Shown here piece after piece: positions 1-64,000 of a stretch of DNA of 64,000 bases. A program made the translations under genes and the position numbers. The stretch lies in NCBI GenBank assembly GCA_016841245.1, contig JAENZN010000001.1, positions 62,001 to 126,000 on the forward strand, read 5' to 3'. Source of the DNA: Syntrophomonas sp. (GTDB lineage Bacteria; Bacillota; Syntrophomonadia; Syntrophomonadales; Syntrophomonadaceae). The notes below the pieces were generated by a model, which was given only the letters and a program-made list of their open reading frames with translations, was not told the origin of the DNA and made no database searches. Positions within the stretch are counted from its first letter, which is position 1. Each line of letters starts with the position of its first letter.

Positions 1-1002
1 TGCTCCGGGTAGAAATAACGGAGGAATAATGGCAGTCAGCAGTGCTCCTGCTACTACCAGTTGAGTATACCGACCTGCAAAGCGGGTAATAAATTGTTCC
101 GCGGGAGCCTTCCTGACTGCTGCATTTTCCACCAGTTCTAATATTTTGGCCACCGAGGATTGAGCATACTCTTTGCTGACCCTTATTCTCAGCAACCCAG
201 AGCCATTGATAACTCCGCTGAGAATTTCCATCCCCGCCTCAACTCGACGCGGTTTTGATTCCCCGGTCAGTGCAGAACTATCTACATATGAACTCCCCTC
301 TATGACAATACCGTCCAAGGGCACCCTTTCACCCGGTCTAATCTCGATAATTTGCCCCACCAGGACTTCATCAGGATCTACTCTTTCGCTTCTGCCGTTT
401 AGCAGCAGGTTAGCATAATCCGGGCGAAGGTTCATAAGCTCTGATATCGAACGGCGCGACCTGTTCACTGCCAGATCCTGAAACATCTGGCCTGCCGCAT
501 AAAAAAGCATAACGCTGACTGCTTCTCCCAGGGCATTAACCGCTATAGCACCTAATGTAGCAATAGACATCAGGAATTTTTCATCAAATATTCGTCCCTT
601 AAAGATATTATTCAGAGCCCTTATTAATACAGGATACCCGACCACAAGATAGGCACCTGCATAGAATAGATATGAAATATCGCCATAATAATCTTTTCTA
701 TCTAATAGCAGAGCTCCCCCCAGCAACACTGCGCTGATAAATATTCGGACGAGACTAATCTTTGGATAATAATAATCCACCCTTTCGGCCTTAGCCCCAG
801 TTTTCTCTATGGCTACCAGACGAACACCAGGTTCCACCCGATCTGCTATCTTCTGAACTTTATCCGCAAATGAAGGTTCTAAATGCAAGGACATAGCAGC
901 CAGGTTGATTTTTACATCTCTTAATTCTGGTATCTGATTTATCTCTTTTTCAATCTTGGCAGCACAGTTAACACAAGTGAGTCCTTGCAGTAAATATTTC
1001 AT
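1..1002 (-). CDS. Heavy-metal P1B-type ATPase, N-terminal 334 residues (cut by window edge)
   Basis: Reading the minus strand from an ATG at 1002 gives an open frame to the window edge. The first residues carry a heavy-metal-associated fold with a CxxC metal site (TCVNCAAK). A cytoplasmic linker and membrane segments follow, then an actuator domain with the dephosphorylation motif ALTGES. The phosphorylation DKTG and CPC motifs lie beyond the left edge and cannot be checked. In this family ATP hydrolysis drives export of Zn, Cd, Pb or Cu across the plasma membrane. The CadC-like ArsR gene just upstream on the same strand favours Cd/Zn/Pb over Cu. The start follows a purine-rich ribosome site (GGAAAAGGA). 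Confidence 0.9.
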   Translation of the reverse strand, partial: MKYLLQGLTCVNCAAKIEKEINQIPELRDVKINLAAMSLHLEPSFADKVQKIADRVEPGVRLVAIEKTGAKAERVDYYYPKISLVRIFISAVLLGGALLLDRKDYYGDISYLFYAGAYLVVGYPVLIRALNNIFKGRIFDEKFLMSIATLGAIAVNALGEAVSVMLFYAAGQMFQDLAVNRSRRSISELMNLRPDYANLLLNGRSERVDPDEVLVGQIIEIRPGERVPLDGIVIEGSSYVDSSALTGESKPRRVEAGMEILSGVINGSGLLRIRVSKEYAQSSVAKILELVENAAVRKAPAEQFITRFAGRYTQLVVAGALLTAIIPPLFLPGA

Positions 1003-1216
1003 AAATCCGGTCCTTTTCCTTTCTCCCGTCAAATCTTAACGGTTCAAGTACTTGTCAGCCTTTTAATATGGTTTACCCCAATTGTATTAATAGCCTCAGA
1101 TTCTTATAGTATAATTTCCCTTCTCTACCCGATGATCTTATAAAAGCATCCTCACTGGCCCTAAAGCATATCTTCTTTAAAGGCTCTATAGAAACTCTCT
1201 CTGAAAAGGGCTAATT

Positions 1217-1576
1217 TCACTCATTTACATGCTCTAATGCCTGGTTAAATAACATGCCAATATGATGATCATCAAGTGAGTAATATATAACTTTTCCATC
1301 CCGCCGAAACTTAACCAGTTTCTGGGTTCGCAAGAGTCTGAGCTGGTGCGATACGGCTGATTCTGATGAATTAACCACCACAGAGAGATCACAAACACAT
1401 AGTTCCTGCTGCTGCAGAGCATGGAGAATCTTCAGACGGGTCGGATCCCCCATACATTTAAAAAGTTCGGCCAGACTATTGATTATTTCATCCTGCAGTA
1501 TATACTGACGGGCTTTTTCCACTTTCTCAGTATGAATACATCTTACCTGGCAAATATCATTAAGTGACTGAGTCAT
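1217..1576 (-). CDS. ArsR/SmtB-family metal-sensing repressor (CadC-like)
   Basis: Small winged-helix repressor that leaves DNA when it binds metal. Two known sensor sites are visible: an N-terminal/alpha3 thiolate site (CQVRC near the start, ELCVCDL in the recognition region) and a perfect alpha5 zinc site of the form DxH-x10-HxxE at the C-terminus. CadC proteins carry both. The chosen ATG at 1576 follows AGGAGG at a good distance; an upstream ATG at 1606 has no such site. It lies 214 bp upstream of the P-type ATPase on the same strand, so the pair reads as a metal-induced efflux operon. An ArsR-type operator lies just upstream. Confidence 0.93.
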   Translation of the reverse strand: MTQSLNDICQVRCIHTEKVEKARQYILQDEIINSLAELFKCMGDPTRLKILHALQQQELCVCDLSVVVNSSESAVSHQLRLLRTQKLVKFRRDGKVIYYSLDDHHIGMLFNQALEHVNE

Positions 1577-1603
1577 GGGCTGCCTCCTTCTTTCAAATGC
1601 GTA

Positions 1604-1624
1604 CACCTGAATTATTGTTCATAT
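1604..1624 (-). promoter_or_regulatory. ArsR/SmtB-type operator
   Basis: Read on the minus strand this is ATATGAACA-ATAA-TTCAGGTG, an imperfect inverted repeat closely matching the operator recognised by SmtB/CzrA-type repressors (ATATGAACA-N4-TTCAGATG). It lies about 28 bp before the repressor start codon, as expected for autoregulation together with the efflux ATPase. The match is from memory of the consensus; binding is inferred. Confidence 0.75.
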
Positions 1625-1704
1625 GTACATTTTCTCTTATTTTGTTAGACAGGTCAAGCTGTCCAAGCAAAAGAATATTTTGCAAGATATTCCCCATCTT
1701 TATC

Positions 1705-1746
1705 TAAAATGAGATGCAAGGCCCGATTACCTTGCATCTCATTTCC
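1705..1746 (-). terminator. Rho-independent terminator of the 105-aa membrane protein gene
   Basis: A perfect 15-bp stem (1707-1721 with 1730-1744) with an 8-nt loop, followed on the minus strand by a short T-rich run. It lies 70 bp past the stop codon of the minus-strand gene at 1815. Confidence 0.7.
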
Positions 1747-1814
1747 TGTGCTTATTTTCATTTGGCTTAGCTTATCATATACCCTATTTGCTTTCCTTAA
1801 TCATATGATATTAG

Positions 1815-2132
1815 CTATTTAATATTTCCCTTAACAGATCCAATAATTCCAAGCATCATAAATATCATACTTAAACCCCATGCTATACTCAACAGTCCAA
1901 CCGTCAGACTATTTTCTTCCGCAAGCATTGCTGAGGGTACATTAACTTGATTATCTATTAGCTGTAAGAAGAAGAACATACTTAGTGATAACATTACTAA
2001 TTGGGGTATAAACCATAATAGACCTCTATTCTTGGTCATTTTCCATAATTTGCCAAGGAATAATCCTATAATTGCAATCACAATTATAAACCCTGCTATA
2101 ATCAAACCTTTTACTTCTTGTTCTACTGGCAA
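1815..2132 (-). CDS. Small integral membrane protein, unknown function
   Basis: A protein of about 105 residues with three hydrophobic segments: one near the N-terminus (GLIIAGFIIVIAIIGLFL), one in the middle and one near the C-terminus, joined by a short basic loop. No family recognised. A longer frame begins at 2147, but its first codons form the ribosome site itself (GGGAGGTG), so translation most likely starts at the TTG at 2132, 5-6 bases after it. It stands alone between the ArsR operator region and a divergent small gene and has its own terminator. Confidence 0.6.
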   Translation of the reverse strand: MPVEQEVKGLIIAGFIIVIAIIGLFLGKLWKMTKNRGLLWFIPQLVMLSLSMFFFLQLIDNQVNVPSAMLAEENSLTVGLLSIAWGLSMIFMMLGIIGSVKGNIK

Positions 2133-2499
2133 AATAGCACCTCCCAAGTATAGATTAAGTTATATGTAACTGTTCGTTGATAGCCCAATCTTCTTTTAGC
2201 TATAAGTCAAAGAGAACCTGTTAAATTCAACTGGCTATTTTTATTAATCTCCGTAAGATAGAACATACCCGGCTTTATCTTTTTCGAACATCTTGCTTCG
2301 CCCCTTTTAGATTCGATATCCAACTTCAATAATTCAGACTGAGCTTTTGGACTAAGCTGTTAGCTTTGATCCGTATTAACCTTAACTTAACATACATTTA
2401 ATAAATTCTTTGTTATAATTTGTTAAATGCCTTTAGATTTTACATGGAATATACTATTATTCTGAAAATACAATAAATATAGTGGGGAGGTGTCATAGG
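2133..2499. other. Intergenic region between divergent small genes
   Basis: AT-rich, no open frame with a ribosome site. It must hold the two divergent promoters. TTGTTA near 2410-2416 and TATTAT-like hexamers near 2455 are candidates for the plus-strand gene, but the spacing is not convincing. Confidence 0.4.
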
Positions 2500-2775
2500 A
2501 TGAAAAAGACTCGTGGGTTTGATGTTATGACCAAATGTCTGGACAAGAGTAATGACACTATAGCAGCGCTGAAATACTTCGGTTATGATACACAGGAAGA
2601 TGATAAGTTGCTCTTAAGAATATTTTCTGCGGAGAGCACCACCGAAAACGGTACCTATATCCAACCTACCTGTTTGACCCTGGAAGGTAAGCAGGTAGTG
2701 GAGCTGTACAATTTCTTATATCACTATTTTGGTTCCCGGGATATAGAAACGGCTGGCAACGAAAAGGAAACCTGA
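2500..2775 (+). CDS. Small soluble protein, unknown function
   Basis: A 91-residue protein with acidic and basic patches, no signal peptide and no membrane segment. The start is the ATG at 2500, directly behind a strong GGGGAGGTG site at 2484-2492; a GTG at 2482 would place that site inside the coding region. I do not recognise the family. The C-terminal part (QVVELYNFLYHYF) should form a helix. It is monocistronic, closed by a terminator. Confidence 0.6.
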   Translation: MKKTRGFDVMTKCLDKSNDTIAALKYFGYDTQEDDKLLLRIFSAESTTENGTYIQPTCLTLEGKQVVELYNFLYHYFGSRDIETAGNEKET

Positions 2776-2792
2776 TTATATCAAGTCCTACA

Positions 2793-2828
2793 GAAATACC
2801 CGCAAATCTGCGGGTATTTCGTTTTTTT
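2793..2828 (+). terminator. Rho-independent terminator
   Basis: A 12-bp GC-containing stem (GAAATACCCGCA and its complement) with a 4-nt loop, followed by GTTTTTTT. It lies 18 bp past the stop codon of the 91-aa gene. Confidence 0.9.
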
Positions 2829-3006
2829 ACTGGTGTTCTTTGGAAATATGCCAATCTAAAGTATAATAAAACTAAGCAGTTTAAACCATCCAAGTTTTAA
2901 TATTCTGCTTGCTTCCAGCATAATATTTTAGTCTTTCCTGGACCTATTTTCTATTTGCAACCTGTTGTTATTTGTATTTAAACATAATAACTAAAGGGGG
3001 AATTTT

Positions 3007-3450
3007 ATGTTCAAGCATATTCTAGTCCCAGTAGACGGTTCCAAATTTTCCACCAATGCTGCTCGCAAAGCGGTAGTTATCGCTCAAAAACATAGCAGCA
3101 AAATTACTATTCTCCATGTAATTAATCATTCCCAGCTTTATAGCATGGGTCCTCCTCAATCTCTGCCAATGATAACCGATGCCATGATGGATGGTTTAAA
3201 AACCGGTGCAGAAATGATTCTTGCAGACACCCTCAAAGCTGTAAGTCCAACTACTGTAGAAATTAAAACTGAGTTAGAATGGGGAATTCCTTCTCAGGTG
3301 ATTATTGCTAAAGCTAGAGACGGAATTTGTGACCTTATTGTCATGGGCAGCCGCGGTCTGGGTGCCGTATCAGGTTTACTGCTGGGCAGTGTCAGCGATC
3401 GGGTAGCCAAGTTAGCCCCCTGTCCAGTTTTGCTTGTAAAGGAAAATTGA
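3007..3450 (+). CDS. Universal stress protein, UspA family
   Basis: A 147-residue single Usp domain. The start FKHILVPVDGS is the family's first strand and loop, and the ATP-binding signature G-x2-G-x9-GS is intact at about residues 114-128 (GSRGLGAVSGLLLGS), so it belongs to the ATP-binding UspA subgroup. The ATG follows AAAGGGGG. It is followed 60 bp later on the same strand by an HD-type alarmone hydrolase-like gene, consistent with a stress-response pair; the exact role is not shown by the sequence. Confidence 0.93.
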   Translation: MFKHILVPVDGSKFSTNAARKAVVIAQKHSSKITILHVINHSQLYSMGPPQSLPMITDAMMDGLKTGAEMILADTLKAVSPTTVEIKTELEWGIPSQVIIAKARDGICDLIVMGSRGLGAVSGLLLGSVSDRVAKLAPCPVLLVKEN

Positions 3451-3511
3451 TTATCCATGAGGCCATAGATAGACAGCGTAAATTGGGAGAAGCAATTAGG
3501 AGGTTTTCCTT

Positions 3512-4063
3512 ATGAACCATGATTTTCTTATTGAACGGGCATGTGAATTGGCCGCCCAGGCACATGCCGGCCAGGTTCGTAAAGGCACGAACATTCCTTA
3601 TATTTCACATCCAATGGCAGTAGGCATTATTCTAGCTGAAGCCAGGGCTACAACTGATGCGGTGATAGCAGGTATAATACATGATGTGGTAGAGGATAGC
3701 AGCTTGACTCTGGAAGAAGTGGACCGGCTTTTTGGAAATAGGGTTCGTACTCTGGTAGAGGCTTGTTCTGGACCTGATAAATCACTACCCTGGGAAGAAC
3801 GGAAGAATCATACCCTGCATTCACTCCAGGATGTTGATCGTGATATCTGGCTGATGACTCTGGCCGACAAGCTGAATAATATCCGCACTATGCTGCGGGA
3901 CTATGAAATATATGGTGAGGAAATATGGAATCGCTTCAATCGGGGCCGCCAGGAACAGGAATGGTATTATCGGGGACTGGTGGAAGCTCTGCGCCAGAAC
4001 CGCAAATATCTCCCCTGTTTGTTCAATGAATTCGAGAAGCTGGTAGATAGACTATTTGACTAA
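3512..4063 (+). CDS. HD-domain protein, small alarmone hydrolase (MESH1/RelA-SpoT hydrolase-like)
   Basis: A stand-alone 183-residue HD phosphohydrolase. Metal ligands expected for the ppGpp 3'-pyrophosphohydrolase fold are visible: H33 (ISHP), H57-D58 (IIHDVVEDS), the following ED pair, and D119 (LADKLNNI). It lacks the synthetase, TGS and ACT domains of full-length RelA/SpoT and has the length of MESH1-like enzymes, which degrade ppGpp or related nucleotides. Substrate is inferred from the family. AGGAGG precedes the ATG. Confidence 0.8.
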   Translation: MNHDFLIERACELAAQAHAGQVRKGTNIPYISHPMAVGIILAEARATTDAVIAGIIHDVVEDSSLTLEEVDRLFGNRVRTLVEACSGPDKSLPWEERKNHTLHSLQDVDRDIWLMTLADKLNNIRTMLRDYEIYGEEIWNRFNRGRQEQEWYYRGLVEALRQNRKYLPCLFNEFEKLVDRLFD

Positions 4064-4109
4064 GCAACTTAACATATTAGCAGGGATCGAGGTCACATAA
4101 ACCCCAATT

Positions 4110-4532
4110 CTACTCCCCGTGATTAAGTTGGTGTAGATATTTTTTCAAATTTTCGGAATCTTGCTGTTCGAATTCTACCAGGGCCTTCTTATTGGCATCA
4201 ATAATGGCCTGGTTTACGGGCTGTTCTAATGCCCGACCTTTAGCAGTTAAAACTACCTGTAGAGCCCTTCGGTCCCGCGGACAAGGCTGCCGCTCTATCA
4301 AGCCCTTCTGTTCCACACGATCTAATATTCCAGTAATGGATGAACTATCAAGTGAAAGACGGTCAGCTAGCTGCTTGGGTGTTTGCCCATCCTCGTCCCA
4401 CAGACAGCTTAATATAGCATACTGGCCTGGTGTTATTCCAAAAGGAGCCAGTTCAGCTTTAAAAAGCTGCTGTACTGCCTGCTGTGCTTTGGTGAGGACG
4501 AAATTAATGCACTGTTCTAATTTCATAACCAC
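4110..4532 (-). CDS. MarR-family transcriptional regulator
   Basis: Winged-helix dimeric regulator of about 140 residues, with the typical helix-turn-helix (TPKQLADRLSLDSSSITGILDRVEQKGLIER) followed by the wing arginines (CPRDRRALQVVLT). The start is uncertain. An ATG at 4547 has only a weak ribosome site. A GTG at 4532 lies 5-6 bases after GGAAAGGA and is preferred; an ATG at 4526 is possible. It lies downstream of the antiporter gene on the same strand but is separated from it by a perfect palindromic repeat. Ligand and targets are unknown. Confidence 0.85.
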   Translation of the reverse strand: MVMKLEQCINFVLTKAQQAVQQLFKAELAPFGITPGQYAILSCLWDEDGQTPKQLADRLSLDSSSITGILDRVEQKGLIERQPCPRDRRALQVVLTAKGRALEQPVNQAIIDANKKALVEFEQQDSENLKKYLHQLNHGE

Positions 4533-4654
4533 AAGAATCCTTTCCATATGGCTTAAGTTGTTCCTTGGTCCTGGTTATTTAAGCCTGCTTCAATATATCT
4601 GTATAATCTATATGAATAGTGTATGACTTTTTTATCTGGTATACAAGATTTTAA

Positions 4655-4729
4655 TGGGGTCAGGCACTAACTTACTAACTTATTACCTAACTATAAAACC
4701 ATAAGTTAGTAAGTTAGTGCCTGACCCCA
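4655..4729. repeat. Type A palindromic repeat, two complete arms
   Basis: A perfect 29-bp inverted repeat (4655-4683 and 4701-4729) around a 17-nt loop. Each arm contains GGGGTCAGGCACTAACTTAC. Single arms of the same sequence occur at 19142 and 40482 and a shorter relative at 54241. The right arm overlaps the 3' end of the antiporter gene and supplies its stop codon. Confidence 0.95.
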
Positions 4730-6705
4730 CTGAGTGTTTTGGCCGCACTTCTTATTTCATCTGGTCTTCCTATCATTATCAAACAGTCATCAGACTGTAT
4801 TACATTTTCTGCACCTGGGTTGGCGATGTACTCTTCTCCACGATTAATGGCCAGGATAGTAGCGCCGTGTTGTTTGCGAAAATCTGCCTCCAAGAGCGTT
4901 TTACCTACTATTTCCGATTCTTTCTCAACTCTCATCTTCTTGACTTCCATATCACTCAAGGATTTTTTTAGTACATTCATTTCTCTGCCCAATACAGATA
5001 CGCTTCGCAGCATTTCATAATCTTCTCTGCGCACCAGTGAAATATAGTCTTCTATTTCGTTTCGGGGCACCATGTATTGATCCAGCACCCGGGCAAATAT
5101 CTCCACCGAGGTTTCATATTCTTCGGGGATCACTGCATTGGCACCAATTTCATGCAGATCAGCCATATCAGCCACCAGCCTGCTTCGTACGATTATATGA
5201 GTAAGCGGATTCAGTTTTCTTACCATGAAAGTTATTCTCCGCAGGGCAGCCGAATCACTAATGGCGATTACCACAACTCGGGCAGCCTGAATCTTGATGT
5301 GGTTTAAAACCGTCTCGTGAGTCGCATCACCGAAATAGATAGGCTGACCATTTTCCTGTTCCTGGCGTACCGTTTCAGCATTAATCTCCAATATGACGTA
5401 GGGTATCCCAGCATAGAGAGCTGCCCGAGATAAGTTTCGACCATTCAGTCCGTAACCTATTATAACCAGATGGTTTTCCTGATCAATTTCAGCTTTTAAA
5501 TCAACCGTCCAGGGATATCTGCCGCTCAGCAGTCTCTCTGGCAGGGGAAGTTTAGATATCATATCAGCTGCCCGAGGCGCAACTGCAATAAGGAAGGGGG
5601 TCAGCATCATGGTTAATATGGAAGCAGCTAGAAATCCCTGATAGAGTTCACTGCTCAGCAAACCATTAGCTATACCGCTCTGAGCCAGGATAAAGGAAAA
5701 CTCCCCTATCTGACACAAGGTGAATCCAACCATTACCGCCACCCTCAACGGATATCCCAGGATTATCGCAGCCATAGAAGCTACCAGCCCTTTTAAGGTA
5801 AAAATGGCTAGAGTAAAAATAATGATGATACCCAGATGTGCGAAGGCGGTCTGCATGCTTAAAAGCATACCAATAGACACAAAAAACAAACTGGTAAAGG
5901 TATCTATGAAAGGTATGATACTAGCTAAAGCCTGATGACTATACTCCGATTCAGCAATGATCAACCCGGCCAGGAATGCCCCCAGGGCCAGCGAAAGACC
6001 GGTACTGGAAGTAAGCCAAGCAATAGAAAAACATATCACTATGATGCTTAACATAAATAATTCCCGGCTCTGGGTCCTGGCAATCTGGTAAAGCAGCGGG
6101 GGAATTACGTATATTGATAGAATAATAACCATCACAATTAAGACGGCAGCCTTAATCAACACTATCCACAGGAAGGTGGTTTCCGCAGTTCCGGAACCTA
6201 ACCAGGGGGTAAATAGCATCATAGCCACTACTATTATATCCTGGTAAATAAGAATACCCAGAGCTGTCTTGCCATGAGGAGCTTCTATCTCCAGTCTTTC
6301 CCCCAGCTGTTTGAGTACAATAGCAGTACTGCTTAGAGCAACTATGAAACCCAGGAATATCGCCTGGTTGACTGGCAGTTCCATCACACGAGCTATAATA
6401 AAGGTTAAAAGGATGGTCAATCCGACCTGAAAGCTCCCCCCCAGCAGGATGGTCTTTTTTATTCTGATCAAACTTTTAAAGGAAAATTCCAGACCGATAC
6501 TGAACAGCAGGAGAATAACACCAATTTCCGCAATCGCCTCTACCTGATGGACCGATTTGACCAGACCAATACCATATGGACCTGCCAGTATCCCAGTCAA
6601 CAAGAACCCCACAATGGAGGATATTCTGAGCCGATGACAAATAAACAGTACTACGACTGCCATACCGAATATTATAACTATGTCATGGAGTAAATTCTCT
6701 TCCAT
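4714..6705 (-). CDS. CPA2-family cation/proton antiporter with TrkA-N and TrkA-C domains (KefB/KefC-like)
   Basis: A 663-residue membrane transporter. Residues about 1-380 form the multi-pass Na+/H+ exchanger domain. A Rossmann-type TrkA-N (RCK) domain begins near residue 410 with the nucleotide-binding loop GYGLNGRN, and a TrkA-C ligand-binding domain closes the protein (about 575-660). Such proteins move K+ or Na+ against H+ and are gated by nucleotides or other cytoplasmic ligands. The ATG at 6705 is preferred over a GTG at 6711. The last residues, SGVRH, and the stop come from the type A repeat, so the original C-terminus has probably been altered slightly. The ion is not determinable here. 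Confidence 0.9.
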   Translation of the reverse strand: MEENLLHDIVIIFGMAVVVLFICHRLRISSIVGFLLTGILAGPYGIGLVKSVHQVEAIAEIGVILLLFSIGLEFSFKSLIRIKKTILLGGSFQVGLTILLTFIIARVMELPVNQAIFLGFIVALSSTAIVLKQLGERLEIEAPHGKTALGILIYQDIIVVAMMLFTPWLGSGTAETTFLWIVLIKAAVLIVMVIILSIYVIPPLLYQIARTQSRELFMLSIIVICFSIAWLTSSTGLSLALGAFLAGLIIAESEYSHQALASIIPFIDTFTSLFFVSIGMLLSMQTAFAHLGIIIIFTLAIFTLKGLVASMAAIILGYPLRVAVMVGFTLCQIGEFSFILAQSGIANGLLSSELYQGFLAASILTMMLTPFLIAVAPRAADMISKLPLPERLLSGRYPWTVDLKAEIDQENHLVIIGYGLNGRNLSRAALYAGIPYVILEINAETVRQEQENGQPIYFGDATHETVLNHIKIQAARVVVIAISDSAALRRITFMVRKLNPLTHIIVRSRLVADMADLHEIGANAVIPEEYETSVEIFARVLDQYMVPRNEIEDYISLVRREDYEMLRSVSVLGREMNVLKKSLSDMEVKKMRVEKESEIVGKTLLEADFRKQHGATILAINRGEEYIANPGAENVIQSDDCLIMIGRPDEIRSAAKTLSGVRH

Positions 6706-6793
6706 ATTCACTCACTTTCATATGCCGTCAGCCGTTTTCACCCACCTGTACTATTCATAAATATATCACCGGGTGATGTTGGGCAGCTAATTT

Positions 6794-9700
6794 CTACCCC
6801 TGCTTTCCTTCTATCCTGATGTATTCCAGCATATGCGGCATGAAGTACGGGATAATTTCATCCAGCATTTTCGGCATCAGAACCTCCATGGTTTTAGGCA
6901 TCAAGGCTGGCATCTGTTCTTTAAGATAGTCGGGCATTATAATGGCCTCTCCTACCTTTTCCAACATCCTGGGCATTATCTTGGGCATCATGTCCGGCAG
7001 CAATTTCGGGAACAAAGCTGGCATAACGGCTTTCATCATGGTAATCATGGGTTCCTTAAAAACATCCGGAGATTCAACCGCCATATGCATCATGCTGCGA
7101 TACATATCCGGCATAGCTTCGATCATTTCCGGAATCATTTCCGCCATCATCTCGGCCATTCCCCAGGGTGTCAGCATCCGTATCATCTGTTCAAAAACCC
7201 CCCACTTTTCATCGATTACCAGATCTGAATCGGGGATATCAAAACCCAGTGACTCGGCTGCCAAAGTGGCCAGATCCTTTATTTCAATGGGCATCTGTCT
7301 TAAGTCCCGGGAACGTTTCAACTGCACCCGGCAGCAGGGACAAGCGGTGATCAAAGTATCTGCCTCTACATCCAGAGCCTCTTGTATCCGAACCGCTCCC
7401 AATTCTTCCGCTACATCCGGATCAGCGACCAGACTCAATACTGCCCCACAGCAGTGAGCGTCATACTTATTGAATCTCATTTCCCGGAAATTACTGCCCG
7501 GTATGGCATTAATAAGGGTACGCGGGCCTTCAAATCGGACTCCCGCCCGGCCCATATGACAGGGATCATGGTAAGTTACCTGGCGGTTGATATCACCTGG
7601 CAGCTTAAACTCACCCGACTCAATTTTTTCTGCCAGTACATCAGCATAATGCATAGCATGGAAAGGATATTCAATACCATTATCTTCTGCCCAGTGCCGG
7701 TAGTATATCTCCCATACCAGCCAGCAGGCTGGACAGGTGGTAATAACTGTTGTCGCACCAGTTTTCTTCATATTTTCGATATTTTTAGCTGCAGTCTCAG
7801 CGAATACTTCCCACCGTCCCGCTACCAGCATAGGAATTCCACAACAGTCTTCTTCTTTACCTATATAGGTGAATTTTATTCCGGCTGCATTCAGAATATG
7901 AGCCGCGGCCTGTGCTACATCATGTTCAACAAATGAGGATGTGCATCCCGGAAAGAAAGCAAATTCGCCCTGCTCTTTAACAAAGGCTCTGATTTCATCT
8001 GTCATCCATTCATCCCGATCCCGGGCGTAACTGCCCCATATATTACCCTGCTGACGCATGGTATTGACCATAATTTCAAACGGCGGAAAGGTTCTATATC
8101 CCATCTCATCAACCAGCAGTCCCCTCAGTTTCAGCCAGGAGGATTCATTGGGCAGATCCAACTGACAGGTCCGGTTGCATAGTTCACAGGTAGTACAGGC
8201 CAGAATGTTATCAACAGCTTTTTGAGTCCACTCTACTTCCCCCTCCAGAAATAATTTTAAAAAGGTCCACTTGCCCCGGGGGGACTGAGACTCCCATCCC
8301 CGACCGTAGTACTGGTCACAATCATCTACGCAATAACCGCACTGGGAGCAGGCATAAGTATACCAGGCAACATCACCGGGTATACCTTTTCTATCCTTGA
8401 ACACTTCCCCGGGTTCTTTGGCCTTGGCCCAATTACCAAATACTCTTACCAGGGGCTCAAAGGCACTGGCTATTTTGAGCCCGCTGGCTATCAATGTCCC
8501 ATCCATTACTTTACCCGGGTTCATAATTTCATTTTTATCTACTTCCTGTTTGAATTGCTGCAGCCTCTCCAGTCGTTCCTTACCCAGCACTTCAGCGGCA
8601 AATCCGGTAAAGTACAGTCCGGTAGCATAGGGACGCCCCCCGTTTCTACGGGCGGTCTCCAGTGCGGTCAAGGACAAACCATAGGCTACATTGAAATTCA
8701 AGGTACGCTCGTCATGAGGAATAAATCCCAACAGCACGAATTCTCTGCGGTTGGTAGCAAATCCCTCTAAGATGAAAGGCTGTTTTATACTCTGGCTGGT
8801 CTCTTTAATCACAGCAGCCAATTCACTGACCGGGACTACTACTTCACTGGGAATTAATGACGGTGCGATCCTTTTAGCTTTCATGGGCTCAAAACGGCCC
8901 TCCCACTCGTGGTTGGATATCTCTTCGCCCAGTAACTCTCCATGATATTGTTCTGCCAGCTCTATTACATCATTCAGGATCAAGTCACATCGATCCGCAG
9001 TACAAGCCAATAAAGCGATATATTTTTCCGGGATCATCAGGCGTTGTTTATCCTCTACCGGACGACCATGATGCAGATGAGGTGGAAGCTGGTTTTTCAT
9101 CCGAGCCGCCTCGGGATTGATAAAACTGACTGACCATACCATAACTTTACGGTGATACAGCCCGTCCATGAAACCAGCCAGATCTTCGGCTGTATCAAAG
9201 GCAATTGCATTGGTATGCATAGGTTTCAACTGTTTTACTCTCACTACTACCTGGGTAATAAATCCGGTGATACCGTTAGCTTCACTTACCAGTTCCAGGT
9301 CTTTTCCCACAAACTCCTGCACCACCCCATCCGGCCGGACCACCCGCGCTGATACTACATTATCTATGAAATAGCCGAATTCATAACTGCCTATCCCAGC
9401 CCCCCCTTGAGCCAGCCATCCTCCAACTGTAGATGATGGTGCGCTGGTAGGGTAAACTGCCAGAGTCAAACCTTTCTGATTAAGCTGGTACTCCAGTTCC
9501 TTCCATACCACTCCGGATTCAACTGCAGCCGTACGGTTGGTTTCATCTATGTCTATTATCCTGCGCATACGATTAAATTCAACCACCAGACCTCCGTCCA
9601 CCGGCAATACCCCACCATATCCGGAAGTGGCTTTAGCTCGTGGAGTAAGTTTGATGTTATGCTGGTTGGCCATATTTACCATATCGACTAATTCTTCTTC

Positions 9701-9871
9701 TGAAATCGGCTGAACTATACCATCGGGTATGGGATTTCCAACCAGCGGTCTAACCATGGAGGGAATGACTCCCATATCATGGGCGTATATTTTTCTTTCC
9801 AGCTCATCAAAGCTTACCCGCTTTCCCCAACCTGACCCCAGTATCTCTTTAAGCAAATTGATCTTATTCAT
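6794..9871 (-). CDS. Large FAD-linked, Fe-S and CCG-domain oxidoreductase with Met-rich C-terminal tail
   Basis: A 1025-residue cytoplasmic flavo-iron-sulphur protein. In order: GlcD-like FAD-binding domain (about 35-180), FAD-linked oxidase C-terminal domain (about 200-460), two [4Fe-4S] ferredoxin-type motifs (CSQCGYCVDDC and CTTCELCNRTC, about 510-580), two heterodisulfide-reductase-type CCG domains (CCGIPML and CCGAVLS, about 650-890), then a 130-residue tail in which I count 28 methionines, mostly in MP and MMP steps. The domain set is that of D-2-hydroxyacid (lactate/glycolate) dehydrogenases fused to an HdrD-like electron-transfer module; the substrate is unknown. GGGGAGG precedes the ATG. 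The tail is unusual. Confidence 0.85.
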   Translation of the reverse strand: MNKINLLKEILGSGWGKRVSFDELERKIYAHDMGVIPSMVRPLVGNPIPDGIVQPISEEELVDMVNMANQHNIKLTPRAKATSGYGGVLPVDGGLVVEFNRMRRIIDIDETNRTAAVESGVVWKELEYQLNQKGLTLAVYPTSAPSSTVGGWLAQGGAGIGSYEFGYFIDNVVSARVVRPDGVVQEFVGKDLELVSEANGITGFITQVVVRVKQLKPMHTNAIAFDTAEDLAGFMDGLYHRKVMVWSVSFINPEAARMKNQLPPHLHHGRPVEDKQRLMIPEKYIALLACTADRCDLILNDVIELAEQYHGELLGEEISNHEWEGRFEPMKAKRIAPSLIPSEVVVPVSELAAVIKETSQSIKQPFILEGFATNRREFVLLGFIPHDERTLNFNVAYGLSLTALETARRNGGRPYATGLYFTGFAAEVLGKERLERLQQFKQEVDKNEIMNPGKVMDGTLIASGLKIASAFEPLVRVFGNWAKAKEPGEVFKDRKGIPGDVAWYTYACSQCGYCVDDCDQYYGRGWESQSPRGKWTFLKLFLEGEVEWTQKAVDNILACTTCELCNRTCQLDLPNESSWLKLRGLLVDEMGYRTFPPFEIMVNTMRQQGNIWGSYARDRDEWMTDEIRAFVKEQGEFAFFPGCTSSFVEHDVAQAAAHILNAAGIKFTYIGKEEDCCGIPMLVAGRWEVFAETAAKNIENMKKTGATTVITTCPACWLVWEIYYRHWAEDNGIEYPFHAMHYADVLAEKIESGEFKLPGDINRQVTYHDPCHMGRAGVRFEGPRTLINAIPGSNFREMRFNKYDAHCCGAVLSLVADPDVAEELGAVRIQEALDVEADTLITACPCCRVQLKRSRDLRQMPIEIKDLATLAAESLGFDIPDSDLVIDEKWGVFEQMIRMLTPWGMAEMMAEMIPEMIEAMPDMYRSMMHMAVESPDVFKEPMITMMKAVMPALFPKLLPDMMPKIMPRMLEKVGEAIIMPDYLKEQMPALMPKTMEVLMPKMLDEIIPYFMPHMLEYIRIEGKQG

Positions 9872-9911
9872 TCAACTTCCTCCCCTCACTCATTATACCA
9901 ATGATTATTGT

Positions 9912-9968
9912 AAGCTTGATTCCGCTGCCAAAACTCTAATGGTAACTTTTGGCAGTGGAATCAAGCTT
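9912..9968. repeat. Long hairpin upstream of the FAD/Fe-S oxidoreductase
   Basis: Arms 9912-9933 and 9947-9968 pair over 22 positions with one G-T pair, around a 13-nt loop. On the plus strand a T-rich run (TTTTGTTTTTAT) follows, so it looks like a terminator, but no plus-strand gene ends here. It sits about 40 bp before the minus-strand start at 9871. A second smaller palindrome (GATGCCGG/CCGGCATC, 9991-10022) lies next to it. Confidence 0.7.
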
Positions 9969-10194
9969 TTGTTTTTATACTAGCACATGTGATGCCGGTT
10001 ATATATATAATTATCCGGCATCTGATGACCCGTTCACATTGTTTTTTGCTTTAACACAAATGAGAGTAGAATCGAAGGATATATGAATTCGTATGTACAT
10101 TTTTCCTTTACATCTTAGCATACCGCCGCCAAATTATATTAATCTGAATCAGCTGGGAACATGTTTTTGGGGAACAGGTCAATTTTATATCCTG

Positions 10195-11064
10195 TCATCT
10201 TATTGTTTGGGTGAATGCCAGTGCGGTAGGAGTTAAAGCACAGCCACCCCGGGCTGTTTCTTTCAAATCACTCGACATCATATTCCCTATACGAAACATG
10301 GCGTCCACAACTTCATCAAAAGGAATAAAACTATCGATTCCTGCCAGGGCCATATCAGCACATATAATGGCATTAGCAGTTGATGTCGCATTCCGTTTGG
10401 AACAGGGGACTTCTACTAATCCGGCTACCGGATCACATACCAAACCCAGGAGTCCTTTGAGAGCCATCGCTGCTGCCTCCATACATACACCCGGATTTCC
10501 TCCTCCCAGGTAAGCCGCTGAAGCAGAGGCCATGGCGGACCCTGCTCCACATTCTGCCTGACACCCTCCTGCTGCCCCGGACAGTGTGGCACTGCTGGCT
10601 ATAACCTTACCAATACCAGCGGCAACGAACATAGCATTTATAAGCTGTTCTCTAGAGTAATTCTTTTCGTCTTTTAAGGCCATAAGTATCCCCGGCAGAA
10701 TACCGCTGGAACCTGCTGTGGGTGCGGCCACGATCTTGCCCATGCAGGCATTGTATTCCGTAACCGCTAGAGCATAGGCCACAGCCTGGTTGATGATCTT
10801 TCCGCCCAGACTGCCATATTGTATATAGGACTTAAGTTTAGCCGCGTTTCCGCCTATTAAACCGCCTATAGATTTTAAATCCGGTTCAAGTCCTTTTTCA
10901 ACCGAGTTTTCCATAATCTTAAGCCTGGCCTCCATTTCATACCATATCTCATCCCGACTGCGGCCCCATTCCTCTTGTTCCGATAGGATCACTGCATCAG
11001 GCAGTTCAAGATTTTGTTTTGCACAGATTTCCAGCAGTTCATCGGCTCGACTAAACTGAAACAT
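10195..11064 (-). CDS. sdaAA: L-serine dehydratase, alpha (iron-sulphur) subunit
   Basis: A 289-residue subunit of the oxygen-sensitive [4Fe-4S] L-serine ammonia-lyase, which converts serine to pyruvate and ammonia. Family signatures are visible: APTAGSSGILPG, GGCQAECGAGSA, CDPVAGLVEVPCSKRNA, and the terminal GGCALTPTALA. The cysteines in these blocks are the candidates for the cluster. GGAGGATAGTTT precedes the ATG. It follows the beta subunit by 62 bp on the same strand. Together with the glycine cleavage genes further on it points to amino acid fermentation. Confidence 0.95.
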   Translation of the reverse strand: MFQFSRADELLEICAKQNLELPDAVILSEQEEWGRSRDEIWYEMEARLKIMENSVEKGLEPDLKSIGGLIGGNAAKLKSYIQYGSLGGKIINQAVAYALAVTEYNACMGKIVAAPTAGSSGILPGILMALKDEKNYSREQLINAMFVAAGIGKVIASSATLSGAAGGCQAECGAGSAMASASAAYLGGGNPGVCMEAAAMALKGLLGLVCDPVAGLVEVPCSKRNATSTANAIICADMALAGIDSFIPFDEVVDAMFRIGNMMSSDLKETARGGCALTPTALAFTQTIR

Positions 11065-11126
11065 AAACTATCCTCCAATTTTTAATTCTGAAATCACTAT
11101 CGACAACCCGCACCCGTGGCATTTTT

Positions 11127-11786
11127 CTATACATCTACGAACATTATTTGCTTAATTTCAGCTACCAACGCAATTTCATCCAGCATCGATGGTTCTACTT
11201 CCTGGTCAGTCTCTATCACCATCGATGCCACACTGCCTCTTGATTGGCGAAATACTTTGAGAAAAGCTATATTAACCGCATGATTAGCGAATATGGCGCT
11301 TACCTGAGCGACTATACCCGGCTTATCCTGGTGAACGGTGATTATGGTAGGGTACTTCCCTGAAAACTCGATATGGGTATTGTTAACAGACGAAACCCTG
11401 ACCTCACCTCCGCCAATAGACGCGCCGGTTAGTTCGCCTGCTGATCCATTGGCGCAGTTAATAATTATTTTTACGGTATTGGGATGCACATCTCCCAGGT
11501 CCGCAGAGTGAAAAGCGAATTCAATTCCGGACTCCCGGGCGTATTCCAATGAGTTCCGAATCCTTTCATCTGCAGCATTCATTCCCAGAATTCCGCCCAG
11601 GAGAGCCCGGTCCGTCCCGTGACCCCGGCAGGTCTCAGCAAACGAACCGTGAAGATAAAAATCCACTTTATTTATCCTGTCAGCACAACACCGGCGGGCA
11701 ATATTACCAAGTTTCACAGCTCCTGCGGTATGCGAGCTGGATGGTCCTACCATTACCGGCCCAATAATATCAAAAACGCTGGCCAC
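11127..11786 (-). CDS. sdaAB: L-serine dehydratase, beta subunit
   Basis: A 219-residue subunit with the N-terminal signature GPSSSHTAGAVKLG and a C-terminal ACT domain (about 145-215, IITVHQDKPGIVAQVSAIFANH), the usual build of split type enzymes. The start is a GTG at 11786 behind AAGGTGAT; a nearby ATG at 11791 is out of frame. It is the promoter-proximal gene of the sdaAB-sdaAA pair. Confidence 0.95.
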   Translation of the reverse strand: MASVFDIIGPVMVGPSSSHTAGAVKLGNIARRCCADRINKVDFYLHGSFAETCRGHGTDRALLGGILGMNAADERIRNSLEYARESGIEFAFHSADLGDVHPNTVKIIINCANGSAGELTGASIGGGEVRVSSVNNTHIEFSGKYPTIITVHQDKPGIVAQVSAIFANHAVNIAFLKVFRQSRGSVASMVIETDQEVEPSMLDEIALVAEIKQIMFVDV

Positions 11787-12014
11787 TTCATAATCACCTT
11801 CTTTACCTGCCTTAATAACAGCTATAGTATATTCTGCCCTGGCTCCATATTTTTCATAAGTTGCCCCACCCTGCCTGGCCCAATAATTTTGGAGATATAT
11901 AGTACAATATCCTGCTAGGTGCTTTCAAATCCTTGATTATAAACTAGTTGGACATTATTTAATATTTCCAGCATAAATTTAGAACTACCAGTTTTTTTAA
12001 TAGGAGATATTATA

Positions 12015-12905
12015 ATGTTTAAATTAGATTCCAGAATTCTTTTGACCCTGATTATCAGCTTGACACTTATCAGTGCCGAAATAGACAACGCATTCCCCCG
12101 TAGCCTGGAAGTCAGGTTGGGAAATAATGAGATCGCTAATATACTCCTTATCGGCATAGATGCCAGACCAGAAGAGATCAATGCTCGCAGTGATACCATC
12201 ATACTGGTCAGTATTAATAGCCAGATCAAGCAAGCCGCCATTGTATCCATACCCCGCGATACACGCATAATATTCCAGGGTCGAAACAGAAAAATTAACA
12301 TGGTTAACCAATTAATAGGGCCTGCTGCCTTGTGCCAGGAAGTATCGACTTTAATGGATACCAGGGTTGAACATTATATCCTGACCAACTTCAACAACTT
12401 TAAGCAAATCATAGACCGATTGGGAGGCATATATATTGATGTGGACATTAATATCCAGAGTCCTCTTACAGGGGTATATCTGAGCAAAGGATACCAGTGT
12501 CTGAGTGGGCAAGAAGCCTTAACCTATGTGCGCTTCCGGAGTGAGGTAGATGGCGATATCGGCCGGGCCCAGCGCCAGCAGAGATTTATTACCGCCCTGG
12601 CCGAACAGATGTTGAAAAAAGAAAACCTACCTCTCTTGCCTGGGGTCGTCATGGAAATAAAGGAAAATGTAGAGACTAACATAAGCCTGCGGGATATGGT
12701 TTACCTCGCCCGTCTGGCGCCAGAGTATAAAACGGATGATCTGATTACTCAAACTTTACCAGGCTATCATTACTGGGCTCAAAACTCAGGGGCCAGTTTC
12801 TGGGAAGCAGATCGTGAAATCGCCCGAAGCCTGATCGATTCATTATTTAACGGTCACCGCTATGAAACCCGGCTTGAGGCACCACCCTGGGTAAATAGTT
12901 ATTAA
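12015..12905 (+). CDS. LytR-CpsA-Psr (LCP) family cell-wall glycopolymer ligase
   Basis: A 296-residue protein with an N-terminal membrane anchor or signal (ILLTLIISLTLISAE) and an extracellular LCP domain. Family landmarks are present: LLIGIDAR, the arginine-rich SIPRDTRI strand, KIN-MVNQL, GGIYIDVD, and YVRFRSEVDGDIGRAQRQQ. LCP enzymes transfer undecaprenyl-linked glycopolymers to peptidoglycan. GGAG precedes the ATG. It stands alone on the plus strand, convergent with the MBL gene (12 bp between stops). Confidence 0.9.
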   Translation: MFKLDSRILLTLIISLTLISAEIDNAFPRSLEVRLGNNEIANILLIGIDARPEEINARSDTIILVSINSQIKQAAIVSIPRDTRIIFQGRNRKINMVNQLIGPAALCQEVSTLMDTRVEHYILTNFNNFKQIIDRLGGIYIDVDINIQSPLTGVYLSKGYQCLSGQEALTYVRFRSEVDGDIGRAQRQQRFITALAEQMLKKENLPLLPGVVMEIKENVETNISLRDMVYLARLAPEYKTDDLITQTLPGYHYWAQNSGASFWEADREIARSLIDSLFNGHRYETRLEAPPWVNSY

Positions 12906-12917
12906 AAGTATTGTTCA

Positions 12918-13811
12918 TCATCGCTTGATAAAAAATTTAAGATAATCGTTTTCCATGTAATATATGGCCTGTCCCTCATCACATAGATAGGATAGGAAAG
13001 CCGAAATGCTGGCCCACAGGCGAAAATAGTGGTTGCGGTTCACCTGTAGACTCTTGCGGCCAATAACTTCCCGCATAATTTCCTCCCGGGTCCGGGGTTT
13101 CTCAAGTATATTTATCATCATATTCAGGATATCCATTAATATTCCATAGTTCATATCTGTAACAACCGAGACATCCTCTGTTATTCCCCCGTGGGACAGG
13201 TATATGGGCAGATGACTTTTTAAGGCGATTTTATCAATAGTTTTCAATTGTTCCCCTAGATCGGAAACATAGAGAAATAAGTTAAGCTCTAATGCAGCCG
13301 GGGAAATCAGGCTATCACCCACAAACACAACTTGATCGGGAGTCATTAATCCCATATGCCCCAGGCTGTGTCCGGCCAGATCTAATATTTCAAATTCATC
13401 TCCTCTAATACCATGAAATCCCGGGGTTATTATACTGCTTACTCTGGATGGGGGCGGCACAAGAAATTTCCCAGTTAATAATTTTACCGGATGAGATGAA
13501 TACATGCTGTAAGGAGTTAGAATGGGATGGTTAATAAAAGCGGCCTCAATCTCCGAGGCTAATATCTGGCAGTGGTTCTCTTTCTGCATATATTGATTGC
13601 CGCCGCAATGGTCTGCATGAGCATGGGTATTAAATATTCCCCATACTCCCCAGCCTTGTTGTTCTAATATCTGTAAAGCTTCTGCGGCCTGGGTCTGGTT
13701 AGGACCGCTGTCAATCAGCAGACAGTTTCTATCTTCAAACAGGTATAGACCTATAGCGGCTGAATTACTCTCCAGGGCATAGGTGCTGCCCTTTATGTGC
13801 CGCAGTTCCAT
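12918..13811 (-). CDS. Metallo-beta-lactamase-fold hydrolase
   Basis: About 297 residues. Dinuclear zinc ligands are visible: HAHADH (in NTHAHADHCGG), a further His in AGHSLGHMG, Asp in VGDS, and His in LSHGG. This is the glyoxalase II-like lineage, with a C-terminal helical extension of about 90 residues. The substrate is not shown; a thioester or lactone is possible. The ATG at 13811 sits 7 bases after GGAGGG, while the ATG at 13817 would abut it. It is the last gene of the minus-strand run after lplA. Confidence 0.85.
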   Translation of the reverse strand: MELRHIKGSTYALESNSAAIGLYLFEDRNCLLIDSGPNQTQAAEALQILEQQGWGVWGIFNTHAHADHCGGNQYMQKENHCQILASEIEAAFINHPILTPYSMYSSHPVKLLTGKFLVPPPSRVSSIITPGFHGIRGDEFEILDLAGHSLGHMGLMTPDQVVFVGDSLISPAALELNLFLYVSDLGEQLKTIDKIALKSHLPIYLSHGGITEDVSVVTDMNYGILMDILNMMINILEKPRTREEIMREVIGRKSLQVNRNHYFRLWASISAFLSYLCDEGQAIYYMENDYLKFFIKR

Positions 13812-13859
13812 TATCATCCCTCCAGATATCCCTTTCTCTCACCATAATATACCAAATTC

Positions 13860-14846
13860 TTACCTGCACAGCAGATCTATGAATTCTTTTTTATTGGTGT
13901 GAGGAAGATATTTTTCCAGGTTAAATTGCTCCAGACATTTATTAATGTCCTCTTCCTGATACACTTTACCGATCAATATCTTTTCCAATTCTTCAATATC
14001 ACCACCTGCAAAGTAATCGCCATATATTCGGCATCCACTTATAAGGCCGCGTTTAATATCAAGCCGGATATCGATATTGCCCCACGGATAGGTGTGTTTT
14101 TTTCTGACATTATAAGCTGGAGATTTTCCATAGTTCCACGCCCAGGCAGAATATTTATTGTCCCTCAAATCGTTTACTGCCAGCAGATCGCTCTCTGTGA
14201 GTTGATAGCTATGTTTACTATCTTCCGCCTGCATCACTTCTTCGGCTAGTATTTGTTTGAATTCTTCTACGCTGACCGGAGTCGACAGGTGTTCACTGAT
14301 ATTGGTAACCCTGCTCCGCACCGACTTTATTCCCTTGGAAGATATTTTTTCGTCATTGGGATTTAATGCCTCAGCCATATCCTCCAATCTGGAATTGAAT
14401 AAGATGGTGCCATGATGCAAAAGCCGGTCTCTAAACTTAAACTGGGCATTGCCGGAAAACTTCCTGCCTTTAATGGTAATATCGTTCCTCCCGTTATTTT
14501 CAGCCTTAATCCCTATTCTTTTAAGAGCCGTTATTACCGGGCGGGTGAATTTCTCAAAGTTAGCAAAGTCTTTATTCCCATTTACTACTATAGTAAAATT
14601 AAGATTACCCAGGTCATGGTAAACAGCACCTCCTCCGGACATTCTCCGCACTACTTGTATACCCTTTTCCTGCAGGTAAACCTGGTTTATTTCTTCAATA
14701 GTATTCTGGTTTCTTCCTATAATAACCGCAGGCTGATTCTGCCATAATATGAAACAGCTCTGGCTGCCGGGCCAGTTTTTTACCGCATATTCCTCCAGCG
14801 CCAGGTTAAAATAGGGGTCGCAGGAACTATTAGTAATTTCTATCAT
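13860..14846 (-). CDS. lplA: Lipoate-protein ligase A
   Basis: A 328-residue enzyme that adenylates lipoate and attaches it to carrier lysines, here most obviously GcvH of the same cluster. Visible signatures: RRMSGGGAVYHD (lipoyl-AMP loop, about 70-80), KGRKFSGNAQ with the catalytic lysine region (about 130), and the C-terminal accessory domain. GGAGGTGAGC precedes the ATG. It lies downstream of lpdA in the glycine cleavage run. Confidence 0.93.
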   Translation of the reverse strand: MIEITNSSCDPYFNLALEEYAVKNWPGSQSCFILWQNQPAVIIGRNQNTIEEINQVYLQEKGIQVVRRMSGGGAVYHDLGNLNFTIVVNGNKDFANFEKFTRPVITALKRIGIKAENNGRNDITIKGRKFSGNAQFKFRDRLLHHGTILFNSRLEDMAEALNPNDEKISSKGIKSVRSRVTNISEHLSTPVSVEEFKQILAEEVMQAEDSKHSYQLTESDLLAVNDLRDNKYSAWAWNYGKSPAYNVRKKHTYPWGNIDIRLDIKRGLISGCRIYGDYFAGGDIEELEKILIGKVYQEEDINKCLEQFNLEKYLPHTNKKEFIDLLCR

Positions 14847-14953
14847 CCCGGCAGCTCACCTCCGTAAGCCGAGTTATAAACAGCAGTAATGCTAAGATCA
14901 CAGTGCCCCCTGGGTTAATACGTGTCAGCGGGTATGTGTCAGAGGAGACGTTT

Positions 14954-16336
14954 CTAGCACCGGGGTGGAGCCAAATGAAGAGCTTTTCCCTGAACATCGA
15001 GTACTGCTTCCAGTACCGCTTCACTCAAGGTAGGATGAGGATGAATAAGCCCAGGTATTTCAGTCACTTTCATCCGTTTATTAACCATCATGGTCCCTTC
15101 GCTTATTAAATCGCTGGCATGAGGCCCGATGATGTGCACCCCGACGATTACATCATCCTGGTCGGCCAGAACTTTGACCATACCATCAGTTTCCCCCATA
15201 GTAACAGCCTTGCCGTTAGCCGCAAACTGGCATTTGCCAATCCGGTATTCTATTCCCCCTGCCCGGGCCTCCTCTTCGCTCATACCAACACTGGCAATTT
15301 CCGGAATAGTAAAAACACATCCGGGTACAGCATGATAATCAACCCGGGTATTATACCCAGCCATGTTTTCAACTGCGGCAATGCCCTCTTCTGATGCGGC
15401 ATGGGCTAACATGCAGCCCCCAATTACATCACCGATGGCATATATCCCGTCTATATTCGTAGAAAAGCTGCTGTCGACTTTAATAAAACCTGATTCATCC
15501 AGGTCCACCCCCAACTTCTCCGCTCCTAATCCCTCAATGTAGGGTTTCCTGCCCCCGGCTGCCAATACGATGTCAGCCTGAGCTTCCACAACTCCCTTTT
15601 TCCCCCGGGCGATAATCTTCAAAGCTCCGATCTCTGTTTCAATTTTTTCTACTGTAGCCGAAGTATGAACTGCTATGTGCTGTTTTTTCAAAAATACCAG
15701 CATGCGTTTACCCAGTTCGTTATCCAGATCGTTCAACAGGTAAGGCATATATTCGAATACGCTTACCTGGCTGCCAAAGTAATTAAATATACAGGCAAAC
15801 TCCAATCCTATAACCCCTCCCCCGATAACCGCCAGTCTATCAGGAACTTCATCCAGTTCCAATAACTGGTCGCTATTCAAAACTTCCGGCAAATCTATAC
15901 CGTTAATCGACAGGGAAGCCGGAACTGAGCCCGTGGCTAATAAGAGCTTTCTGCCCTGAATGCATTCGCCATTGACCTGCACCGTATTTTTATCCAGTAA
16001 AACAGCTTCACCCTTTATTCTTTCGACCCCATTGGCCTGCAGCAGTTTTTCAATGCCCATAGTTAAGCTATGGACGATTTTATTTTTACGCTCTCGAGCC
16101 CCGGCCATATCGAATGATACATTGTCGATCTGTATGTTAAACTCACTGCGGTTCATTATATCCTTCATAACCAGGGCATTCCGATAATATGCTTTGGTGG
16201 GAATACAGCCCCGATTCAAACAGACCCCACCCACGGTATCCTTTTCAATCAGAACCACACTCATTCCCAGCTGACGGGCCCGGATGGCCGCTACGTAGCC
16301 ACCTGGACCTCCCCCTATTATAATCAAGTCTTTCAT
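14954..16336 (-). CDS. lpdA: Dihydrolipoyl dehydrogenase (L-protein of glycine cleavage)
   Basis: A 460-residue flavoprotein that reoxidises dihydrolipoyl-GcvH with NAD+. It shows the N-terminal FAD Rossmann motif GGGPGGYVAAIRA, the redox disulfide GGVCLNRGCIPTKA (about 36-50), a second NAD Rossmann motif GGGVIGLEFA (about 172-182) and the C-terminal dimer-interface His-Pro-x-Pro motif HPHPT. The ATG at 16336, directly after the gcvPB stop, is preferred over an in-frame ATG at 16354 inside gcvPB because GGGAGG lies 10 bases before it. Translational coupling to gcvPB is likely. Confidence 0.95.
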   Translation of the reverse strand: MKDLIIIGGGPGGYVAAIRARQLGMSVVLIEKDTVGGVCLNRGCIPTKAYYRNALVMKDIMNRSEFNIQIDNVSFDMAGARERKNKIVHSLTMGIEKLLQANGVERIKGEAVLLDKNTVQVNGECIQGRKLLLATGSVPASLSINGIDLPEVLNSDQLLELDEVPDRLAVIGGGVIGLEFACIFNYFGSQVSVFEYMPYLLNDLDNELGKRMLVFLKKQHIAVHTSATVEKIETEIGALKIIARGKKGVVEAQADIVLAAGGRKPYIEGLGAEKLGVDLDESGFIKVDSSFSTNIDGIYAIGDVIGGCMLAHAASEEGIAAVENMAGYNTRVDYHAVPGCVFTIPEIASVGMSEEEARAGGIEYRIGKCQFAANGKAVTMGETDGMVKVLADQDDVIVGVHIIGPHASDLISEGTMMVNKRMKVTEIPGLIHPHPTLSEAVLEAVLDVQGKALHLAPPRC

Positions 16337-16338
16337 AA

Positions 16339-17787
16339 TCAAGGAGCCTCCCACTTAACCACGGGTTTACGGGCCGCGGTCACCTCATCAACTCGTCTTA
16401 TTGCTGCATTATGGGGCGCATTAATGACTAATTCCGGCTCTTCTGCCGCTTCTCGGGCAATAGAGCGCATAGCTTGAACAAAGTCATCCAGACGCTCTTT
16501 ACTTTCAGTTTCAGTAGGCTCAATCATTATGGCTTCACTTACGATCAATGGGAAATAAACTGTGGGTGGATGATACCCATAATCGATCAGACGTTTAGCG
16601 ATATCCATAGTAGAAATTCCATTCTGGTCAGCCTGTTTTTTGGAATTAGCTACGAATTCATGTTTGCACAGCCGGTCCAGGGGGATATTATAATCATCCC
16701 GAAGTTGATGGCGCAGGTAATTGGCATTTAACACCGCATGTTCACAGATTTCTTTTATCCCCTCCGCTCCCAGTGCTTTAATATACACGTAGGCTTTGAC
16801 CATAACTCCAAAATTTCCATAGAAATTCTTCACTTTGCCGATGGACAGGGGCATATCATAGTCAAATCCATAGGCATCATCTTTTTTAATCACTACTGGC
16901 TTGGGCAAAAAGTCGAGCAGTTTTGATTTAACCCCCACCGGTCCTGATCCTGGTCCTCCCGCACCATGGGGAGTGCCAAAGGTTTTATGCAGGTTCACAT
17001 GCAGGACATCAAATCCCATATCTCCTGGCCGAGCAATTCCGATGATACCGTTCAGATTAGCTCCGTCATAGTAGAGAAGTCCTCCTCCTTCATGCACTAT
17101 GGCTGCAATTTCCTGGATTTCTTCTTCAAACAACCCCAGAGTATTAGGATTAGTAAGCATCAGACCGGCTACCTGATCATTCATTTTAGCCCGCAGATCA
17201 TCCAGGTCCACCAGGCCGCGATGGTTGGATTTCACTTCGATGACATCAAATCCTACCATATTAGCTGTAGCCGGATTAGTACCGTGAGCGGAGTCAGGAA
17301 CCATCATTTTGGTTCTCTGGTAATCCTGACGGTTATGATGATAGGCTTTAATAGTCATAACCCCAACCATTTCTCCATGGGCTCCGGCCGCCGGCTGAAG
17401 TGAAAATCCATCCATCCCGGTTATCTCTGCCAGCATCTCCTGCATTTCATAATATATTTGCAGAGCACCCTGGATTGTATCTTCTGCCTGGTAAGGATGA
17501 AGTCCAGCCAACCCTGGCAGCCTGGCTGCCCACTCATTTATCTTGGGATTATACTTCATGGTGCAGGAACCGAGCGGATAAAAACCACTATCTACACCAT
17601 AGGCACGGGTAGATAGCTCGGTAAAATGCCGTACTGCTTCTACTTCACTGACTTCCGGCAAGGCTATTTTCTGCTCCCGCAAAAATTGCTGGGGAATACT
17701 ATCCGGTTTTACTGCTGGTATTGCCAGCGGAGGCAGGGTAAAAGGATTGCTATCTGGGACATGCTTTTCGAAAATAAGTTTACTCAT
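16339..17787 (-). CDS. gcvPB: Glycine dehydrogenase (decarboxylating) subunit 2
   Basis: A 482-residue C-terminal half of P-protein, carrying the PLP lysine in [12 protein letters not shown] and the following glycine-rich [11 protein letters not shown] loop. With GcvPA it decarboxylates glycine and passes the aminomethyl group to GcvH lipoyl. The two-subunit form is typical of Clostridia and other Firmicutes. It starts about 1 base after the gcvPA stop with GGAGGGAAATAGG in front. Confidence 0.97.
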
Positions 17788-17788
17788 C

Positions 17789-19102
17789 CTATTTCCCTCC
17801 TAACACTGTGGTTAACTGGTCAATTTCTTCTTTGGTCCTCTTCTCGGTAAAAGCCAGCATTAGAGCATCATTCAGTTCATATCCGCCTATAATACCGTTT
17901 TCCAGCAATTTTCGATTAGCGGCAGCAGGATCATCTACTTTAATGGCAAATTCCTTGAAATAAGGCTGCTTATATTTTAATTCCATCCCTGCCCTTTCTA
18001 ATTGCTGTTGGGCATATAATGCCAGCCGGTGACAGCGAGATGCTATGTCTTTCAAGCCCTTTTCACCCACAAAAGTCAAATACATACTGGCCGCCAGGGC
18101 ACACAAAGCTTCATTGGAGCAGATATTGGATCCCGCTTTTTCACGCCGGATATGCTGTTCCCGGGCCTGCAAGGTTAATACATAAGCCCTCTTGCCATCC
18201 AGATCGCTGGTTTGTCCAACTATCCGCCCGGGTATTTTACGCATTAAAGCCTTTCGAGCAGCGAAAAATCCCAGGTATGGTCCTCCCAGGCTCAGACTGT
18301 TTCCCAGCGGCTGACCTTCCCCCACGGCAATATCTGCCCCCCATTCGGCAGGAGACTTCAATAAAGCCAGTGAAACAGGTTCCACGGCCATAATAAACAT
18401 ACCCTTGTTTTCGTGAACCGCCTTTTCTAAGGCTTCAGCATCTTCCAATATGCCATAAAAATTGGGCTGTTGAATGACAGCACAGGCAGTCTGATCATCA
18501 ACTGTCTGAATCATAGCATCAATATCTGCTGATCCTTCTTGCCCCGGTACCAGGACTACTTCCATACTCCCTGAAAGGGAGTAAGCCTTTAAAATATCCA
18601 GGTATTCAGGATGAACCGTATCCGAAACTATAACCTTTTTTCGGCCTTTACTGCTGGTACAGGCCAGATTGCAAGCTTCGGCCAGGGCGCTTCCCCCATC
18701 ATACATGGAAGCATTAGACACATCCATTCCTGTGAGTTTGCATATCATGGTCTGGTATTCAAAAATCGACTGCAAAATGCCCTGACTCATTTCAGGCTGA
18801 TAGGGTGTGTAAGCGGTGTAGAATTCCGAACGCAGCAGCAGCTGTTCCAGTGCTGCCGGTATGTAATGATCATAAGCGCCGGCTCCCAGAAAACATGGAT
18901 GATCTTCAGTATTAACATTCCTGTTGGCCAGATCTTTCATTCTGCGGCGAAGCTCCATTTCGCCCATTCCTTCAGGAAGATTCAAACCTTTGGGAACCTT
19001 AACTTCAGCTTTAATGTCGCTGAACAACTCATCCAAACTGTTTAGCCCTATAGTATGCAGCATTTCCTTCACTACGGATGGCGGATTAGGATTATACTTC
19101 AT
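17789..19102 (-). CDS. gcvPA: Glycine dehydrogenase (decarboxylating) subunit 1
   Basis: A 437-residue N-terminal half of P-protein ([13 protein letters not shown] at the start, then [14 protein letters not shown]). It lacks the PLP lysine, which is on GcvPB. The ATG at 19102 follows GGAGGGAGTGCC; an upstream in-frame ATG at 19135 lies next to the type A repeat arm that separates this gene from gcvH and is unlikely to be used. It sits between gcvH and gcvPB. Confidence 0.96.
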
Positions 19103-19141
19103 GGCACTCCCTCCTCTTTTAAATATTTTTCTCATGTTAGC

Positions 19142-19169
19142 ATAAGTTAGTAAGTTAGTGCCTGACCCC
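19142..19169. repeat. Type A repeat, single arm, between gcvH and gcvPA
   Basis: A 28-bp stretch identical to the arm of the 4.7-kb palindrome (TAAGTTAGTAAGTTAGTGCC then TGACCCC). It starts one base after the gcvH stop codon on the minus strand and fills most of the gcvH-gcvPA gap. Confidence 0.95.
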
Positions 19170-19170
19170 C

Positions 19171-19554
19171 CTATTCGAGGTTTTCACAGAATGCTGCATA
19201 TGCTTCAGCAGACATGAGTTTTTCCAGGTCACTGTGGTCAGTCAATTCTATTATGGCAATCCAATTACCATAAGGGTCTTCATTTAACAATTCAGGAGCT
19301 TCCTCTAATTCCTCATTCACTTCAATGATTTTTCCTCCTGCCGGGCTGAAAAGAGTAGCCACAGCTTTTACTGATTCAATAACCCCTATAGATTCAGCCA
19401 CAGCCACTTCCTCCCCCACTTCTGGAAGTTCTACAAAAACTATATCTCCCAGATGGTGCTGAGCGTAATCGGTAATACCGCAGTGACCTTTTTCTCCGTC
19501 AACCCTGATCCACTCGTGCTCGCTGGTGTAAAGCAATTTCTTAGGTATATTCAT
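19171..19554 (-). CDS. gcvH: Glycine cleavage system H protein
   Basis: A 127-residue lipoyl carrier with the lipoylation loop ESVKAVATL (lysine near residue 64) inside the usual GVIESVKA context and the C-terminal DPYGNWI segment. It shuttles the aminomethyl and reduced dithiol forms between P, T and L proteins, all encoded beside it. GGAGGGATTAGT precedes the ATG. A type A repeat arm begins right behind the stop. Confidence 0.97.
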   Translation of the reverse strand: MNIPKKLLYTSEHEWIRVDGEKGHCGITDYAQHHLGDIVFVELPEVGEEVAVAESIGVIESVKAVATLFSPAGGKIIEVNEELEEAPELLNEDPYGNWIAIIELTDHSDLEKLMSAEAYAAFCENLE

Positions 19555-19686
19555 ACTAATCCCTCCATTAAATTTATTGATAATAATACATATGATAACT
19601 GCTAAATCTCCTGTACCAATGTACGAGGGATAAAACAGCTGAAATTATAGGAGACTTAGATATCTTGTACTAATTAACCTGAGTCG

Positions 19687-20796
19687 TTATTTAGATTTAG
19701 TCTTTTTTTGATAGAATATGCCCGAGTCCACTACTGCCTGCACTGCTTTATCCCGAATTATAATATCTATCTGAGTGCCCGGTTCAGTATAATCAATATT
19801 TATCAGTGCCAGACCGATTGGCTTTTTAAAAGTGGGAGCATGCAGTCCCGTAGTAACCTGTCCAATAGAAACCCCATCTTTTTGAACCTCATAATGGGAG
19901 CGAGGAATTCCTTTACCGATCATAGAAAATTCAACCACTTTTCTTTTTAAACCTTCTGCTTTCTGCTTGAGGAGAGCTGACCTGCCGATAAAATCATCCG
20001 TATCCAGTTTGACAAAAAAACCCAGGCCTGCTTCCAGCGGAGTTATCTCCTGATCAATCTCCTGCCCATATAAAGGAAGTTTGGCTTCAAATCTAAGACT
20101 GTCCCTGGCCCCTAATCCGACCGGGCTTACCATATCCCCACCCGCCTGCAATATTTCTTCCCAGATAAAGATTGCATCCTCGGGTTGGACATATATTTCA
20201 AATCCATCTTCTCCAGTATATCCAGTCCTGGATACAATACATTCCACTCCCGATATTTTAACAGCAGGATTAAACCAGAAAAACTTGATACTATCCAGAT
20301 CAACATCAGTAATTTTCTGCAATATTGCCGGGGCTTGCGGACCCTGTAAGGCTAGCTGGGCATATTCATTAGATACATTACTGGCACTTACACCTTCGAT
20401 AAGGTTTTTCTGTATCCACTCAAAATCCTTTTCTACATTGGCAGCATTAATTACCAGAAGATACTTGCTGCTGTTGTAACGATACACCAGCAGATCGTCA
20501 ACTACTCCACCGCTGGGATAACACATAAGACCATAAATAACCTGAAAATCCTTCATGTTTCTGACATCATTGCTAAGCAGTTTTTGCACAAAATCTTCGG
20601 CCTTTTCCCCGGTTATAAAAACCTCACCCATATGCGATACATCGAAGAGTCCTGCCTTTTCACGCACCATCTGGTGTTCTTTGATTATCCCCATACCTTC
20701 ATATTGTACCGGTAATTCCCAACCACCGAAGTCTATGATCTTACCGTTATACTTAAGGTGCATGGGATAAAGTGGTGTTTGTTTTAACGACATCAT
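19687..20796 (-). CDS. gcvT: Glycine cleavage system T protein (aminomethyltransferase)
   Basis: A 369-residue folate-dependent enzyme that releases ammonia and makes 5,10-methylene-tetrahydrofolate. The GcvT N-terminal domain (FGGWELPVQY, GLFDVSHMGE, SRTGYTGEDGFEIY) and the C-terminal barrel (LEAGLGFFVKLDTDDFIGR) are complete. Two adjacent ATG codons (20796, 20793) follow GGAGGAAC; the second has better spacing. It is the first gene of the glycine run. I looked for a glycine riboswitch upstream and found none. Confidence 0.97.
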   Translation of the reverse strand: MMSLKQTPLYPMHLKYNGKIIDFGGWELPVQYEGMGIIKEHQMVREKAGLFDVSHMGEVFITGEKAEDFVQKLLSNDVRNMKDFQVIYGLMCYPSGGVVDDLLVYRYNSSKYLLVINAANVEKDFEWIQKNLIEGVSASNVSNEYAQLALQGPQAPAILQKITDVDLDSIKFFWFNPAVKISGVECIVSRTGYTGEDGFEIYVQPEDAIFIWEEILQAGGDMVSPVGLGARDSLRFEAKLPLYGQEIDQEITPLEAGLGFFVKLDTDDFIGRSALLKQKAEGLKRKVVEFSMIGKGIPRSHYEVQKDGVSIGQVTTGLHAPTFKKPIGLALINIDYTEPGTQIDIIIRDKAVQAVVDSGIFYQKKTKSK

Positions 20797-21237
20797 GTTC
20801 CTCCTTTTTTATGTAGAGTCATATGTTAATAATGGTTTTCTTAATCAGAGGGGAATTCAAGTACCATAAAATTAAAGCCAGGTTAGAGATCTATAATGAG
20901 TTATAAGCCTGAACCAACCGTACCATTATTCTTGCTTTCACCTTATATTTTCATACCAATAATAGTCGTTCTATGCACATCATACTGTGTTTTCATAATA
21001 TGCTATTATTTTCACATTATATATTCTGGCTATAATTTCCTGCATTATCATCAGTATAATTAAAAAAATATTAGAAAAATATAGTTTTCACCTCTAACCA
21101 TTAGTCTGTATTTTCGTTTTCTATCCATACCCTTATCCCCTATTTTATATATGGGACCTCTCTCCCCATTCTCTTTTCCAGTTCGCAATCTACAATCAAA
21201 CCTTATCTTATCACTTTTCTCGGTCCTTTTAGTCCAA
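20797..21237. other. 440-bp intergenic region upstream of gcvT
   Basis: AT-rich, without a convincing open frame. On the minus strand it must hold the gcv promoter. No aptamer with the conserved glycine-riboswitch core and no sigma54 -24/-12 element was seen. Confidence 0.5.
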
Positions 21238-21268
21238 GCAAAAAAATAACCTGCCCGAAGCAGGTTTT
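21238..21268 (-). terminator. Rho-independent terminator of the MORN gene
   Basis: Read on the minus strand, a 7-bp stem AACCTGC/GCAGGTT with a 5-nt loop is followed by TATTTTTTT. It lies about 78 bp after the MORN protein stop codon. Confidence 0.85.
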
Positions 21269-21343
21269 ATATGGAGATGTAATAGGGATGGGGGGTTAAT
21301 TAATTCTATCTAGTTAGCACAAGCTGGAGAGTGAGAGTGTATT

Positions 21344-21664
21344 TTAGAAGGAAGTAGATCGAGGGAAATTCTCTGGTTTATCATTAACCCACTTACCTTC
21401 ATAAGCTAATGTTCCATCCGTGTAATAGGATTTGCCCTGGCCGCTGCGGCCGCCATCTTCCCATTCGCCTTCATAGCGAAGAGTTCCATCCGGGTAAAAT
21501 TCCTTACCCTGCCCGCAGCGTTTGCCTTCTTTCCATTGACCTTCATATTTACCCCCGCTTCGATAATAAGCATTTCCCCTGCCATGGGGTTTACCATCAA
21601 CAACTTCTCCCTCATAGTTGGCTACAATATTATTGGCTAAAGTTAAATTTTCAATTCTTTCCAT
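21344..21664 (-). CDS. MORN-repeat protein
   Basis: A 106-residue protein made almost only of four MORN repeats (YEGE..DGKPHGRG, YEGQWKEGKRCGQG, YEGEWEDGGRSGQG, YEGKWVNDK). MORN repeats form an elongated beta sheet used in protein or lipid contact. No signal peptide or catalytic domain is present, so the role is open. AGAGAGGTG precedes the ATG. It lies downstream of the hsp20 gene on the same strand and has its own terminator. Confidence 0.9.
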   Translation of the reverse strand: MERIENLTLANNIVANYEGEVVDGKPHGRGNAYYRSGGKYEGQWKEGKRCGQGKEFYPDGTLRYEGEWEDGGRSGQGKSYYTDGTLAYEGKWVNDKPENFPRSTSF

Positions 21665-21747
21665 TTGTTCACCTCTCTCTTTATATGTCTCTGTTTTTCC
21701 AAGATAATTGTACCTTTATTTTATTTATCTTCCAGGGCAATTGTACT

Positions 21748-22179
21748 TTACTTAATCTCAATCCGATGACCATCAGATGCACTTTCCTGCATCTTGGGAA
21801 GGACAATTTTTATAACCCCATCTTTATAATCTGCAGTTATTCCATCACTGTTAATATTCTGTACATAAAAACTCCTGCTCACCTTGCCGCGCTTTATTTC
21901 CCGGCGTACATAGTTTTCTTTCTCTTCATCAATATCTTGTTGTTTCTGGGCTGAGATGGTTAGAACATCTTCCTTGAACTCAACGACTATTTCTTCTTTG
22001 GTGACTCCGGGCAGTTCTGCTTCTACTATATACTCACTATTATTTTCCTTTATATCTGCACGGATGCTCATACCCAGCTCGTTAAGCAAATCACCGCTAA
22101 CAAAATCTTTGACTACCTCCGGGTTAAACAGACTTTCAACTAATTCCCTTCTTCTACGGCGGTGTGTCAGGTCAAACAT
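21748..22179 (-). CDS. Small heat-shock protein, Hsp20/alpha-crystallin family
   Basis: A 143-residue ATP-independent holdase chaperone. The alpha-crystallin domain covers about residues 35-130 with the landmark ELPGVTKEEIVVEF and a YKDGVIKIVLPK strand close to the A-x-x-x-G-V-L consensus. The basic N-terminal RRRRR stretch is unusual but short. The ATG at 22179 is 8 bases after GGAGGAT; a GTG at 22185 is too close. No CIRCE element was seen upstream. Confidence 0.93.
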   Translation of the reverse strand: MFDLTHRRRRRELVESLFNPEVVKDFVSGDLLNELGMSIRADIKENNSEYIVEAELPGVTKEEIVVEFKEDVLTISAQKQQDIDEEKENYVRREIKRGKVSRSFYVQNINSDGITADYKDGVIKIVLPKMQESASDGHRIEIK

Positions 22180-22333
22180 GTTCACATCCTCCTTTACTCA
22201 AGAAATATTTTATCATAGTATTTGCAACAAATATGCCAACTCAATGAATTTTGATGATAAAAATTAAACGCCCTTACCGAGCGGTCTTTCCTGCCAATAG
22301 GTTTTGTTATCCCAGGGTAAACTATCTTCTTCC

Positions 22334-22376
22334 AAGTGATGCATTGTGTGGTACATCGTATTATATTGCATCACTT
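22334..22376. repeat. Inverted repeat past the PAS-sigma54 regulator gene
   Basis: Perfect 10-bp arms AAGTGATGCA and TGCATCACTT separated by 23 nt, 11 bp past the stop codon of the minus-strand regulator gene. There is no T-run on either side, so a terminator function is unsure. Confidence 0.55.
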
Positions 22377-22386
22377 CGCCACACTT

Positions 22387-23799
22387 TTACTGTTGAATTT
22401 TATAAATCTTCATTTTTCTGTATATGGTACTGCGATTAACCCCCATCTCTCGTGCTACTCTGCTGATGTTACCTGCAAAATGGTCAATCAAGTAAATTAT
22501 CATCTCTCTTTCCTGCTCCTGCATTAATTTTTTTTGTTTCCTCCGGGCCTCATATATGCTTATATCAGACGAATCAGCCGCTGTATTAATAGGAATTTCT
22601 TCAGTTAGTGTACGTCGTATCTCAGGAGGCAAATGATTTACTCCCATCGGCAGGCTTCCGGCAAGATGCACCATTCTTTCCACTACATTTTGCAGTTCCC
22701 TGATGTTTCCGGGCCAGCTGTATTGGATTAGGAATTTTTCCATTGTTTCACGCTCTTCTTCCCGGGGTCCCTTACTGATAGGAATTTTACTAAGAAAATA
22801 ATTGAACAGTACCACGATATCTTCCTTTCGTTCTCTGAGTGGTGGTATATCGATGTTAATTACATTTAACCGATAATACAAGTCGGCTCTAAAATTGCCT
22901 GCTTCAACTTCCTGCCACAAGTTTTTATTGGTAGCACAGATAACCCTTACATCCACGGGAATAATTCGACTGTCGCCTATGCGGGTAATACTTTTTTCCT
23001 GAAGTACTCGCAGCAAGTTTACCTGCTGTTCCAGGGGCATATCTCCAATTTCATCCAGGAACAGGGTTCCTCCCGAAGCCAGTTCAAATTTGCCGGGACT
23101 GCCACCCTTGCGTGCTCCGGTAAAAGCACCTCCGGTGTATCCGAAAAGCTCACTCCCAATTAATTCTCTCGGTATAGCCCCACAGTTTACGGCCACAAAC
23201 GGGCCGTTGCTTCGCTGGCTTTCACTGTGTATTGCTTGTGCAAACACTTCTTTCCCGGTACCACTCTCCCCTTCCAGCAAAACATTACTAACACTCGAAG
23301 CTGCCATTTCAGCCAGGTGTATAGCCTCTTTCATACTATGGCTAATGGTAATAATATCCTGAAAAGAATATCTGGCCCGGGCACCACTAAAACGATTAAC
23401 TAAAAGATGAATATTTTCTATTGGGCTCAGGAAAAGCACTCCACCCCTGATAATCCCTTCCCTGTTTCTAACTGCAATACCAGATATAACCGCATGCAGA
23501 TTATGTTCCAGCCCAGGTATTAACAATTCCACATCCCGGTAAGATTGGCCGGTCTCCAGCATGGTGCGAGTATGAGGGATATCTATTCCCAGGTATTCAC
23601 TGAGGTGTTTGCCCTGCATTTCCTGCAAGCTTTGGCCCAGAATAACTTGTGCGGCCAGATTGGCCTCGGTAATATTTCCCTTCTGATCAACTATGATCGC
23701 ACCATCTGGCATATGCATAAATATGTTATTATAAATGCTGTTTATATACTGCAGCCGTTCATTCTCCATCTGCAATTGATGCTGCACACTGTCACTCAC
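22387..23799 (-). CDS. PAS-domain sigma54-dependent transcriptional activator
   Basis: A 470-residue enhancer-binding protein. It has an N-terminal PAS sensor (about 10-120, MPDGAIIVDQKGNITEAN), an AAA+ sigma54-activation domain (Walker A GESGTGKE, the sigma54-contact loop GAFTGA, Walker B LFLDEIGDM) and a C-terminal Fis-type helix-turn-helix (NISRVAREMGVNRSTIYRKM). It opens RNA polymerase-sigma54 promoters on a signal sensed by PAS. The start is GTG at 23799 behind AGGAGGGAG. Its targets are not obvious; I saw no -24/-12 promoter beside it. A type C repeat lies in its leader. Confidence 0.95.
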   Translation of the reverse strand: MSDSVQHQLQMENERLQYINSIYNNIFMHMPDGAIIVDQKGNITEANLAAQVILGQSLQEMQGKHLSEYLGIDIPHTRTMLETGQSYRDVELLIPGLEHNLHAVISGIAVRNREGIIRGGVLFLSPIENIHLLVNRFSGARARYSFQDIITISHSMKEAIHLAEMAASSVSNVLLEGESGTGKEVFAQAIHSESQRSNGPFVAVNCGAIPRELIGSELFGYTGGAFTGARKGGSPGKFELASGGTLFLDEIGDMPLEQQVNLLRVLQEKSITRIGDSRIIPVDVRVICATNKNLWQEVEAGNFRADLYYRLNVINIDIPPLRERKEDIVVLFNYFLSKIPISKGPREEERETMEKFLIQYSWPGNIRELQNVVERMVHLAGSLPMGVNHLPPEIRRTLTEEIPINTAADSSDISIYEARRKQKKLMQEQEREMIIYLIDHFAGNISRVAREMGVNRSTIYRKMKIYKIQQ

Positions 23800-23822
23800 T
23801 TATATCTCCCTCCTAATAGTTG

Positions 23823-23850
23823 CCAGTGGGGACGGTTCTTGCTGTCATCC
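23823..23850. repeat. Type C repeat copy (GTGGGGACGGTTC family)
   Basis: Contains AGTGGGGACGGTTCTTGCTG followed by TCATCC. Related copies occur at 34540 and 42151, and the GGGGACGGTTC core is shared with the type B palindrome at 37013 and the copy at 40191. This copy lies in the leader of the sigma54 regulator. Confidence 0.85.
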
Positions 23851-24409
23851 TCCTGAATCATGGAAGGCTTATCTTAAATTACCCTTAATATTCCTATTCT
23901 TTATTTTCTATTAAATCCCTGCCCCAGGTTATCTCAGCAGCTATCAAGGAAAGCTCTTATTTGATGGCTCGTTAACATTGATACCTTATCCCCTGAATGT
24001 ATACTTTCATATACTGGAAGATCGAGGTTATCCAGTAGTCAAGTCCACTACCCTGAGTTTGGAAGAGTTTGATGAATTAAGGGCGGGTATATTATTTGCA
24101 GCAGAATATGCTGAAGTCTGTATCCTCTTCCATCGTTTTGTGCAATATTCCCTGTTTGCAAGGAATTATCACTCTTTCAGGTGACAAAACAAAAATATTT
24201 TAATATTAATTGTTAAAATTGCGTTATTTCTATGATTTTTTGGCTATCCAGGAAGGTATTTCTGGGGTACAATCGAATTGATAGTCATAGTTCTATTGAA
24301 AATTAATTTGATCAAAATATGATTTGACAAAAAACTGTTTTCGCCTGTTCTTTTTCCTGGACGGGTGTTTTCATCTTATGATTTGTCAATTTATATCAGA
24401 GGTATAATT
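23851..24409. other. Intergenic region between divergent regulators
   Basis: About 560 bp between two divergent regulator genes. It holds a 68-codon plus-strand frame (23978-24184) without a ribosome site, judged not real. TTGACA at 24324 could be a -35 for the SARP gene, but no good -10 follows at 17 bp. Confidence 0.4.
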
Positions 24410-25645
24410 ATGAATGATAATCAAGGAGAGAAGATAAGTAATAATACAGGCCTGGAAATTTTTACCTTGGGCCAATTTGTGGTGCGCCGGGGAAGCGATA
24501 TAATTTCGGGCGAAAATAAACGCTCCTATCGGATATGGGAACTATGCAAATACTTTATTACTAAACGAGATAAACCTACTTACTCGGAAACCATAATGGA
24601 GGATTTGTGGCCTGATCGTGATTATTCTGATTCAAAACAGGCTCTTCGAACTCAGATATATCGGCTGCGCATGCTTTTGGATCAGAAGAACACTCCTGAA
24701 GAATACTCCTGTATCGCCTTTTCCGGTGGCGCTTATGCTTTCAATAAAAATATCAGCTACCGGTTGGATGCCCAGGAATTTGAAGTTTTATATAATGAAG
24801 CTGTCCATATCACTCATAAAGACCCGAATTCGGCTATAGAGAAATACAAAAAGGCAGCCAGCCTCTATAAAGGAGATTATCTTCCGGAAATTTCTTATGC
24901 CGAATGGGTCATTCCGGTGAGAAATTATTATAATCATCTCTATATACAGCTAGTGTTGGATCTAACCTCCCTTCTGCACGATCAGAGTAGAAACGAGGAA
25001 ATTATCGAAGTCCTGGAGAATGCCTTTCTTATTGAGTTTTTTGAGGAAGAATTCCACTTCCGATATCTAAGAGCATTGATTGCAGCCGGTCGACAGAGGC
25101 AGGCCCAATCTCATTATGAATATACATCATCAGTTTTTTACCGGGAGATGGGCATAGAAATGTCGTCCTCTATGCGAGACTTATATAGAAATATTTTATT
25201 TCAAAACAATTCTGTCAATCGCGACCTCCATCTGGTTCAAAACAGCCTCTATGAAGTCCCTGAATCAGACGGTGCCTTTCTCTGTACCAGTGATGTTTTT
25301 CGCTATCTGTACAATCTGGAAGTACGGCGCAATGAACGTACTGGTCAGTCAGTTTTTCTGGGTATGCTTACCCTGAGCTGGCCATCCTCAGAGAACGAGG
25401 ATCTGGTCGGGATGAAAAATGATATGCACTGCCTGGAGGAAACCCTCTTAAACAGCCTGCGCAAAGGAGATGTAGTCTGCCGCTGGAATGAATCGCAGTA
25501 CCTTATTCTCCTGCCCGAGATAGCCCTGGAAAACACTGATCTGGTAATGCGTCGGATCAAATTTAATTTCCGTCGTTTTGCAAATAATCAGCAGGTGGAT
25601 ATCACTACCAGTGTAAAACCAGTACAGCCAGGAAGCATTATATAA
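24410..25645 (+). CDS. SARP/BTAD-type activator with degenerate GGDEF-like C-terminal domain (cassette 1)
   Basis: A 411-residue regulator. N-terminal OmpR-like winged helix (about 15-110, with LWPDRDYSDSKQALRTQIYRLR), bacterial transcriptional activation (BTAD) TPR domain (about 120-265, YKGDYLPEISYAEWVIPVRN), then a C-terminal domain matching the latter part of GGDEF cyclases (SLRKGDVVCRW then NESQYLILLPE) in which the GGDEF signature is replaced by WNESQY. This is the architecture of Streptomyces antibiotic regulators with an added sensor-like tail. The ATG at 24410 follows AGAGGT. A paralogue at 28779 has the same build. The likely targets are the following small gene and surface protein. 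Confidence 0.85.
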   Translation: MNDNQGEKISNNTGLEIFTLGQFVVRRGSDIISGENKRSYRIWELCKYFITKRDKPTYSETIMEDLWPDRDYSDSKQALRTQIYRLRMLLDQKNTPEEYSCIAFSGGAYAFNKNISYRLDAQEFEVLYNEAVHITHKDPNSAIEKYKKAASLYKGDYLPEISYAEWVIPVRNYYNHLYIQLVLDLTSLLHDQSRNEEIIEVLENAFLIEFFEEEFHFRYLRALIAAGRQRQAQSHYEYTSSVFYREMGIEMSSSMRDLYRNILFQNNSVNRDLHLVQNSLYEVPESDGAFLCTSDVFRYLYNLEVRRNERTGQSVFLGMLTLSWPSSENEDLVGMKNDMHCLEETLLNSLRKGDVVCRWNESQYLILLPEIALENTDLVMRRIKFNFRRFANNQQVDITTSVKPVQPGSII

Positions 25646-25792
25646 ATACCTCTGCCTTCCCATTACCACCCCCCACCACTATTATTATTTTGTGTTCCCG
25701 GTTAGAAGGACAAGTATGCCTTACGCTGAAGTTCACAGCTTAGGAAAATATATCATAATTAATTAGCAAAATTAACTAGGTTATCTTATTCC

Positions 25793-25825
25793 TGTGACTG
25801 AGTTGTTACTCACACCTGTTATGAT
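25793..25825 (+). promoter_or_regulatory. SARP-type promoter of cassette 1
   Basis: Direct repeats GTGACTG (25794-25800) and GTTACTC (25805-25811) have an 11-bp period. Exactly 8 bp after the second comes TATGAT (25820-25825), a good -10 hexamer. This is the layout known for SARP activators. The 14-mer TGTGACTGAGTTGT is identical in the cassette 2 promoter at 30116. Confidence 0.7.
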
Positions 25826-25889
25826 TAATCCAGTTTAATGACTGAAGGTTTTTGCAGCAATAAACAAACCCGAAAGGAGGGACTTTTAT

Positions 25890-25910
25890 ATGGAATGTAT
25901 TTTCCATTAG
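25890..25910 (+). CDS. Possible seven-codon leader ORF with strong ribosome site
   Basis: AAAGGAGGG at 25873-25881 is followed 8 bases later by ATG and the peptide MECIFH, then TAG. The stretch also forms a small palindrome (ATGGAA...TTCCAT). It lies in the predicted 265-nt leader of cassette 1, between the SARP-type promoter and the TWQG gene. Cassette 2 has no equivalent. It could be a leader peptide, a ribosome standby site or chance. Confidence 0.3.
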   Translation: MECIFH

Positions 25911-26096
25911 TTATTCCTGCAAAGACTAGTCAATTCAGAGTAAAGATTATAATAAATCTTATCAAGGAAATGTACAAATAATCCAGTTAAAAACAGACAC
26001 CGGGTTTCCGAAGATTCCTGGAGATATGTTTTTATCCCCTAACGCGGTTTGGGAAGGAAGCTGTTTTTGTACTGGAGCATGGAGGAGGTAAGCAGC

Positions 26097-26333
26097 ATGG
26101 CAAGTGAAAACCCATCTGCTCAACCTAATGGAACCACATTTTTGGTACGGGTGCAGTTCCGGCAGAATGCAACCTGGCAGGGGCGCATTGAGTGGCTGGA
26201 GGGGAAAAAAACCAGACCTTTTCGCAGCCTGTTAGAGATGAGTCAGCTGATGCAAGAAGCCTGGGAAGAAACTCAGGGCATTCAACCCGGCCAGGAATTT
26301 GCCAGCTGGAACGAAAAAGACGAGGTTTCTTGA
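26097..26333 (+). CDS. Small TWQG-motif protein (cassette 1)
   Basis: A 78-residue protein of unknown function. Its core (FRQNATWQGRIEWLEG, then FRSLLEMSQLMQEA) is nearly the same in the paralogue at 30283, while the N-terminal tail differs. No signal peptide or membrane segment is present; the core looks like a beta hairpin plus amphipathic helix. The ATG at 26097 follows GGAGGAGGT. It is the first real gene after the SARP-type promoter and sits 113 bp before the surface protein, so the two are probably cotranscribed. A chaperone, regulator or export role is possible but not shown. Confidence 0.8.
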   Translation: MASENPSAQPNGTTFLVRVQFRQNATWQGRIEWLEGKKTRPFRSLLEMSQLMQEAWEETQGIQPGQEFASWNEKDEVS

Positions 26334-26446
26334 GGGAAACCATATTAAGACGTTTATCAGAACAACAATCATTAGAGAACCATCACAGATAGAGAAAAAG
26401 TTTGATAAACATTAGGAACAATTTTTTGAATAGGAGGTCAATTTAT

Positions 26447-28483
26447 ATGAAAAGAATCAAGACATCAGGGAAAATTTCCCTGATGGCAGTATTTCTGATC
26501 CTTTCCCTGTTGATAACGTCAAGTCTGGTTTTTGCACAACCGGAAAGTGGAAATGAATATCAAGGAATGATTTTTAGTGCCGATGCTTCTACAGACGATT
26601 ATACGAACGCCATTTTCGTTGAGAAAGAGGTCATAAGTGGTGAACCTGAGGGGGTCGCATCCTATAAGATATCTCTTTCCACCCAGGACGGCTCTGAAAT
26701 TGATTCTATATATCTTGCTGACGGAGAGAAGGGTGAGTTCAGTGATTTAGATGGTAAAACAACTTACGTGCTGGAAGAAACCGCTCTTTTTGACGGTTCT
26801 GATGACCAGAGCCTGCCCGGCAACCTCAGCATATCATATAGCGGTGACATAGATTCATCAAGCCATAAAGTTATTGCTGATTGGGGAGGCCCAACTTACC
26901 TGTACTGTCACATTACCAATGCTGGAAGCACGGTAAAGGATTATGTTTATGATAATCCAAAATGGGAGTTATGGTATAACGCCAGCGGGTATGCGGAAGA
27001 TGGAGATATAATTTATTCATCAGCCCTTACCGATGATCAACTGCAAGATCTCTACGGGACAGACGTGATAGAAGGCCAGACTACTATCACCGTAAGCGCC
27101 TGGGATCTATATGATGCCGGGTATAGTCTGGCTGCGGGTGATTACGTCTTCAGAATAGAACAACCTCAGGGTTATTCTGAAAGCTACTGCTGGTCTGATG
27201 ATACTACTGCTGAAGGGGAAATCCGCTGTGTAACCGTTAGCAACACCTTTACTCATACTCTTACAATCGTAAAAGAGGTAGTAGGCGAATATGAGGGTGA
27301 TCCGTTTATATTTGCCGTGGGGGGACATGGCGAGAATTCGCTTTCTCCCATCTCTCTTAATAATGGTGAATCTTCTTCTACTCCGGGACTGACGGGCCAG
27401 AGATTTGTCTCAGAGGCCAGTGACGGGGATGCTGACCGAACCACGTATGCAGTTAACGGTGAACCGGTAAAGCCTAAAGATGGCCATGTTTGTGTCGATT
27501 TGACCAATGAGGACCAAACTGTCAAAGTTACCAACTATTTTTATGAAGACAATCAGTTGATTGTGGAGAAGAAAATAGGCAGCGGAACCTCAACCCGGGA
27601 ATATTACACAGTTGAACTGCAGAAGTGGGTATGTCCCTATATATTAAGTTTTCAATCAATCAAAGTCGCAGCTGCCGAGCCTATTACCGGTCAATGCAGT
27701 TGGCAGCCTGTATACAGCTTTGAAATAGCCGTTAGCGATCCCTGGATGATGCCTTTATCAGATCTAATTGCATCCTATGGCTCAGGTCAATACAGGGTGG
27801 TTGAGACCGGAACCAATGACATATCGAAATGGAAGTCCCTGAGCTACAGCTTAAATGGCAATGGTGTCAGTGAAGCCAGCTTTTATTTGAATTCAGATGC
27901 TGCAGTTGTAATTAATGATGAAATCATCGATGGTCCCACTACTGTTGAAATCACCAATAATTTCAAAACCGGCGGAAGCAATGGTGGTGACACCTGGCCG
28001 AAAGTGACTATTGAAAAAGAAATCGGTGAAGGTACTGCCACTCAGGACAGTTTTACTGTCGAGCTGCAAAAAGATAATGATGGTGATTGGGATGTAGTAA
28101 AAACTATTACCGTGACCCCTGATGAAGAAGTTACTGTCTATATGCAGCAATATGGCGCAGGCACCTATCGGGTAGTGGAAGTTGACACTGATGAAATCGA
28201 CAAATTCGATTCCCTATCCTATTCTACCAGCGGCGACACCGGTGATGAGGAAAATGAATTTGAGGTAGTTAAGAATGGCCGCAATTCCTCGGTGGTAATA
28301 ACCAATAACTTTGAAGAAGAACAGGAAGAGGAAGTTGTTCCCGAAATAACTGAACCGGCGGCACCAGTAGTCGTTCCCGAACCAGCTCCTGAACTGCCCA
28401 AGACTGGTGCAGCTCCGATAGCAGCAGGACTGGGACTTATTCTGGCAGCAGGCGGACTGGCAATCAGAAGAATCAAGAAATAA
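26447..28483 (+). CDS. LPKTG-anchored multi-domain CnaB/SpaA-like surface protein (cassette 1)
   Basis: A 678-residue secreted protein: N-terminal signal peptide (KRIKTSGKISLMAVFLILSL... to VFA), several prealbumin-like CnaB-type domains, and a C-terminal sorting signal ELPKTG followed by a hydrophobic stretch and RRIKK. Domains have the K/E/N pattern that forms internal isopeptide bonds: Lys in VEKKIG or IEKEIG strands, Glu in YRVVE, Asn in VTNNF or ITNNF. A sortase would anchor it to peptidoglycan; the one at 33825 is the obvious candidate. AGGAGG precedes the ATG at 26447. No pilin YPKN-type motif was seen, so adhesin or stalk is more likely than a classical pilus backbone. Confidence 0.9.
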   Translation: MKRIKTSGKISLMAVFLILSLLITSSLVFAQPESGNEYQGMIFSADASTDDYTNAIFVEKEVISGEPEGVASYKISLSTQDGSEIDSIYLADGEKGEFSDLDGKTTYVLEETALFDGSDDQSLPGNLSISYSGDIDSSSHKVIADWGGPTYLYCHITNAGSTVKDYVYDNPKWELWYNASGYAEDGDIIYSSALTDDQLQDLYGTDVIEGQTTITVSAWDLYDAGYSLAAGDYVFRIEQPQGYSESYCWSDDTTAEGEIRCVTVSNTFTHTLTIVKEVVGEYEGDPFIFAVGGHGENSLSPISLNNGESSSTPGLTGQRFVSEASDGDADRTTYAVNGEPVKPKDGHVCVDLTNEDQTVKVTNYFYEDNQLIVEKKIGSGTSTREYYTVELQKWVCPYILSFQSIKVAAAEPITGQCSWQPVYSFEIAVSDPWMMPLSDLIASYGSGQYRVVETGTNDISKWKSLSYSLNGNGVSEASFYLNSDAAVVINDEIIDGPTTVEITNNFKTGGSNGGDTWPKVTIEKEIGEGTATQDSFTVELQKDNDGDWDVVKTITVTPDEEVTVYMQQYGAGTYRVVEVDTDEIDKFDSLSYSTSGDTGDEENEFEVVKNGRNSSVVITNNFEEEQEEEVVPEITEPAAPVVVPEPAPELPKTGAAPIAAGLGLILAAGGLAIRRIKK

Positions 28484-28529
28484 TATTACTTATAATTAAG
28501 ACGGATTAAGCACACATCTGATCACCTGC

Positions 28530-28563
28530 AAAGAGGCTGTCCCCAAGGGATGGCCTCTTTTTT
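28530..28563 (+). terminator. Rho-independent terminator of cassette 1
   Basis: Stem AAAGAGGCTGTCCCC/GGATGGCCTCTTT with a short loop and a following T-run, 47 bp past the surface-protein stop. The bases before it (TGATCACCTG) recur before the cassette 2 terminator. Confidence 0.88.
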
Positions 28564-28778
28564 AAGAACGCGGAGACAGGAACCTGTGCAGGTGTCCCGT
28601 CTATACTTTTGCCGCTAAGCAAGGTTTTTAATGTATACCAGACCTAAATTTTCCTTTATCTTTAACAAATTTATGTCATTCTATGCTAAAATATAGCAGA
28701 ATTATTTATGTTATTTTTTTCTCGTCTTCATTTAATCCCCTCCAATAACTGTAGTATCTCGTTTGGAGTTGATAATTA

Positions 28779-30008
28779 GTGAACAGCATTTATCCCATTT
28801 ACAACAATATTGAGGAGAATACTCTGGTAATATCCACTCTGGGTCAATTTGTTATCCGCAGAGGAGATAGAATTATCTCATTCGAGGCTAAACGCTCCTA
28901 CAAACTATGGGAATTTTTCAAATTCATCATCAGCAATCGCGGTCGAGATGTGCATGGAGATACCATAATCGAAAGTCTGTGGCCGGAGCAGGACTATAAC
29001 GACAGCCGAAATTCCTTGCATTCTATGATATATCGCCTGAGACAGCTTATCGATAATAACTCTAATAATACCACTGGTGAATCCTCAATCATATTTTCTG
29101 CCGGAACTTACTCCTGGAACGAAAATACTGACTGCTGGCTGGACTCAGTTTATTTTGAGAAGCTATATGAAACTGCCCGGCACATCAGCAGCAGTGACCC
29201 GATACAGGCGATAGACTTATATACGAAAGCCATAGACATGTACCGGGGCGATTACCTGCCGGAACTCATGTACACCGAGTGGACCATCCCTTTAAGAAAT
29301 TACTATCACCGGCTCTATGTAAGTGCAGTTCAGGAACTGATCAGCCTTCTCGAAAATGCTGGCAGTTATGAGAAAATTATTGAAGTGTGTGAAAAGGCGA
29401 TCCAACTGGAGTTTTATAAGGAAGAAATCCATGCTGCTTATCTTTTCGCCCTCATAAAAACTGGCAGTATTACCCAGGCCCGTTCTCATCTGGAATATGC
29501 ATCTTCGGTTTTTCAACAAGAAATGGGCATCGATCTAAAAAGTATTATGCCTAAAGTATCACTGCTACCCGAAATCGAGAATAACGATATCGACCCGGAC
29601 CTGGCAGTCATACAGCAGCATCTGGATAAATACATTGAACCTCCAGGATGTATGCTGTGCACTCCCGAAGTTTTTCGTTTTTTATATAAAACTGAATTAA
29701 GGCGTTCGGAACGCAGCGGTCAACCGGTATTTCTTGCTATGTTTGTCCTGGAACTGGATTCCAGTAATAAAGCAGTTGATCCCAGGGAATGTATGAACCT
29801 GCTTCATCGTACCCTGACTATAAACCTGCGCCGTGGTGATGTGGTTTGCCCCTGGAACGATCAGCAGTACCTGCTCCTGTTAACCGGTCTGAATGCCGAC
29901 CAGGCTGTCAAAGCTATTAATCGTATCCAAAAGTCATTTGAATCTAACTGTAAATTGCCTGCTAAACTTATAAATGAAATTAAGCCCATCATCTTGACCA
30001 ATCTTTAG
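28779..30008 (+). CDS. SARP/BTAD-type activator with degenerate GGDEF-like C-terminal domain (cassette 2)
   Basis: A 409-residue paralogue of the regulator at 24410 with the same three parts: winged helix (LWPEQDYNDSRNSLHSMIYRLR), BTAD TPR domain (YRGDYLPELMYTEWTIPLRN) and a degenerate cyclase-like tail (LRRGDVVCPW then NDQQYLLLLT), where the GGDEF position reads WNDQQY. The start is GTG at 28779 with GGAG 10 bases before. It has its own unit after the cassette 1 terminator. The paralogues differ enough to suggest an old duplication with separate signals. Confidence 0.85.
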   Translation: MNSIYPIYNNIEENTLVISTLGQFVIRRGDRIISFEAKRSYKLWEFFKFIISNRGRDVHGDTIIESLWPEQDYNDSRNSLHSMIYRLRQLIDNNSNNTTGESSIIFSAGTYSWNENTDCWLDSVYFEKLYETARHISSSDPIQAIDLYTKAIDMYRGDYLPELMYTEWTIPLRNYYHRLYVSAVQELISLLENAGSYEKIIEVCEKAIQLEFYKEEIHAAYLFALIKTGSITQARSHLEYASSVFQQEMGIDLKSIMPKVSLLPEIENNDIDPDLAVIQQHLDKYIEPPGCMLCTPEVFRFLYKTELRRSERSGQPVFLAMFVLELDSSNKAVDPRECMNLLHRTLTINLRRGDVVCPWNDQQYLLLLTGLNADQAVKAINRIQKSFESNCKLPAKLINEIKPIILTNL

Positions 30009-30115
30009 TAAAAATTCATCTCTTCAAGATTTTTTCCTCTTTTTTTGCATATTTTCCCTCTGGTTAGCTTTTGTTTCTAATGCTTTTGGTCTATTTTTCT
30101 AAAATTACACATACT

Positions 30116-30148
30116 TGTGACTGAGTTGTGATTCCTTCCATATATACT
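30116..30148 (+). promoter_or_regulatory. SARP-type promoter of cassette 2
   Basis: Direct repeats GTGACTG (30117-30123) and GTGATTC (30128-30134) have an 11-bp period. Exactly 8 bp after the second follows TATACT (30143-30148). The layout is the same as at 25793. Confidence 0.72.
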
Positions 30149-30282
30149 TATAGTTAGTTAAGGCTCCTTTGAATCAGGTTCTTTCATCTTAAAGTAATGG
30201 CCGAGGAATGGTATTAAAAGCTTAACAGGTTCAAGAGCTAATTATTACCTAATCCAGTACCTAGGCCATAGGGAGGTGTGCG

Positions 30283-30513
30283 ATGGACAAAGATGAAATG
30301 TCTCTTAGCCAGGAATCAACATTCCTAATTAAGGTATACTTCCGCCAGAACAATACCTGGCAAGGTAGAATCGAATGGCTGGAAGGCGGACAAAGCATAT
30401 CATTCAGGAGTCTTCTCGAGATGTTGACACTTATGCGAGAAGCCAGTGAAACATCAGCGTTCCCAGGGGAAACGAACTTCAGACAATGGACAGATAAAGA
30501 AGATGTCTCCTAA
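30283..30513 (+). CDS. Small TWQG-motif protein (cassette 2)
   Basis: A 76-residue paralogue of the protein at 26097: STFLIKVYFRQN, TWQGRIEWLEGG, FRSLLEMLTLMREA, ending in DKEDVS like the EKDEVS end of the first copy. GGGAGGTG precedes the ATG. It ends 38 bp before the next surface-protein gene. Family not recognised; the strict pairing with LPKTG genes suggests a role in their expression, export or assembly. Confidence 0.82.
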   Translation: MDKDEMSLSQESTFLIKVYFRQNNTWQGRIEWLEGGQSISFRSLLEMLTLMREASETSAFPGETNFRQWTDKEDVS

Positions 30514-30551
30514 TATTGGGACAAAAAATATTTTTGCTAGGAGGTCGATTT

Positions 30552-33500
30552 ATGAAGAGGATAAAAAAGTCCAGCAGGTTTTCGCTGCTCGCAGTATTTT
30601 TGATCCTTTCCCTGTTGTTAACATCTAGTTTTGTTTTTGCAGGAGATAATAGCGGCAATCAAACTGGAGTGTCTTTTAAAATTGATACCGGAGGCAATGT
30701 TGAATATGCTGGTTCATTAACTGTTAAGAAAGTTGTTGAAGGTAATGAACCTGCTGGTATCGATTCCTATAAGATGCATCTTACCGGCCCTGATTGTGAT
30801 GAATCCTTTTATCTTGTTGATGGTGATGACCTAGAATTTAAGAATCTAAATGGGACTTACATTGTCGAAGAAACTTATGTCTTTGATGGTTCTGATGATC
30901 AACCCCTGCCCGGTAATCTCACCACAACATACGAAGTTGATGGCGTAGCTGGTAATTCTGCTACTGTCACCCCTGGAGTAATCGCACTAACATGCGATAT
31001 TACCAACACGGGAAGCAGCTACAAGATAAGCGTGAATGACTATGTATATAGGGTAGAAACCGGTTATTTGGATCAATGGGGTGACCCATATGAGTATCCC
31101 CAATGGGAATTATATTATAAGGGTGATGCAAACCCGATTTATTCTGATACCCTTACATATTCTCAGTTAGATGAGTTATGGAACAATGGAAATACTACTA
31201 TCAGAGTAACTGCTGAACAACTATCCAATGAAGGATTTACATTGAAAACAGGCGACTACTATTTTATTGTAAACCAAGTTTCAGATCATCCGCCCCAGGG
31301 TGCTTCTTGTCAAAGTAATGACATAACCGTAGATTCGGTAGGCAGCTCAGCCACGCTTACAGTAACCAACACCTTTACTAAGGTAGAAACCGCCTCACTG
31401 AAGGTTATTAAGGAAATCGCCGAGGGCTCGGCAGAACTCCCAACGAATACGGATGCTTTCCAATTCAACCTTAAGCAAAAGGTTGGGGATGGTTGGGTTC
31501 TATATCCCGATGAAAACTCGAATCCTTATAGTATCGCCTACCCCACTCCCGGTTATTATGAATTCGCTGAACTTCCGGTAGGTACCTATAAAGTAGAGGA
31601 GATCACAACTGGTTTAACAGGTTTGGTGAGCGGTTATCCGATATATTCACCCGATGATGAAATCACGCTGGCAAAAGATGAAGCCGGGGAAATTACCATC
31701 ACCAACAAATTTGAAACCGGGAATGCTTATCTGCAAATAGAAAAATACCGTGATCCGGAAGATACTACAGTTGCATTCCCGCAGAATGAGTTCAAATACT
31801 ATTTGTACGAACAAGATGCAGCTGACCCTGATCAATGGAACCTCATTGATGAAGATTACATCAACAGTACCGGACCTGTCTTTAATACTCCTCTAGAAGT
31901 TACACCTGGAGTCAAATACAGAGTTTTTGAAGATATTCCAGAATTATGGAATAACTGGTTTAATGTAGATGGAGCGTCGTCTCCTAAGGATGTATATTCA
32001 GATGGTTATGGATGGGGAGTCGAATTTACTGTTCCTGAACCGAGCGATAATAATCCAAATGTTCTAGTAACCGTAGAAATTACCAACATCGATCCAGGAT
32101 GGCTTATCGTTAGCAAAGCATGTACCGGAACCGGTATTCCTGAAAACGGTGTTTACCAGTTCTACCTGTATGCATGGGATTATTTAACTCAAGCATACGT
32201 TCTTTACAGCCAGACACCTTATGAATTAAATTCAGCTAATAATTACCAGATAACTATACCAGTACAGTTTGAAACCTGTTACAAAGTAATTGAAATCACA
32301 CCACCTGGTTCACCTGCCTATGATACCTGGAAATCTGTTTACTACAGCGGCGGTGATGGCATTGATTATAATGAAGCCCAGAATATCATGAGCCATGGTG
32401 ATTTACAAGAAATAACTATAACTAATATTTTCGAAGAAAACTGTGGCAATGAAGTTAAAATAACAAAATATCTTACAGAATCATCCAGTTCTGCAACTCA
32501 GAATTCTTTCGAAGTAGAACTGCTGAAATTGGAAGATGGGAATTGGGAGACATATACTGGTAATGGTGTTGATACTAACCCCTTTAATATCCAAATCGGA
32601 GAAACAGTAACCCTGACCAACCTGGATTTGGGAGAATACAAGGTAGTAGAAAATGATGACTCATATTTGAAGTATATCTATGTTAACAATGTAAAGACAA
32701 ATGAGTTTGCCATTGATACAACTGAAGGAATACATGGAAATTCAGCTGATAACGATGGTATACAGAGAATCGAAGTCGAAATCTATAATGAGTTTGAAAA
32801 AGATACCCCAGGTGATGATCCCGAATTGATTATCAAGAAGAAAATCGGCAGCGGAAACTCAACTCAGAACGATTATACGGTTGAGATTCAGAAATGGAAC
32901 GATAATTCTTCAGAATGGGAAACTCAGGTAACTTATACTGACTTGTCTGTAAGCAATCCTATCAGCATTGAGCTGAGCGACTTAATCATCAAATATGGCG
33001 AAGGGGAATATCGAGTTGTTGAAACAGATACCGACAGCATCAGCAAATGGAAATCCTTCAGCTATACTGTTGATGGTGATGCTACTGGGGTAGATTATGC
33101 ACCTTTCGATGTTGACGAGGATAGTGAAGATGATATTACAGTTGTAGTTACCAATAATTTCAAGACTAGTCACGGCGGTGGTGATGACTCCTGGCCCATA
33201 TTGACTATTGAAAAAATAGTTAAAGGAGATACCACTGAAGACAGTTTCACTGTTGAACTGCTGGAGAAAGATGGCGATGATTGGGATGTTGCAGATACTT
33301 TTACTATAGAAGATGGTGAAACACTCACCATTGATATGGAGGACTACGGTGCAGGCACCTACATGGTCGTTGAAGACACTGATGAAATCGATGACAAAAA
33401 CTTTGAATCAGTTTCTTACAAAGTTACCGGTGATACTACTGACGATGAATTTGATGTAGTTAAGAATGGCAGGAGCTCTAAAGTAGTAGTAACCAACAAC

Positions 33501-33668
33501 TTTGAAGAAGAAGAGGAAGTTATTATCAAAGGGGCTGAACCTGCAGAACCAGTAATCATTCCTGAGCCGGCTCCTGAACTACCCAAGACCGGTGCAGCAC
33601 CGATCGCAGCAGGATTGGGTCTGTTACTGGCAGCAAGCGGATTGGCACTTAGGAGAAATAGAAAATAA
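30552..33668 (+). CDS. LPKTG-anchored multi-domain CnaB/SpaA-like surface protein (cassette 2)
   Basis: A 1038-residue secreted protein, larger than its cassette 1 paralogue through extra CnaB-type repeats. Signal peptide (FSLLAVFLILSLLLTSSFVFA), about eight prealbumin-like modules with Lys-Glu-Asn isopeptide patterns (KKVVEG, IKEIAEG, KKIGSG, EKIVKG; YKVEE, YKVVE, YRVVE; VTNTF, ITNKF, VTNNF), and sorting signal ELPKTGAAPIAAG plus RRNRK. The sorting region is almost identical to the first copy, so one sortase can serve both. AGGAGG precedes the ATG at 30552; an in-frame ATG at 30516 is upstream of the ribosome site. The sortase gene follows after the terminator. Confidence 0.9.
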   Translation: MKRIKKSSRFSLLAVFLILSLLLTSSFVFAGDNSGNQTGVSFKIDTGGNVEYAGSLTVKKVVEGNEPAGIDSYKMHLTGPDCDESFYLVDGDDLEFKNLNGTYIVEETYVFDGSDDQPLPGNLTTTYEVDGVAGNSATVTPGVIALTCDITNTGSSYKISVNDYVYRVETGYLDQWGDPYEYPQWELYYKGDANPIYSDTLTYSQLDELWNNGNTTIRVTAEQLSNEGFTLKTGDYYFIVNQVSDHPPQGASCQSNDITVDSVGSSATLTVTNTFTKVETASLKVIKEIAEGSAELPTNTDAFQFNLKQKVGDGWVLYPDENSNPYSIAYPTPGYYEFAELPVGTYKVEEITTGLTGLVSGYPIYSPDDEITLAKDEAGEITITNKFETGNAYLQIEKYRDPEDTTVAFPQNEFKYYLYEQDAADPDQWNLIDEDYINSTGPVFNTPLEVTPGVKYRVFEDIPELWNNWFNVDGASSPKDVYSDGYGWGVEFTVPEPSDNNPNVLVTVEITNIDPGWLIVSKACTGTGIPENGVYQFYLYAWDYLTQAYVLYSQTPYELNSANNYQITIPVQFETCYKVIEITPPGSPAYDTWKSVYYSGGDGIDYNEAQNIMSHGDLQEITITNIFEENCGNEVKITKYLTESSSSATQNSFEVELLKLEDGNWETYTGNGVDTNPFNIQIGETVTLTNLDLGEYKVVENDDSYLKYIYVNNVKTNEFAIDTTEGIHGNSADNDGIQRIEVEIYNEFEKDTPGDDPELIIKKKIGSGNSTQNDYTVEIQKWNDNSSEWETQVTYTDLSVSNPISIELSDLIIKYGEGEYRVVETDTDSISKWKSFSYTVDGDATGVDYAPFDVDEDSEDDITVVVTNNFKTSHGGGDDSWPILTIEKIVKGDTTEDSFTVELLEKDGDDWDVADTFTIEDGETLTIDMEDYGAGTYMVVEDTDEIDDKNFESVSYKVTGDTTDDEFDVVKNGRSSKVVVTNNFEEEEEVIIKGAEPAEPVIIPEPAPELPKTGAAPIAAGLGLLLAASGLALRRNRK

Positions 33669-33710
33669 TACTTTTAGCAAAGCCAGGTTAATTAATACCT
33701 GATCACCTGA

Positions 33711-33750
33711 AACAGCAGGGTTTAACTTCCCTGCTGTTTTTATTTGTTTT
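33711..33750 (+). terminator. Rho-independent terminator of cassette 2
   Basis: Stem AACAGCAGGG/CCCTGCTGTT with an 8-nt loop and TTTATTTGTTTTT. It lies 42 bp past the surface-protein stop. Confidence 0.9.
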
Positions 33751-33824
33751 TATCTTGCTATGATAGCCGTCTATTTGCGACAATAGAAAGTGTATCTACT
33801 AATTATTTATAGAGGAGAATAGAT

Positions 33825-34535
33825 ATGGAAGAATCTAATATTCCAACGATTCCCAAAAAGCGAATATTGATATCGGTTTTAGCCGCTTTATTGATATTGG
33901 GCGGTATAACACTGGCCGCCTTCCCTTACCTGCAGAGTCTATATTATGATGTAATAAAAGCACCTGATGCTGTAGAGGAAGTTGTTGATACTAATGATGT
34001 CACAGATATGGATACGATCGAAAATACAGATAATGAACCAACTGAAGTCGTTGAGCCTGCTGCTAATGACAGTTCCTCCGGTAAGCCCTCAGGCGCTAAC
34101 ACTACCGCTTCTACTTATGGAGGACAAGGAACACTGCCGGTGGATTCTACCGGAGTACTTGAGATACCTAAATTGGGATTAAAATTAGATGTGCTGTATG
34201 GGGTTTCTGCAGCGGTTTTAAAGCAGGGTATTGGCTTCTACCCGCAGAGCGATGATCCCAGCACCGGTAATGTGTGCATTGCCGGTCATCGCAATGCCTA
34301 TGGTTCTCCCTTCTGGCACCTGGACAAATTGATGCCCGGTGATTCTATTATCCTATATTACAACAATAACTCTTATAATTATAATGTTGCCTTAAACTAT
34401 ATTACCGATAATAAGGACTGGAGTATAATAGACCCTACCGATAAGCCTGCTATTACATTAACTACCTGTGACCCCAAAATAAGACCCGCAAACGGTATAT
34501 ACAACCGTCTGATTATAAGAGGCTATATAGATTAG
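33825..34535 (+). CDS. Sortase with TLTTC active site (for the LPKTG proteins)
   Basis: A 236-residue membrane-anchored transpeptidase. N-terminal membrane segment (ILISVLAALLILGGITLAA), an acidic linker of about 75 residues, then a sortase domain with catalytic His in IAGHRNAYGSPFWHL, catalytic Cys in TLTTC and the downstream arginine (NRLIIRG). It cleaves LPXTG between T and G and links the protein to cell-wall precursor. The class is likely D/E; I cannot settle it from sequence alone. AGAGGAGAA precedes the ATG. A type C repeat starts 4 bases past its stop. Confidence 0.92.
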   Translation: MEESNIPTIPKKRILISVLAALLILGGITLAAFPYLQSLYYDVIKAPDAVEEVVDTNDVTDMDTIENTDNEPTEVVEPAANDSSSGKPSGANTTASTYGGQGTLPVDSTGVLEIPKLGLKLDVLYGVSAAVLKQGIGFYPQSDDPSTGNVCIAGHRNAYGSPFWHLDKLMPGDSIILYYNNNSYNYNVALNYITDNKDWSIIDPTDKPAITLTTCDPKIRPANGIYNRLIIRGYID

Positions 34536-34539
34536 ATAA

Positions 34540-34567
34540 CACTTGGGGACGGTTCCAGATTGTCATC
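34540..34567. repeat. Type C repeat copy behind the sortase gene
   Basis: Contains CTTGGGGACGGTTCCAGATT followed by GTCATC, nearly the same as the copy at 42151 and related to 23823. It begins 4 bases after a stop codon. Confidence 0.88.
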
Positions 34568-34694
34568 TTTTTGACACTTTGGATATTCTAAACCGCACAC
34601 GCGATCCCTCCTAACGGGGGCAGGCAGATTGGCATATTTTTGGGAAGTCAATAGAGAGTTCTATTGTTCAAAGCGCTATTTAAACGTGGTGAAA

Positions 34695-34730
34695 TAAGAA
34701 ATGGTCAGGAGAATGATTCTCCCGACCATT
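34695..34730 (-). terminator. Putative terminator of the coiled-coil gene
   Basis: Hairpin ATGGTCAGGAGA/TCTCCCGACCAT (34701-34729), followed on the minus strand by a T-rich stretch (TTTCTTATTTC). It lies 17 bp past the minus-strand stop at 34747. Confidence 0.6.
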
Positions 34731-34746
34731 CAGATAAGTATGAGAC

Positions 34747-34983
34747 TTACAAATCGTTTAAGGATTCCAAGGCCAGACTACTAATATTTACTTCTATAGA
34801 GCTTACGGTATCATTAATGCTGCTTATACTCCCCTCAATTTCACCCATACTGCTATCCAGGGATTCTATATCCTTTTTTATCAATATAAACCCATTTTCC
34901 ATGTTGGTCAGCCTCTGATCCAGGTTTTTTATTTCATTCAGTATTTGCTTGAGCATCTCTGCAGACTTTTCATTATCACTCAT
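34747..34983 (-). CDS. Small coiled-coil protein, unknown function
   Basis: A 78-residue protein that is almost fully heptad-patterned (LKQILNEIKNLDQRLTNMEN, then DIESLDSSMGEIEGSISSIN), with no membrane segment. It resembles many short coiled-coil proteins without an assigned role. AGGAGGGG precedes the ATG at 34983. The plus-strand frame across it is a shadow. It lies between the surface-protein locus and glnS. Confidence 0.75.
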   Translation of the reverse strand: MSDNEKSAEMLKQILNEIKNLDQRLTNMENGFILIKKDIESLDSSMGEIEGSISSINDTVSSIEVNISSLALESLNDL

Positions 34984-35053
34984 TATTATACCCCTCCTTC
35001 TGGATAGACATCAGTCTGGGTTAGGAAAAGAAGCCTCTAGCGGATAGGGCTTT

Positions 35054-36799
35054 TTATCCTTTTTTCTGTATTTTGGCCCAGGTATCCCTTAGCGGTACAA
35101 TCCGATTAAAGACCATAGCTCCCGGCCTGGTATCTGGATCAACCGCGAAATACCCCTGTCGTAGAAATTGGAATCGCTCTCCTGGCAGTGAATTTTCCAG
35201 ACCCGGTTCAAGCATGCAATTGCTTATAACCCTTAATGAATCTGGATTGAGTTTCTGAGTAAAGTCACGGCCATCGTCATCATTATCAGGGTTTTCCGGA
35301 ACAAATAAATGATCATATAAACGCACTTCGGTTGGTACTGCATGACCGGCCGATACCCAATGTAGAGTACCTTTAACTTTCCTGCCAGCTGCAGGCCCAC
35401 CGCTTTTGGTATCTGGGTCGTAAGTGCAGCGCAGCTCTATAATTTCACCAGTTTCATCATTTTTTATTACTTCTTCACATTTAATAATATATGCGCCTTT
35501 TAATCGGACTTCCCGACCCGGGGCTAATCGGAAAAACTTTCGGGGCGGATCTTCCAAAAAATCATCCTGTTCAATATACAGTTCCCTGGCAAAAGGTATC
35601 ATTCGGGTACCGCTCTCGGGTGTTTCCGGATTATTTTCTATTTCCAGCCATTCCATCTGTCCTTCGGGATAGTTTTCTATTACTATCCTCAAGGGCTGTA
35701 ATACTGCCATAACGCGAGATGCCCGCCGGTTGAGATCTTCACGAAGACAGTATTCTAATAATGCAATATCCACGGTACTGTCCCTCTTGGCTACTCCAAT
35801 GCGGTCACAAAAATCTCTTATGGCTTCCGGGGTATATCCCCTGCGTCTTAAGCCAGATATAGTTGGCATACGGGGATCATCCCAACCATTTACATATCCC
35901 TGTTCTACCAGAGCCCGCAGTTTTCTTTTACTCATTACCGTATAGTTAAGATTTAACCTGGCAAATTCATACTGGTGCGGCTTAAATTCTGTTTTAACAT
36001 TTTCTATAAACCAGTCATAAAGCGGGCGGTGGTCGGCAAATTCCAGGGTACATATCGAATGAGTAATAGCCTCCATCGCATCAGAAAGCGGATGGGCATA
36101 ATCATACATGGGATAAATCAGCCATTTATCTCCCGACCGATGGTGGGGTTGTTTCAATATTCTATACAGTACCGGGTCCCTCATGTTTAAATTAGGTGAA
36201 GCCATGTCGATTTTGGCCCTTAAGACCCGTGAACCTTCTGGAAATTCTCCTGCTTTCATGCGTTCAAATAAATCCAAATTTTCTGCCACCGGGCGGCTGC
36301 GGTAAGGGCTTTCCTGGCCCGGTTCAGTCAGTGTACCGCGGTAGGCCCTGATTTCTTCTGCGGTCAAATCGCAAACGTAAGCTTTGCCATCTTTAATGAG
36401 CTGCACAGCCCATTCGTAAAGCTGTTCAAAGTAGTCTGAGGCATAGTAAAGACGTTCTTCCCAATCAAATCCCAACCAGCGCACATCCGCCATAATTGAA
36501 TCGACAAATTCAACTTCCTCTTTGCTGGGATTGGTATCATCAAAACGCAGGTTGCACAGGCCCTCATTAGCCTGGGCCAGACCAAAATTAAGACAGATAG
36601 ACTTGGCATGTCCGATATGCAGATAACCGTTTGGTTCCGGTGGAAAACGGGTATGTACTCGTCCTTCATTTCTGCCGGCCTTTAAATCCGCACTGATAAT
36701 ATCTTGAATAAAATTGACTGGTAAATCAGGGTTGGTTTTAATATTCTCTTCTTCTCCACCTCTATTGGCAGTCGGTGCACTGTTTTCAAGTGGCTCCAT
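35054..36799 (-). CDS. glnS: Glutaminyl-tRNA synthetase
   Basis: A 581-residue class I synthetase. ATP-binding HIGH motif in [20 protein letters not shown]-like loop VMSKRKL, and the two-part anticodon-binding beta-barrel C-terminus are all present. The ATG at 36799 follows AAAGGAGG; a TTG-started extension to 36823 would contain that ribosome site. Many Clostridia use the GatCAB route for Gln-tRNA, so a GlnRS gene is a notable but known trait. It is a stand-alone gene without a visible T-box leader. Confidence 0.97.
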
Positions 36800-37012
36800 A
36801 TATGATGTATCCTCCTTTAACAACTGGCCGTTTCTAAGCGATCAGTTACATATTAGCTATAAATTAATATTTAACATTCGAAGCCTTAATTATAAGCCGC
36901 AGCTGTACATTTTCTTATATAATCAAGCTGTTAAAGCTAATTTTCACCTGCAATAACTTGATATTCCACACCTGCTCAAAAAATCCTCCTAATATATCAT
37001 AAAATTGCCCAA

Positions 37013-37086
37013 TGTAACAAGGGGACGGTTCTGTTGTTACATTACCAAATTTAAAGATGTAACAACAGAACCGTCCCCTTGTTACA
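37013..37086. repeat. Type B palindromic repeat at the 3' end of the DnaE2 gene
   Basis: Perfect 30-bp inverted repeat (37013-37042 and 37057-37086) around a 14-nt loop. Each arm also contains its own small inverted repeat (TGTAACAA ... TTGTTACA) around the core GGGGACGGTTCTG. The right arm includes the stop codon (37082-37084) of the minus-strand polymerase gene. Confidence 0.95.
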
Positions 37087-40000
37087 AAAACGATATTTCT
37101 TGGGCCATGATGCTGACCCCATTCCCTCTCCGGTTAATTCTTCCCTTTACCAGCAGGGGGGCTTTTTGTTCACCAAATATGAAATCACCATATTTCATAT
37201 AAACCGGTTCGAAAACGCTTACATCTAAAAGACCAAATTCATCCGTCAAAGAAAAGAAAACCACTATTTTGCCGCTGCGGGTAGGAGGTCGGTGGGGCCG
37301 GAAAAGGAGTCCTGCTGCCTGCACCTGTTTCCCGCCGGGAAGTTTTTTTATCTCGATACTGGAATATATCCGGCGTTTATTAAGTTCGCTGCGTAATTCA
37401 CCCATAAAATGACTTCTTATATCCAACCCCAGTATCTCCCGTTCCAGTACTTCTTTTTCCCGACGGGCAAAGTCAGGCACATCCCCCAACTTTAAGCTTT
37501 TAAAAAGTACCTGTTCCCGGTTCTTTTTATTTTTTATATATTCCATCCAGGCCGGGAGTTCGATCAGCATCTGCCGACGATTTTCCTGCAGGCTATCCAG
37601 AGCTCCGCATTTAATCAGGTTTTCCATAATATCGCGGTTCACTCTGCTGCGTTCCATAAATTCCAGCGGACTTTTGAAAACGTCCCTGCTGCGCTCTGCG
37701 GCGATGCGCAGCAGGGCATCGCCGCTCATACCTCTAACCTGTTTTAGCCCTACCCTTATGGCGTTTTTATTCTCAGTCTTAAAATCTGATCCGCTGTCGT
37801 TTATATCCGGCGGCAGTATGGATATCCCCCGGCGGCGGGCTTCGCCGCAGATAATATAGGGGGGATAAAAACCCATCGGCTGGTTATTCAGAATAGCCGC
37901 ATAATACTCTGCCGGGTAATGTTTAACCATATAGGCGGTCTTAAAACTGGTGGTAGCAAATGCAGCGGCATGAGCTTCACAAAATCCATAACTGGCATAT
38001 CCCCGTATGCAGGCAAATATCTCCCGGGCCAGATCGCCAGCTACACCATTCCTTTCCGCCTGTTCCACAAACTCGGCCCCAATTTTCTGCATCACCTTTT
38101 CCGAGCGGGCATGGGTCATCACTCTTCGTAAACGGTCAGCTTCCCCGGGACTGAATCCAGCGATAGCAGTGGCAATCTCTATAACCTGCTCTTGAAAAAG
38201 CACCACCCCGTATGTTTTCTCCAGGATAGGTTTTAGAAGCGGATGCAGGTAGCTGATATCCTCCTGACCATGTCGGCGGGCAATATAGGGTTCTACCATA
38301 TTCCCTTTAATAGGTCCGGGCCTGATCAGAGCCATACTGGCGACCATATCTTCCATGTGGCTGGCATTAAAATGCGACTGCAGAGCTCTTTGAGCCGGGC
38401 TTTCCAGTTGAAAAACCCCTATGGTATCTCCCTGGTTTATCATTTCATAGCTAGCCTGATCATCCAGGGGAATAGCTTCATAATTAAACTGCTGCCCCGA
38501 TTCTTCTATAAAGCGGGCGGCATCACTTATAACTGTCAGGGTACGCAGGGGCAATAGGTCTAGTTTAGCCAGCCCCAGTTCTTCCACATCATCTTTATCG
38601 AATTGGGTTATAATTGGACCCAGGGCGGACCTCTGCAGCGGGGTCAGGTTCATAAGGGGGATATTGCTTATTACTACCCCGCCCAGATGAGTACCTAAAA
38701 AACGGGGGAACCCGGCTATCCTCTCACTCACATCCAGCAGCAGCTGGAATCTCTCCTCCCACAGTGGACTGTTTTTTAATTCCGGCAGGGTAGTTAAGAC
38801 CTTGCGTATATTATCAGCATGAGTATGAGGTATTTTTTTGGCTATCCGGCCCAGCTCTTCTTCAGCAAAACCCAGGGCCTTTCCTATCTCCCTTATCGCT
38901 GAATGCGCCTGGAAGGTATTATAGGTCGCCACCCTAGCCACCCGTTCATTACCATAACGCCGATAAACATAATCAATCACTTCATCCCGATAACGAGATT
39001 CAAAATCTACATCGATATCCGGCAGCCCTTTTCTTCCCAGACTCATAAAGCGTTCAAATAAAAGCCCTCGCTGGAGAGAATCCACCTCTGATATATAGAG
39101 GCAGTACACTATCAATGAATCAGCAGCCGAACCCCGACCCGCATAACGTATTCCCCGACTGCGGGCATAGCGGGCCACATCCCATACCACCAGAAAATAG
39201 TCTGCAAAGCCCAGCTTTTCTATGACTTCAATTTCACTTTCCAACCGCTCCTTCACCTGCCGGCTTACCTTACCATACCTGCTCTGAGCACCTTCAAAGG
39301 CCAGCCTTCTTAACATCTGCACCGGAGCCTCCCCATTTAGATCACAGCAATAAGGCAGATGGGGCTGAGCATTCTGAAACACTGCTTCACATTCCCTGGC
39401 TATACGCACAGTATTTTCCAGAGCCCGAGGGAAGGATGAAAACAATGTTTTCATCTGGAGAATTGATTTCAGATAATTTTCTCCGTTTAAAGGACGCAGG
39501 TGATGTATATCCTGCACCCGGGTAAGAGTCCGGATACAGGTTAAAAGGTCATGAATTATAAAATCCTGATGTTGGGCGTAATGTACGTTACTGCTGGCAA
39601 CCATTTCTATATCCAGGTATTCCGCCAGTTCCATCAATCGGCGGTTCAAAAAGAAATCCCCCGGCAGGCATCCACCCTGAAGCTCAATATAAAAATTATT
39701 CTTATCCAGAAGATTCAGATATTCCTGAGCACGCAGGCAAGCCGCTTTATACTGCCCCTGCAGTATGAGTCGGTTAATTTCACCCTGGCGGCAGCCGGAC
39801 AAGACAATTACCTCCTCCAGCCCTTCCAGACTTCTAAAGGCTGCCGCCGGTTCACCACGAGGATTATCAACATGCGCCCGGGTTAGAAGCGAGCATATAG
39901 CAGTATAGCCCCGAGAATTGCGAGCCAGAAGAGTCAGGTGCCCACCGCCTTCCAGAGTAAGCTCCACGCCCTGCACCGGCTTAATACCAGCCGCCCGGGC

Positions 40001-40159
40001 AGCATTATAGAATTTTACTCCCCCGCAGACATTGTCATGATCGGTAAGCGCCAGGGCAGGCATATCCTGTTCCGTTGCCCTCTTCACCAATTCCTCAATC
40101 CCGCTGGCACCATCCAGAAATGAAAACGGACTGTGGGTATGCAGATGAACAAAGCTCAT
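37082..40159 (-). CDS. dnaE2: Error-prone DNA polymerase III alpha subunit, DnaE2/ImuC type
   Basis: A 1025-residue C-family polymerase. PHP domain at the N-terminus (VHLHTHSPFS, ALTDHDN), polymerase core with the catalytic aspartates in LPDIDVDFE, helix-hairpin region, and a C-terminal OB fold ending at QEISF. It is shorter than replicative DnaE1 and sits behind an ImuB-like gene, DUF6504 gene and LexA box, which identifies it as the mutasome polymerase for translesion synthesis during SOS. AAGGAG precedes the ATG at 40159. Its final residues and stop fall inside or next to the type B repeat. Confidence 0.88.
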   Translation of the reverse strand: MSFVHLHTHSPFSFLDGASGIEELVKRATEQDMPALALTDHDNVCGGVKFYNAARAAGIKPVQGVELTLEGGGHLTLLARNSRGYTAICSLLTRAHVDNPRGEPAAAFRSLEGLEEVIVLSGCRQGEINRLILQGQYKAACLRAQEYLNLLDKNNFYIELQGGCLPGDFFLNRRLMELAEYLDIEMVASSNVHYAQHQDFIIHDLLTCIRTLTRVQDIHHLRPLNGENYLKSILQMKTLFSSFPRALENTVRIARECEAVFQNAQPHLPYCCDLNGEAPVQMLRRLAFEGAQSRYGKVSRQVKERLESEIEVIEKLGFADYFLVVWDVARYARSRGIRYAGRGSAADSLIVYCLYISEVDSLQRGLLFERFMSLGRKGLPDIDVDFESRYRDEVIDYVYRRYGNERVARVATYNTFQAHSAIREIGKALGFAEEELGRIAKKIPHTHADNIRKVLTTLPELKNSPLWEERFQLLLDVSERIAGFPRFLGTHLGGVVISNIPLMNLTPLQRSALGPIITQFDKDDVEELGLAKLDLLPLRTLTVISDAARFIEESGQQFNYEAIPLDDQASYEMINQGDTIGVFQLESPAQRALQSHFNASHMEDMVASMALIRPGPIKGNMVEPYIARRHGQEDISYLHPLLKPILEKTYGVVLFQEQVIEIATAIAGFSPGEADRLRRVMTHARSEKVMQKIGAEFVEQAERNGVAGDLAREIFACIRGYASYGFCEAHAAAFATTSFKTAYMVKHYPAEYYAAILNNQPMGFYPPYIICGEARRRGISILPPDINDSGSDFKTENKNAIRVGLKQVRGMSGDALLRIAAERSRDVFKSPLEFMERSRVNRDIMENLIKCGALDSLQENRRQMLIELPAWMEYIKNKKNREQVLFKSLKLGDVPDFARREKEVLEREILGLDIRSHFMGELRSELNKRRIYSSIEIKKLPGGKQVQAAGLLFRPHRPPTRSGKIVVFFSLTDEFGLLDVSVFEPVYMKYGDFIFGEQKAPLLVKGRINRRGNGVSIMAQEISFL

Positions 40160-40190
40160 CAAAATTCAGCTCCTTCTGAATCCCGAGGAC

Positions 40191-40217
40191 GTGGACAAGA
40201 GAACCGTCCCCATGTCC
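40191..40217. repeat. Type B-like repeat copy between DUF6504 gene and dnaE2
   Basis: GTGGACA and TGTCCAC flank a GAGAACCGTCCCC core, i.e. the same GGGGACGGTTCTC core as the type B palindrome with a different, still self-complementary, outer pair. It starts 3 bases after the stop of the 82-residue gene (minus strand). Confidence 0.88.
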
Positions 40218-40220
40218 ACC

Positions 40221-40469
40221 CTAATCATATACCCGGTACAAAAACCATTCTCCAGAAGAGAGGTCTTTAAATATTTCCCTTACTCCCCCATCCAGGCAGT
40301 AAACACGGTAAAACACCTTTTCACTCTCACCTTCCCACCAACATCCGGTATCATGCCAGGATTCCAGAATGGTTTCCACTCCCACCCTCAGACTATTTAT
40401 TTCTATAGTCAGCGGCCTATGCAGGTTTCCGCACTGCACTTTTAGCAGTTGAAAATACTTTTCTATCAT
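40221..40469 (-). CDS. DUF6504-like mutasome-associated protein
   Basis: An 82-residue protein with the pattern of the DUF6504 family found beside ImuB in Actinobacteria: a central W-x-x-x-G-x-WW segment (ESWHDTGCWWEGE), a YRVY strand and a final GEWFLYRVYD. No catalytic motif. Its place between the ImuB-like gene and dnaE2 supports the assignment. The ribosome site AGGGG is formed at the edge of the type A repeat. The family name is recalled, not searched. Confidence 0.6.
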   Translation of the reverse strand: MIEKYFQLLKVQCGNLHRPLTIEINSLRVGVETILESWHDTGCWWEGESEKVFYRVYCLDGGVREIFKDLSSGEWFLYRVYD

Positions 40470-40481
40470 GCTTTTAGCCCC

Positions 40482-40509
40482 TAAGTTAGTAAGTTAGTGC
40501 CTGACCCCA
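40482..40509. repeat. Type A repeat, single arm, at the ImuB-like stop codon
   Basis: 28 bp identical to the arms at 4701 and 19142 (TAAGTTAGTAAGTTAGTGCC then TGACCCCA). It supplies the last residues GVRH and the stop codon (40494-40496) of the minus-strand ImuB-like gene. Confidence 0.95.
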
Positions 40510-41531
40510 TTGAGTCTCCAGGGATCGAAATAAGCCAATATCTTTTCCCGCCGGACTTCTTCCTGCCCCAGCAGCACTTTCCCAGGAAAACGCTTCTCCA
40601 GTTTTCCCATAACTTTTTCTATCCTTAAACTGCTGTCATTCCTTTCACAGGGCAAAAAAGAAAACAAGTCCTGCTCCTCCCAGTCGAGAGATAATATCTC
40701 CGCCAGTATTATTCTGCTCTCTTCCGGAATCTGGCTGAATTCCATCTTGTCCAGCAGGCCTTTAATGACAGCAGTTAGAACCTCAGCCCTGCAGCCCTGG
40801 ATTTTCAGCCTGTTCTCACATTTCATGGTCTGATCAGCAGCCTTTATTTCCAGGCTGACTATCCGACATCCGCAATTCCTCTTTTCCAGCAGCGTTTGCA
40901 GCACCTGGCAGGCTTCCCTGATTTGAATATCAATAAACACCCGGGTAAAGCTGCCTTCATTAAAAACCAGGGGATAAGATATTTCCACCGGAGGATACAG
41001 TCCTAAAACCGGCCTATCATCGATACCCTGGCATTGCCGGGCCAGCCGTATCCCCTTTTCCCCTAATAGAGCTACCAATCGGGTTACCGGTATCCCGGTT
41101 AATTCTCCAACTTTAGAAAACCCTGCTCTTTTAAGCTTTTTACTTTCCTGGGCCGTAATAGCGGTAAACTCCTCCAGAGGAATGGAAGCCATAAACTCCT
41201 CTTCCCTTCCAGGTAAAACCTCTATAAATTGAGTTTCCCGTCTTTTAACACAGAGATATAGTTTTTCTTCAGGCAGCCTGCTCCGCTTCAGGGCATTTTC
41301 CGCTACCATACGAGACGATGCCAGTGATATTCTGGCTCGCTGACCGCTTACCTGATAATTTCTTTTAACGATAGCCCTTAATATATCTAATATCGGGCCA
41401 CAGCCGCTGAGATCACAGAACAGGCTGCCATCTTCCTGCGGTTCTACCAATGGCGTATATAAGCTGCATTCATCCAGCACTGCTTCCACCAGCTCCTCTT
41501 GGGCAGGTTGTAAATAAATAATTCTGCGCAT
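40494..41531 (-). CDS. imuB: ImuB-like inactive Y-family polymerase
   Basis: A 345-residue protein related to Y-family DNA polymerases but without the catalytic carboxylates: the position of the usual SxDE motif reads FCDLSG. The N-terminal palm is shortened. Fingers, thumb helix-hairpin-helix (LKRAGFSKVGELTGIPVTRLVALLG) and little-finger region remain. A QDLF sequence near residue 287 resembles a beta-clamp binding motif. ImuB is the scaffold that brings DnaE2 to the clamp. It is the first gene behind the LexA box, followed by the DUF6504 gene and dnaE2. No ImuA gene is in the window. The tail GVRH comes from the type A repeat. Confidence 0.75.
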   Translation of the reverse strand: MRRIIYLQPAQEELVEAVLDECSLYTPLVEPQEDGSLFCDLSGCGPILDILRAIVKRNYQVSGQRARISLASSRMVAENALKRSRLPEEKLYLCVKRRETQFIEVLPGREEEFMASIPLEEFTAITAQESKKLKRAGFSKVGELTGIPVTRLVALLGEKGIRLARQCQGIDDRPVLGLYPPVEISYPLVFNEGSFTRVFIDIQIREACQVLQTLLEKRNCGCRIVSLEIKAADQTMKCENRLKIQGCRAEVLTAVIKGLLDKMEFSQIPEESRIILAEILSLDWEEQDLFSFLPCERNDSSLRIEKVMGKLEKRFPGKVLLGQEEVRREKILAYFDPWRLNGVRH

Positions 41532-41565
41532 CTTCCATCACCATTACTTTTATTGTATTAATAAT

Positions 41566-41587
41566 AGTATAACAGAACATTTGTTCG
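41566..41587 (-). promoter_or_regulatory. LexA (SOS) box over the mutasome promoter
   Basis: The sequence AGAACATTTGTTCG (41574-41587) contains the perfect GAAC-N4-GTTC core of the Gram-positive LexA/DinR operator. On the minus strand a -10 TATACT (41571-41566) follows directly, so LexA would cover the -35 region. The ImuB-like start codon is 35 bp further. Confidence 0.85.
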
Positions 41588-42150
41588 GTCAATCATTGTT
41601 TACTGTTTACCATTATTTGCATTACAATAAGGGACTTAACATGATGACCACCCGCTCAGCGAGTGGTTGAACCTCTTGAATTAGGAGAAAATTTTTAAGC
41701 CGGTGTTTTTAAATTTATAGGTAAAGGGATATATGTAATGCAGACATTCAAAGCGGCTTTTTTAAAAATCTGATACTTAGAAATTTAGTTGGAATTAATT
41801 GCAAATTAAATTTGATGAAAACGATCAACCTTTATGACGAGGTTCTTCTCCTGCTTCATTTTTTTTAAAATGCTCTGCTTTAATTTTTTGAAAAATAATG
41901 GTTTTGTGTGCCCGGGGAACGAATATCCCCTATATGTGTTTTCGGGGCACACGATTTGCTAAATTTTTATTGGTGATTTTTGCGGGAAAAATTTTTTCAA
42001 TCGCTTTTAGTTTTTTAAGAGCTGCAAATTAAAATCAGGGGGTGAGAAAGAATTTTTTCGAAAGGAGTTTACATTAATAAGGTCAGGGGACACACCCGGC
42101 TAATCGAGTAGGAAGCTGCCCATTAATTGAGCAGCCGTTCAACGATATGA
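41588..42150. other. AT-rich intergenic stretch with hairpins, possible element remnant
   Basis: About 560 bp without a credible gene. It contains a small hairpin CCACCCGCT/AGTGGTTG near 41648, an 11-codon frame at 41738 behind AAAGGGAT, and a nested inverted repeat GTGTGCCC/GGGCACAC near 41905-41953 with an inner GGGGA/TCCCC pair. Poly-T/poly-A tracts and a sequence GGTCAGGGGACACACCC (42081) are reminiscent of the dispersed repeats. It may be decayed mobile DNA. Confidence 0.4.
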
Positions 42151-42179
42151 CAGTGGGGAAGGTTCCAGATTATCATCTT
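42151..42179. repeat. Type C repeat copy behind mscS
   Basis: Reads CAGTGGGGAAGGTTCCAGAT followed by TATCATCTT, one or two changes from the copy at 34540. It abuts the stop codon (42180-42182) of the minus-strand MscS gene. Confidence 0.88.
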
Positions 42180-43304
42180 TTATTCCTGGGGCGTTTCTTC
42201 CATAGTATAATTCTTTACTATCTGGGGATTTTCGAAATATATGCTGCGGCTGGGAAATGCTACGGATACTTCCAACTCTTCAAGAATATCCATAATTTTA
42301 AAGTTTATATCCTGGCGAACGGCCAGGAATTCTTCCCAAACGATAGTATTGGTAAAGAAATACAAAAATATATCCAGGCTGCTGTCGTTAAATTGTTCAA
42401 AGTAAACCATGATTCTTTCCGGATGGACATCGGGGTGATTATCCAGCATCTCCTTTAATCGCTTCACACACTGCTGAAGTTTAAGGCGGGGCGTATCATA
42501 AGTAACTCCCAGTTGAAAGGTAATTCGTCTTTTACCCATACGAGTATAATTGGTAATCGCTTCCTTGGCCAGGGTAGAATTCGGTACTGTTATAAGTGAT
42601 TGGGCAAAAGCCCTCACTTTAGTACTGCGAAAATTTATATCTTCAACTATTCCCTCCACACTGGGAGTGACTATCCAGTCTCCTATCGAAAATGGTTTTT
42701 CCATTATAATTACGATCCCCCCAAATACGTTGGAAAGAAGATCCTGGGCTGCCAGGGCGAAGGCCAAACCACCTAATCCCAATCCAGCAATGAAACCATC
42801 AACTTCATAACCCCATTCCTGAGCTATGATGACTATGGCCAGGGCTAATACTATGAATCGTACCACCTTGGAAAAAAACGAAATAAGTATATCATCTACT
42901 TTAAATTTTTCTTTAATTTCCCGGGATAAAACTGATTCTCCAGAAGATAAAGCATAGAACCCCCAGGTAATAAGCCCGATGACCAGGGACCGGTAAATAT
43001 CCAGTATGATGTTGTCCGCACTGATGCTCAAAGGCAGGTAACGAAGGGCAAAAAACAATCCGGTTAACAGTATAAACCATTCAATAGGCTTAAAAAATGC
43101 AGCTGCTAGTTTATCATCTAATTCGTTCCCGCTTTTCCGGGTCAGTTTTTCTATCCAGGGGAAAATACATCTTTTCACCACTTTGTCTACTAGCAAAAAA
43201 ACCAGATATATAAACAAAGCGCCAATTACTGCTCTGACTATTGTATTGGCAAACACCGCCTGGATTGAGGTTAGGCCCAGTTGGTTAAGACATTCTTTTA
43301 TCAT
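42180..43304 (-). CDS. MscS-family mechanosensitive ion channel
   Basis: A 374-residue protein with about five membrane segments and the conserved MscS core: pore helix GLGLGGLAFALAAQDLLSNVFGGI, then the beta domain FSIGDWIV..VEGIVEDINFRSTKVR and NSTLAKEAITNYTR, then the C-terminal vestibule. It opens on membrane tension at low osmolarity to release solutes. The ribosome site before the ATG is weak. The C-terminus ends at a type C repeat. Confidence 0.92.
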   Translation of the reverse strand: MIKECLNQLGLTSIQAVFANTIVRAVIGALFIYLVFLLVDKVVKRCIFPWIEKLTRKSGNELDDKLAAAFFKPIEWFILLTGLFFALRYLPLSISADNIILDIYRSLVIGLITWGFYALSSGESVLSREIKEKFKVDDILISFFSKVVRFIVLALAIVIIAQEWGYEVDGFIAGLGLGGLAFALAAQDLLSNVFGGIVIIMEKPFSIGDWIVTPSVEGIVEDINFRSTKVRAFAQSLITVPNSTLAKEAITNYTRMGKRRITFQLGVTYDTPRLKLQQCVKRLKEMLDNHPDVHPERIMVYFEQFNDSSLDIFLYFFTNTIVWEEFLAVRQDINFKIMDILEELEVSVAFPSRSIYFENPQIVKNYTMEETPQE

Positions 43305-43422
43305 ATAATTATCTACCGGTTATTAAAACCCGGTAAGTACCCCCTTCCGATATATGCAACATATAAATTTTACCATAAATCCTCGCTCAGGTCATGGTTC
43401 TGCCTCGCATTTCTCTGCTGCC

Positions 43423-43496
43423 GTGAATTACGACATTATCTTTCCCAGCCGCGAATAACAACATTATCTTTCCCAGCCGCGAATAAATTCACGGCT
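43423..43496. repeat. 28-bp tandem duplication plus palindrome
   Basis: Two tandem 28-bp units (43423-43450 and 43451-43478), both containing CATTATCTTTCCCAGCC, differ at three positions near their start. The next unit begins but turns into a palindrome GCCGCGAAT-AA-ATTCACGGC (43477-43496). It may be an end of a decayed insertion sequence; no transposase remains. Confidence 0.7.
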
Positions 43497-43704
43497 ATAC
43501 GATTGTAGTGCTGGAAGTGATTCGCGGCCCTTCGTATTCGACCACTCCACCGCACACTCGTTGAGGAAAATACATTCTCCGACGGCTTTACCCGAAGTTG
43601 TTACTTATTGGCGAAAATCAGATCAGTATAGGCAAGATCATACTTCAAGTAGATGGACTCTTTGCTGGGTAAGAAATGCTTGATCACTGATATGCAGGCG
43701 AATT

Positions 43705-44298
43705 TTAATTATCAGTCAGCAGGCGGGCTCGTACTATCTGACGGACAGAGCGTCCATCCTGGTGGCAGGTAGTCAGGGTCAGGGCTGCATATCCACAGGG
43801 TTCAATCACGCTCCAGTCATTGTTCTCCACGGTATACAGCTCTTCCACTTCGTATTCATAGACTTCATCATCATAGGAAAGAAAAATCTTATCTCCCGGT
43901 TGCAATTCCGCCAGGTGGAGAAAAGGGTTTCCATACATATTGCGATGTCCTGCAATAGCCGTATTGCCTTCGCCCGGGAGTGCTGATTCCGTATATCGCC
44001 CCGGTGATATGGCCAGCAGATCCAGGGAAGTTCCTTCCTGTACCGGAACAGATAAATCTATGGCTGGGATTTCCAGCAGCGCTCCATCAAAAACAGCAGT
44101 GCCCGATGACACATCAGTATCATCGGGCGGTATATTTATATCCTCGCTATTTACGATCTGCTCTTTCAGGTCATCCTGTTCATACCAGGCATAAAAATCT
44201 GTCAGCAACGGGTAAAGTACTAAGCTTACGCCTGCTATTATTATCAGGGTACTCCAGCGGTTTAGTTTTAATAAAGTTCTTCTTTTCTTTCTGGCCAT
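43705..44298 (-). CDS. Sortase with TLTTC active site (for the LPITG protein)
   Basis: A 197-residue sortase: membrane anchor (LNRWSTLIIIAGVSLVLYPLL), linker, catalytic domain with IAGHRNMYGNPFLHL (His), TLTTC (Cys) and RQIVRARL (Arg). The ATG at 44298 (MARKKRR) lies 7 bases after the stop of the LPITG gene, its likely substrate, with AGGAAAT in front. It is similar to the sortase at 33825 (shared DWSVI-P motif before the active Cys), so the two loci may exchange substrates. Confidence 0.92.
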   Translation of the reverse strand: MARKKRRTLLKLNRWSTLIIIAGVSLVLYPLLTDFYAWYEQDDLKEQIVNSEDINIPPDDTDVSSGTAVFDGALLEIPAIDLSVPVQEGTSLDLLAISPGRYTESALPGEGNTAIAGHRNMYGNPFLHLAELQPGDKIFLSYDDEVYEYEVEELYTVENNDWSVIEPCGYAALTLTTCHQDGRSVRQIVRARLLTDN

Positions 44299-44305
44299 AT
44301 AACAC

Positions 44306-45079
44306 TTATTTCCTGCGGCGTTTAAACATAATTCCCAGTCCGCCCAGAGCAGCACCTGAACCAATAAACATCATTATATTACCGCCAGTAATAGGCAGTT
44401 CTGGAAGTTTTATCGGCAAACTAATACCTTCGGGCTCCGGTGGCGTTATTTCCTCAGGGTCAGTGGTTGGATTATCTTCTGGTTCTATTACTAATTCTTC
44501 TTCATCTGAGCTTCTCCTTGAACTGCTGCTACCGCCACCGCCACCTGAACTATGGCTTTCGTCTTGCCGGGCCTCTATTACAATACTAAAATTATAAGTA
44601 GTGGCTTGCTGAGCTGACTGCAAAACACGAGTAATAAGCACTACATCCATACTGCTGTCTTTGGACAAAGTAAGCTCATCGCCAACAAGTTCATCCCCAT
44701 CAGTATCTCTAAGACTTACCAGAATACAATCAGGTTTATCCTCCACTCTAACAGAGGTGATTTTCACCGGATTTTTGGTAACATTAATTATCCTGGTATT
44801 GATATTAGCTTGATAACCCGGATAAGCATTGTCAATAGCACATGTTATAGTACCAGCAGTAACCTCAACGATATCCAAACTGCCAATATCCATAACACCA
44901 TCGCTATTTGGATTACCCGGGTCCATAGAATCTAACTTATTATCATCGGGGTCATCGTTTGATTCACAATAGTCTTGGTCCCATTCAATTAAGTTTTTCG
45001 CAGTATCTGCATAAACAGTACCCACCATCATGTAAGAAAAAATCATAATCAAGCATAAAACGTATCCAAGCTTTCTCAA
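44306..45079 (-). CDS. LPITG-anchored TasA/camelysin-like surface protein
   Basis: A 257-residue secreted protein: signal peptide (LGYVLCLIMIFSYMMVGTVYA), a beta-rich domain, an SSGGGGGSSSSRRSS linker, a Pro/Glu-rich segment, then sorting signal ELPITGG, hydrophobic stretch and KRRRK. The beta domain shares DPGNPN, YPGYQ and TRVLQ-A-Q blocks with the protein at 48020, so it is a wall-anchored paralogue of that SipW-type fibre protein. The start is most likely TTG at 45079, after AAAGGGGGAAG; an ATG at 45112 precedes this ribosome site. Confidence 0.8.
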   Translation of the reverse strand: MRKLGYVLCLIMIFSYMMVGTVYADTAKNLIEWDQDYCESNDDPDDNKLDSMDPGNPNSDGVMDIGSLDIVEVTAGTITCAIDNAYPGYQANINTRIINVTKNPVKITSVRVEDKPDCILVSLRDTDGDELVGDELTLSKDSSMDVVLITRVLQSAQQATTYNFSIVIEARQDESHSSGGGGGSSSSRRSSDEEELVIEPEDNPTTDPEEITPPEPEGISLPIKLPELPITGGNIMMFIGSGAALGGLGIMFKRRRK

Positions 45080-45259
45080 GTACACTTCCCCCTTTCCGTC
45101 TTTCATATTCATCTACGATTTTATGTAACTGAGAAATAACCTCTCCGTTATGGTCTTGCTAAGATAATCCACCTATACTATAATAATATAGCACTTAAAG
45201 CAAATTATAACTACGCACCCGAGTCTAGTGTTTATGTATCCTAGGGATTAAGCTGACAT

Positions 45260-45279
45260 TTACACTAAAGTACCACAAG
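45260..45279 (-). promoter_or_regulatory. Conserved element upstream of the LPITG gene
   Basis: Read on the minus strand, CTTGTGGTACTTTAGTGTAA. It matches CTTATGGCACTAAAGTATAA at 49742 in about 15 of 20 positions, with the central block present as its reverse complement. It lies about 180 bp before the start codon. It is a candidate shared operator, possibly for the response regulator at 50009. Confidence 0.4.
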
Positions 45280-45421
45280 CTTTCAAAATCCCTTATTTTA
45301 TAGCAGCTGACTTAATAATAGAATACCTTCACCCTTGAAGGAGCAGCTATCTCCTGTTCACTCATCGGCGTCTGCAGATAGATACAGGAATAGAGTATAG
45401 ATCCATACCAGAATTAGCTAC

Positions 45422-46513
45422 TCATTCCCTGCTATCTTTCGATTTGCCTCCCAGGATATAATGGTAAATGATCAATTCACTGATCACGTAGAAGGAATGA
45501 AGCCCCTGCTGATAATCTTCTTCATATAGGATAGGCTGTCCCGCTTCATCGGCCACTTTCAGCAGATCGTCAAAGGACTGCATGGGCAGCATCTTCTCCG
45601 AAGACAAAGCCGGTATGCGCCCCTGACCGACGGCAATCCAATCCCCGTGTTTTTTCATTATCTTTTTCAATTCTTCTTGTACCGGGTCCAGTTTTTTGGC
45701 CGTGGTTTTAAGAAGCATCCCCAGCAGCAGGAGCAGAAATACAACTGCTGCAATAGCATAAACGGTACGCTTATCTTTTACTCCCGGCACCGGGGTAAGC
45801 TGGGTCTCGCTTATATAGTCTTCTTTTTGTTCAGCCAACTGCCCCTCTACCATAAAGGTATTGCCCTCCACCGGGATTATCATGACCGGTGCCATCTCCC
45901 GGGTGATTTCTCCATCCGGGGTGTCAATCTGGGCGGCGACATGAAAAGTAACCTGCAATTGAATCAAATCAGCAGTTAATCTTAATTCTCTGGTCATGTC
46001 ACTTATAAAATCGGCATAAGCGACATAATCCAGCGGGAATTCAGCAGACACCGTAAGTGTACTGTCATCAGCATTGAAGGGGGTGGCAGGTATCAGTATA
46101 TCTTCCTTGCTAAAAAGGGGCACCAGTTCCTTTTCATTATTCTGACTCCCCGGTTTTTCCCGGGTCACATAGCCATTCAAGGCAGCGGTGACCTGGTATT
46201 CCCCGCTTATTTGAGCCTGCTGCTCCCCGTTCATCTGATAGGTAAAGATAGTATCGATATAATCGGTCAAGGAAGTAATATAGGCCCGACCAGATCCGGC
46301 ACTCTCATCAGGAATAAAATCATTCTTCAAAAAATATACCCGGTAGTCTATACCGGTCGCCTGCTTAAAACCATAAAGCGGTACCTGCTGTTCCGTTTCC
46401 GCAGGCTGCTTAAACCACCAGAAGCCCATACCCATTGAAAACAGCAGCAATAATACCAGCACTGCTATTATGCCTTTACGCAGCTTCGGTCTGATTTTTT
46501 TCTTTCTGTTCAT
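45422..46513 (-). CDS. DUF5305-like membrane protein
   Basis: A 363-residue protein with a membrane segment near the N-terminus (GIIAVLVLLLLFSMGMGFWW), a large beta-rich extracellular part with a YRVYFLKNDFIPD start, a second membrane segment near residues 255-275 (AIAAVVFLLLLLGMLL) and a cytoplasmic tail with a small domain. This is the layout of DUF5305 proteins that occur beside SipW-type signal peptidases; the function is unknown, perhaps in assembly of the secreted fibre proteins. The ATG at 46513 follows AAGGGGGCAGG. Confidence 0.7.
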   Translation of the reverse strand: MNRKKKIRPKLRKGIIAVLVLLLLFSMGMGFWWFKQPAETEQQVPLYGFKQATGIDYRVYFLKNDFIPDESAGSGRAYITSLTDYIDTIFTYQMNGEQQAQISGEYQVTAALNGYVTREKPGSQNNEKELVPLFSKEDILIPATPFNADDSTLTVSAEFPLDYVAYADFISDMTRELRLTADLIQLQVTFHVAAQIDTPDGEITREMAPVMIIPVEGNTFMVEGQLAEQKEDYISETQLTPVPGVKDKRTVYAIAAVVFLLLLLGMLLKTTAKKLDPVQEELKKIMKKHGDWIAVGQGRIPALSSEKMLPMQSFDDLLKVADEAGQPILYEEDYQQGLHSFYVISELIIYHYILGGKSKDSRE

Positions 46514-46565
46514 AAACCTGCCCCCTTGGTAATTATTTATGATAAACCGCATGCTCAGGGATATT

Positions 46566-47759
46566 CTAACTGCCCCTCAGCAGAAGAGTTAGCTTGCCAA
46601 GCTGAGGGATAACCATAACCACTTTACCCAGCACATTTTTCTCATAGAGCAGATCGCCCTCCGGATTACTGTTGGCATCTCCCTTGGTAGTAAAATACCT
46701 CTGGCCTGCTTCACCCTCTACCCTCACTATGCGGTGGGTGACTTTCATACTGCCTATTTGGAACATAACTATATCCCCCAGCCTGGCCTGGCTGCCGGGA
46801 ATTTTATGAACAACTACGATATCCCCGATATTCATAACCGGCACCATGCTGCCGCTCACTATTACCCGGGGGCTGTAACTGAATACTCCTACACAGAACC
46901 AGATGATGAGTATGCAAGCTATACTGGTAAAAAACGGGCTAAACATACTCCCTCCTTGATGTGAAGCCCGAGTATGGCCGGCTTCTTCATTATATATCTG
47001 GTAAACCAGGATCATTCCGATGATGGGAGCCAGGGTACCTAGCAGGGTGGTAATGGCCCAGTTGGACTGGGGCAGTACCGGAGACAAGCGCTCCACAGCC
47101 AGCATACTGCCCCGGTAAATGACCGCCGGGATCGGCCCGCCCAGGAAAGCCAGCAGTGTGGCCAGCAAGTTCTGGACCAGTCCGGGGAAAATATTGGTGC
47201 CTAAAAACTCGGTCATGGCCTTGGCCCCATGAAGATTGGTCAGTTTATTCAGAGGCAGGGAGTAAATCATATAAAACAAGGCTACCACCGGAATACCCAG
47301 CCGGGGCCGTTTGGCAAAAAACCGATTGAGCAGCCAGGAGCGTGTGAATTCCACAGCTAATAGGCTGCTGCCCAAGGTCAGAATATTTATTGTTATCCCT
47401 ACCAGGCTGTGATCGTAGGGACTCTGCCCGAAGCCGCCCATGAATCCCTGTACCATTATAAACAGCAGACCTATGAAAACGCAGAGCAGGGCCAGCCAGC
47501 GCACCAAGCGCTTTGATCTCAAGCTTCCGGCGTTTTTCACCCCGGGCAAGTAAAAGGTAAAAGCGAAAAGCAGCAGCCACATAAGGGATGGATAAATATA
47601 GTTGCCGGATAAACCTCCTACCCGGGGCCCAAATACCAGGTTATCCATCAGAAAGGCTGCTATTATCAAAAATAACAGAATAAGAGGATAAGATATAGAT
47701 TTTCTGTCTTCTAATAGCTTGACTCCGATCCCGGAAATATTGATCCCTCCCACAGTCAA
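46566..47759 (-). CDS. SipW/ER-type signal peptidase I with multi-pass N-terminal region
   Basis: 397 residues: about eight membrane segments (1-280) followed by a signal peptidase I domain with catalytic Ser in SGSMVPVMNIGD and His in KVTHRIVRV in place of the bacterial Lys, the hallmark of ER/archaeal-type enzymes such as Bacillus SipW. A final hydrophobic segment closes it. It should process the two fibre-like proteins encoded just upstream (48020, 48972). The long membrane N-terminus is unlike SipW itself. The start is uncertain: TTG at 47759 or GTG at 47753. Confidence 0.88.
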   Translation of the reverse strand: MTVGGINISGIGVKLLEDRKSISYPLILLFLIIAAFLMDNLVFGPRVGGLSGNYIYPSLMWLLLFAFTFYLPGVKNAGSLRSKRLVRWLALLCVFIGLLFIMVQGFMGGFGQSPYDHSLVGITINILTLGSSLLAVEFTRSWLLNRFFAKRPRLGIPVVALFYMIYSLPLNKLTNLHGAKAMTEFLGTNIFPGLVQNLLATLLAFLGGPIPAVIYRGSMLAVERLSPVLPQSNWAITTLLGTLAPIIGMILVYQIYNEEAGHTRASHQGGSMFSPFFTSIACILIIWFCVGVFSYSPRVIVSGSMVPVMNIGDIVVVHKIPGSQARLGDIVMFQIGSMKVTHRIVRVEGEAGQRYFTTKGDANSNPEGDLLYEKNVLGKVVMVIPQLGKLTLLLRGS

Positions 47760-48019
47760 CCTGACGCCCAGATATAAGATACTGGATGCTCATTCCTAGT
47801 ACGTATTAGACATAAAGTGGTAAATTCCTGCCTGCTTTTCTGATTTGTATCAGCTGTCTCAAAGCCCAGGCAGCTTATCTGGCGATGAGCACAAAAAAGG
47901 CCGCTCATATCAACCACAGCCTTTCAATCCAGATTGCTCATTTTCCCAGCCTATCTCTGGCATCCACAAAAGAGAAACGGGGAGAAGACTCTCCTTCTCC
48001 CCGCTAGCTAACATGTTAT

Positions 48020-48868
48020 TTATATAGTATTGGTGGTATTGTTATAATCTGAATATTTACCTTCATCATTGTTTGTTCCATTATCAGAGTCATACAACGG
48101 GTCTTTTCTATCTTGAGTAATAATCTCACTGGGCAGAATTCCTTGATCACCATTAGGATTTTCATAGATACCGCTGTCCGGAAGTCCGAATTCATTCCAC
48201 TGCTGAGCCTGCAGGGTGATAGTAAAGTCTATATCCGTATCCTGAGGAGCTGCCTGCAGAACCCGGGTATATACTGCTACGGGAATGGTTTCACCGGGAT
48301 CGATCTGATAACCCTGCAAATCTAGTTTGGAGTCATAACCGTCTGCATTGCTCCAAACCATAAAATCTTCACCATCATCTTTGGATCTGGTAGGATCGGC
48401 ATCAAACCAGATTTCTACAATCAGCCAATCGGGGATGTCAAGTGCGTTAATATCAAACTTGGCCGGTACTGTGCCCAGATTCTCAATAGTCGCGAAAACG
48501 CGATCCTGATAACCGGGATAGCCGTTGCCAAGGGTAATATTTAACTGGTCAAGATCGGAATCTATATCACTACCACCATCATCTACGATCTCGGCGTCCA
48601 GGTAACCGACATTTTTAGCATTGTTGGGATTACCGGGGTCTAATTCATCCAATCCTTCATTGCCTTCGGTAACACCATATACATCTCCATCATACCCTTC
48701 GTAATTCGGGCTTGGATCAGGCACTTGTAATGTGTTCCACTCTAAATCCAGATAACCGGTAGAAACTGTTTCATCGACCACCAGATCGTCATACCACATG
48801 GCATAAGCTCCGCCCAGGGCGGCAAAGGCAAATACCATTACCAACGCCAAAACTTTCATCTTTTTCAT
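48020..48868 (-). CDS. TasA/camelysin-like secreted fibre protein (SipW-type substrate)
   Basis: A 282-residue secreted protein. Signal peptide KVLALVMVFAFAALGGAYA followed directly by MWYDDL, the W-x-D type mature start seen in SipW substrates. The mature part is acidic and beta-rich, with DPGNPN, GNGYPGYQDRVFATIENLG and YTRVLQAAPQ blocks, as in TasA/CalY proteins and shared with the LPITG protein at 44306. There is no sorting signal. It would form a matrix fibre or sheath. A poly-A/G ribosome site (AAAGGAGGAAAAAAA) precedes the ATG. Confidence 0.82.
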   Translation of the reverse strand: MKKMKVLALVMVFAFAALGGAYAMWYDDLVVDETVSTGYLDLEWNTLQVPDPSPNYEGYDGDVYGVTEGNEGLDELDPGNPNNAKNVGYLDAEIVDDGGSDIDSDLDQLNITLGNGYPGYQDRVFATIENLGTVPAKFDINALDIPDWLIVEIWFDADPTRSKDDGEDFMVWSNADGYDSKLDLQGYQIDPGETIPVAVYTRVLQAAPQDTDIDFTITLQAQQWNEFGLPDSGIYENPNGDQGILPSEIITQDRKDPLYDSDNGTNNDEGKYSDYNNTTNTI

Positions 48869-48971
48869 TTTTTTTCCTCCTTTTTAACTTTACAAAATTT
48901 TATATAGCTTTTTAAATCTATCACCAGCGGATCTGTAGTAATTACAGTTAGGCCGCGTGGTTGCAAGTTAG

Positions 48972-49547
48972 TTAGTAATTCATGTCTCCATCAATGTGCA
49001 GAGTTTCACTCCAATTACTTGTACTACCATCATTCCAGGGTACAAATTTGATATATCCATCAAATGTACGGTCTTTACTTTTAAGTGCTTTTATCTCCAC
49101 TTGAACACTGCCAGTCACTGATGCACCCGGATCAATAACAGTCCCATCCTGCGGTTCAACCAAATATTCATATACGTCTGTATTTTTCATGCTGAATGTA
49201 CTGTCTTCTAATTTAACAGGAATGGTTCCATTGTTGGTAATTGTAAAGTCAGTCTGCCAGACAGACCAAAGCCAGCCTTTATCAACATCTACAACCAGAG
49301 TATTGTCATTATCAGTAATTTCAGTGTCAATACCACCAGACCCACAACAATCCCCACTACTACCAGAGACTTTAAACCCGGAACTAGCAGTAAAGTCGAT
49401 GTCCACATATCCGGTATCCACATCTTCATTGATACACAGGGTGTCTCCCCATAGAGCCATCGCAGATCCTATCAAGCCCATGCCCGCTACAACGGCAACG
49501 ACAATCATCAATAACGGCCATCTGCTGTTTTTGTTCTTATATCTCAA
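48972..49547 (-). CDS. Second SipW-type secreted surface protein
   Basis: 191 residues. Signal segment WPLLMIVVAVVAGMGLIGSAMA followed by LWGDTL, parallel to AMWYDDL in the next gene. The mature domain is beta-rich (TDFTITNNGTIPVKLEDS, a common camelysin/TasA motif) with a CC pair in GDCCGSGG. It lies 100 bp upstream of the 48020 gene, so both are likely in one unit with the peptidase. Possibly a minor subunit or initiator of the fibre. Confidence 0.75.
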   Translation of the reverse strand: MRYKNKNSRWPLLMIVVAVVAGMGLIGSAMALWGDTLCINEDVDTGYVDIDFTASSGFKVSGSSGDCCGSGGIDTEITDNDNTLVVDVDKGWLWSVWQTDFTITNNGTIPVKLEDSTFSMKNTDVYEYLVEPQDGTVIDPGASVTGSVQVEIKALKSKDRTFDGYIKFVPWNDGSTSNWSETLHIDGDMNY

Positions 49548-50008
49548 TGATTTGTTAATGGTATCACCTTCTTTCCTTTTCTTGCAGGTTGGGCCTTTGG
49601 CGAGATTTTAGGATTTCTGTCTCGCTCAGCACTGGCCAAAAAGCCATCAGCCTATGCTGTACATATACTTTACTATGATACTGCTTTGGTCCCTACACTC
49701 TGTGGTCTATTCTTCCTGTGTCCTATGAGATAATCCTGTCGTTATACTTTAGTGCCATAAGTCATTGGGATGTATTTCCTGTCAGATGCATAATTGTCAG
49801 GCAGCTCAATGCTGATCATGAACCTCATCTGGTCGGGTTGCATTTTTGATTATGCAGCCTAATGCAACTGTAATTCGGCTAAGCTATCCGGTTTTTTATC
49901 ACCATCGTCACTCTTTGCAGCTATCACAACAAGCCAGAGTCACACCACGATTACAAATAGTAAAATTACCATTATTAAATTTATTTTAATCTCTTTAGGC
50001 TTGGTTTA
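49548..50008. other. 460-bp promoter region of the fibre operon
   Basis: Non-coding DNA between the first fibre gene and the response regulator, both on the minus strand. It holds the conserved 20-bp element at 49742-49761 and AT-rich candidate promoter DNA. I saw no further genes. Confidence 0.5.
49742..49761 (-). promoter_or_regulatory. Conserved element upstream of the fibre operon
   Basis: Minus strand CTTATGGCACTAAAGTATAA. It resembles the element at 45260 in front of the LPITG gene. It lies about 195 bp before the start codon of the 48972 gene. Confidence 0.4.
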
Positions 50009-50641
50009 TCAGCTGCAGAAGGCAGTAAGCTGACCAAACCCACGTGAAAATGCGTACAATGCCACCTGAGTACGATCAGACATATTTAATTTGTCTAAAA
50101 TCTGGCTTACGTGTTTTTTTACTGTATATTCGGTCACAAACAGGCTGGTAGCTATATCCCGGTTGGACATGCCGCTGGCCAGTGCTGCCAGCACTTCCAT
50201 TTCCCGGGGGGTAAGTTCTTCGATGGGGTCTTTTTCTTCACACATGAAAGACTGCATAATGGATGGATCAATATAGGTTCTGCCCCTAGCCACCAGGCGA
50301 ACCGCAGTTATAATTTCCTCGGGTGTGGCTTCTTTGAGTATGTATCCTTCAACTTTTTCATTTAATGCACGCCTTACATCCGCTCGTTCACTGCCTGAAC
50401 TCAGAATGATAAATCGGCATCCAGAGGCCAGCTTTCTCCCTCGGGTGATCAAATCAAGTCCATTTTCTCCGGGCAGCCTCAGATCAACTATGGCTATGTC
50501 CGGCTTATGGTCACCTATCAGTTTCAATCCTTCCTCAACACAGAAGGCAGTTCCAACTACTTCAAAATCGTCTTGATACTGCATAATTGAACTAATGCCC
50601 TGCAGTACTAATGGATGATCATCAATAAGTACCAGTTTCAA
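50009..50641 (-). CDS. NarL/LuxR-family response regulator
   Basis: 210 residues: receiver domain with acid pocket DDHP, phospho-acceptor Asp in IAIVDLRLPGENG, Thr/Ser and Lys (LKEATPEE) all present, then a LuxR-type helix-turn-helix (LTPREMEVLAALASGMSNRDIATSLFVTEYTVKKHV). It is the probable partner of the histidine kinase gene just upstream on the same strand. A TTG at 50641 follows AGGAGGGG at the best distance; a frame from 50692 would carry that site internally. Its place next to the fibre operon suggests it controls it. Confidence 0.9.
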   Translation of the reverse strand: MKLVLIDDHPLVLQGISSIMQYQDDFEVVGTAFCVEEGLKLIGDHKPDIAIVDLRLPGENGLDLITRGRKLASGCRFIILSSGSERADVRRALNEKVEGYILKEATPEEIITAVRLVARGRTYIDPSIMQSFMCEEKDPIEELTPREMEVLAALASGMSNRDIATSLFVTEYTVKKHVSQILDKLNMSDRTQVALYAFSRGFGQLTAFCS

Positions 50642-50800
50642 ATTAATTCCCCTCCTTGCCTCTCTTATCTCTTCGAGAATGATGTATCTCATGATGTTTC
50701 CTTTTCTAAAGTTATCTTAATAAGTTGGAGTTACAATTCGATCACAAATGGCAAAACCAACCATATTTCTTGGTAAATGGACATTTTAGCTTATAATTAA

Positions 50801-50858
50801 CATCACTAGAGGATGATCATCAATGAATACCAACTTTATAAAAATCCCCCTCCTGGTC
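50801..50858 (-). pseudogene. Ghost copy of the response-regulator 5' end
   Basis: Minus strand, after AGGAGGGGG, a frame reads KLVFIDDHPLV and then stops after a few unrelated codons. It aligns over about 58 bp (roughly 80 percent identity by eye, including a 14-bp identical block GGATGATCATCAAT on the plus strand) with the true start of the response regulator at 50601-50660, ribosome site included. It overlaps the last codons of the kinase gene, where a coupled regulator start would be expected. Confidence 0.65.
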
Positions 50859-52700
50859 CTTTCCAGGAGCCGCTTTGGGGATGACACACCTGACGGTGGT
50901 TCCTTTCCCAGACCGGGTCTCTATTTCTAATTCTCCGCCAAATAGTTCAGCGGCCTGGGTCATATTGCGCAGACCAAGCCCGGATTTTTCATCAGCGCGA
51001 ATTCCTTTAAACTGCCATCCGATACCATTATCTTTTATCTCCAGTATCGTTTGCCCCGGGTACATGTGCAGGGCCACCTGGAGTGAAGTGCATTTCCCAT
51101 GGCGCAAAGCATTGCTGCTGGCTTCCCTGAGCATACGATACAACGCTTTGCGAAGGGCCGGGCTTACTACCTCTTCACTTCCCTCGGCCTGCAGGTCTAC
51201 CTGTATCCCGTGCAGCCGGCCCAGATCATCCAGATAGGAAGCCATAGTATCTACAAATATACTTTCTCCCCGCTTGCGCGGGCTCAATCCATATATGGAC
51301 GCTTTAAGTTCCCGGGATGCCTGGCTGGCCGTGTCTTCCAGCAGTTTTAGCTGCTGCTGTACTTTTTCATCCTGCAGGCTGGCATCCTGCCTGGAGAGTG
51401 TATTTACAGCACATACCACACTGAATAGATACTGGGCCACTCCGTCATGTATTTCATTGGCAATGCGGTTTTGTTCTTCACTTACCAGGAAGCGGCCATA
51501 GAGCTGATCCGCTTTTAGACGTTCCAGAACAATCCCCCCCAGGCCAGCCAGAAAGGATAGAGATTTTATCTGCTCCTCGTTGGACTGATCTCGCTCCCCA
51601 TGGTCCAGGTAAGCCAGAATACCAAAACATTCACCATGGGAAGCAATCGGCTGATAAACAAGACGCTTATTAATATCAATATCCAAGGACAGAATATCAT
51701 TCGGATATGCTTCTATCTGGTTCCAGGTTCTATTCATTTCTTCTTCCAATACCCGATGATCAAGCTGATTTGCATTTCCAGCAGTCTTCAGCAGTTCCCC
51801 CATGCCTCCTGGCTTTTCTTCCATCCCACCTTCCTGAAACATAAGGCAAGCCGAAGGACGGTGGCAGAGTTTAGCCGTATAGGCAGCCAGCAAATCGGCC
51901 ATCTGAGCCTGATCTTCTCCAGTCGAACAGGCTTCCAGGGCCTGGTAAAGTGAAGATATATGCTCCAGGGCACTTTCGCTTTCTTTATGGGCGCTTTCCA
52001 ATTGAGAATAAGCCCGGGCCAGTTTCTTGTATAAAGCTGCGGCTACCTGGGCCAGAGACGTGCACAGGCAGAACAGCATAATCAAACTCATGTGATTGAA
52101 TAACTCTATTGTTAAGGTATTGGTAATTTCCGGCAGGATATAGCTGAAGAGCAAGGCCGCACTGAGAAATACTCCCATAGTCATCCAGGAGTAATAAGAG
52201 ACCAGATAAAAAGCTGCTGCTATAATGGGATTTAAAGCATACCATACAAATGGGCTGTCAAGCCCGCCGGTCGGCAAAGTCAAGAGCAGCGTACCCAATG
52301 TTTCAATCCCAATCAAGGTAAGCAATAAGGCAGGCTTTTGGTGCTCTTTGCTTATCGCCTTTTCCTCCAGTGCTATTTCAGCCGGGTTATAAAGGTGAGC
52401 CAAAACATCCTCAATTTCTTTACTATGATAAAGGTTCTGGGATAGAACAACGGCAGCCAGCATGGCACTTACCACCAGTATTTTAATAAACAGGGGAGAT
52501 TGCGGCGGACCGATCAGATAGAACAATGAAGTCAATGATATCAATAATAAACGGACAATTAACAAAGAATTGCGTACGCAGGCAACGGGATTAGTTGCTC
52601 CGGAACTGTCAGTTTCTTCCTTTTTGTCAACTGGAAGGATCAAGTTTATTAAATTAGGAATCATAGTCTTTGTACCTTTTTTCTCTATATGGTTTGTCAT
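50820..52700 (-). CDS. Membrane sensor histidine kinase, NarX/DesK (HisKA_3) type
   Basis: A 626-residue sensor kinase: about six membrane segments (residues 45-230), a coiled coil, a GAF-like domain (about 250-410), the HisKA_3 dimerisation helix with phospho-acceptor His in NEIHDGVAQYLFSVV, and a HATPase domain (LREASSNALRHGKCT, DNGIGW, GLGLRNM). Signal unknown; the six-helix sensor suggests a membrane-related cue. The ATG at 52700 follows GAGAGG. The response regulator at 50009 is downstream, after the ghost copy. Confidence 0.9.
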   Translation of the reverse strand: MTNHIEKKGTKTMIPNLINLILPVDKKEETDSSGATNPVACVRNSLLIVRLLLISLTSLFYLIGPPQSPLFIKILVVSAMLAAVVLSQNLYHSKEIEDVLAHLYNPAEIALEEKAISKEHQKPALLLTLIGIETLGTLLLTLPTGGLDSPFVWYALNPIIAAAFYLVSYYSWMTMGVFLSAALLFSYILPEITNTLTIELFNHMSLIMLFCLCTSLAQVAAALYKKLARAYSQLESAHKESESALEHISSLYQALEACSTGEDQAQMADLLAAYTAKLCHRPSACLMFQEGGMEEKPGGMGELLKTAGNANQLDHRVLEEEMNRTWNQIEAYPNDILSLDIDINKRLVYQPIASHGECFGILAYLDHGERDQSNEEQIKSLSFLAGLGGIVLERLKADQLYGRFLVSEEQNRIANEIHDGVAQYLFSVVCAVNTLSRQDASLQDEKVQQQLKLLEDTASQASRELKASIYGLSPRKRGESIFVDTMASYLDDLGRLHGIQVDLQAEGSEEVVSPALRKALYRMLREASSNALRHGKCTSLQVALHMYPGQTILEIKDNGIGWQFKGIRADEKSGLGLRNMTQAAELFGGELEIETRSGKGTTVRCVIPKAAPGKDQEGDFYKVGIH

Positions 52701-53169
52701 CAGCAAACCTCTCTAACAGGTATTCCAAACTGTTGGTATATTGTCCTATACAGAATGGTACCATTAGCTTACTATGCTATGACCCTAATTTTCTATTAAC
52801 CTCAAGTTTGAAAATAGTCTATTTTTATGAAAGTAATAATCGGTACTGAATATTACTTGCTTATCGTTGAAAAGGCTTATTTCCGGGGTATATGATATTC
52901 ATCTTGTTCATTAAGCGCTAATTCCGAGTATTAGTTCCTGGCCTCATTATCGCCAACGTACTAGTTCTTATTTCCTATTGTTCTAGACTATCGTCCTGGT
53001 CCAATAGGGTGGTTTCAGATTTTTAAAGGTGATAAATCCCACTATTGCAATGTATACAGAAGTGCGCTATTTTTCTGAATAATATGTTACGGGGGTGATA
53101 TAGTTTGTTATGAGGAGGTATGTTTTTATCATATTATTTTATTAATTTAGACATGGAGCTGTTTCTGTT
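52701..53169. other. Intergenic region upstream of the kinase
   Basis: AT-rich, about 470 bp. A plus-strand GAGGAGGT at 53112 is followed too closely by an ATG for a convincing gene; that frame runs antisense to the 69-aa gene. Nothing else is supported. Confidence 0.4.
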
Positions 53170-53379
53170 CTACCTATCCTGTATATCATGGTCTATCCAT
53201 ACTGGTAAGTTTTTTACAGAATTGATACGGTCAAGATTATACAGAACCTGACTGGGGTCCAGATTATATTTAGAAATTTTTACTTTTACAGCTTCCTTTT
53301 CAGACAAAAAGTCCATATCAGCAGGAATATGGGTGTCAACCAGGTAAGGCATTTTACTATCATCAACCAGATGGTCCAT
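53170..53379 (-). CDS. Small hypothetical protein
   Basis: A 69-residue acidic protein, no signal peptide or membrane segment. AGGAAAAAAT precedes the ATG. No family recognised. It follows the regulator gene at 53424 by 44 bp on the same strand and may be cotranscribed with it. Confidence 0.5.
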   Translation of the reverse strand: MDHLVDDSKMPYLVDTHIPADMDFLSEKEAVKVKISKYNLDPSQVLYNLDRINSVKNLPVWIDHDIQDR

Positions 53380-53423
53380 ATTTTTTCCTAAAATCGCTTA
53401 TATCCTCGTCCCTTTACTATTTT

Positions 53424-54059
53424 TTATGACTGTTCATTGTCATGGTTGAAGATTACCCGTAATGCCTCGGTACGGTTGCGGACTTTCAGTTTCTTAAAAA
53501 CATTGCTGAGATGAGTTTTTACTGTTGATTCTGATAGACTCAGAGAAGCGGCTATTTCCTGGTTACAACAGTTCTCACTCAACAAGGACAGTACTTCACG
53601 TTCCCGCTTGGTTAGAGAATTCAAGTCGGAAGCTTCTTTTTCTTCCAGCAGTACATTACTAAAGTGTTCTGGGCCCAACCTGGCCAGGCAGATAATTCCA
53701 GCGTGTACAATCAATTCCACAGAATTTACAATCTGGGCCGGTAAAAGTCTAGATGGTAAACAACCCCGAATACCACTTTTAAGCAATTGAATCATATCAA
53801 ATTTATTGGGATCTTCCACTACCACCACCACCAGCACCAGGGGGCATTTGCTCTTAAGTTCACTTATGCCATTCAAAAGTCTGGCATCATCCACTTTCCA
53901 TATCACTACATCCGGTTGAATACGAAGGGCAGTATTAAGTAACTCCATTGAACCGACATTGTCAACTACCTTAAAGGCATAGTGTTCTCTAAAGGCAATA
54001 GACAAACTCTGTGTATATAATGGTGAATCACTGCACAATAATATTTTGATCTGATTCAT
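53424..54059 (-). CDS. LuxR-type regulator with a degenerate (pseudo) receiver domain
   Basis: 211 residues. The C-terminal helix-turn-helix is standard (LTKREREVLSLLSENCCNQEIAASLSLSESTVKTHL). The N-terminal receiver has lost its chemistry: the acid pair reads SDS, the phospho-acceptor Asp position reads Lys (VVIWKVDD where VVLMDL is usual), and the conserved Lys region reads LPSRL. It probably works without phosphorylation, by ligand or dimerisation. GGGGATAAGGA precedes the ATG. It lies upstream of the kinase on the same strand. Confidence 0.85.
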   Translation of the reverse strand: MNQIKILLCSDSPLYTQSLSIAFREHYAFKVVDNVGSMELLNTALRIQPDVVIWKVDDARLLNGISELKSKCPLVLVVVVVEDPNKFDMIQLLKSGIRGCLPSRLLPAQIVNSVELIVHAGIICLARLGPEHFSNVLLEEKEASDLNSLTKREREVLSLLSENCCNQEIAASLSLSESTVKTHLSNVFKKLKVRNRTEALRVIFNHDNEQS

Positions 54060-54240
54060 TCCTTATCCCCGTTCATTTATTGTTCTGATTTTTGAAGCTC
54101 GCGCATATAAGATAGGCATTTATTACTATGATTGGTTAAAATTATTATATTACATGCGTTAGAAAATGACAATTCCTGTCGGATGTCGGATGCCTGTTGC
54201 TGTCACAGGGGAGAATTCAGTCTCCCTGCCTTCTTGAGGA

Positions 54241-54257
54241 AGTTATTGCCTGACCCC
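54241..54257. repeat. Partial type A repeat
   Basis: AGTTATTGCCTGACCCC, one change from the type A arm (AGTTAGTGCCTGACCCC). It lies just upstream of the small membrane-protein frame at 54293. Confidence 0.7.
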
Positions 54258-54292
54258 GTTTGAATGGAATAATAATTGTTAATAATTTTGTT

Positions 54293-54562
54293 ATGATGAA
54301 GAATGTTTTTACCATAACCCTATTAATAATAGAACTATTGATAAGCCAATTATCATTTTTCGCTCTAGTTTATACTGAGAATCCGGCTTACCTGCTGGCA
54401 ATTATTATATCTGCTGCTGGAGTTGTTTATGCTGCCTGGAGTTTAGTGAAATATTCTTCTTCCCTGCCCCATGACTATTCAACTCATTATCATATTGTTT
54501 ATATTGCCGAAAATATACCCCACCCTTTGGAAACTGGAATTCCATATAATAGGCGCTGGTAA
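54293..54562 (+). CDS. Possible small membrane protein
   Basis: About 89 residues with two hydrophobic segments (TITLLIIELLISQLSFFALV and AYLLAIIISAAGVVYAAWSLV) and a polar His-containing tail. There is no clear ribosome site before the ATG at 54293 or the TTG at 54260, so it may be a chance frame or a decayed gene. Confidence 0.35.
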   Translation: MMKNVFTITLLIIELLISQLSFFALVYTENPAYLLAIIISAAGVVYAAWSLVKYSSSLPHDYSTHYHIVYIAENIPHPLETGIPYNRRW

Positions 54563-55070
54563 TATTCCAAAAATGCTCCCTATCTTCACTAGGAGAATTC
54601 TACCTCTCCTTGGTAGTTTATGGGAGCAATGCAATAAATATTTCACTTTCCAGAAGGTCTTTACCTGTTCAACTAATCCCTCCGCCATTGATGCCTTAGG
54701 ATAGACAAGCTATGTTACGGAGGAATTTTTGCACCTTGACTGTCTCAACGTGCTTTACCACATAGATTATAAAAGATAACACATATTTTCGGTTAACCAC
54801 TACATCATATAGTTTACCCCTGTAATATTAGTCTATCTTTCATCCGCACCTTTTTGTAAAGACTGACGCAACATTCTGGCTGTATCAAGAAAAGAAAACC
54901 TGTTATATTTAAGCTCAATAAATTCGTGGAACTCTCCAGTCCTGTAATTATCTACTTATCAGTAAAGCCGACTTCCTGTCAAGGTTTCGTCATAGCCGTT
55001 AATTACAAGCACTCCGTCCGACCCCATGACTGATGTAATGTATAGTTTTTCATCAAGAATATAGTTTTTG
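54563..55070. other. Intergenic region downstream of the toroid-like gene
   Basis: About 500 bp without a convincing gene. On the minus strand, past the stop at 55071, another frame runs to 54959 and has a protein-like composition (ITSVMGSDGVLVING), which could be a frameshifted end of the upstream gene or a shadow. Confidence 0.35.
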
Positions 55071-56789
55071 TCACGCCCTAGTAAACGGCTTATTAAGCAT
55101 CTTATGATAATAATTGCAGTACCCCGAAATATTATGTTCGATATCATCAATTCTGGAACGGAAAGAATGATGCCGAATATAAAAGGCCCACAGAATATTA
55201 ATCGGCACCTTATAATACATGGCCACTTCCGGGAAATACAATCCATTCAATTGGTGTTCCACACGATGCTCAATAGCTCTCAGAAGTTTGTCCTCATCAA
55301 AAGATTGAAGTAATTCAGGAAACAGGTTCTCTTTTTTCATTTTTTCAGTCAAACCATATGTAGCCATTAGCAATTCGAGTAGGGTTGGATAGGTAGTCTC
55401 CCGGGTAAGGCAAAAATCCAAAATACCACTGGCATTCTTTAGGTTAAACTCAATATATTTTCTTTCTGGTTTATATTTTACCAACTCATAGGAACAATAG
55501 CTTAGCCAATGGTCTTTGTATTTCCAGTATTTATTCTGGATAAAATGCTTAAAGGCTTGCTCAACGATATTCAGCCATTTATCATTCTTATCAAGAGCAT
55601 ACAATCTCATTAAAGCAAAAGCTGCTTCTCCATCATAATAAATAGTTCGATATTCTTCTTTTAAGGATAAATCAGGAAAATTTAAAATATGGACAAAGGA
55701 TCCGTTATGTTTATTATGGAAAAAGTCAATCCCTTCAGCCAGTTCATGCATCAACTGCATATATTGTTGATCATTAAATACCACAGTATATTTTGATAAT
55801 GCTAGTATAGCGTGAGCATTTGCACCCAATTTGAGTTCATTGTCTCTAGTCCTTTCAACCACCACAGCTCTGGTAACTCCATCAGCACCTTCGAGGCGTT
55901 CAATACCTTCATTTATCAGGTAATTCAAGGATGATCTAATGGCCTCTCCCAACTCAGCATCCTGAGTTATCTCATATGCTTCAATCATTGAGTAAGTTGT
56001 ACTCCCGTGTCGCAGTATATTATAACCTGGGACTTCTTTGTTAAAGCAAGGAAAATATCCATATCGGAATTTACCTGAATCATCAAGCTGCTTTGATAAA
56101 TAATTTGAGGATTTTTTTATTATAGCTACAATTAATTCTTGATCAATATTTTCAATATAACGACGTCCATTGTTAAGCCATTCATTATTCAATTTATGAC
56201 ACGTAATACCATCATGAAAAAAGCCAATCGTTTTGAATGTATAAACATTTTCTATTGAATTCTCGTCAACCATATAGCTCATTCCAAGATTATTTTTTAT
56301 GTAGAAGTTTAAATTTTTCCATACAATATGCTTTATAGCAGAGCCCTTTTTTCCATCAATAAATACGTTTGAATTTACTTCCTGTTCTAAAAATGCTGAA
56401 TTAAACATTTTATCAAAAGAAATACCTTCTCTGAAATAATTAGTTTTTATATGAGAGATGTAATCAATAAAAGCATCATACGTGTATTCATTGATCTCTT
56501 TAACAATATCAGCTTTAATCCACATAGGATTAAATTCAATGTTTTTAATTTTTTTATTCATTATGTCGATTGCATTCATCCAGCTAGTATCAACCGAATT
56601 GCCAATTCCTTTACAAACATGGGCACGCGATATTCCATCACTAACCGAAATAAAAACAACATACTTGGGTTTATTATCGAAAAATGACTTCATATTATCA
56701 ATTATCAGTTTTTCCTGTAAAAGGATCTGTTCTTTTAATTCATTGAGTCTCACCTTTAAGTCATTTATTTCCATACCAGATATCTCCAT
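55071..56789 (-). CDS. Large orphan protein, alpha/alpha-toroid-like C-terminal part
   Basis: 572 residues, AT-rich, with codon use unlike its neighbours. N-terminal coiled coil (LKVRLNELKEQILLQEKLI). A middle part of unknown fold follows. From about residue 235 there are repeated helix pairs with motifs such as LRHGSTTYSMIEAYE and YYDGEAAFALMRLYAL, as in (alpha/alpha) barrel enzymes (glycoside hydrolase or glucuronyl-epimerase like). No catalytic residues can be named. No ribosome site stronger than AAAGGAG near 56803 was seen. Likely horizontally acquired; function unknown. Confidence 0.7.
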   Translation of the reverse strand: MEISGMEINDLKVRLNELKEQILLQEKLIIDNMKSFFDNKPKYVVFISVSDGISRAHVCKGIGNSVDTSWMNAIDIMNKKIKNIEFNPMWIKADIVKEINEYTYDAFIDYISHIKTNYFREGISFDKMFNSAFLEQEVNSNVFIDGKKGSAIKHIVWKNLNFYIKNNLGMSYMVDENSIENVYTFKTIGFFHDGITCHKLNNEWLNNGRRYIENIDQELIVAIIKKSSNYLSKQLDDSGKFRYGYFPCFNKEVPGYNILRHGSTTYSMIEAYEITQDAELGEAIRSSLNYLINEGIERLEGADGVTRAVVVERTRDNELKLGANAHAILALSKYTVVFNDQQYMQLMHELAEGIDFFHNKHNGSFVHILNFPDLSLKEEYRTIYYDGEAAFALMRLYALDKNDKWLNIVEQAFKHFIQNKYWKYKDHWLSYCSYELVKYKPERKYIEFNLKNASGILDFCLTRETTYPTLLELLMATYGLTEKMKKENLFPELLQSFDEDKLLRAIEHRVEHQLNGLYFPEVAMYYKVPINILWAFYIRHHSFRSRIDDIEHNISGYCNYYHKMLNKPFTRA

Positions 56790-57139
56790 GTATTTACTCC
56801 TTTGTTATAATTGCAAAGGAAATAATTAGCTAGATTATATATATATTGATATTAAGAGCTTGAATGATTTGTGAGAATCTTCAAGCTCTGTTCTTGAGAA
56901 TTATGCCTAAACCTATATTGTTTATTTTCATAATGAAAGTGCCAACTAGAATAGCCAAAATTGAAAATTGATACAAATAGACTAGTTATAAGCCTGCAGG
57001 GATATTAATAATTTGCTCATTATATTCGATGATATTATAACAAAGTCTTGTATTTTTGCACAGTTGAGGGAAAATTTAAGACTGGGAACTTGGGATAAAT
57101 TACTCTCACCCATTAGACTGCGCCCATACCTGTGCACAC
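56790..57139. other. AT-rich intergenic region
   Basis: Holds the promoter of the orphan gene on the minus strand. A 62-codon minus-strand frame (56982-57170) overlaps a terminator and is not credible. Confidence 0.4.
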
Positions 57140-57206
57140 AAAAAAATACCGCGTTTCTGGATTGAAACACGGCTGCTATGAAGGTGGACCGCGCCAGTGA
57201 GCGCGG
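57140..57206 (-). terminator. Terminator region of the EF-G paralogue gene
   Basis: On the minus strand a 6-bp stem (CCGCGC/GCGCGG, 57189-57206) is followed by a stronger hairpin with near-complementary 9-bp arms (57149-57157 and 57164-57172) and the run ATTTTTTTGTG. It lies about 75-140 bp past the stop at 57279. Confidence 0.8.
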
Positions 57207-57278
57207 CTTTATTCGTTTACGCTTACTCTATAAAAGGAAAAGCAACAGAGAAATTCTTCCCCTGTCGCATTTTTTGGT

Positions 57279-59321
57279 TTATTTTTCTTTTTCTTCTTTT
57301 TCCTGCCGGGCTTTTTCGATGATCTTGTCGGCATTCTGAGCCGGTACTTCCTCATAATGTGAATATTCCATGGTGAATTTACCCCGACCCTGGGTCATGG
57401 ACTTTAAGTCTATAGTATATCTGGCCATTTCCGCCAGGGGCACCTGGGCTTTGATAAGCTGTTTTTTACCAACCGGTTCCATACCCTGAACCCGCCCCCT
57501 TTTGCTGTTCAAGTCGCCAATGATGTCGCCCATGAAGGATTCAGGAATAATGATTTCTACATTCATAATAGGTTCCAATAGAACTGGTTTGGCTCCCTCC
57601 AGGCCCTTCCTGAAGGCCAAGCGGGCTGCCATTTTAAAGGCCATTTCAGAGGAGTCTACCGAATGGTAGGACCCATCAAACAAAGTAGCTTTTAAACTGG
57701 TTACCGGGTAGCCAGCCAGTACTCCTTCATCCAGAGCCTCCATCAGTCCTTTTTCTACCGCTGGGAAATACTGACGTGGTACTGATCCGCCAAAAACTTG
57801 CTCACCAAATTCGAAATCACCTTCAGTCAGCGGTTCAAATCGGATCTTAACATGCCCATATTGTCCATGCCCACCGCTCTGTTTCTTATGTTTACCTTCT
57901 GCTTCCACGGTAGCCTTTATAGTTTCACGATAGGGTATTTTCATATCTTTACTGATAACATCTACCCCAAATTTACTTTTTAATTTTTCTATTATTATAT
58001 CTACATGGGTGTCTCCCATTGATTTTAAGAGGGTCTGCTTGGTCTCAGTATTCTTTTCGATTATTATGGTAGGGTCTTCTTCTTTTATTCTCTGCAGAGC
58101 ACCGCTCAGTTTATCTTCGTCGCCTTTGCTCTTGGGCTCAATAGCCATGTTGAGGGTAGGCTGCGGGAATTCGATAGGATCCATGGATACCGGGTTCGAC
58201 TTCTGGCAAAGGGTATCACCGGTAGCAGTTGTATTCAGTTTGGCTACGGCGGCAATATCCCCGGAGTTAAGTTCGGGAACTGCCGATTGTTCCTTGCCGG
58301 TCATCACCAGCAGCTGTGCAATTCTCTCGTCTTTTTCTTTGCTGGCATTATAATACGAATTATCCGCTTTCATGGTACCAGTAAATACCCGGAACATATT
58401 AAGACGGCCTATATATGGGTCTGCAATAGTTTTGAAGACCTGTATGGCCAGCTTGGACTGATCCATGTCCTGGTATAACAGGTTGTCTTCCGGGGTAGCA
58501 GCACAATCAACTATAAAATCCATGAATGGCTGGATGCCTATATTTTTGACTGCTGAGCCACAGAATACAAAAACTGCTGAGCCAGAAGCGGCAGCTTTCT
58601 TTATCCCAGTCAGAATTTCTGCGTCAGTTAATTCTTCACCTTCCAAATATTTAGCCAGCAGATCGTCATCTGCTTCTGCTGCAGCTTCAATAAGCTGTTC
58701 TTTATACAGTTCTATGTCATCCATCATATCAGCAGGTATTTCACCCTCGGTCATTTTCCCGCTGCCTTCTTCAAAATTGTAGGCTTTCATTTTGACCAGA
58801 TCCACAACTCCTTTGAAACTGCTTTCTGAACCTATTGGAATCTGGACTGGAACCACCACATCAGAAAAGGTGTCTTTCAACTGATCCAGCACCTTGGAAA
58901 AATCCGCATTTTCCCGATCCATTTTATTCACAAATACCAGTTTGGGCATATCGGGGAAATCTTCCCAGACAACCTCGGTTTGAACTTCTACCCCGGCATT
59001 GGCCGATAGAATCATAACTAGAGTATCTACAACTCTAGCTGCTCCGATAACTTCAAAATAGAAATCCGCAAAACCAGGGGTGTCTAAAACATTTATTTTA
59101 TGGTCCCTGTACTCACAGGGTACCAGAGATGTACTGATAGTAATCTTCTTCTTTACTTCTTCTGGCAAAAAATCGGCTACTGTATTTCCATCATCTACCT
59201 TCCCCAATCTCGTAGTAGCCCCGGTATTAAAGATCATAGCTTCTGCCAGTGAAGTCTTACCTGTTCCTCCGTGACCAACAAGAGCTATGTTGCGAATTTT
59301 ATTCGTAGGGTAAACCTTCAT
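57279..59321 (-). CDS. Elongation factor G paralogue (EF-G-like GTPase)
   Basis: 680 residues with all five EF-G domains. The GTPase G1 loop is GHGGTGKTS rather than the canonical GHVDHGKTT, G3 is DTPGFADF and G4 is NKMD. The switch region (LPEEVKKKITISTS) departs from the canonical ERGITI. This marks the EF-G-like subfamily found next to a normal fusA, often seen in anaerobic Firmicutes, whose job may be in ribosome recycling or translation under stress. GAGGAGGTCG precedes the ATG at 59321. It is not in a str operon. Confidence 0.9.
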   Translation of the reverse strand: MKVYPTNKIRNIALVGHGGTGKTSLAEAMIFNTGATTRLGKVDDGNTVADFLPEEVKKKITISTSLVPCEYRDHKINVLDTPGFADFYFEVIGAARVVDTLVMILSANAGVEVQTEVVWEDFPDMPKLVFVNKMDRENADFSKVLDQLKDTFSDVVVPVQIPIGSESSFKGVVDLVKMKAYNFEEGSGKMTEGEIPADMMDDIELYKEQLIEAAAEADDDLLAKYLEGEELTDAEILTGIKKAAASGSAVFVFCGSAVKNIGIQPFMDFIVDCAATPEDNLLYQDMDQSKLAIQVFKTIADPYIGRLNMFRVFTGTMKADNSYYNASKEKDERIAQLLVMTGKEQSAVPELNSGDIAAVAKLNTTATGDTLCQKSNPVSMDPIEFPQPTLNMAIEPKSKGDEDKLSGALQRIKEEDPTIIIEKNTETKQTLLKSMGDTHVDIIIEKLKSKFGVDVISKDMKIPYRETIKATVEAEGKHKKQSGGHGQYGHVKIRFEPLTEGDFEFGEQVFGGSVPRQYFPAVEKGLMEALDEGVLAGYPVTSLKATLFDGSYHSVDSSEMAFKMAARLAFRKGLEGAKPVLLEPIMNVEIIIPESFMGDIIGDLNSKRGRVQGMEPVGKKQLIKAQVPLAEMARYTIDLKSMTQGRGKFTMEYSHYEEVPAQNADKIIEKARQEKEEKEK

Positions 59322-59401
59322 CAAACGACCTCCTCACAATATACTGTAACTGTAAAAATGGTACTATATATTTATCCAAGTAGCAAAATTTTTTTACATT
59401 A

Positions 59402-59665
59402 TTATCTGTTCCGGTTATTCATAACAAAAAATATCCAGTATAAAAGCAGAGCTGCTATTAGAAACAGTATTAGCTGGTATATCATAACTCCTTTAAAGGC
59501 ATCTACTATCAGGGTGAAGACTATCCCCAAAGCCAGGGGAAATATTATAACCTTGGTCCAGGGACGGTCGGGATAATTTGGATCAGCTTTCCTATTCTGT
59601 AGATAAGACCAGTTAGTTATAAAAAAGAATATTGCTGTATTTAATATCAGGCTTATTGCAATCAT
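59402..59665 (-). CDS. Small membrane protein coupled to surE
   Basis: 87 residues with three hydrophobic segments and a short polar loop (RKADPNYPDRPWTK). Its ATG overlaps the surE stop (ATGA), so translation is probably coupled. No family recognised. Confidence 0.75.
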   Translation of the reverse strand: MIAISLILNTAIFFFITNWSYLQNRKADPNYPDRPWTKVIIFPLALGIVFTLIVDAFKGVMIYQLILFLIAALLLYWIFFVMNNRNR

Positions 59666-60456
59666 GCCTTGTCCCCATCAAAAAAATCTAAATAACGGCG
59701 GAAGACATGCTTATACTCTTCGATCAATACATAATCGGTAAGATCCAAATGTATGGGAGTAATACTGATGTAATTTTCCTCTACCGCCAGAACATCACTA
59801 TCTTGTTCCTGTTCTTCTTTTCTTACGCCACCTCCCAGCCAGTAATAAGTATTACCATGGGGATCCTGGCGTTCTTCAAAAAGATTATCATAATTCCTTA
59901 CTCCCAGCCTGGTTATACGAATACCTTTAATCTCTTTAGGAGGAAGGGGAGGAATATTGATATTGACCACTGTCCTCTGATCTATACCATGTCTCATGAC
60001 AGTTTTGATAAAGTTGCGGGTAAAGCGCGCCGAGAAATTAAAATCCATGTTGTCCTGATATGAGTTTAAAGATACTGCGATGGAAGGCACTCCCATAATT
60101 ACGCCCTCGGCAGCAGCAGAAACCGTACCCGAATAGAGTACGTCCGTACCCAAATTGGGTCCATGGTTTATCCCGGAGACTACCAGGTCCATTTTTTCCG
60201 GCAGTAGCTTCCCCACCGCCAATTTCACACAATCTACCGGGGTCCCTCTAACAATCCAGGCAGCTTTAACCCCATCTATTTCTATCTTCTGGGTTATGAT
60301 AGGTTCAAAAACCGTTATAGAATGACCCGTACCGCTTCTTTCCCGATCAGGGGCTACTACATATAAATCGCCCATGGTGCTGAGTTCTTTTATCAGAGCT
60401 CTTATCCCTCCGGCATTAATTCCATCATCATTGGCTAATAAAATTTTCACTCCCAT
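59662..60456 (-). CDS. surE: 5'/3'-nucleotidase SurE
   Basis: 264 residues. The metal-site NDDG (ILLANDDGINAGG) at the N-terminus, VAPDRERSGTGHSIT, and SGINHGPNLGTDVLYSGTVSAA are the family signatures. It hydrolyses nucleoside monophosphates with a divalent metal. GGGAG precedes the ATG. It overlaps the small membrane-protein gene by 4 bp. Confidence 0.96.
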   Translation of the reverse strand: MGVKILLANDDGINAGGIRALIKELSTMGDLYVVAPDRERSGTGHSITVFEPIITQKIEIDGVKAAWIVRGTPVDCVKLAVGKLLPEKMDLVVSGINHGPNLGTDVLYSGTVSAAAEGVIMGVPSIAVSLNSYQDNMDFNFSARFTRNFIKTVMRHGIDQRTVVNINIPPLPPKEIKGIRITRLGVRNYDNLFEERQDPHGNTYYWLGGGVRKEEQEQDSDVLAVEENYISITPIHLDLTDYVLIEEYKHVFRRYLDFFDGDKA

Positions 60457-60573
60457 GCAATCTCCCGTTCGTAGTTTTTACCTGTTTGAAAGGCCGCAGT
60501 GCTTTTACGTCTTCCTGTAAAGATACCTCTACCTGTATTGTAATAAGCTGGTAAATATCAGTGAAGGAATTGC

Positions 60574-61119
60574 CTATTCATATGCAACACTGCGCTCCAT
60601 AAGCGTTATATGGTTTATAGGCCAGTAGATGAGAAACGCTTTACCTTTAAGATGATCCTCGGTTAACCAGGCATTCCACCTGTGGCTGTCAAAGCTGGCA
60701 TTCCGGTTATCCCCCATTACGAACAGGGCTCCTTCTGGAACCGTAACCGGGTCATATTCGTAATTCAACGGTTCATATATATACGGTTCAGAAAGAGCTT
60801 TTCCATTCACGTATACCCGAGCGTTTTTAACTTCCACAGTGTCACCGGGCAGGCCAATTACCCTCTTTATATAATCTTCTTTACTATTCAGTATATCCGG
60901 GGGATCAAAAACTACTACATCACCTCGTTCAGGTTCCTTGAAAAAATATATAAACTTATTAACCATAACCCGATCCTGAAGTTGAATGGTGGGTAACATA
61001 GACCCGGTAGGTATGATTCTCCCTTCAACTACATAAGTTCTTAATATCATAGCCAGAACAAAAGCTATGACTATAATACTTATAACTTCCTTAAAAAAGC
61101 TTTTTATTTCTTCACTCAT
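60574..61119 (-). CDS. lepB: Signal peptidase I (Ser-Lys type)
   Basis: 181 residues: one N-terminal membrane helix (VISIIVIAFVLAMILR), catalytic Ser in PTGSMLPTI (near 38), catalytic Lys in DYIKRVIGLPGD (near 84) and box GDNRNASFDSHRW. It removes Sec signal peptides outside the membrane and would process the LPKTG proteins, while the SipW-type enzyme serves the fibre proteins. AGGAG precedes the ATG. It starts 12 bp after the YpmA-like gene. Confidence 0.95.
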   Translation of the reverse strand: MSEEIKSFFKEVISIIVIAFVLAMILRTYVVEGRIIPTGSMLPTIQLQDRVMVNKFIYFFKEPERGDVVVFDPPDILNSKEDYIKRVIGLPGDTVEVKNARVYVNGKALSEPYIYEPLNYEYDPVTVPEGALFVMGDNRNASFDSHRWNAWLTEDHLKGKAFLIYWPINHITLMERSVAYE

Positions 61120-61131
61120 ACATCGCTACTC

Positions 61132-61329
61132 CTAAAACTCGTAAATATTAATAATCATTTCGTTAGATTCTTTGTTTTTCTTAAGCCCGAAGGTCACCTT
61201 TTTCTCTTTGAGGCTGCGATTCAAAAAGTCGATTACATAGACCAGATCGGGATTAACAGCAAAACTCTTGGTGGCTATTAGATCAAGCTTACCCGCTTTA
61301 CCTTCTTCAGTATCAGTATCATTATCCAT
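61132..61329 (-). CDS. YpmA-like small protein (DUF4264 type)
   Basis: 65 residues. The core VIDFLNRSLKEKKVTFGL and the final IINIYEF recall Bacillus YpmA (VDALNRTLK.. MFGL .. FTIY). Function unknown. GGAAGGAG precedes the ATG. It forms a short unit with lepB. The family link is from memory. Confidence 0.6.
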   Translation of the reverse strand: MDNDTDTEEGKAGKLDLIATKSFAVNPDLVYVIDFLNRSLKEKKVTFGLKKNKESNEMIINIYEF

Positions 61330-61994
61330 AAATTGTTCTACTTCTCCTTCCCCTGTATTATTTTAATTTATGAACCTTTTGTTTACAAGTCGATTAATTA
61401 ATGCCATTGATAGATATGTACCGAGATTCAAGATGAATGCCGATATACATAACATATACTACATGAAAAACTTTGTTTTTGCACCTGCCTGGCAGGGTAT
61501 TATTGAATATACCTTAAATCAATGTTAAAATAGCTTATACGGCTATTGGTGTGTCAATTTTTAAGTTTTTTTGTCTATTTATTGCTATTCTTTTATTTTA
61601 CCCTTTTATTGTCACAGACTCTTACTGCTGAGCTGTATACTACATGTCAAAAACTCTATTGCTAATTTCGTTTTATATAAATAATTGCTTTTCCAGGCAG
61701 GCTTTTACTGCTTACCTCTCTATACTTGATGCTGGATTATTGAGAATTTGTTTCCGCTGTGTCGTGTATATGTTATTAAAATGAAGCGTATCTTTTTCTA
61801 GTAACATGACAGCAATTTCGGGAACAAACATCTAGATGCATAACTTTTATTTATTATTGGAGGTGATAAGAAACATTTATCGAAGTTTTTGGGGCCAGGG
61901 TTGGTCAGCATCACTGGTCAATTGGCATTCATATGGTCAATTTTTAAAAATATCGGTGATGTGCAAGATTCATAAATAGAGGGGGAAATGTTTA
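61330..61994. other. 660-bp leader region of the CoA-transferase gene
   Basis: AT-rich, with no sigma54 or riboswitch signature that I can support. Near its end (61859-61975) a frame without a start codon follows GGAGGTGAT and reads KKHLSKFLGPGLVSITG, resembling the start of NRAMP-type metal transporters, then stops. This looks like a gene remnant. Confidence 0.4.
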
Positions 61995-63344
61995 ATGAGT
62001 AATGTGTTAGAACAATACAAGAATAAGCTGATTACCGCTGAAGCAGCTGCCAAGTTAGTTAAGTCAGGCGACTGGGTACAGTACGGGGAATTTGTTCAGC
62101 AGCCGATAGAAATTGATGCTGCACTGGCAGCACGTAAAGATGAACTAAAAGACGTAAAAATTCGTCTGGTCACCATGACCTTTATGCCCCAAGTCTGCCA
62201 GGTGGATCCCAACAGAGAATCATTTTGTATGAACGATTGGCATTTTTCCGGGGTATCCAGGAAGCTCCAGGAAGCAGATCTATGCAATTACATTTCTCTA
62301 ACTTACCATGAAGGACCTCAACATTACAGAAATGGCTATGACCCAGTAGATATTTGCTTCCAACCAGTTACCGCCATGGATAGGAATGGTTTTTTCAATA
62401 TCAGTACATCCAACTCCATCTCCGCACCAGTATGGGATGTTGCCAAAACTAAGGTCGTTTATGTAAATACATCGGCCCCATGGTGCTGTGGTGGAAACCG
62501 TGAAATTATACATATCTCTGATGTAGATTACGTGGTTGAAAGCCAGACTAATCCTCCCCTGGCACAAGTCCCGGGGGCTCCGGCCAGTGATGTCGATAAA
62601 AAAATTGCCGAACTGATAATGTCGGAAATGCACGATGGAGATTGCATTCAGCTTGGTATCGGCGGTATGCCCAACGCTGTGGGAGCTATGATTGCCCAGT
62701 CTGACCTTAAAGACCTGGGGGCGCATACCGAAATGCTGGTGGACTCTTTTGTTGATATGTATGATGCCGGTAAACTTACTGGTAAGAGAAAACAGATCGA
62801 TAAAGGGAAAATGGCCTATACTTTTGCGATGGGCACCAACAAGCTTTACGAATTCCTGGACCATAACCCTTGCTGCGCCAGCTATCCGGTTGATTACACC
62901 AATAACCCGTACGTTATCGGCCAAATTGACAATATGGTCTGCATTAATAATGCTATCGAAGTAGACATTTTCGGCCAGGTAGCATCGGAAGCTTCAGCTG
63001 GTCGCCACATATCTGGAACCGGTGGACAATTTGACTTCATATTCGGTTCGTATAAATCTAAAGGCGGCCGTGGCTATGTGGCATTGACTTCTACCGTGAA
63101 AGGCAAAGATGGCCAGATTCAATCCCGCATCGTACCGGGGCTGCTGCCTGGTACCATCGTTACGGTACCGCGTTCTATGGCCTTTTATATTGTTACTGAA
63201 TATGGAATGTACAATCAGAAAGGTCAGAGCAGCTGGGAACGGGCTGAAGGGCTCATAAATATCGCCCACCCGCAGTTTAGAGATGAACTCATTAAAGAAG
63301 CGGAGAAGTATAAAATTTGGAGAAAGACTAATAAAATACAATAA
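61995..63344 (+). CDS. Acetyl-CoA hydrolase/transferase family CoA transferase (butyryl-CoA:acetate type)
   Basis: 449 residues. Class I CoA-transferase fold in two halves; the acceptor half carries GIGGMPNAVGAMI and NNAIEVDIFGQVASEA, the region where the family's catalytic Glu lies, then GTGGQFDFIFG. Such enzymes exchange CoA between acetyl- or butyryl-CoA and free acids and are central in butyrate metabolism of syntrophic and butyrate-forming Clostridia. GGGGGAAATG precedes the ATG. A sigma54 activator is encoded convergently just downstream. Exact acid substrate not determinable. Confidence 0.9.
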   Translation: MSNVLEQYKNKLITAEAAAKLVKSGDWVQYGEFVQQPIEIDAALAARKDELKDVKIRLVTMTFMPQVCQVDPNRESFCMNDWHFSGVSRKLQEADLCNYISLTYHEGPQHYRNGYDPVDICFQPVTAMDRNGFFNISTSNSISAPVWDVAKTKVVYVNTSAPWCCGGNREIIHISDVDYVVESQTNPPLAQVPGAPASDVDKKIAELIMSEMHDGDCIQLGIGGMPNAVGAMIAQSDLKDLGAHTEMLVDSFVDMYDAGKLTGKRKQIDKGKMAYTFAMGTNKLYEFLDHNPCCASYPVDYTNNPYVIGQIDNMVCINNAIEVDIFGQVASEASAGRHISGTGGQFDFIFGSYKSKGGRGYVALTSTVKGKDGQIQSRIVPGLLPGTIVTVPRSMAFYIVTEYGMYNQKGQSSWERAEGLINIAHPQFRDELIKEAEKYKIWRKTNKIQ

Positions 63345-63361
63345 TTATCTAAAGATTTTCG

Positions 63362-63402
63362 AAAATCAGTAAGATCGCTGCCAGCGGTCTTACTGATTTT
63401 TA
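63362..63402 (+). terminator. Rho-independent terminator of the CoA-transferase gene
   Basis: Long stem AAAATCAGTAAGA-CGCT paired with AGCG-TCTTACTGATTTT around GCC, followed by TTTAT; 18 bp past the stop. Confidence 0.9.
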
Positions 63403-63470
63403 TGCCTCTTAAACGGAACGCGGCCTGGGATGGTTTTCTCTTTAATGTTGATTCCACCGTAAAAACCCGT

Positions 63471-63675
63471 TTGGATGCATAAATATGTAGGAGCCGTCGA
63501 CGGAGCATGGTAGAAACACCCTCCGAGGTGAAGCGACGGAAGGGGGCGGCCCCATGGACGGGGCGAAAGCGACGCTCCGCACGGATGCGGAATTGGAGCG
63601 TCCCCCTGGAGACACAAGACGAGCAGTTGGTGTTCCTCATGCGAAGTCTTGGGGACGGAATATTCATGCATCCAA
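63471..63675. ncRNA. Candidate structured RNA or small mobile element
   Basis: A GC-rich block in AT-rich surroundings, bounded by a 16-bp near-perfect inverted repeat (TTGGATGCATAAATAT at 63471 and its complement at 63660-63675, one mismatch). Inside are nested stems: CCGTCG 63494/CGACGG 63534 enclosing CGGAG 63501/CTCCG 63521; GCCCC 63549/GGGGC 63560; GACGCTCC 63571/GGAGCGTC 63595 enclosing CCGCA/TGCGG; TCCCC 63601/GGGGA 63651 with AAGAC 63617/GTCTT 63646. Open frames across it are low-complexity shadows. Orientation unknown. It resembles no RNA family I can name; a retron-like a1/a2 layout is suggestive, but no reverse transcriptase is in the window. Confidence 0.5.
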
Positions 63676-63705
63676 TCCGGCACATTATACCTTTTGCCAG
63701 TGGGA

Positions 63706-64000
63706 TCAATGTTTAATACCATACTTGCTGGCTTTACGAGAAATGGTGGAAGCGTCTACTTCCAGAATGCTGGCAGCTTTGCCGCATGAATTGGCAATAG
63801 CAAAGGTTTTCTGAAGCAATTGCCTTTCAACATTTTCCACTGCATCTTTTAGCGGAATTATTTTATTTACGCTAACCGCCTGGTCTGCACCGCGTCCTCC
63901 CCCATATCCAGCCGTTACGAAAAAGTCTGGGAGGTGCTGGGGAGTTAAAATTTCACAACTGCTGGTTACTACCAATCTCTCCATAAGGTTTTCCAGCTGT
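63706..64000 (-). CDS. Sigma54-dependent activator, C-terminal end (cut by window edge)
   Basis: The last 98 residues of an enhancer-binding protein: the end of the AAA+ domain (LENLMERLVVTSS), a linker and a Fis-type helix-turn-helix (NSCGKAASILEVDASTISRKASKYGI). The frame stays open to the right edge. Convergent with the CoA-transferase gene, which it may control. Confidence 0.85.
   Translation of the reverse strand, partial: QLENLMERLVVTSSCEILTPQHLPDFFVTAGYGGGRGADQAVSVNKIIPLKDAVENVERQLLQKTFAIANSCGKAASILEVDASTISRKASKYGIKH

Follow-up and report, generated by a model that had tools for sequence, protein, structure and literature searches.

Two tandem modules and a second surface cluster

The window, the whole 64,000-nucleotide stretch of Syntrophomonas sp. 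DNA analysed here, carries two tandem modules of the same gene order followed by a sortase gene, all on the forward strand. In module 1, SARP-GGDEF regulator 1 (24410–25645; the reading frame opens at GTG 24365, with ATG 24410 the likely start) precedes the 78-aa TWQG small protein 1 (26097–26333) and LPKTG surface protein 1 (26447–28483). Module 2 repeats this order with regulator 2 (28779–30008), the 76-aa TWQG small protein 2 (30283–30513) and LPKTG surface protein 2 (30552–33668). The sortase lies at 33825–34535 and matches Pfam Sortase at 9e-28, the class E and class D models fitting best with scores below their cut-offs. An earlier note had described this duplicated arrangement, and it stands: all seven genes are open, at approximately the coordinates given there. 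Likely ATG starts fall at 24410, 26097, 26447, 30283 and 30552, with a GGAGG-like ribosome site ahead where one is visible. The modules are truly paralogous, as pairwise identities reach 46% for the SARP proteins, 56% for the TWQG proteins and 53% over 317 aa for the LPKTG proteins. The two regulators are sisters (support 100/97), and their duplication is older than the split of three Syntrophomonas species.

A strong terminator hairpin closes module 1 (about 28530–28560, fold z −4.5, with a T run behind it), and another of 12 pairs (33709–33740, fold z −5.3) separates LPKTG 2 from the sortase. These hairpins indicate that modules 1 and 2 are probably separate transcription units; the sortase may lie outside the module 2 transcript. 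At 25880–26046 on the forward strand the three-frame translation, read by eye, shows what is left of another small-protein gene, decayed and interrupted by stops, of TFQG type (SYQGNVQIIQ). Its tblastn match did not reach E 1; one relative has an intact TFQG-type gene (L029:17301–17549, reverse strand).

Both LPKTG proteins have the sequence hallmarks of sortase-anchored surface proteins, namely a signal peptide and a C-terminal LPKTG motif with a hydrophobic stretch and basic tail, and one of them scores at the TIGR01167 cut-off, the other slightly under it. Their description as isopeptide-type proteins is plausible only: strand signatures resembling Lys-Glu-Asn triads recur, as in the repeats of LPKTG 1, and matches to Pfam DUF5979 (3.4e-4) and SpaA fall below the cut-offs.

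A second surface cluster, annotated with Pfam and NCBIfam, occupies 43705–49547 on the reverse strand. It encodes sortase 2 (43705–44364), an LPITG protein (44306–45112), a DUF5305 protein (45422–46552), a SipW/archaeal-type signal peptidase (46566–47759) and two secreted proteins (48020–48868 and 48972–49547) that are TasA-like by sequence. This region (43.7–50.7 kb), the GGDEF-like C terminus of the regulators and the operators described below were absent from the earlier note.

SARP-GGDEF regulators and the TWQG family

Regulators 1 and 2 are AfsR-like SARP domains fused to a degenerate GGDEF domain. Both match Pfam BTAD above the cut-off (1.7e-17 and 1.8e-14) together with a partial winged helix, and regulator 1 also has a weak GGDEF match. 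By Pfam, and by profile and fold comparison with AfsR, they show the SARP arrangement of an N-terminal OmpR-type winged helix followed by a BTA domain. The family profile matches AfsR (5.4e-15), EmbR (6.5e-10) and GGDEF domains (7e-8); an AF2 model (pLDDT 85) likewise matches AfsR (TMt 0.77), then GGDEF folds. An invariant Arg of the family aligns with the base-contacting Arg92 of AfsR. Among 18 aligned members the GG[DE]EF signature of an active diguanylate cyclase is missing, and nearly all carry R-[FYW]-[SN]-x-[ST]-Q-[FYL] instead. The degenerate domain is probably the input or oligomerization part, as judged from the additional C-terminal domains that large SARPs carry.

The TWQG proteins of the window gave no match above threshold in Pfam, NCBIfam or PHROG, and 25 family members gave no significant Pfam match. 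Weak single-member matches to TnpW, SiaC and CCP_MauG were at chance level, and we rejected them as relatives. TWQG 2 is modelled by AF2 as β-β-β-α with moderate confidence (pLDDT 70.6); its best Foldseek hit (E 0.5) and its best VIA hits (an uncharacterised Thermus protein at Z 4.6, then release factors and dsRNA-binding domains) were too weak to assign a fold.

Within a sample of 398 genomes of the phylum, the TWQG family is present in 36, and the SARP-GGDEF branch, common in Clostridia, in about 52. Thirty genomes have both TWQG and a full-length SARP-GGDEF protein, 6 have TWQG only, 22 have SARP-GGDEF only and 340 have neither (Fisher 3e-25). The earlier note had proposed looking for a conserved gene order across Clostridia, and we found one: in 41 of 61 loci a SARP gene is no more than 2.6 kb away from TWQG, and in 40 it lies upstream in the same orientation. 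Of its three-gene order, the SARP–TWQG linkage holds, whereas an LPKTG gene is not an obligatory third member; other lineages have a signal peptidase with TasA-like proteins, or giant secreted proteins. A signal peptide or transmembrane stretch is encoded by 52 of the 63 genes directly following TWQG, compared with 279 of the 649 control reading frames. A dedicated role in syntrophic contact is unsupported, because many relatives are gut Clostridia: the system is widespread among gut Oscillospiraceae, Ruminococcaceae and Lachnospiraceae with no known syntrophic habit. The 24 named loci lean towards close relatives because they were found with a single-protein query.

A candidate operator shared by surface-protein genes

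TWQG operons are preceded by a candidate operator, the heptamer direct repeat nTGTRAY-N4-nTGTRAY with a period of 11 bp, in many cases followed 10 bp further on by a −10 box. In the window we predict operator 1 (CTGTGACtgagTTGTTAC, 25792–25809, forward strand; −10 TATGAT at 25820–25825) and operator 2 (TTGTGACtgagTTGTGAT, 30115–30132, forward strand; −10 TATACT at 30143–30148). On the reverse strand, predicted operator 3 (TTGTAATcgtgGTGTGAC, 49939–49956) lies upstream of the TasA-like/signal peptidase/sortase operon and is kept at the equivalent position in a sister species (G001, site L141:11425). Predicted operator 4 (TTGTGATcgaaTTGTAAC, 50730–50747, reverse strand; −10 TAAGAT) precedes a LuxR-type response regulator gene and was not found in G001. 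Another site precedes an unlinked TWQG-LPQTG pair elsewhere in this genome. The second surface cluster is likely to belong to the SARP-GGDEF regulon.

With a threshold of 11 or more matches out of 12, at offset 11, the operator was called in 19 of 20 related loci and in 28 of the 46 distant loci that had been held out. At every other offset between 8 and 23 the count stayed at or below 9 of the 46; in shuffled sequences 0.75 of 46 reached the threshold, and 5 of 351 control genes carried the operator. A −10-like TAnnnT stands at +10 in 28 of 64 sites, the next best distance scoring 7. The operator with its −10 box was found 5 times in this genome against 0 in the reversed control, and 17 times in the three module-bearing Syntrophomonas genomes, against 0 in the control. 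The site tracks the regulator, since it also occurs at SARP-GGDEF genes with no TWQG gene following (L164 and L208). Eighteen of the 46 distant loci have no clear site, several of these with a divergent recognition helix. TGTGAY and TGTAAY are mixed in some Syntrophomonas promoters, and one site conserved in three genomes (G000 C18, G001 C16, G003 C22) has no obvious target gene. We rejected a CRP-type inverted repeat, since the two half-sites have the same orientation.

Regulatory model, alternatives and known systems

We consider it probable that regulators 1 and 2 are SARP-type activators that switch on surface-protein operons through the candidate operator. A side-by-side pair of SARP domains would bind the two heptamers, 11 bp apart and starting at about −40 and −29, and assist initiation by RNA polymerase at the −10 box, which lies 10 bp beyond the second heptamer. 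From each operon a small cytoplasmic TWQG protein would be made first, followed by secreted, sortase-anchored or fibre-forming proteins, while the GGDEF part may provide the input. In this genome the regulon would span both LPKTG modules and the unlinked TWQG-LPQTG pair, together with the TasA-like proteins, signal peptidase and sortase 2 of the second surface cluster. The computed basis for this model is domain make-up, gene order, operator, spacing and distribution. The earlier proposal that a SARP-type regulator is tied to surface proteins in a Clostridium-like anaerobe is supported by the conserved linkage, to which the shared operator adds.

The operator alone cannot name its protein, because OmpR/PhoB-type response regulators use similar 11-bp direct repeats; PhoB-type sites consist of 7-bp direct repeats with 4-bp spacers. 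A regulator of the OmpR/PhoB/PhoP type could therefore bind here, the neighbouring SARP being regulated with, or regulating, something else, and in Streptomyces PhoP and AfsR do share one site (PMC10972967). We think this unlikely: the SARP and the site keep company in many families, and the −10-bearing sites of this genome stand at surface and regulator genes, with none at phosphate genes among those inspected. Moreover, a Phe in the recognition helix, at the position of AfsR Ser91, accompanies TGTAAY in 4 of 4 loci from four separate branches (Fisher about 0.001, on small numbers and with exceptions), the pattern that direct reading of the site by the SARP would produce.

That the TWQG protein binds the operator as a small autoregulator would suit the position of its gene, which in most operons directly follows the site, and a predicted β-β-β-α shape compatible with nucleic-acid binding. 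Sites nevertheless precede surface genes without TWQG (the TasA-like operon, and LPKTG 2 in G001), one occurs in a genome with no TWQG detected (G194), and the fold has no confident match, which makes this reading very improbable. Scarcely credible is a chance neighbourhood, or a gene order inherited without regulatory meaning. Homologues of each gene do occur apart, as in the 22 sampled genomes with SARP-GGDEF and no detected TWQG, yet such SARP-GGDEF genes often adjoin TasA-like/signal peptidase or LPXTG-sortase genes (L201, L202, L205, L208). Distant families with diverged proteins retain both the gene order and the site, and the held-out operator test largely refutes chance.

SARP-type regulators are best known as activators of Streptomyces antibiotic genes. 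The role of the SARP-GGDEF branch looks different from such secondary-metabolite activation, because its neighbours and site-bearing genes are chiefly surface proteins, sortase, signal peptidase and regulators. A 2024 review treats SARPs as a genus-specific Streptomyces family regulating secondary metabolism (PMC10972967). The AfsR box of two 11-bp repeats from −40 to −19 (PMC10936776) has the geometry of the candidate operator, and the −10 box stands equally far downstream in both. AfsR of Streptomyces coelicolor (PDB 8HVR, 8K60, 8JKE) also shares the winged helix, BTA domain and DNA-contacting Arg; it differs in its NOD-TPR C terminus, where the Clostridia regulators have degenerate GGDEF, and in its repeat, CGTTYATCG rather than TGTRAY, and the predicted targets in Clostridia are surface-protein genes. 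EmbR of Mycobacterium tuberculosis (PDB 2FEZ) likewise joins a SARP domain to an extra C-terminal domain, in its case a phosphopeptide-binding FHA, and has different targets. GSU1771 of Geobacter sulfurreducens, likewise from beyond the Actinobacteria, is a SARP-type regulator with an effect on biofilm genes; it carries a receiver domain rather than GGDEF, and the parts of its description consulted mention no TWQG gene or sortase cassette (PMC10599522). A search of the open-access literature gave no earlier description of a SARP/BTAD system with sortase, LPXTG or GGDEF in Clostridia or Syntrophomonas. New here are the SARP-GGDEF fusion, the TWQG family, the candidate operator and its further sites at the unlinked TWQG-LPQTG pair and at the window's other surface cluster. 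The branch points at surface proteins and extracellular fibres in Clostridia, and the operator offers a simple predictor of surface regulons in gut and anaerobic bacteria. The system is testable because it is present in named strains (Marasmitruncus massiliensis, Merdimmobilis hominis and Anaerovorax sp.).

The SiaC–SiaD pair of Pseudomonas aeruginosa (PDB 7E6G) likewise couples a GGDEF protein, whose GGDEF part matches the regulators here, to a small partner; SiaD is a diguanylate cyclase with an intact signature region, and SiaC is not a TWQG relative on the present evidence of one chance-level match. As a tentative idea that we would not expect to hold, TWQG might act as a small regulatory partner by binding the SARP's inactive GGDEF domain and feeding back on surface-protein synthesis or export. 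If so, a TWQG feedback element in each operon would let one regulator govern several surface structures. No Pfam or NCBIfam model covers the family, which is well suited to small-protein research. PADLOC gave no match to a defence system, and no TWQG protein was found on plasmids; two faecal phage records without annotation contain TWQG-like sequences, with about 40% identity across 42–47 residues.

Duplicated cassette and its SARP-GGDEF regulators

The earlier note had described two tandem modules, each comprising a SARP-type regulator (24410-25645 and 28779-30008, forward strand), a small protein with a TWQG core (26097-26333 and 30283-30513, forward strand) and a large LPKTG surface protein, followed by a sortase (33825-34535, forward strand). 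In this computational analysis the coordinates of all seven genes were borne out, with several start codons relocated by ribosome-site reading, and the modules are indeed paralogous, with identities of 46% (SARP), 56% (TWQG) and 53% (LPKTG, over 317 aa). BTAD scores above the Pfam cut-off in both regulators, and the sortase is clearly recognised. At its C-terminus, each large protein has LPKTG followed by a hydrophobic stretch and a basic tail. Module 1 is set apart from module 2 by a terminator hairpin at about 28530-28560, and module 2 from the sortase by another at 33709-33740; the genome as a whole encodes exactly two SARP-GGDEF regulators and two sortases. Adjoining the sortase is a 78-aa coiled-coil-like ORF (34747-34983, reverse strand); the sister species G001 and G003 each have a similar ORF at the corresponding position.

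Regulators 1 and 2 are sisters (support 100/97) in a phylogenetic tree built from 43 SARP-GGDEF proteins. Two further Syntrophomonas genomes contain a separate orthologue of each, indicating that the regulator duplication predates those species. The same tree places a separate regulator duplication in G007, where locus L031 (5188-11594) carries an independent recent tandem SARP duplication, its copies 86% identical and placed on either side of a TWQG-LPQTG-sortase set; a SARP-like piece of 267 aa also lies between the two copies.

A profile built from 18 family members matched AfsR at 5.4e-15 across the winged-helix and BTA domains and EmbR at 6.5e-10, and its C-terminal part matched diguanylate cyclases at about 1e-7. 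Fold matches of an AlphaFold model (pLDDT 85) agree with these AfsR and GGDEF assignments, comprising AfsR (TMt 0.77) and then GGDEF folds (TMt up to about 0.65). Because the GGDEF signature is replaced in nearly all members by R-[FYW]-[SN]-x-[ST]-Q-[FYL], in which the Gln is invariant, catalysis by this domain appears unlikely from the sequence.

A putative direct-repeat operator and its candidate reader

Inspection of the promoters of the window's TWQG genes and of an unlinked TWQG gene (L008) revealed the sequence TTGTGAC-TGAG-TTGTGAT; with one mismatch allowed, its only three occurrences in 3.9 Mb each precede one of the three TWQG genes. The half-site nTGTRAY was first fixed from related loci, and 46 loci of distant families then served as the test set. 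Paired half-sites at an offset of 11, with at least 11 of 12 matches, were present in 28 of these 46, compared with at most 9 of 46 at other offsets and an average of 0.75 in Markov shuffles, and the operator preceded only 5 of 351 other genes in the same loci. In 28 of 64 sites, a TAnnnT box follows the second heptamer at a distance of exactly 10 bp. The operator with its -10 box was found at 5 sites in this genome (0 in a reversed control) and at 25 in 54 family genomes (3), 17 of the 25 (0) being in the three module-bearing Syntrophomonas genomes.

AfsR occupies a pair of 11-bp repeats spanning -40 to -19, and the double-stranded part of its scaffold, which includes the -10 box, runs to -7 (PMC10936776). 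Taking the -10 box of the Clostridia site as -12 to -7, the first repeat begins at -40 in both, and this AfsR-like geometry ties the SARP genes to the putative operator sites more strongly than any other evidence. AfsR Arg92 makes contact with a base of the repeat, and its aligned counterpart in the SARP-GGDEF family is an invariant Arg. At the AfsR Ser91 position most members have Tyr and some have Phe. The Phe regulators are spread over four separate tree branches, and all four loci combining Phe with a recognisable site have TGTAAY in place of TGTGAY. In three of these four, Ala also takes the place of AfsR Thr88, a residue that contacts repeat position 5, the very position varying here. 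Counter-examples to the pairing are L114 (a weak site with no -10 box) and regulator 1 of G003, in which Tyr is paired with TGTAAY. Spotted post hoc by inspection, this covariation between regulator residue and site is suggestive of SARP binding but falls short of proof; the formal rival is that an OmpR/PhoB-type regulator binds the site.

With the SARP protein as reader, the likeliest mechanism, suggested by geometry and homology, is that a SARP dimer on the direct repeat would recruit RNA polymerase as AfsR does, with the presumably dead GGDEF domain probably serving as a signal or oligomerisation part; each activated operon would yield the TWQG protein first and exported proteins after. Neither the SARP domain nor its type of operator is new; a SARP-GGDEF architecture with surface-gene targets in Clostridia was not found in the available literature. 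The nearest functional precedent found is Geobacter GSU1771 (PMC10599522), a SARP-type regulator that carries a receiver domain and influences biofilm genes.

TWQG proteins and their neighbourhoods

TWQG proteins (about 65-100 aa) had no match in Pfam, NCBIfam or PHROG and no description in the available literature, and we rate them as a small-protein family without prior description, attached to the SARP-GGDEF system. Their predicted fold is beta-beta-beta-alpha, at moderate confidence, and fold searches with the model returned no convincing structural relative. A related TFQG/DLQG type adjoins TWQG genes or, in Oscillospiraceae, is apparently fused into double proteins of 150-190 aa. Just before TWQG1, a decayed TFQG-type gene was read by eye (25880-26046, forward strand); its counterpart is partly decayed in G001 and intact in G003.

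A sample of 398 genomes spanning the phylum yielded the family in 36, a count sensitive to thresholds and incomplete assemblies, and 30 of the 36 encode full-length SARP-GGDEF (Fisher 3e-25, from a table hand-read from two hit lists with contig-edge fragments counted as SARP-GGDEF). The distribution does not favour the syntrophic-partner role that the earlier note had raised. Of 61 TWQG loci, 41 have a SARP gene within 2.6 kb, and in 40 that gene is upstream with the same orientation. An LPXTG protein, a sortase or a SipW-type signal peptidase is encoded within 8 kb at 37 of the 61, several of the remainder being cut by contig ends. Scored with a rough scripted rule, the gene immediately following TWQG encodes a signal peptide or transmembrane stretch in 52 of 63 cases, versus 279 of 649 control ORFs.

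SARP-GGDEF genes with no detected TWQG still adjoin surface or matrix gene sets: TasA-like/signal peptidase clusters (L201, L202 and L208), an IPQTG protein with a sortase (L205) and, after the SARP gene of L212 in G328 (7181-8350, reverse strand), curli-like repeat proteins (NQTAVVNQTGDDN...). The SARP-GGDEF branch therefore looks like a general surface and matrix regulator, with a TWQG companion in part of the branch. TWQG-type genes number three in this genome and five in G003, and since surface operons tend to come with a TWQG copy apiece, a role tied to the operon product, such as feedback or export assistance, is weakly favoured over that of a single global regulator.

Predicted regulon and second surface cluster

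The pattern TGTDAY-N5-TGTDAY occurs 4 times in the window, against 0.22 expected. Operators predicted from the motif lie upstream of both TWQG operons and, on the reverse strand, at 49955 and 50746 in a second surface cluster (43705-52706, reverse strand). This cluster encodes sortase 2, an LPITG protein, a DUF5305 protein, a SipW/archaeal-type signal peptidase, two TasA-like proteins, a LuxR-type response regulator and a histidine kinase. The 49955 site, upstream of the TasA-like/signal peptidase/sortase-2 operon, is kept in the same place in G001; a search there found no counterpart of the 50746 site, which lies upstream of the response regulator. Beside the latter, in the interval between the kinase and regulator genes (50790-50840, reverse strand), there is a duplicated fragment that looks like the beginning of the response-regulator gene. 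Sites also accompany an unlinked paralogue of the response regulator (G000 C56, G001 C5) and the gene for a secreted protein (G003 C2).

Three species (L130 at G000 C18:180784-180816, G001 C16 and G003 C22) share a conserved TGTAACTCATTTGTAA(T/C) site with a -10 box and no obvious gene directly behind it, which could be a small RNA or repeat element.
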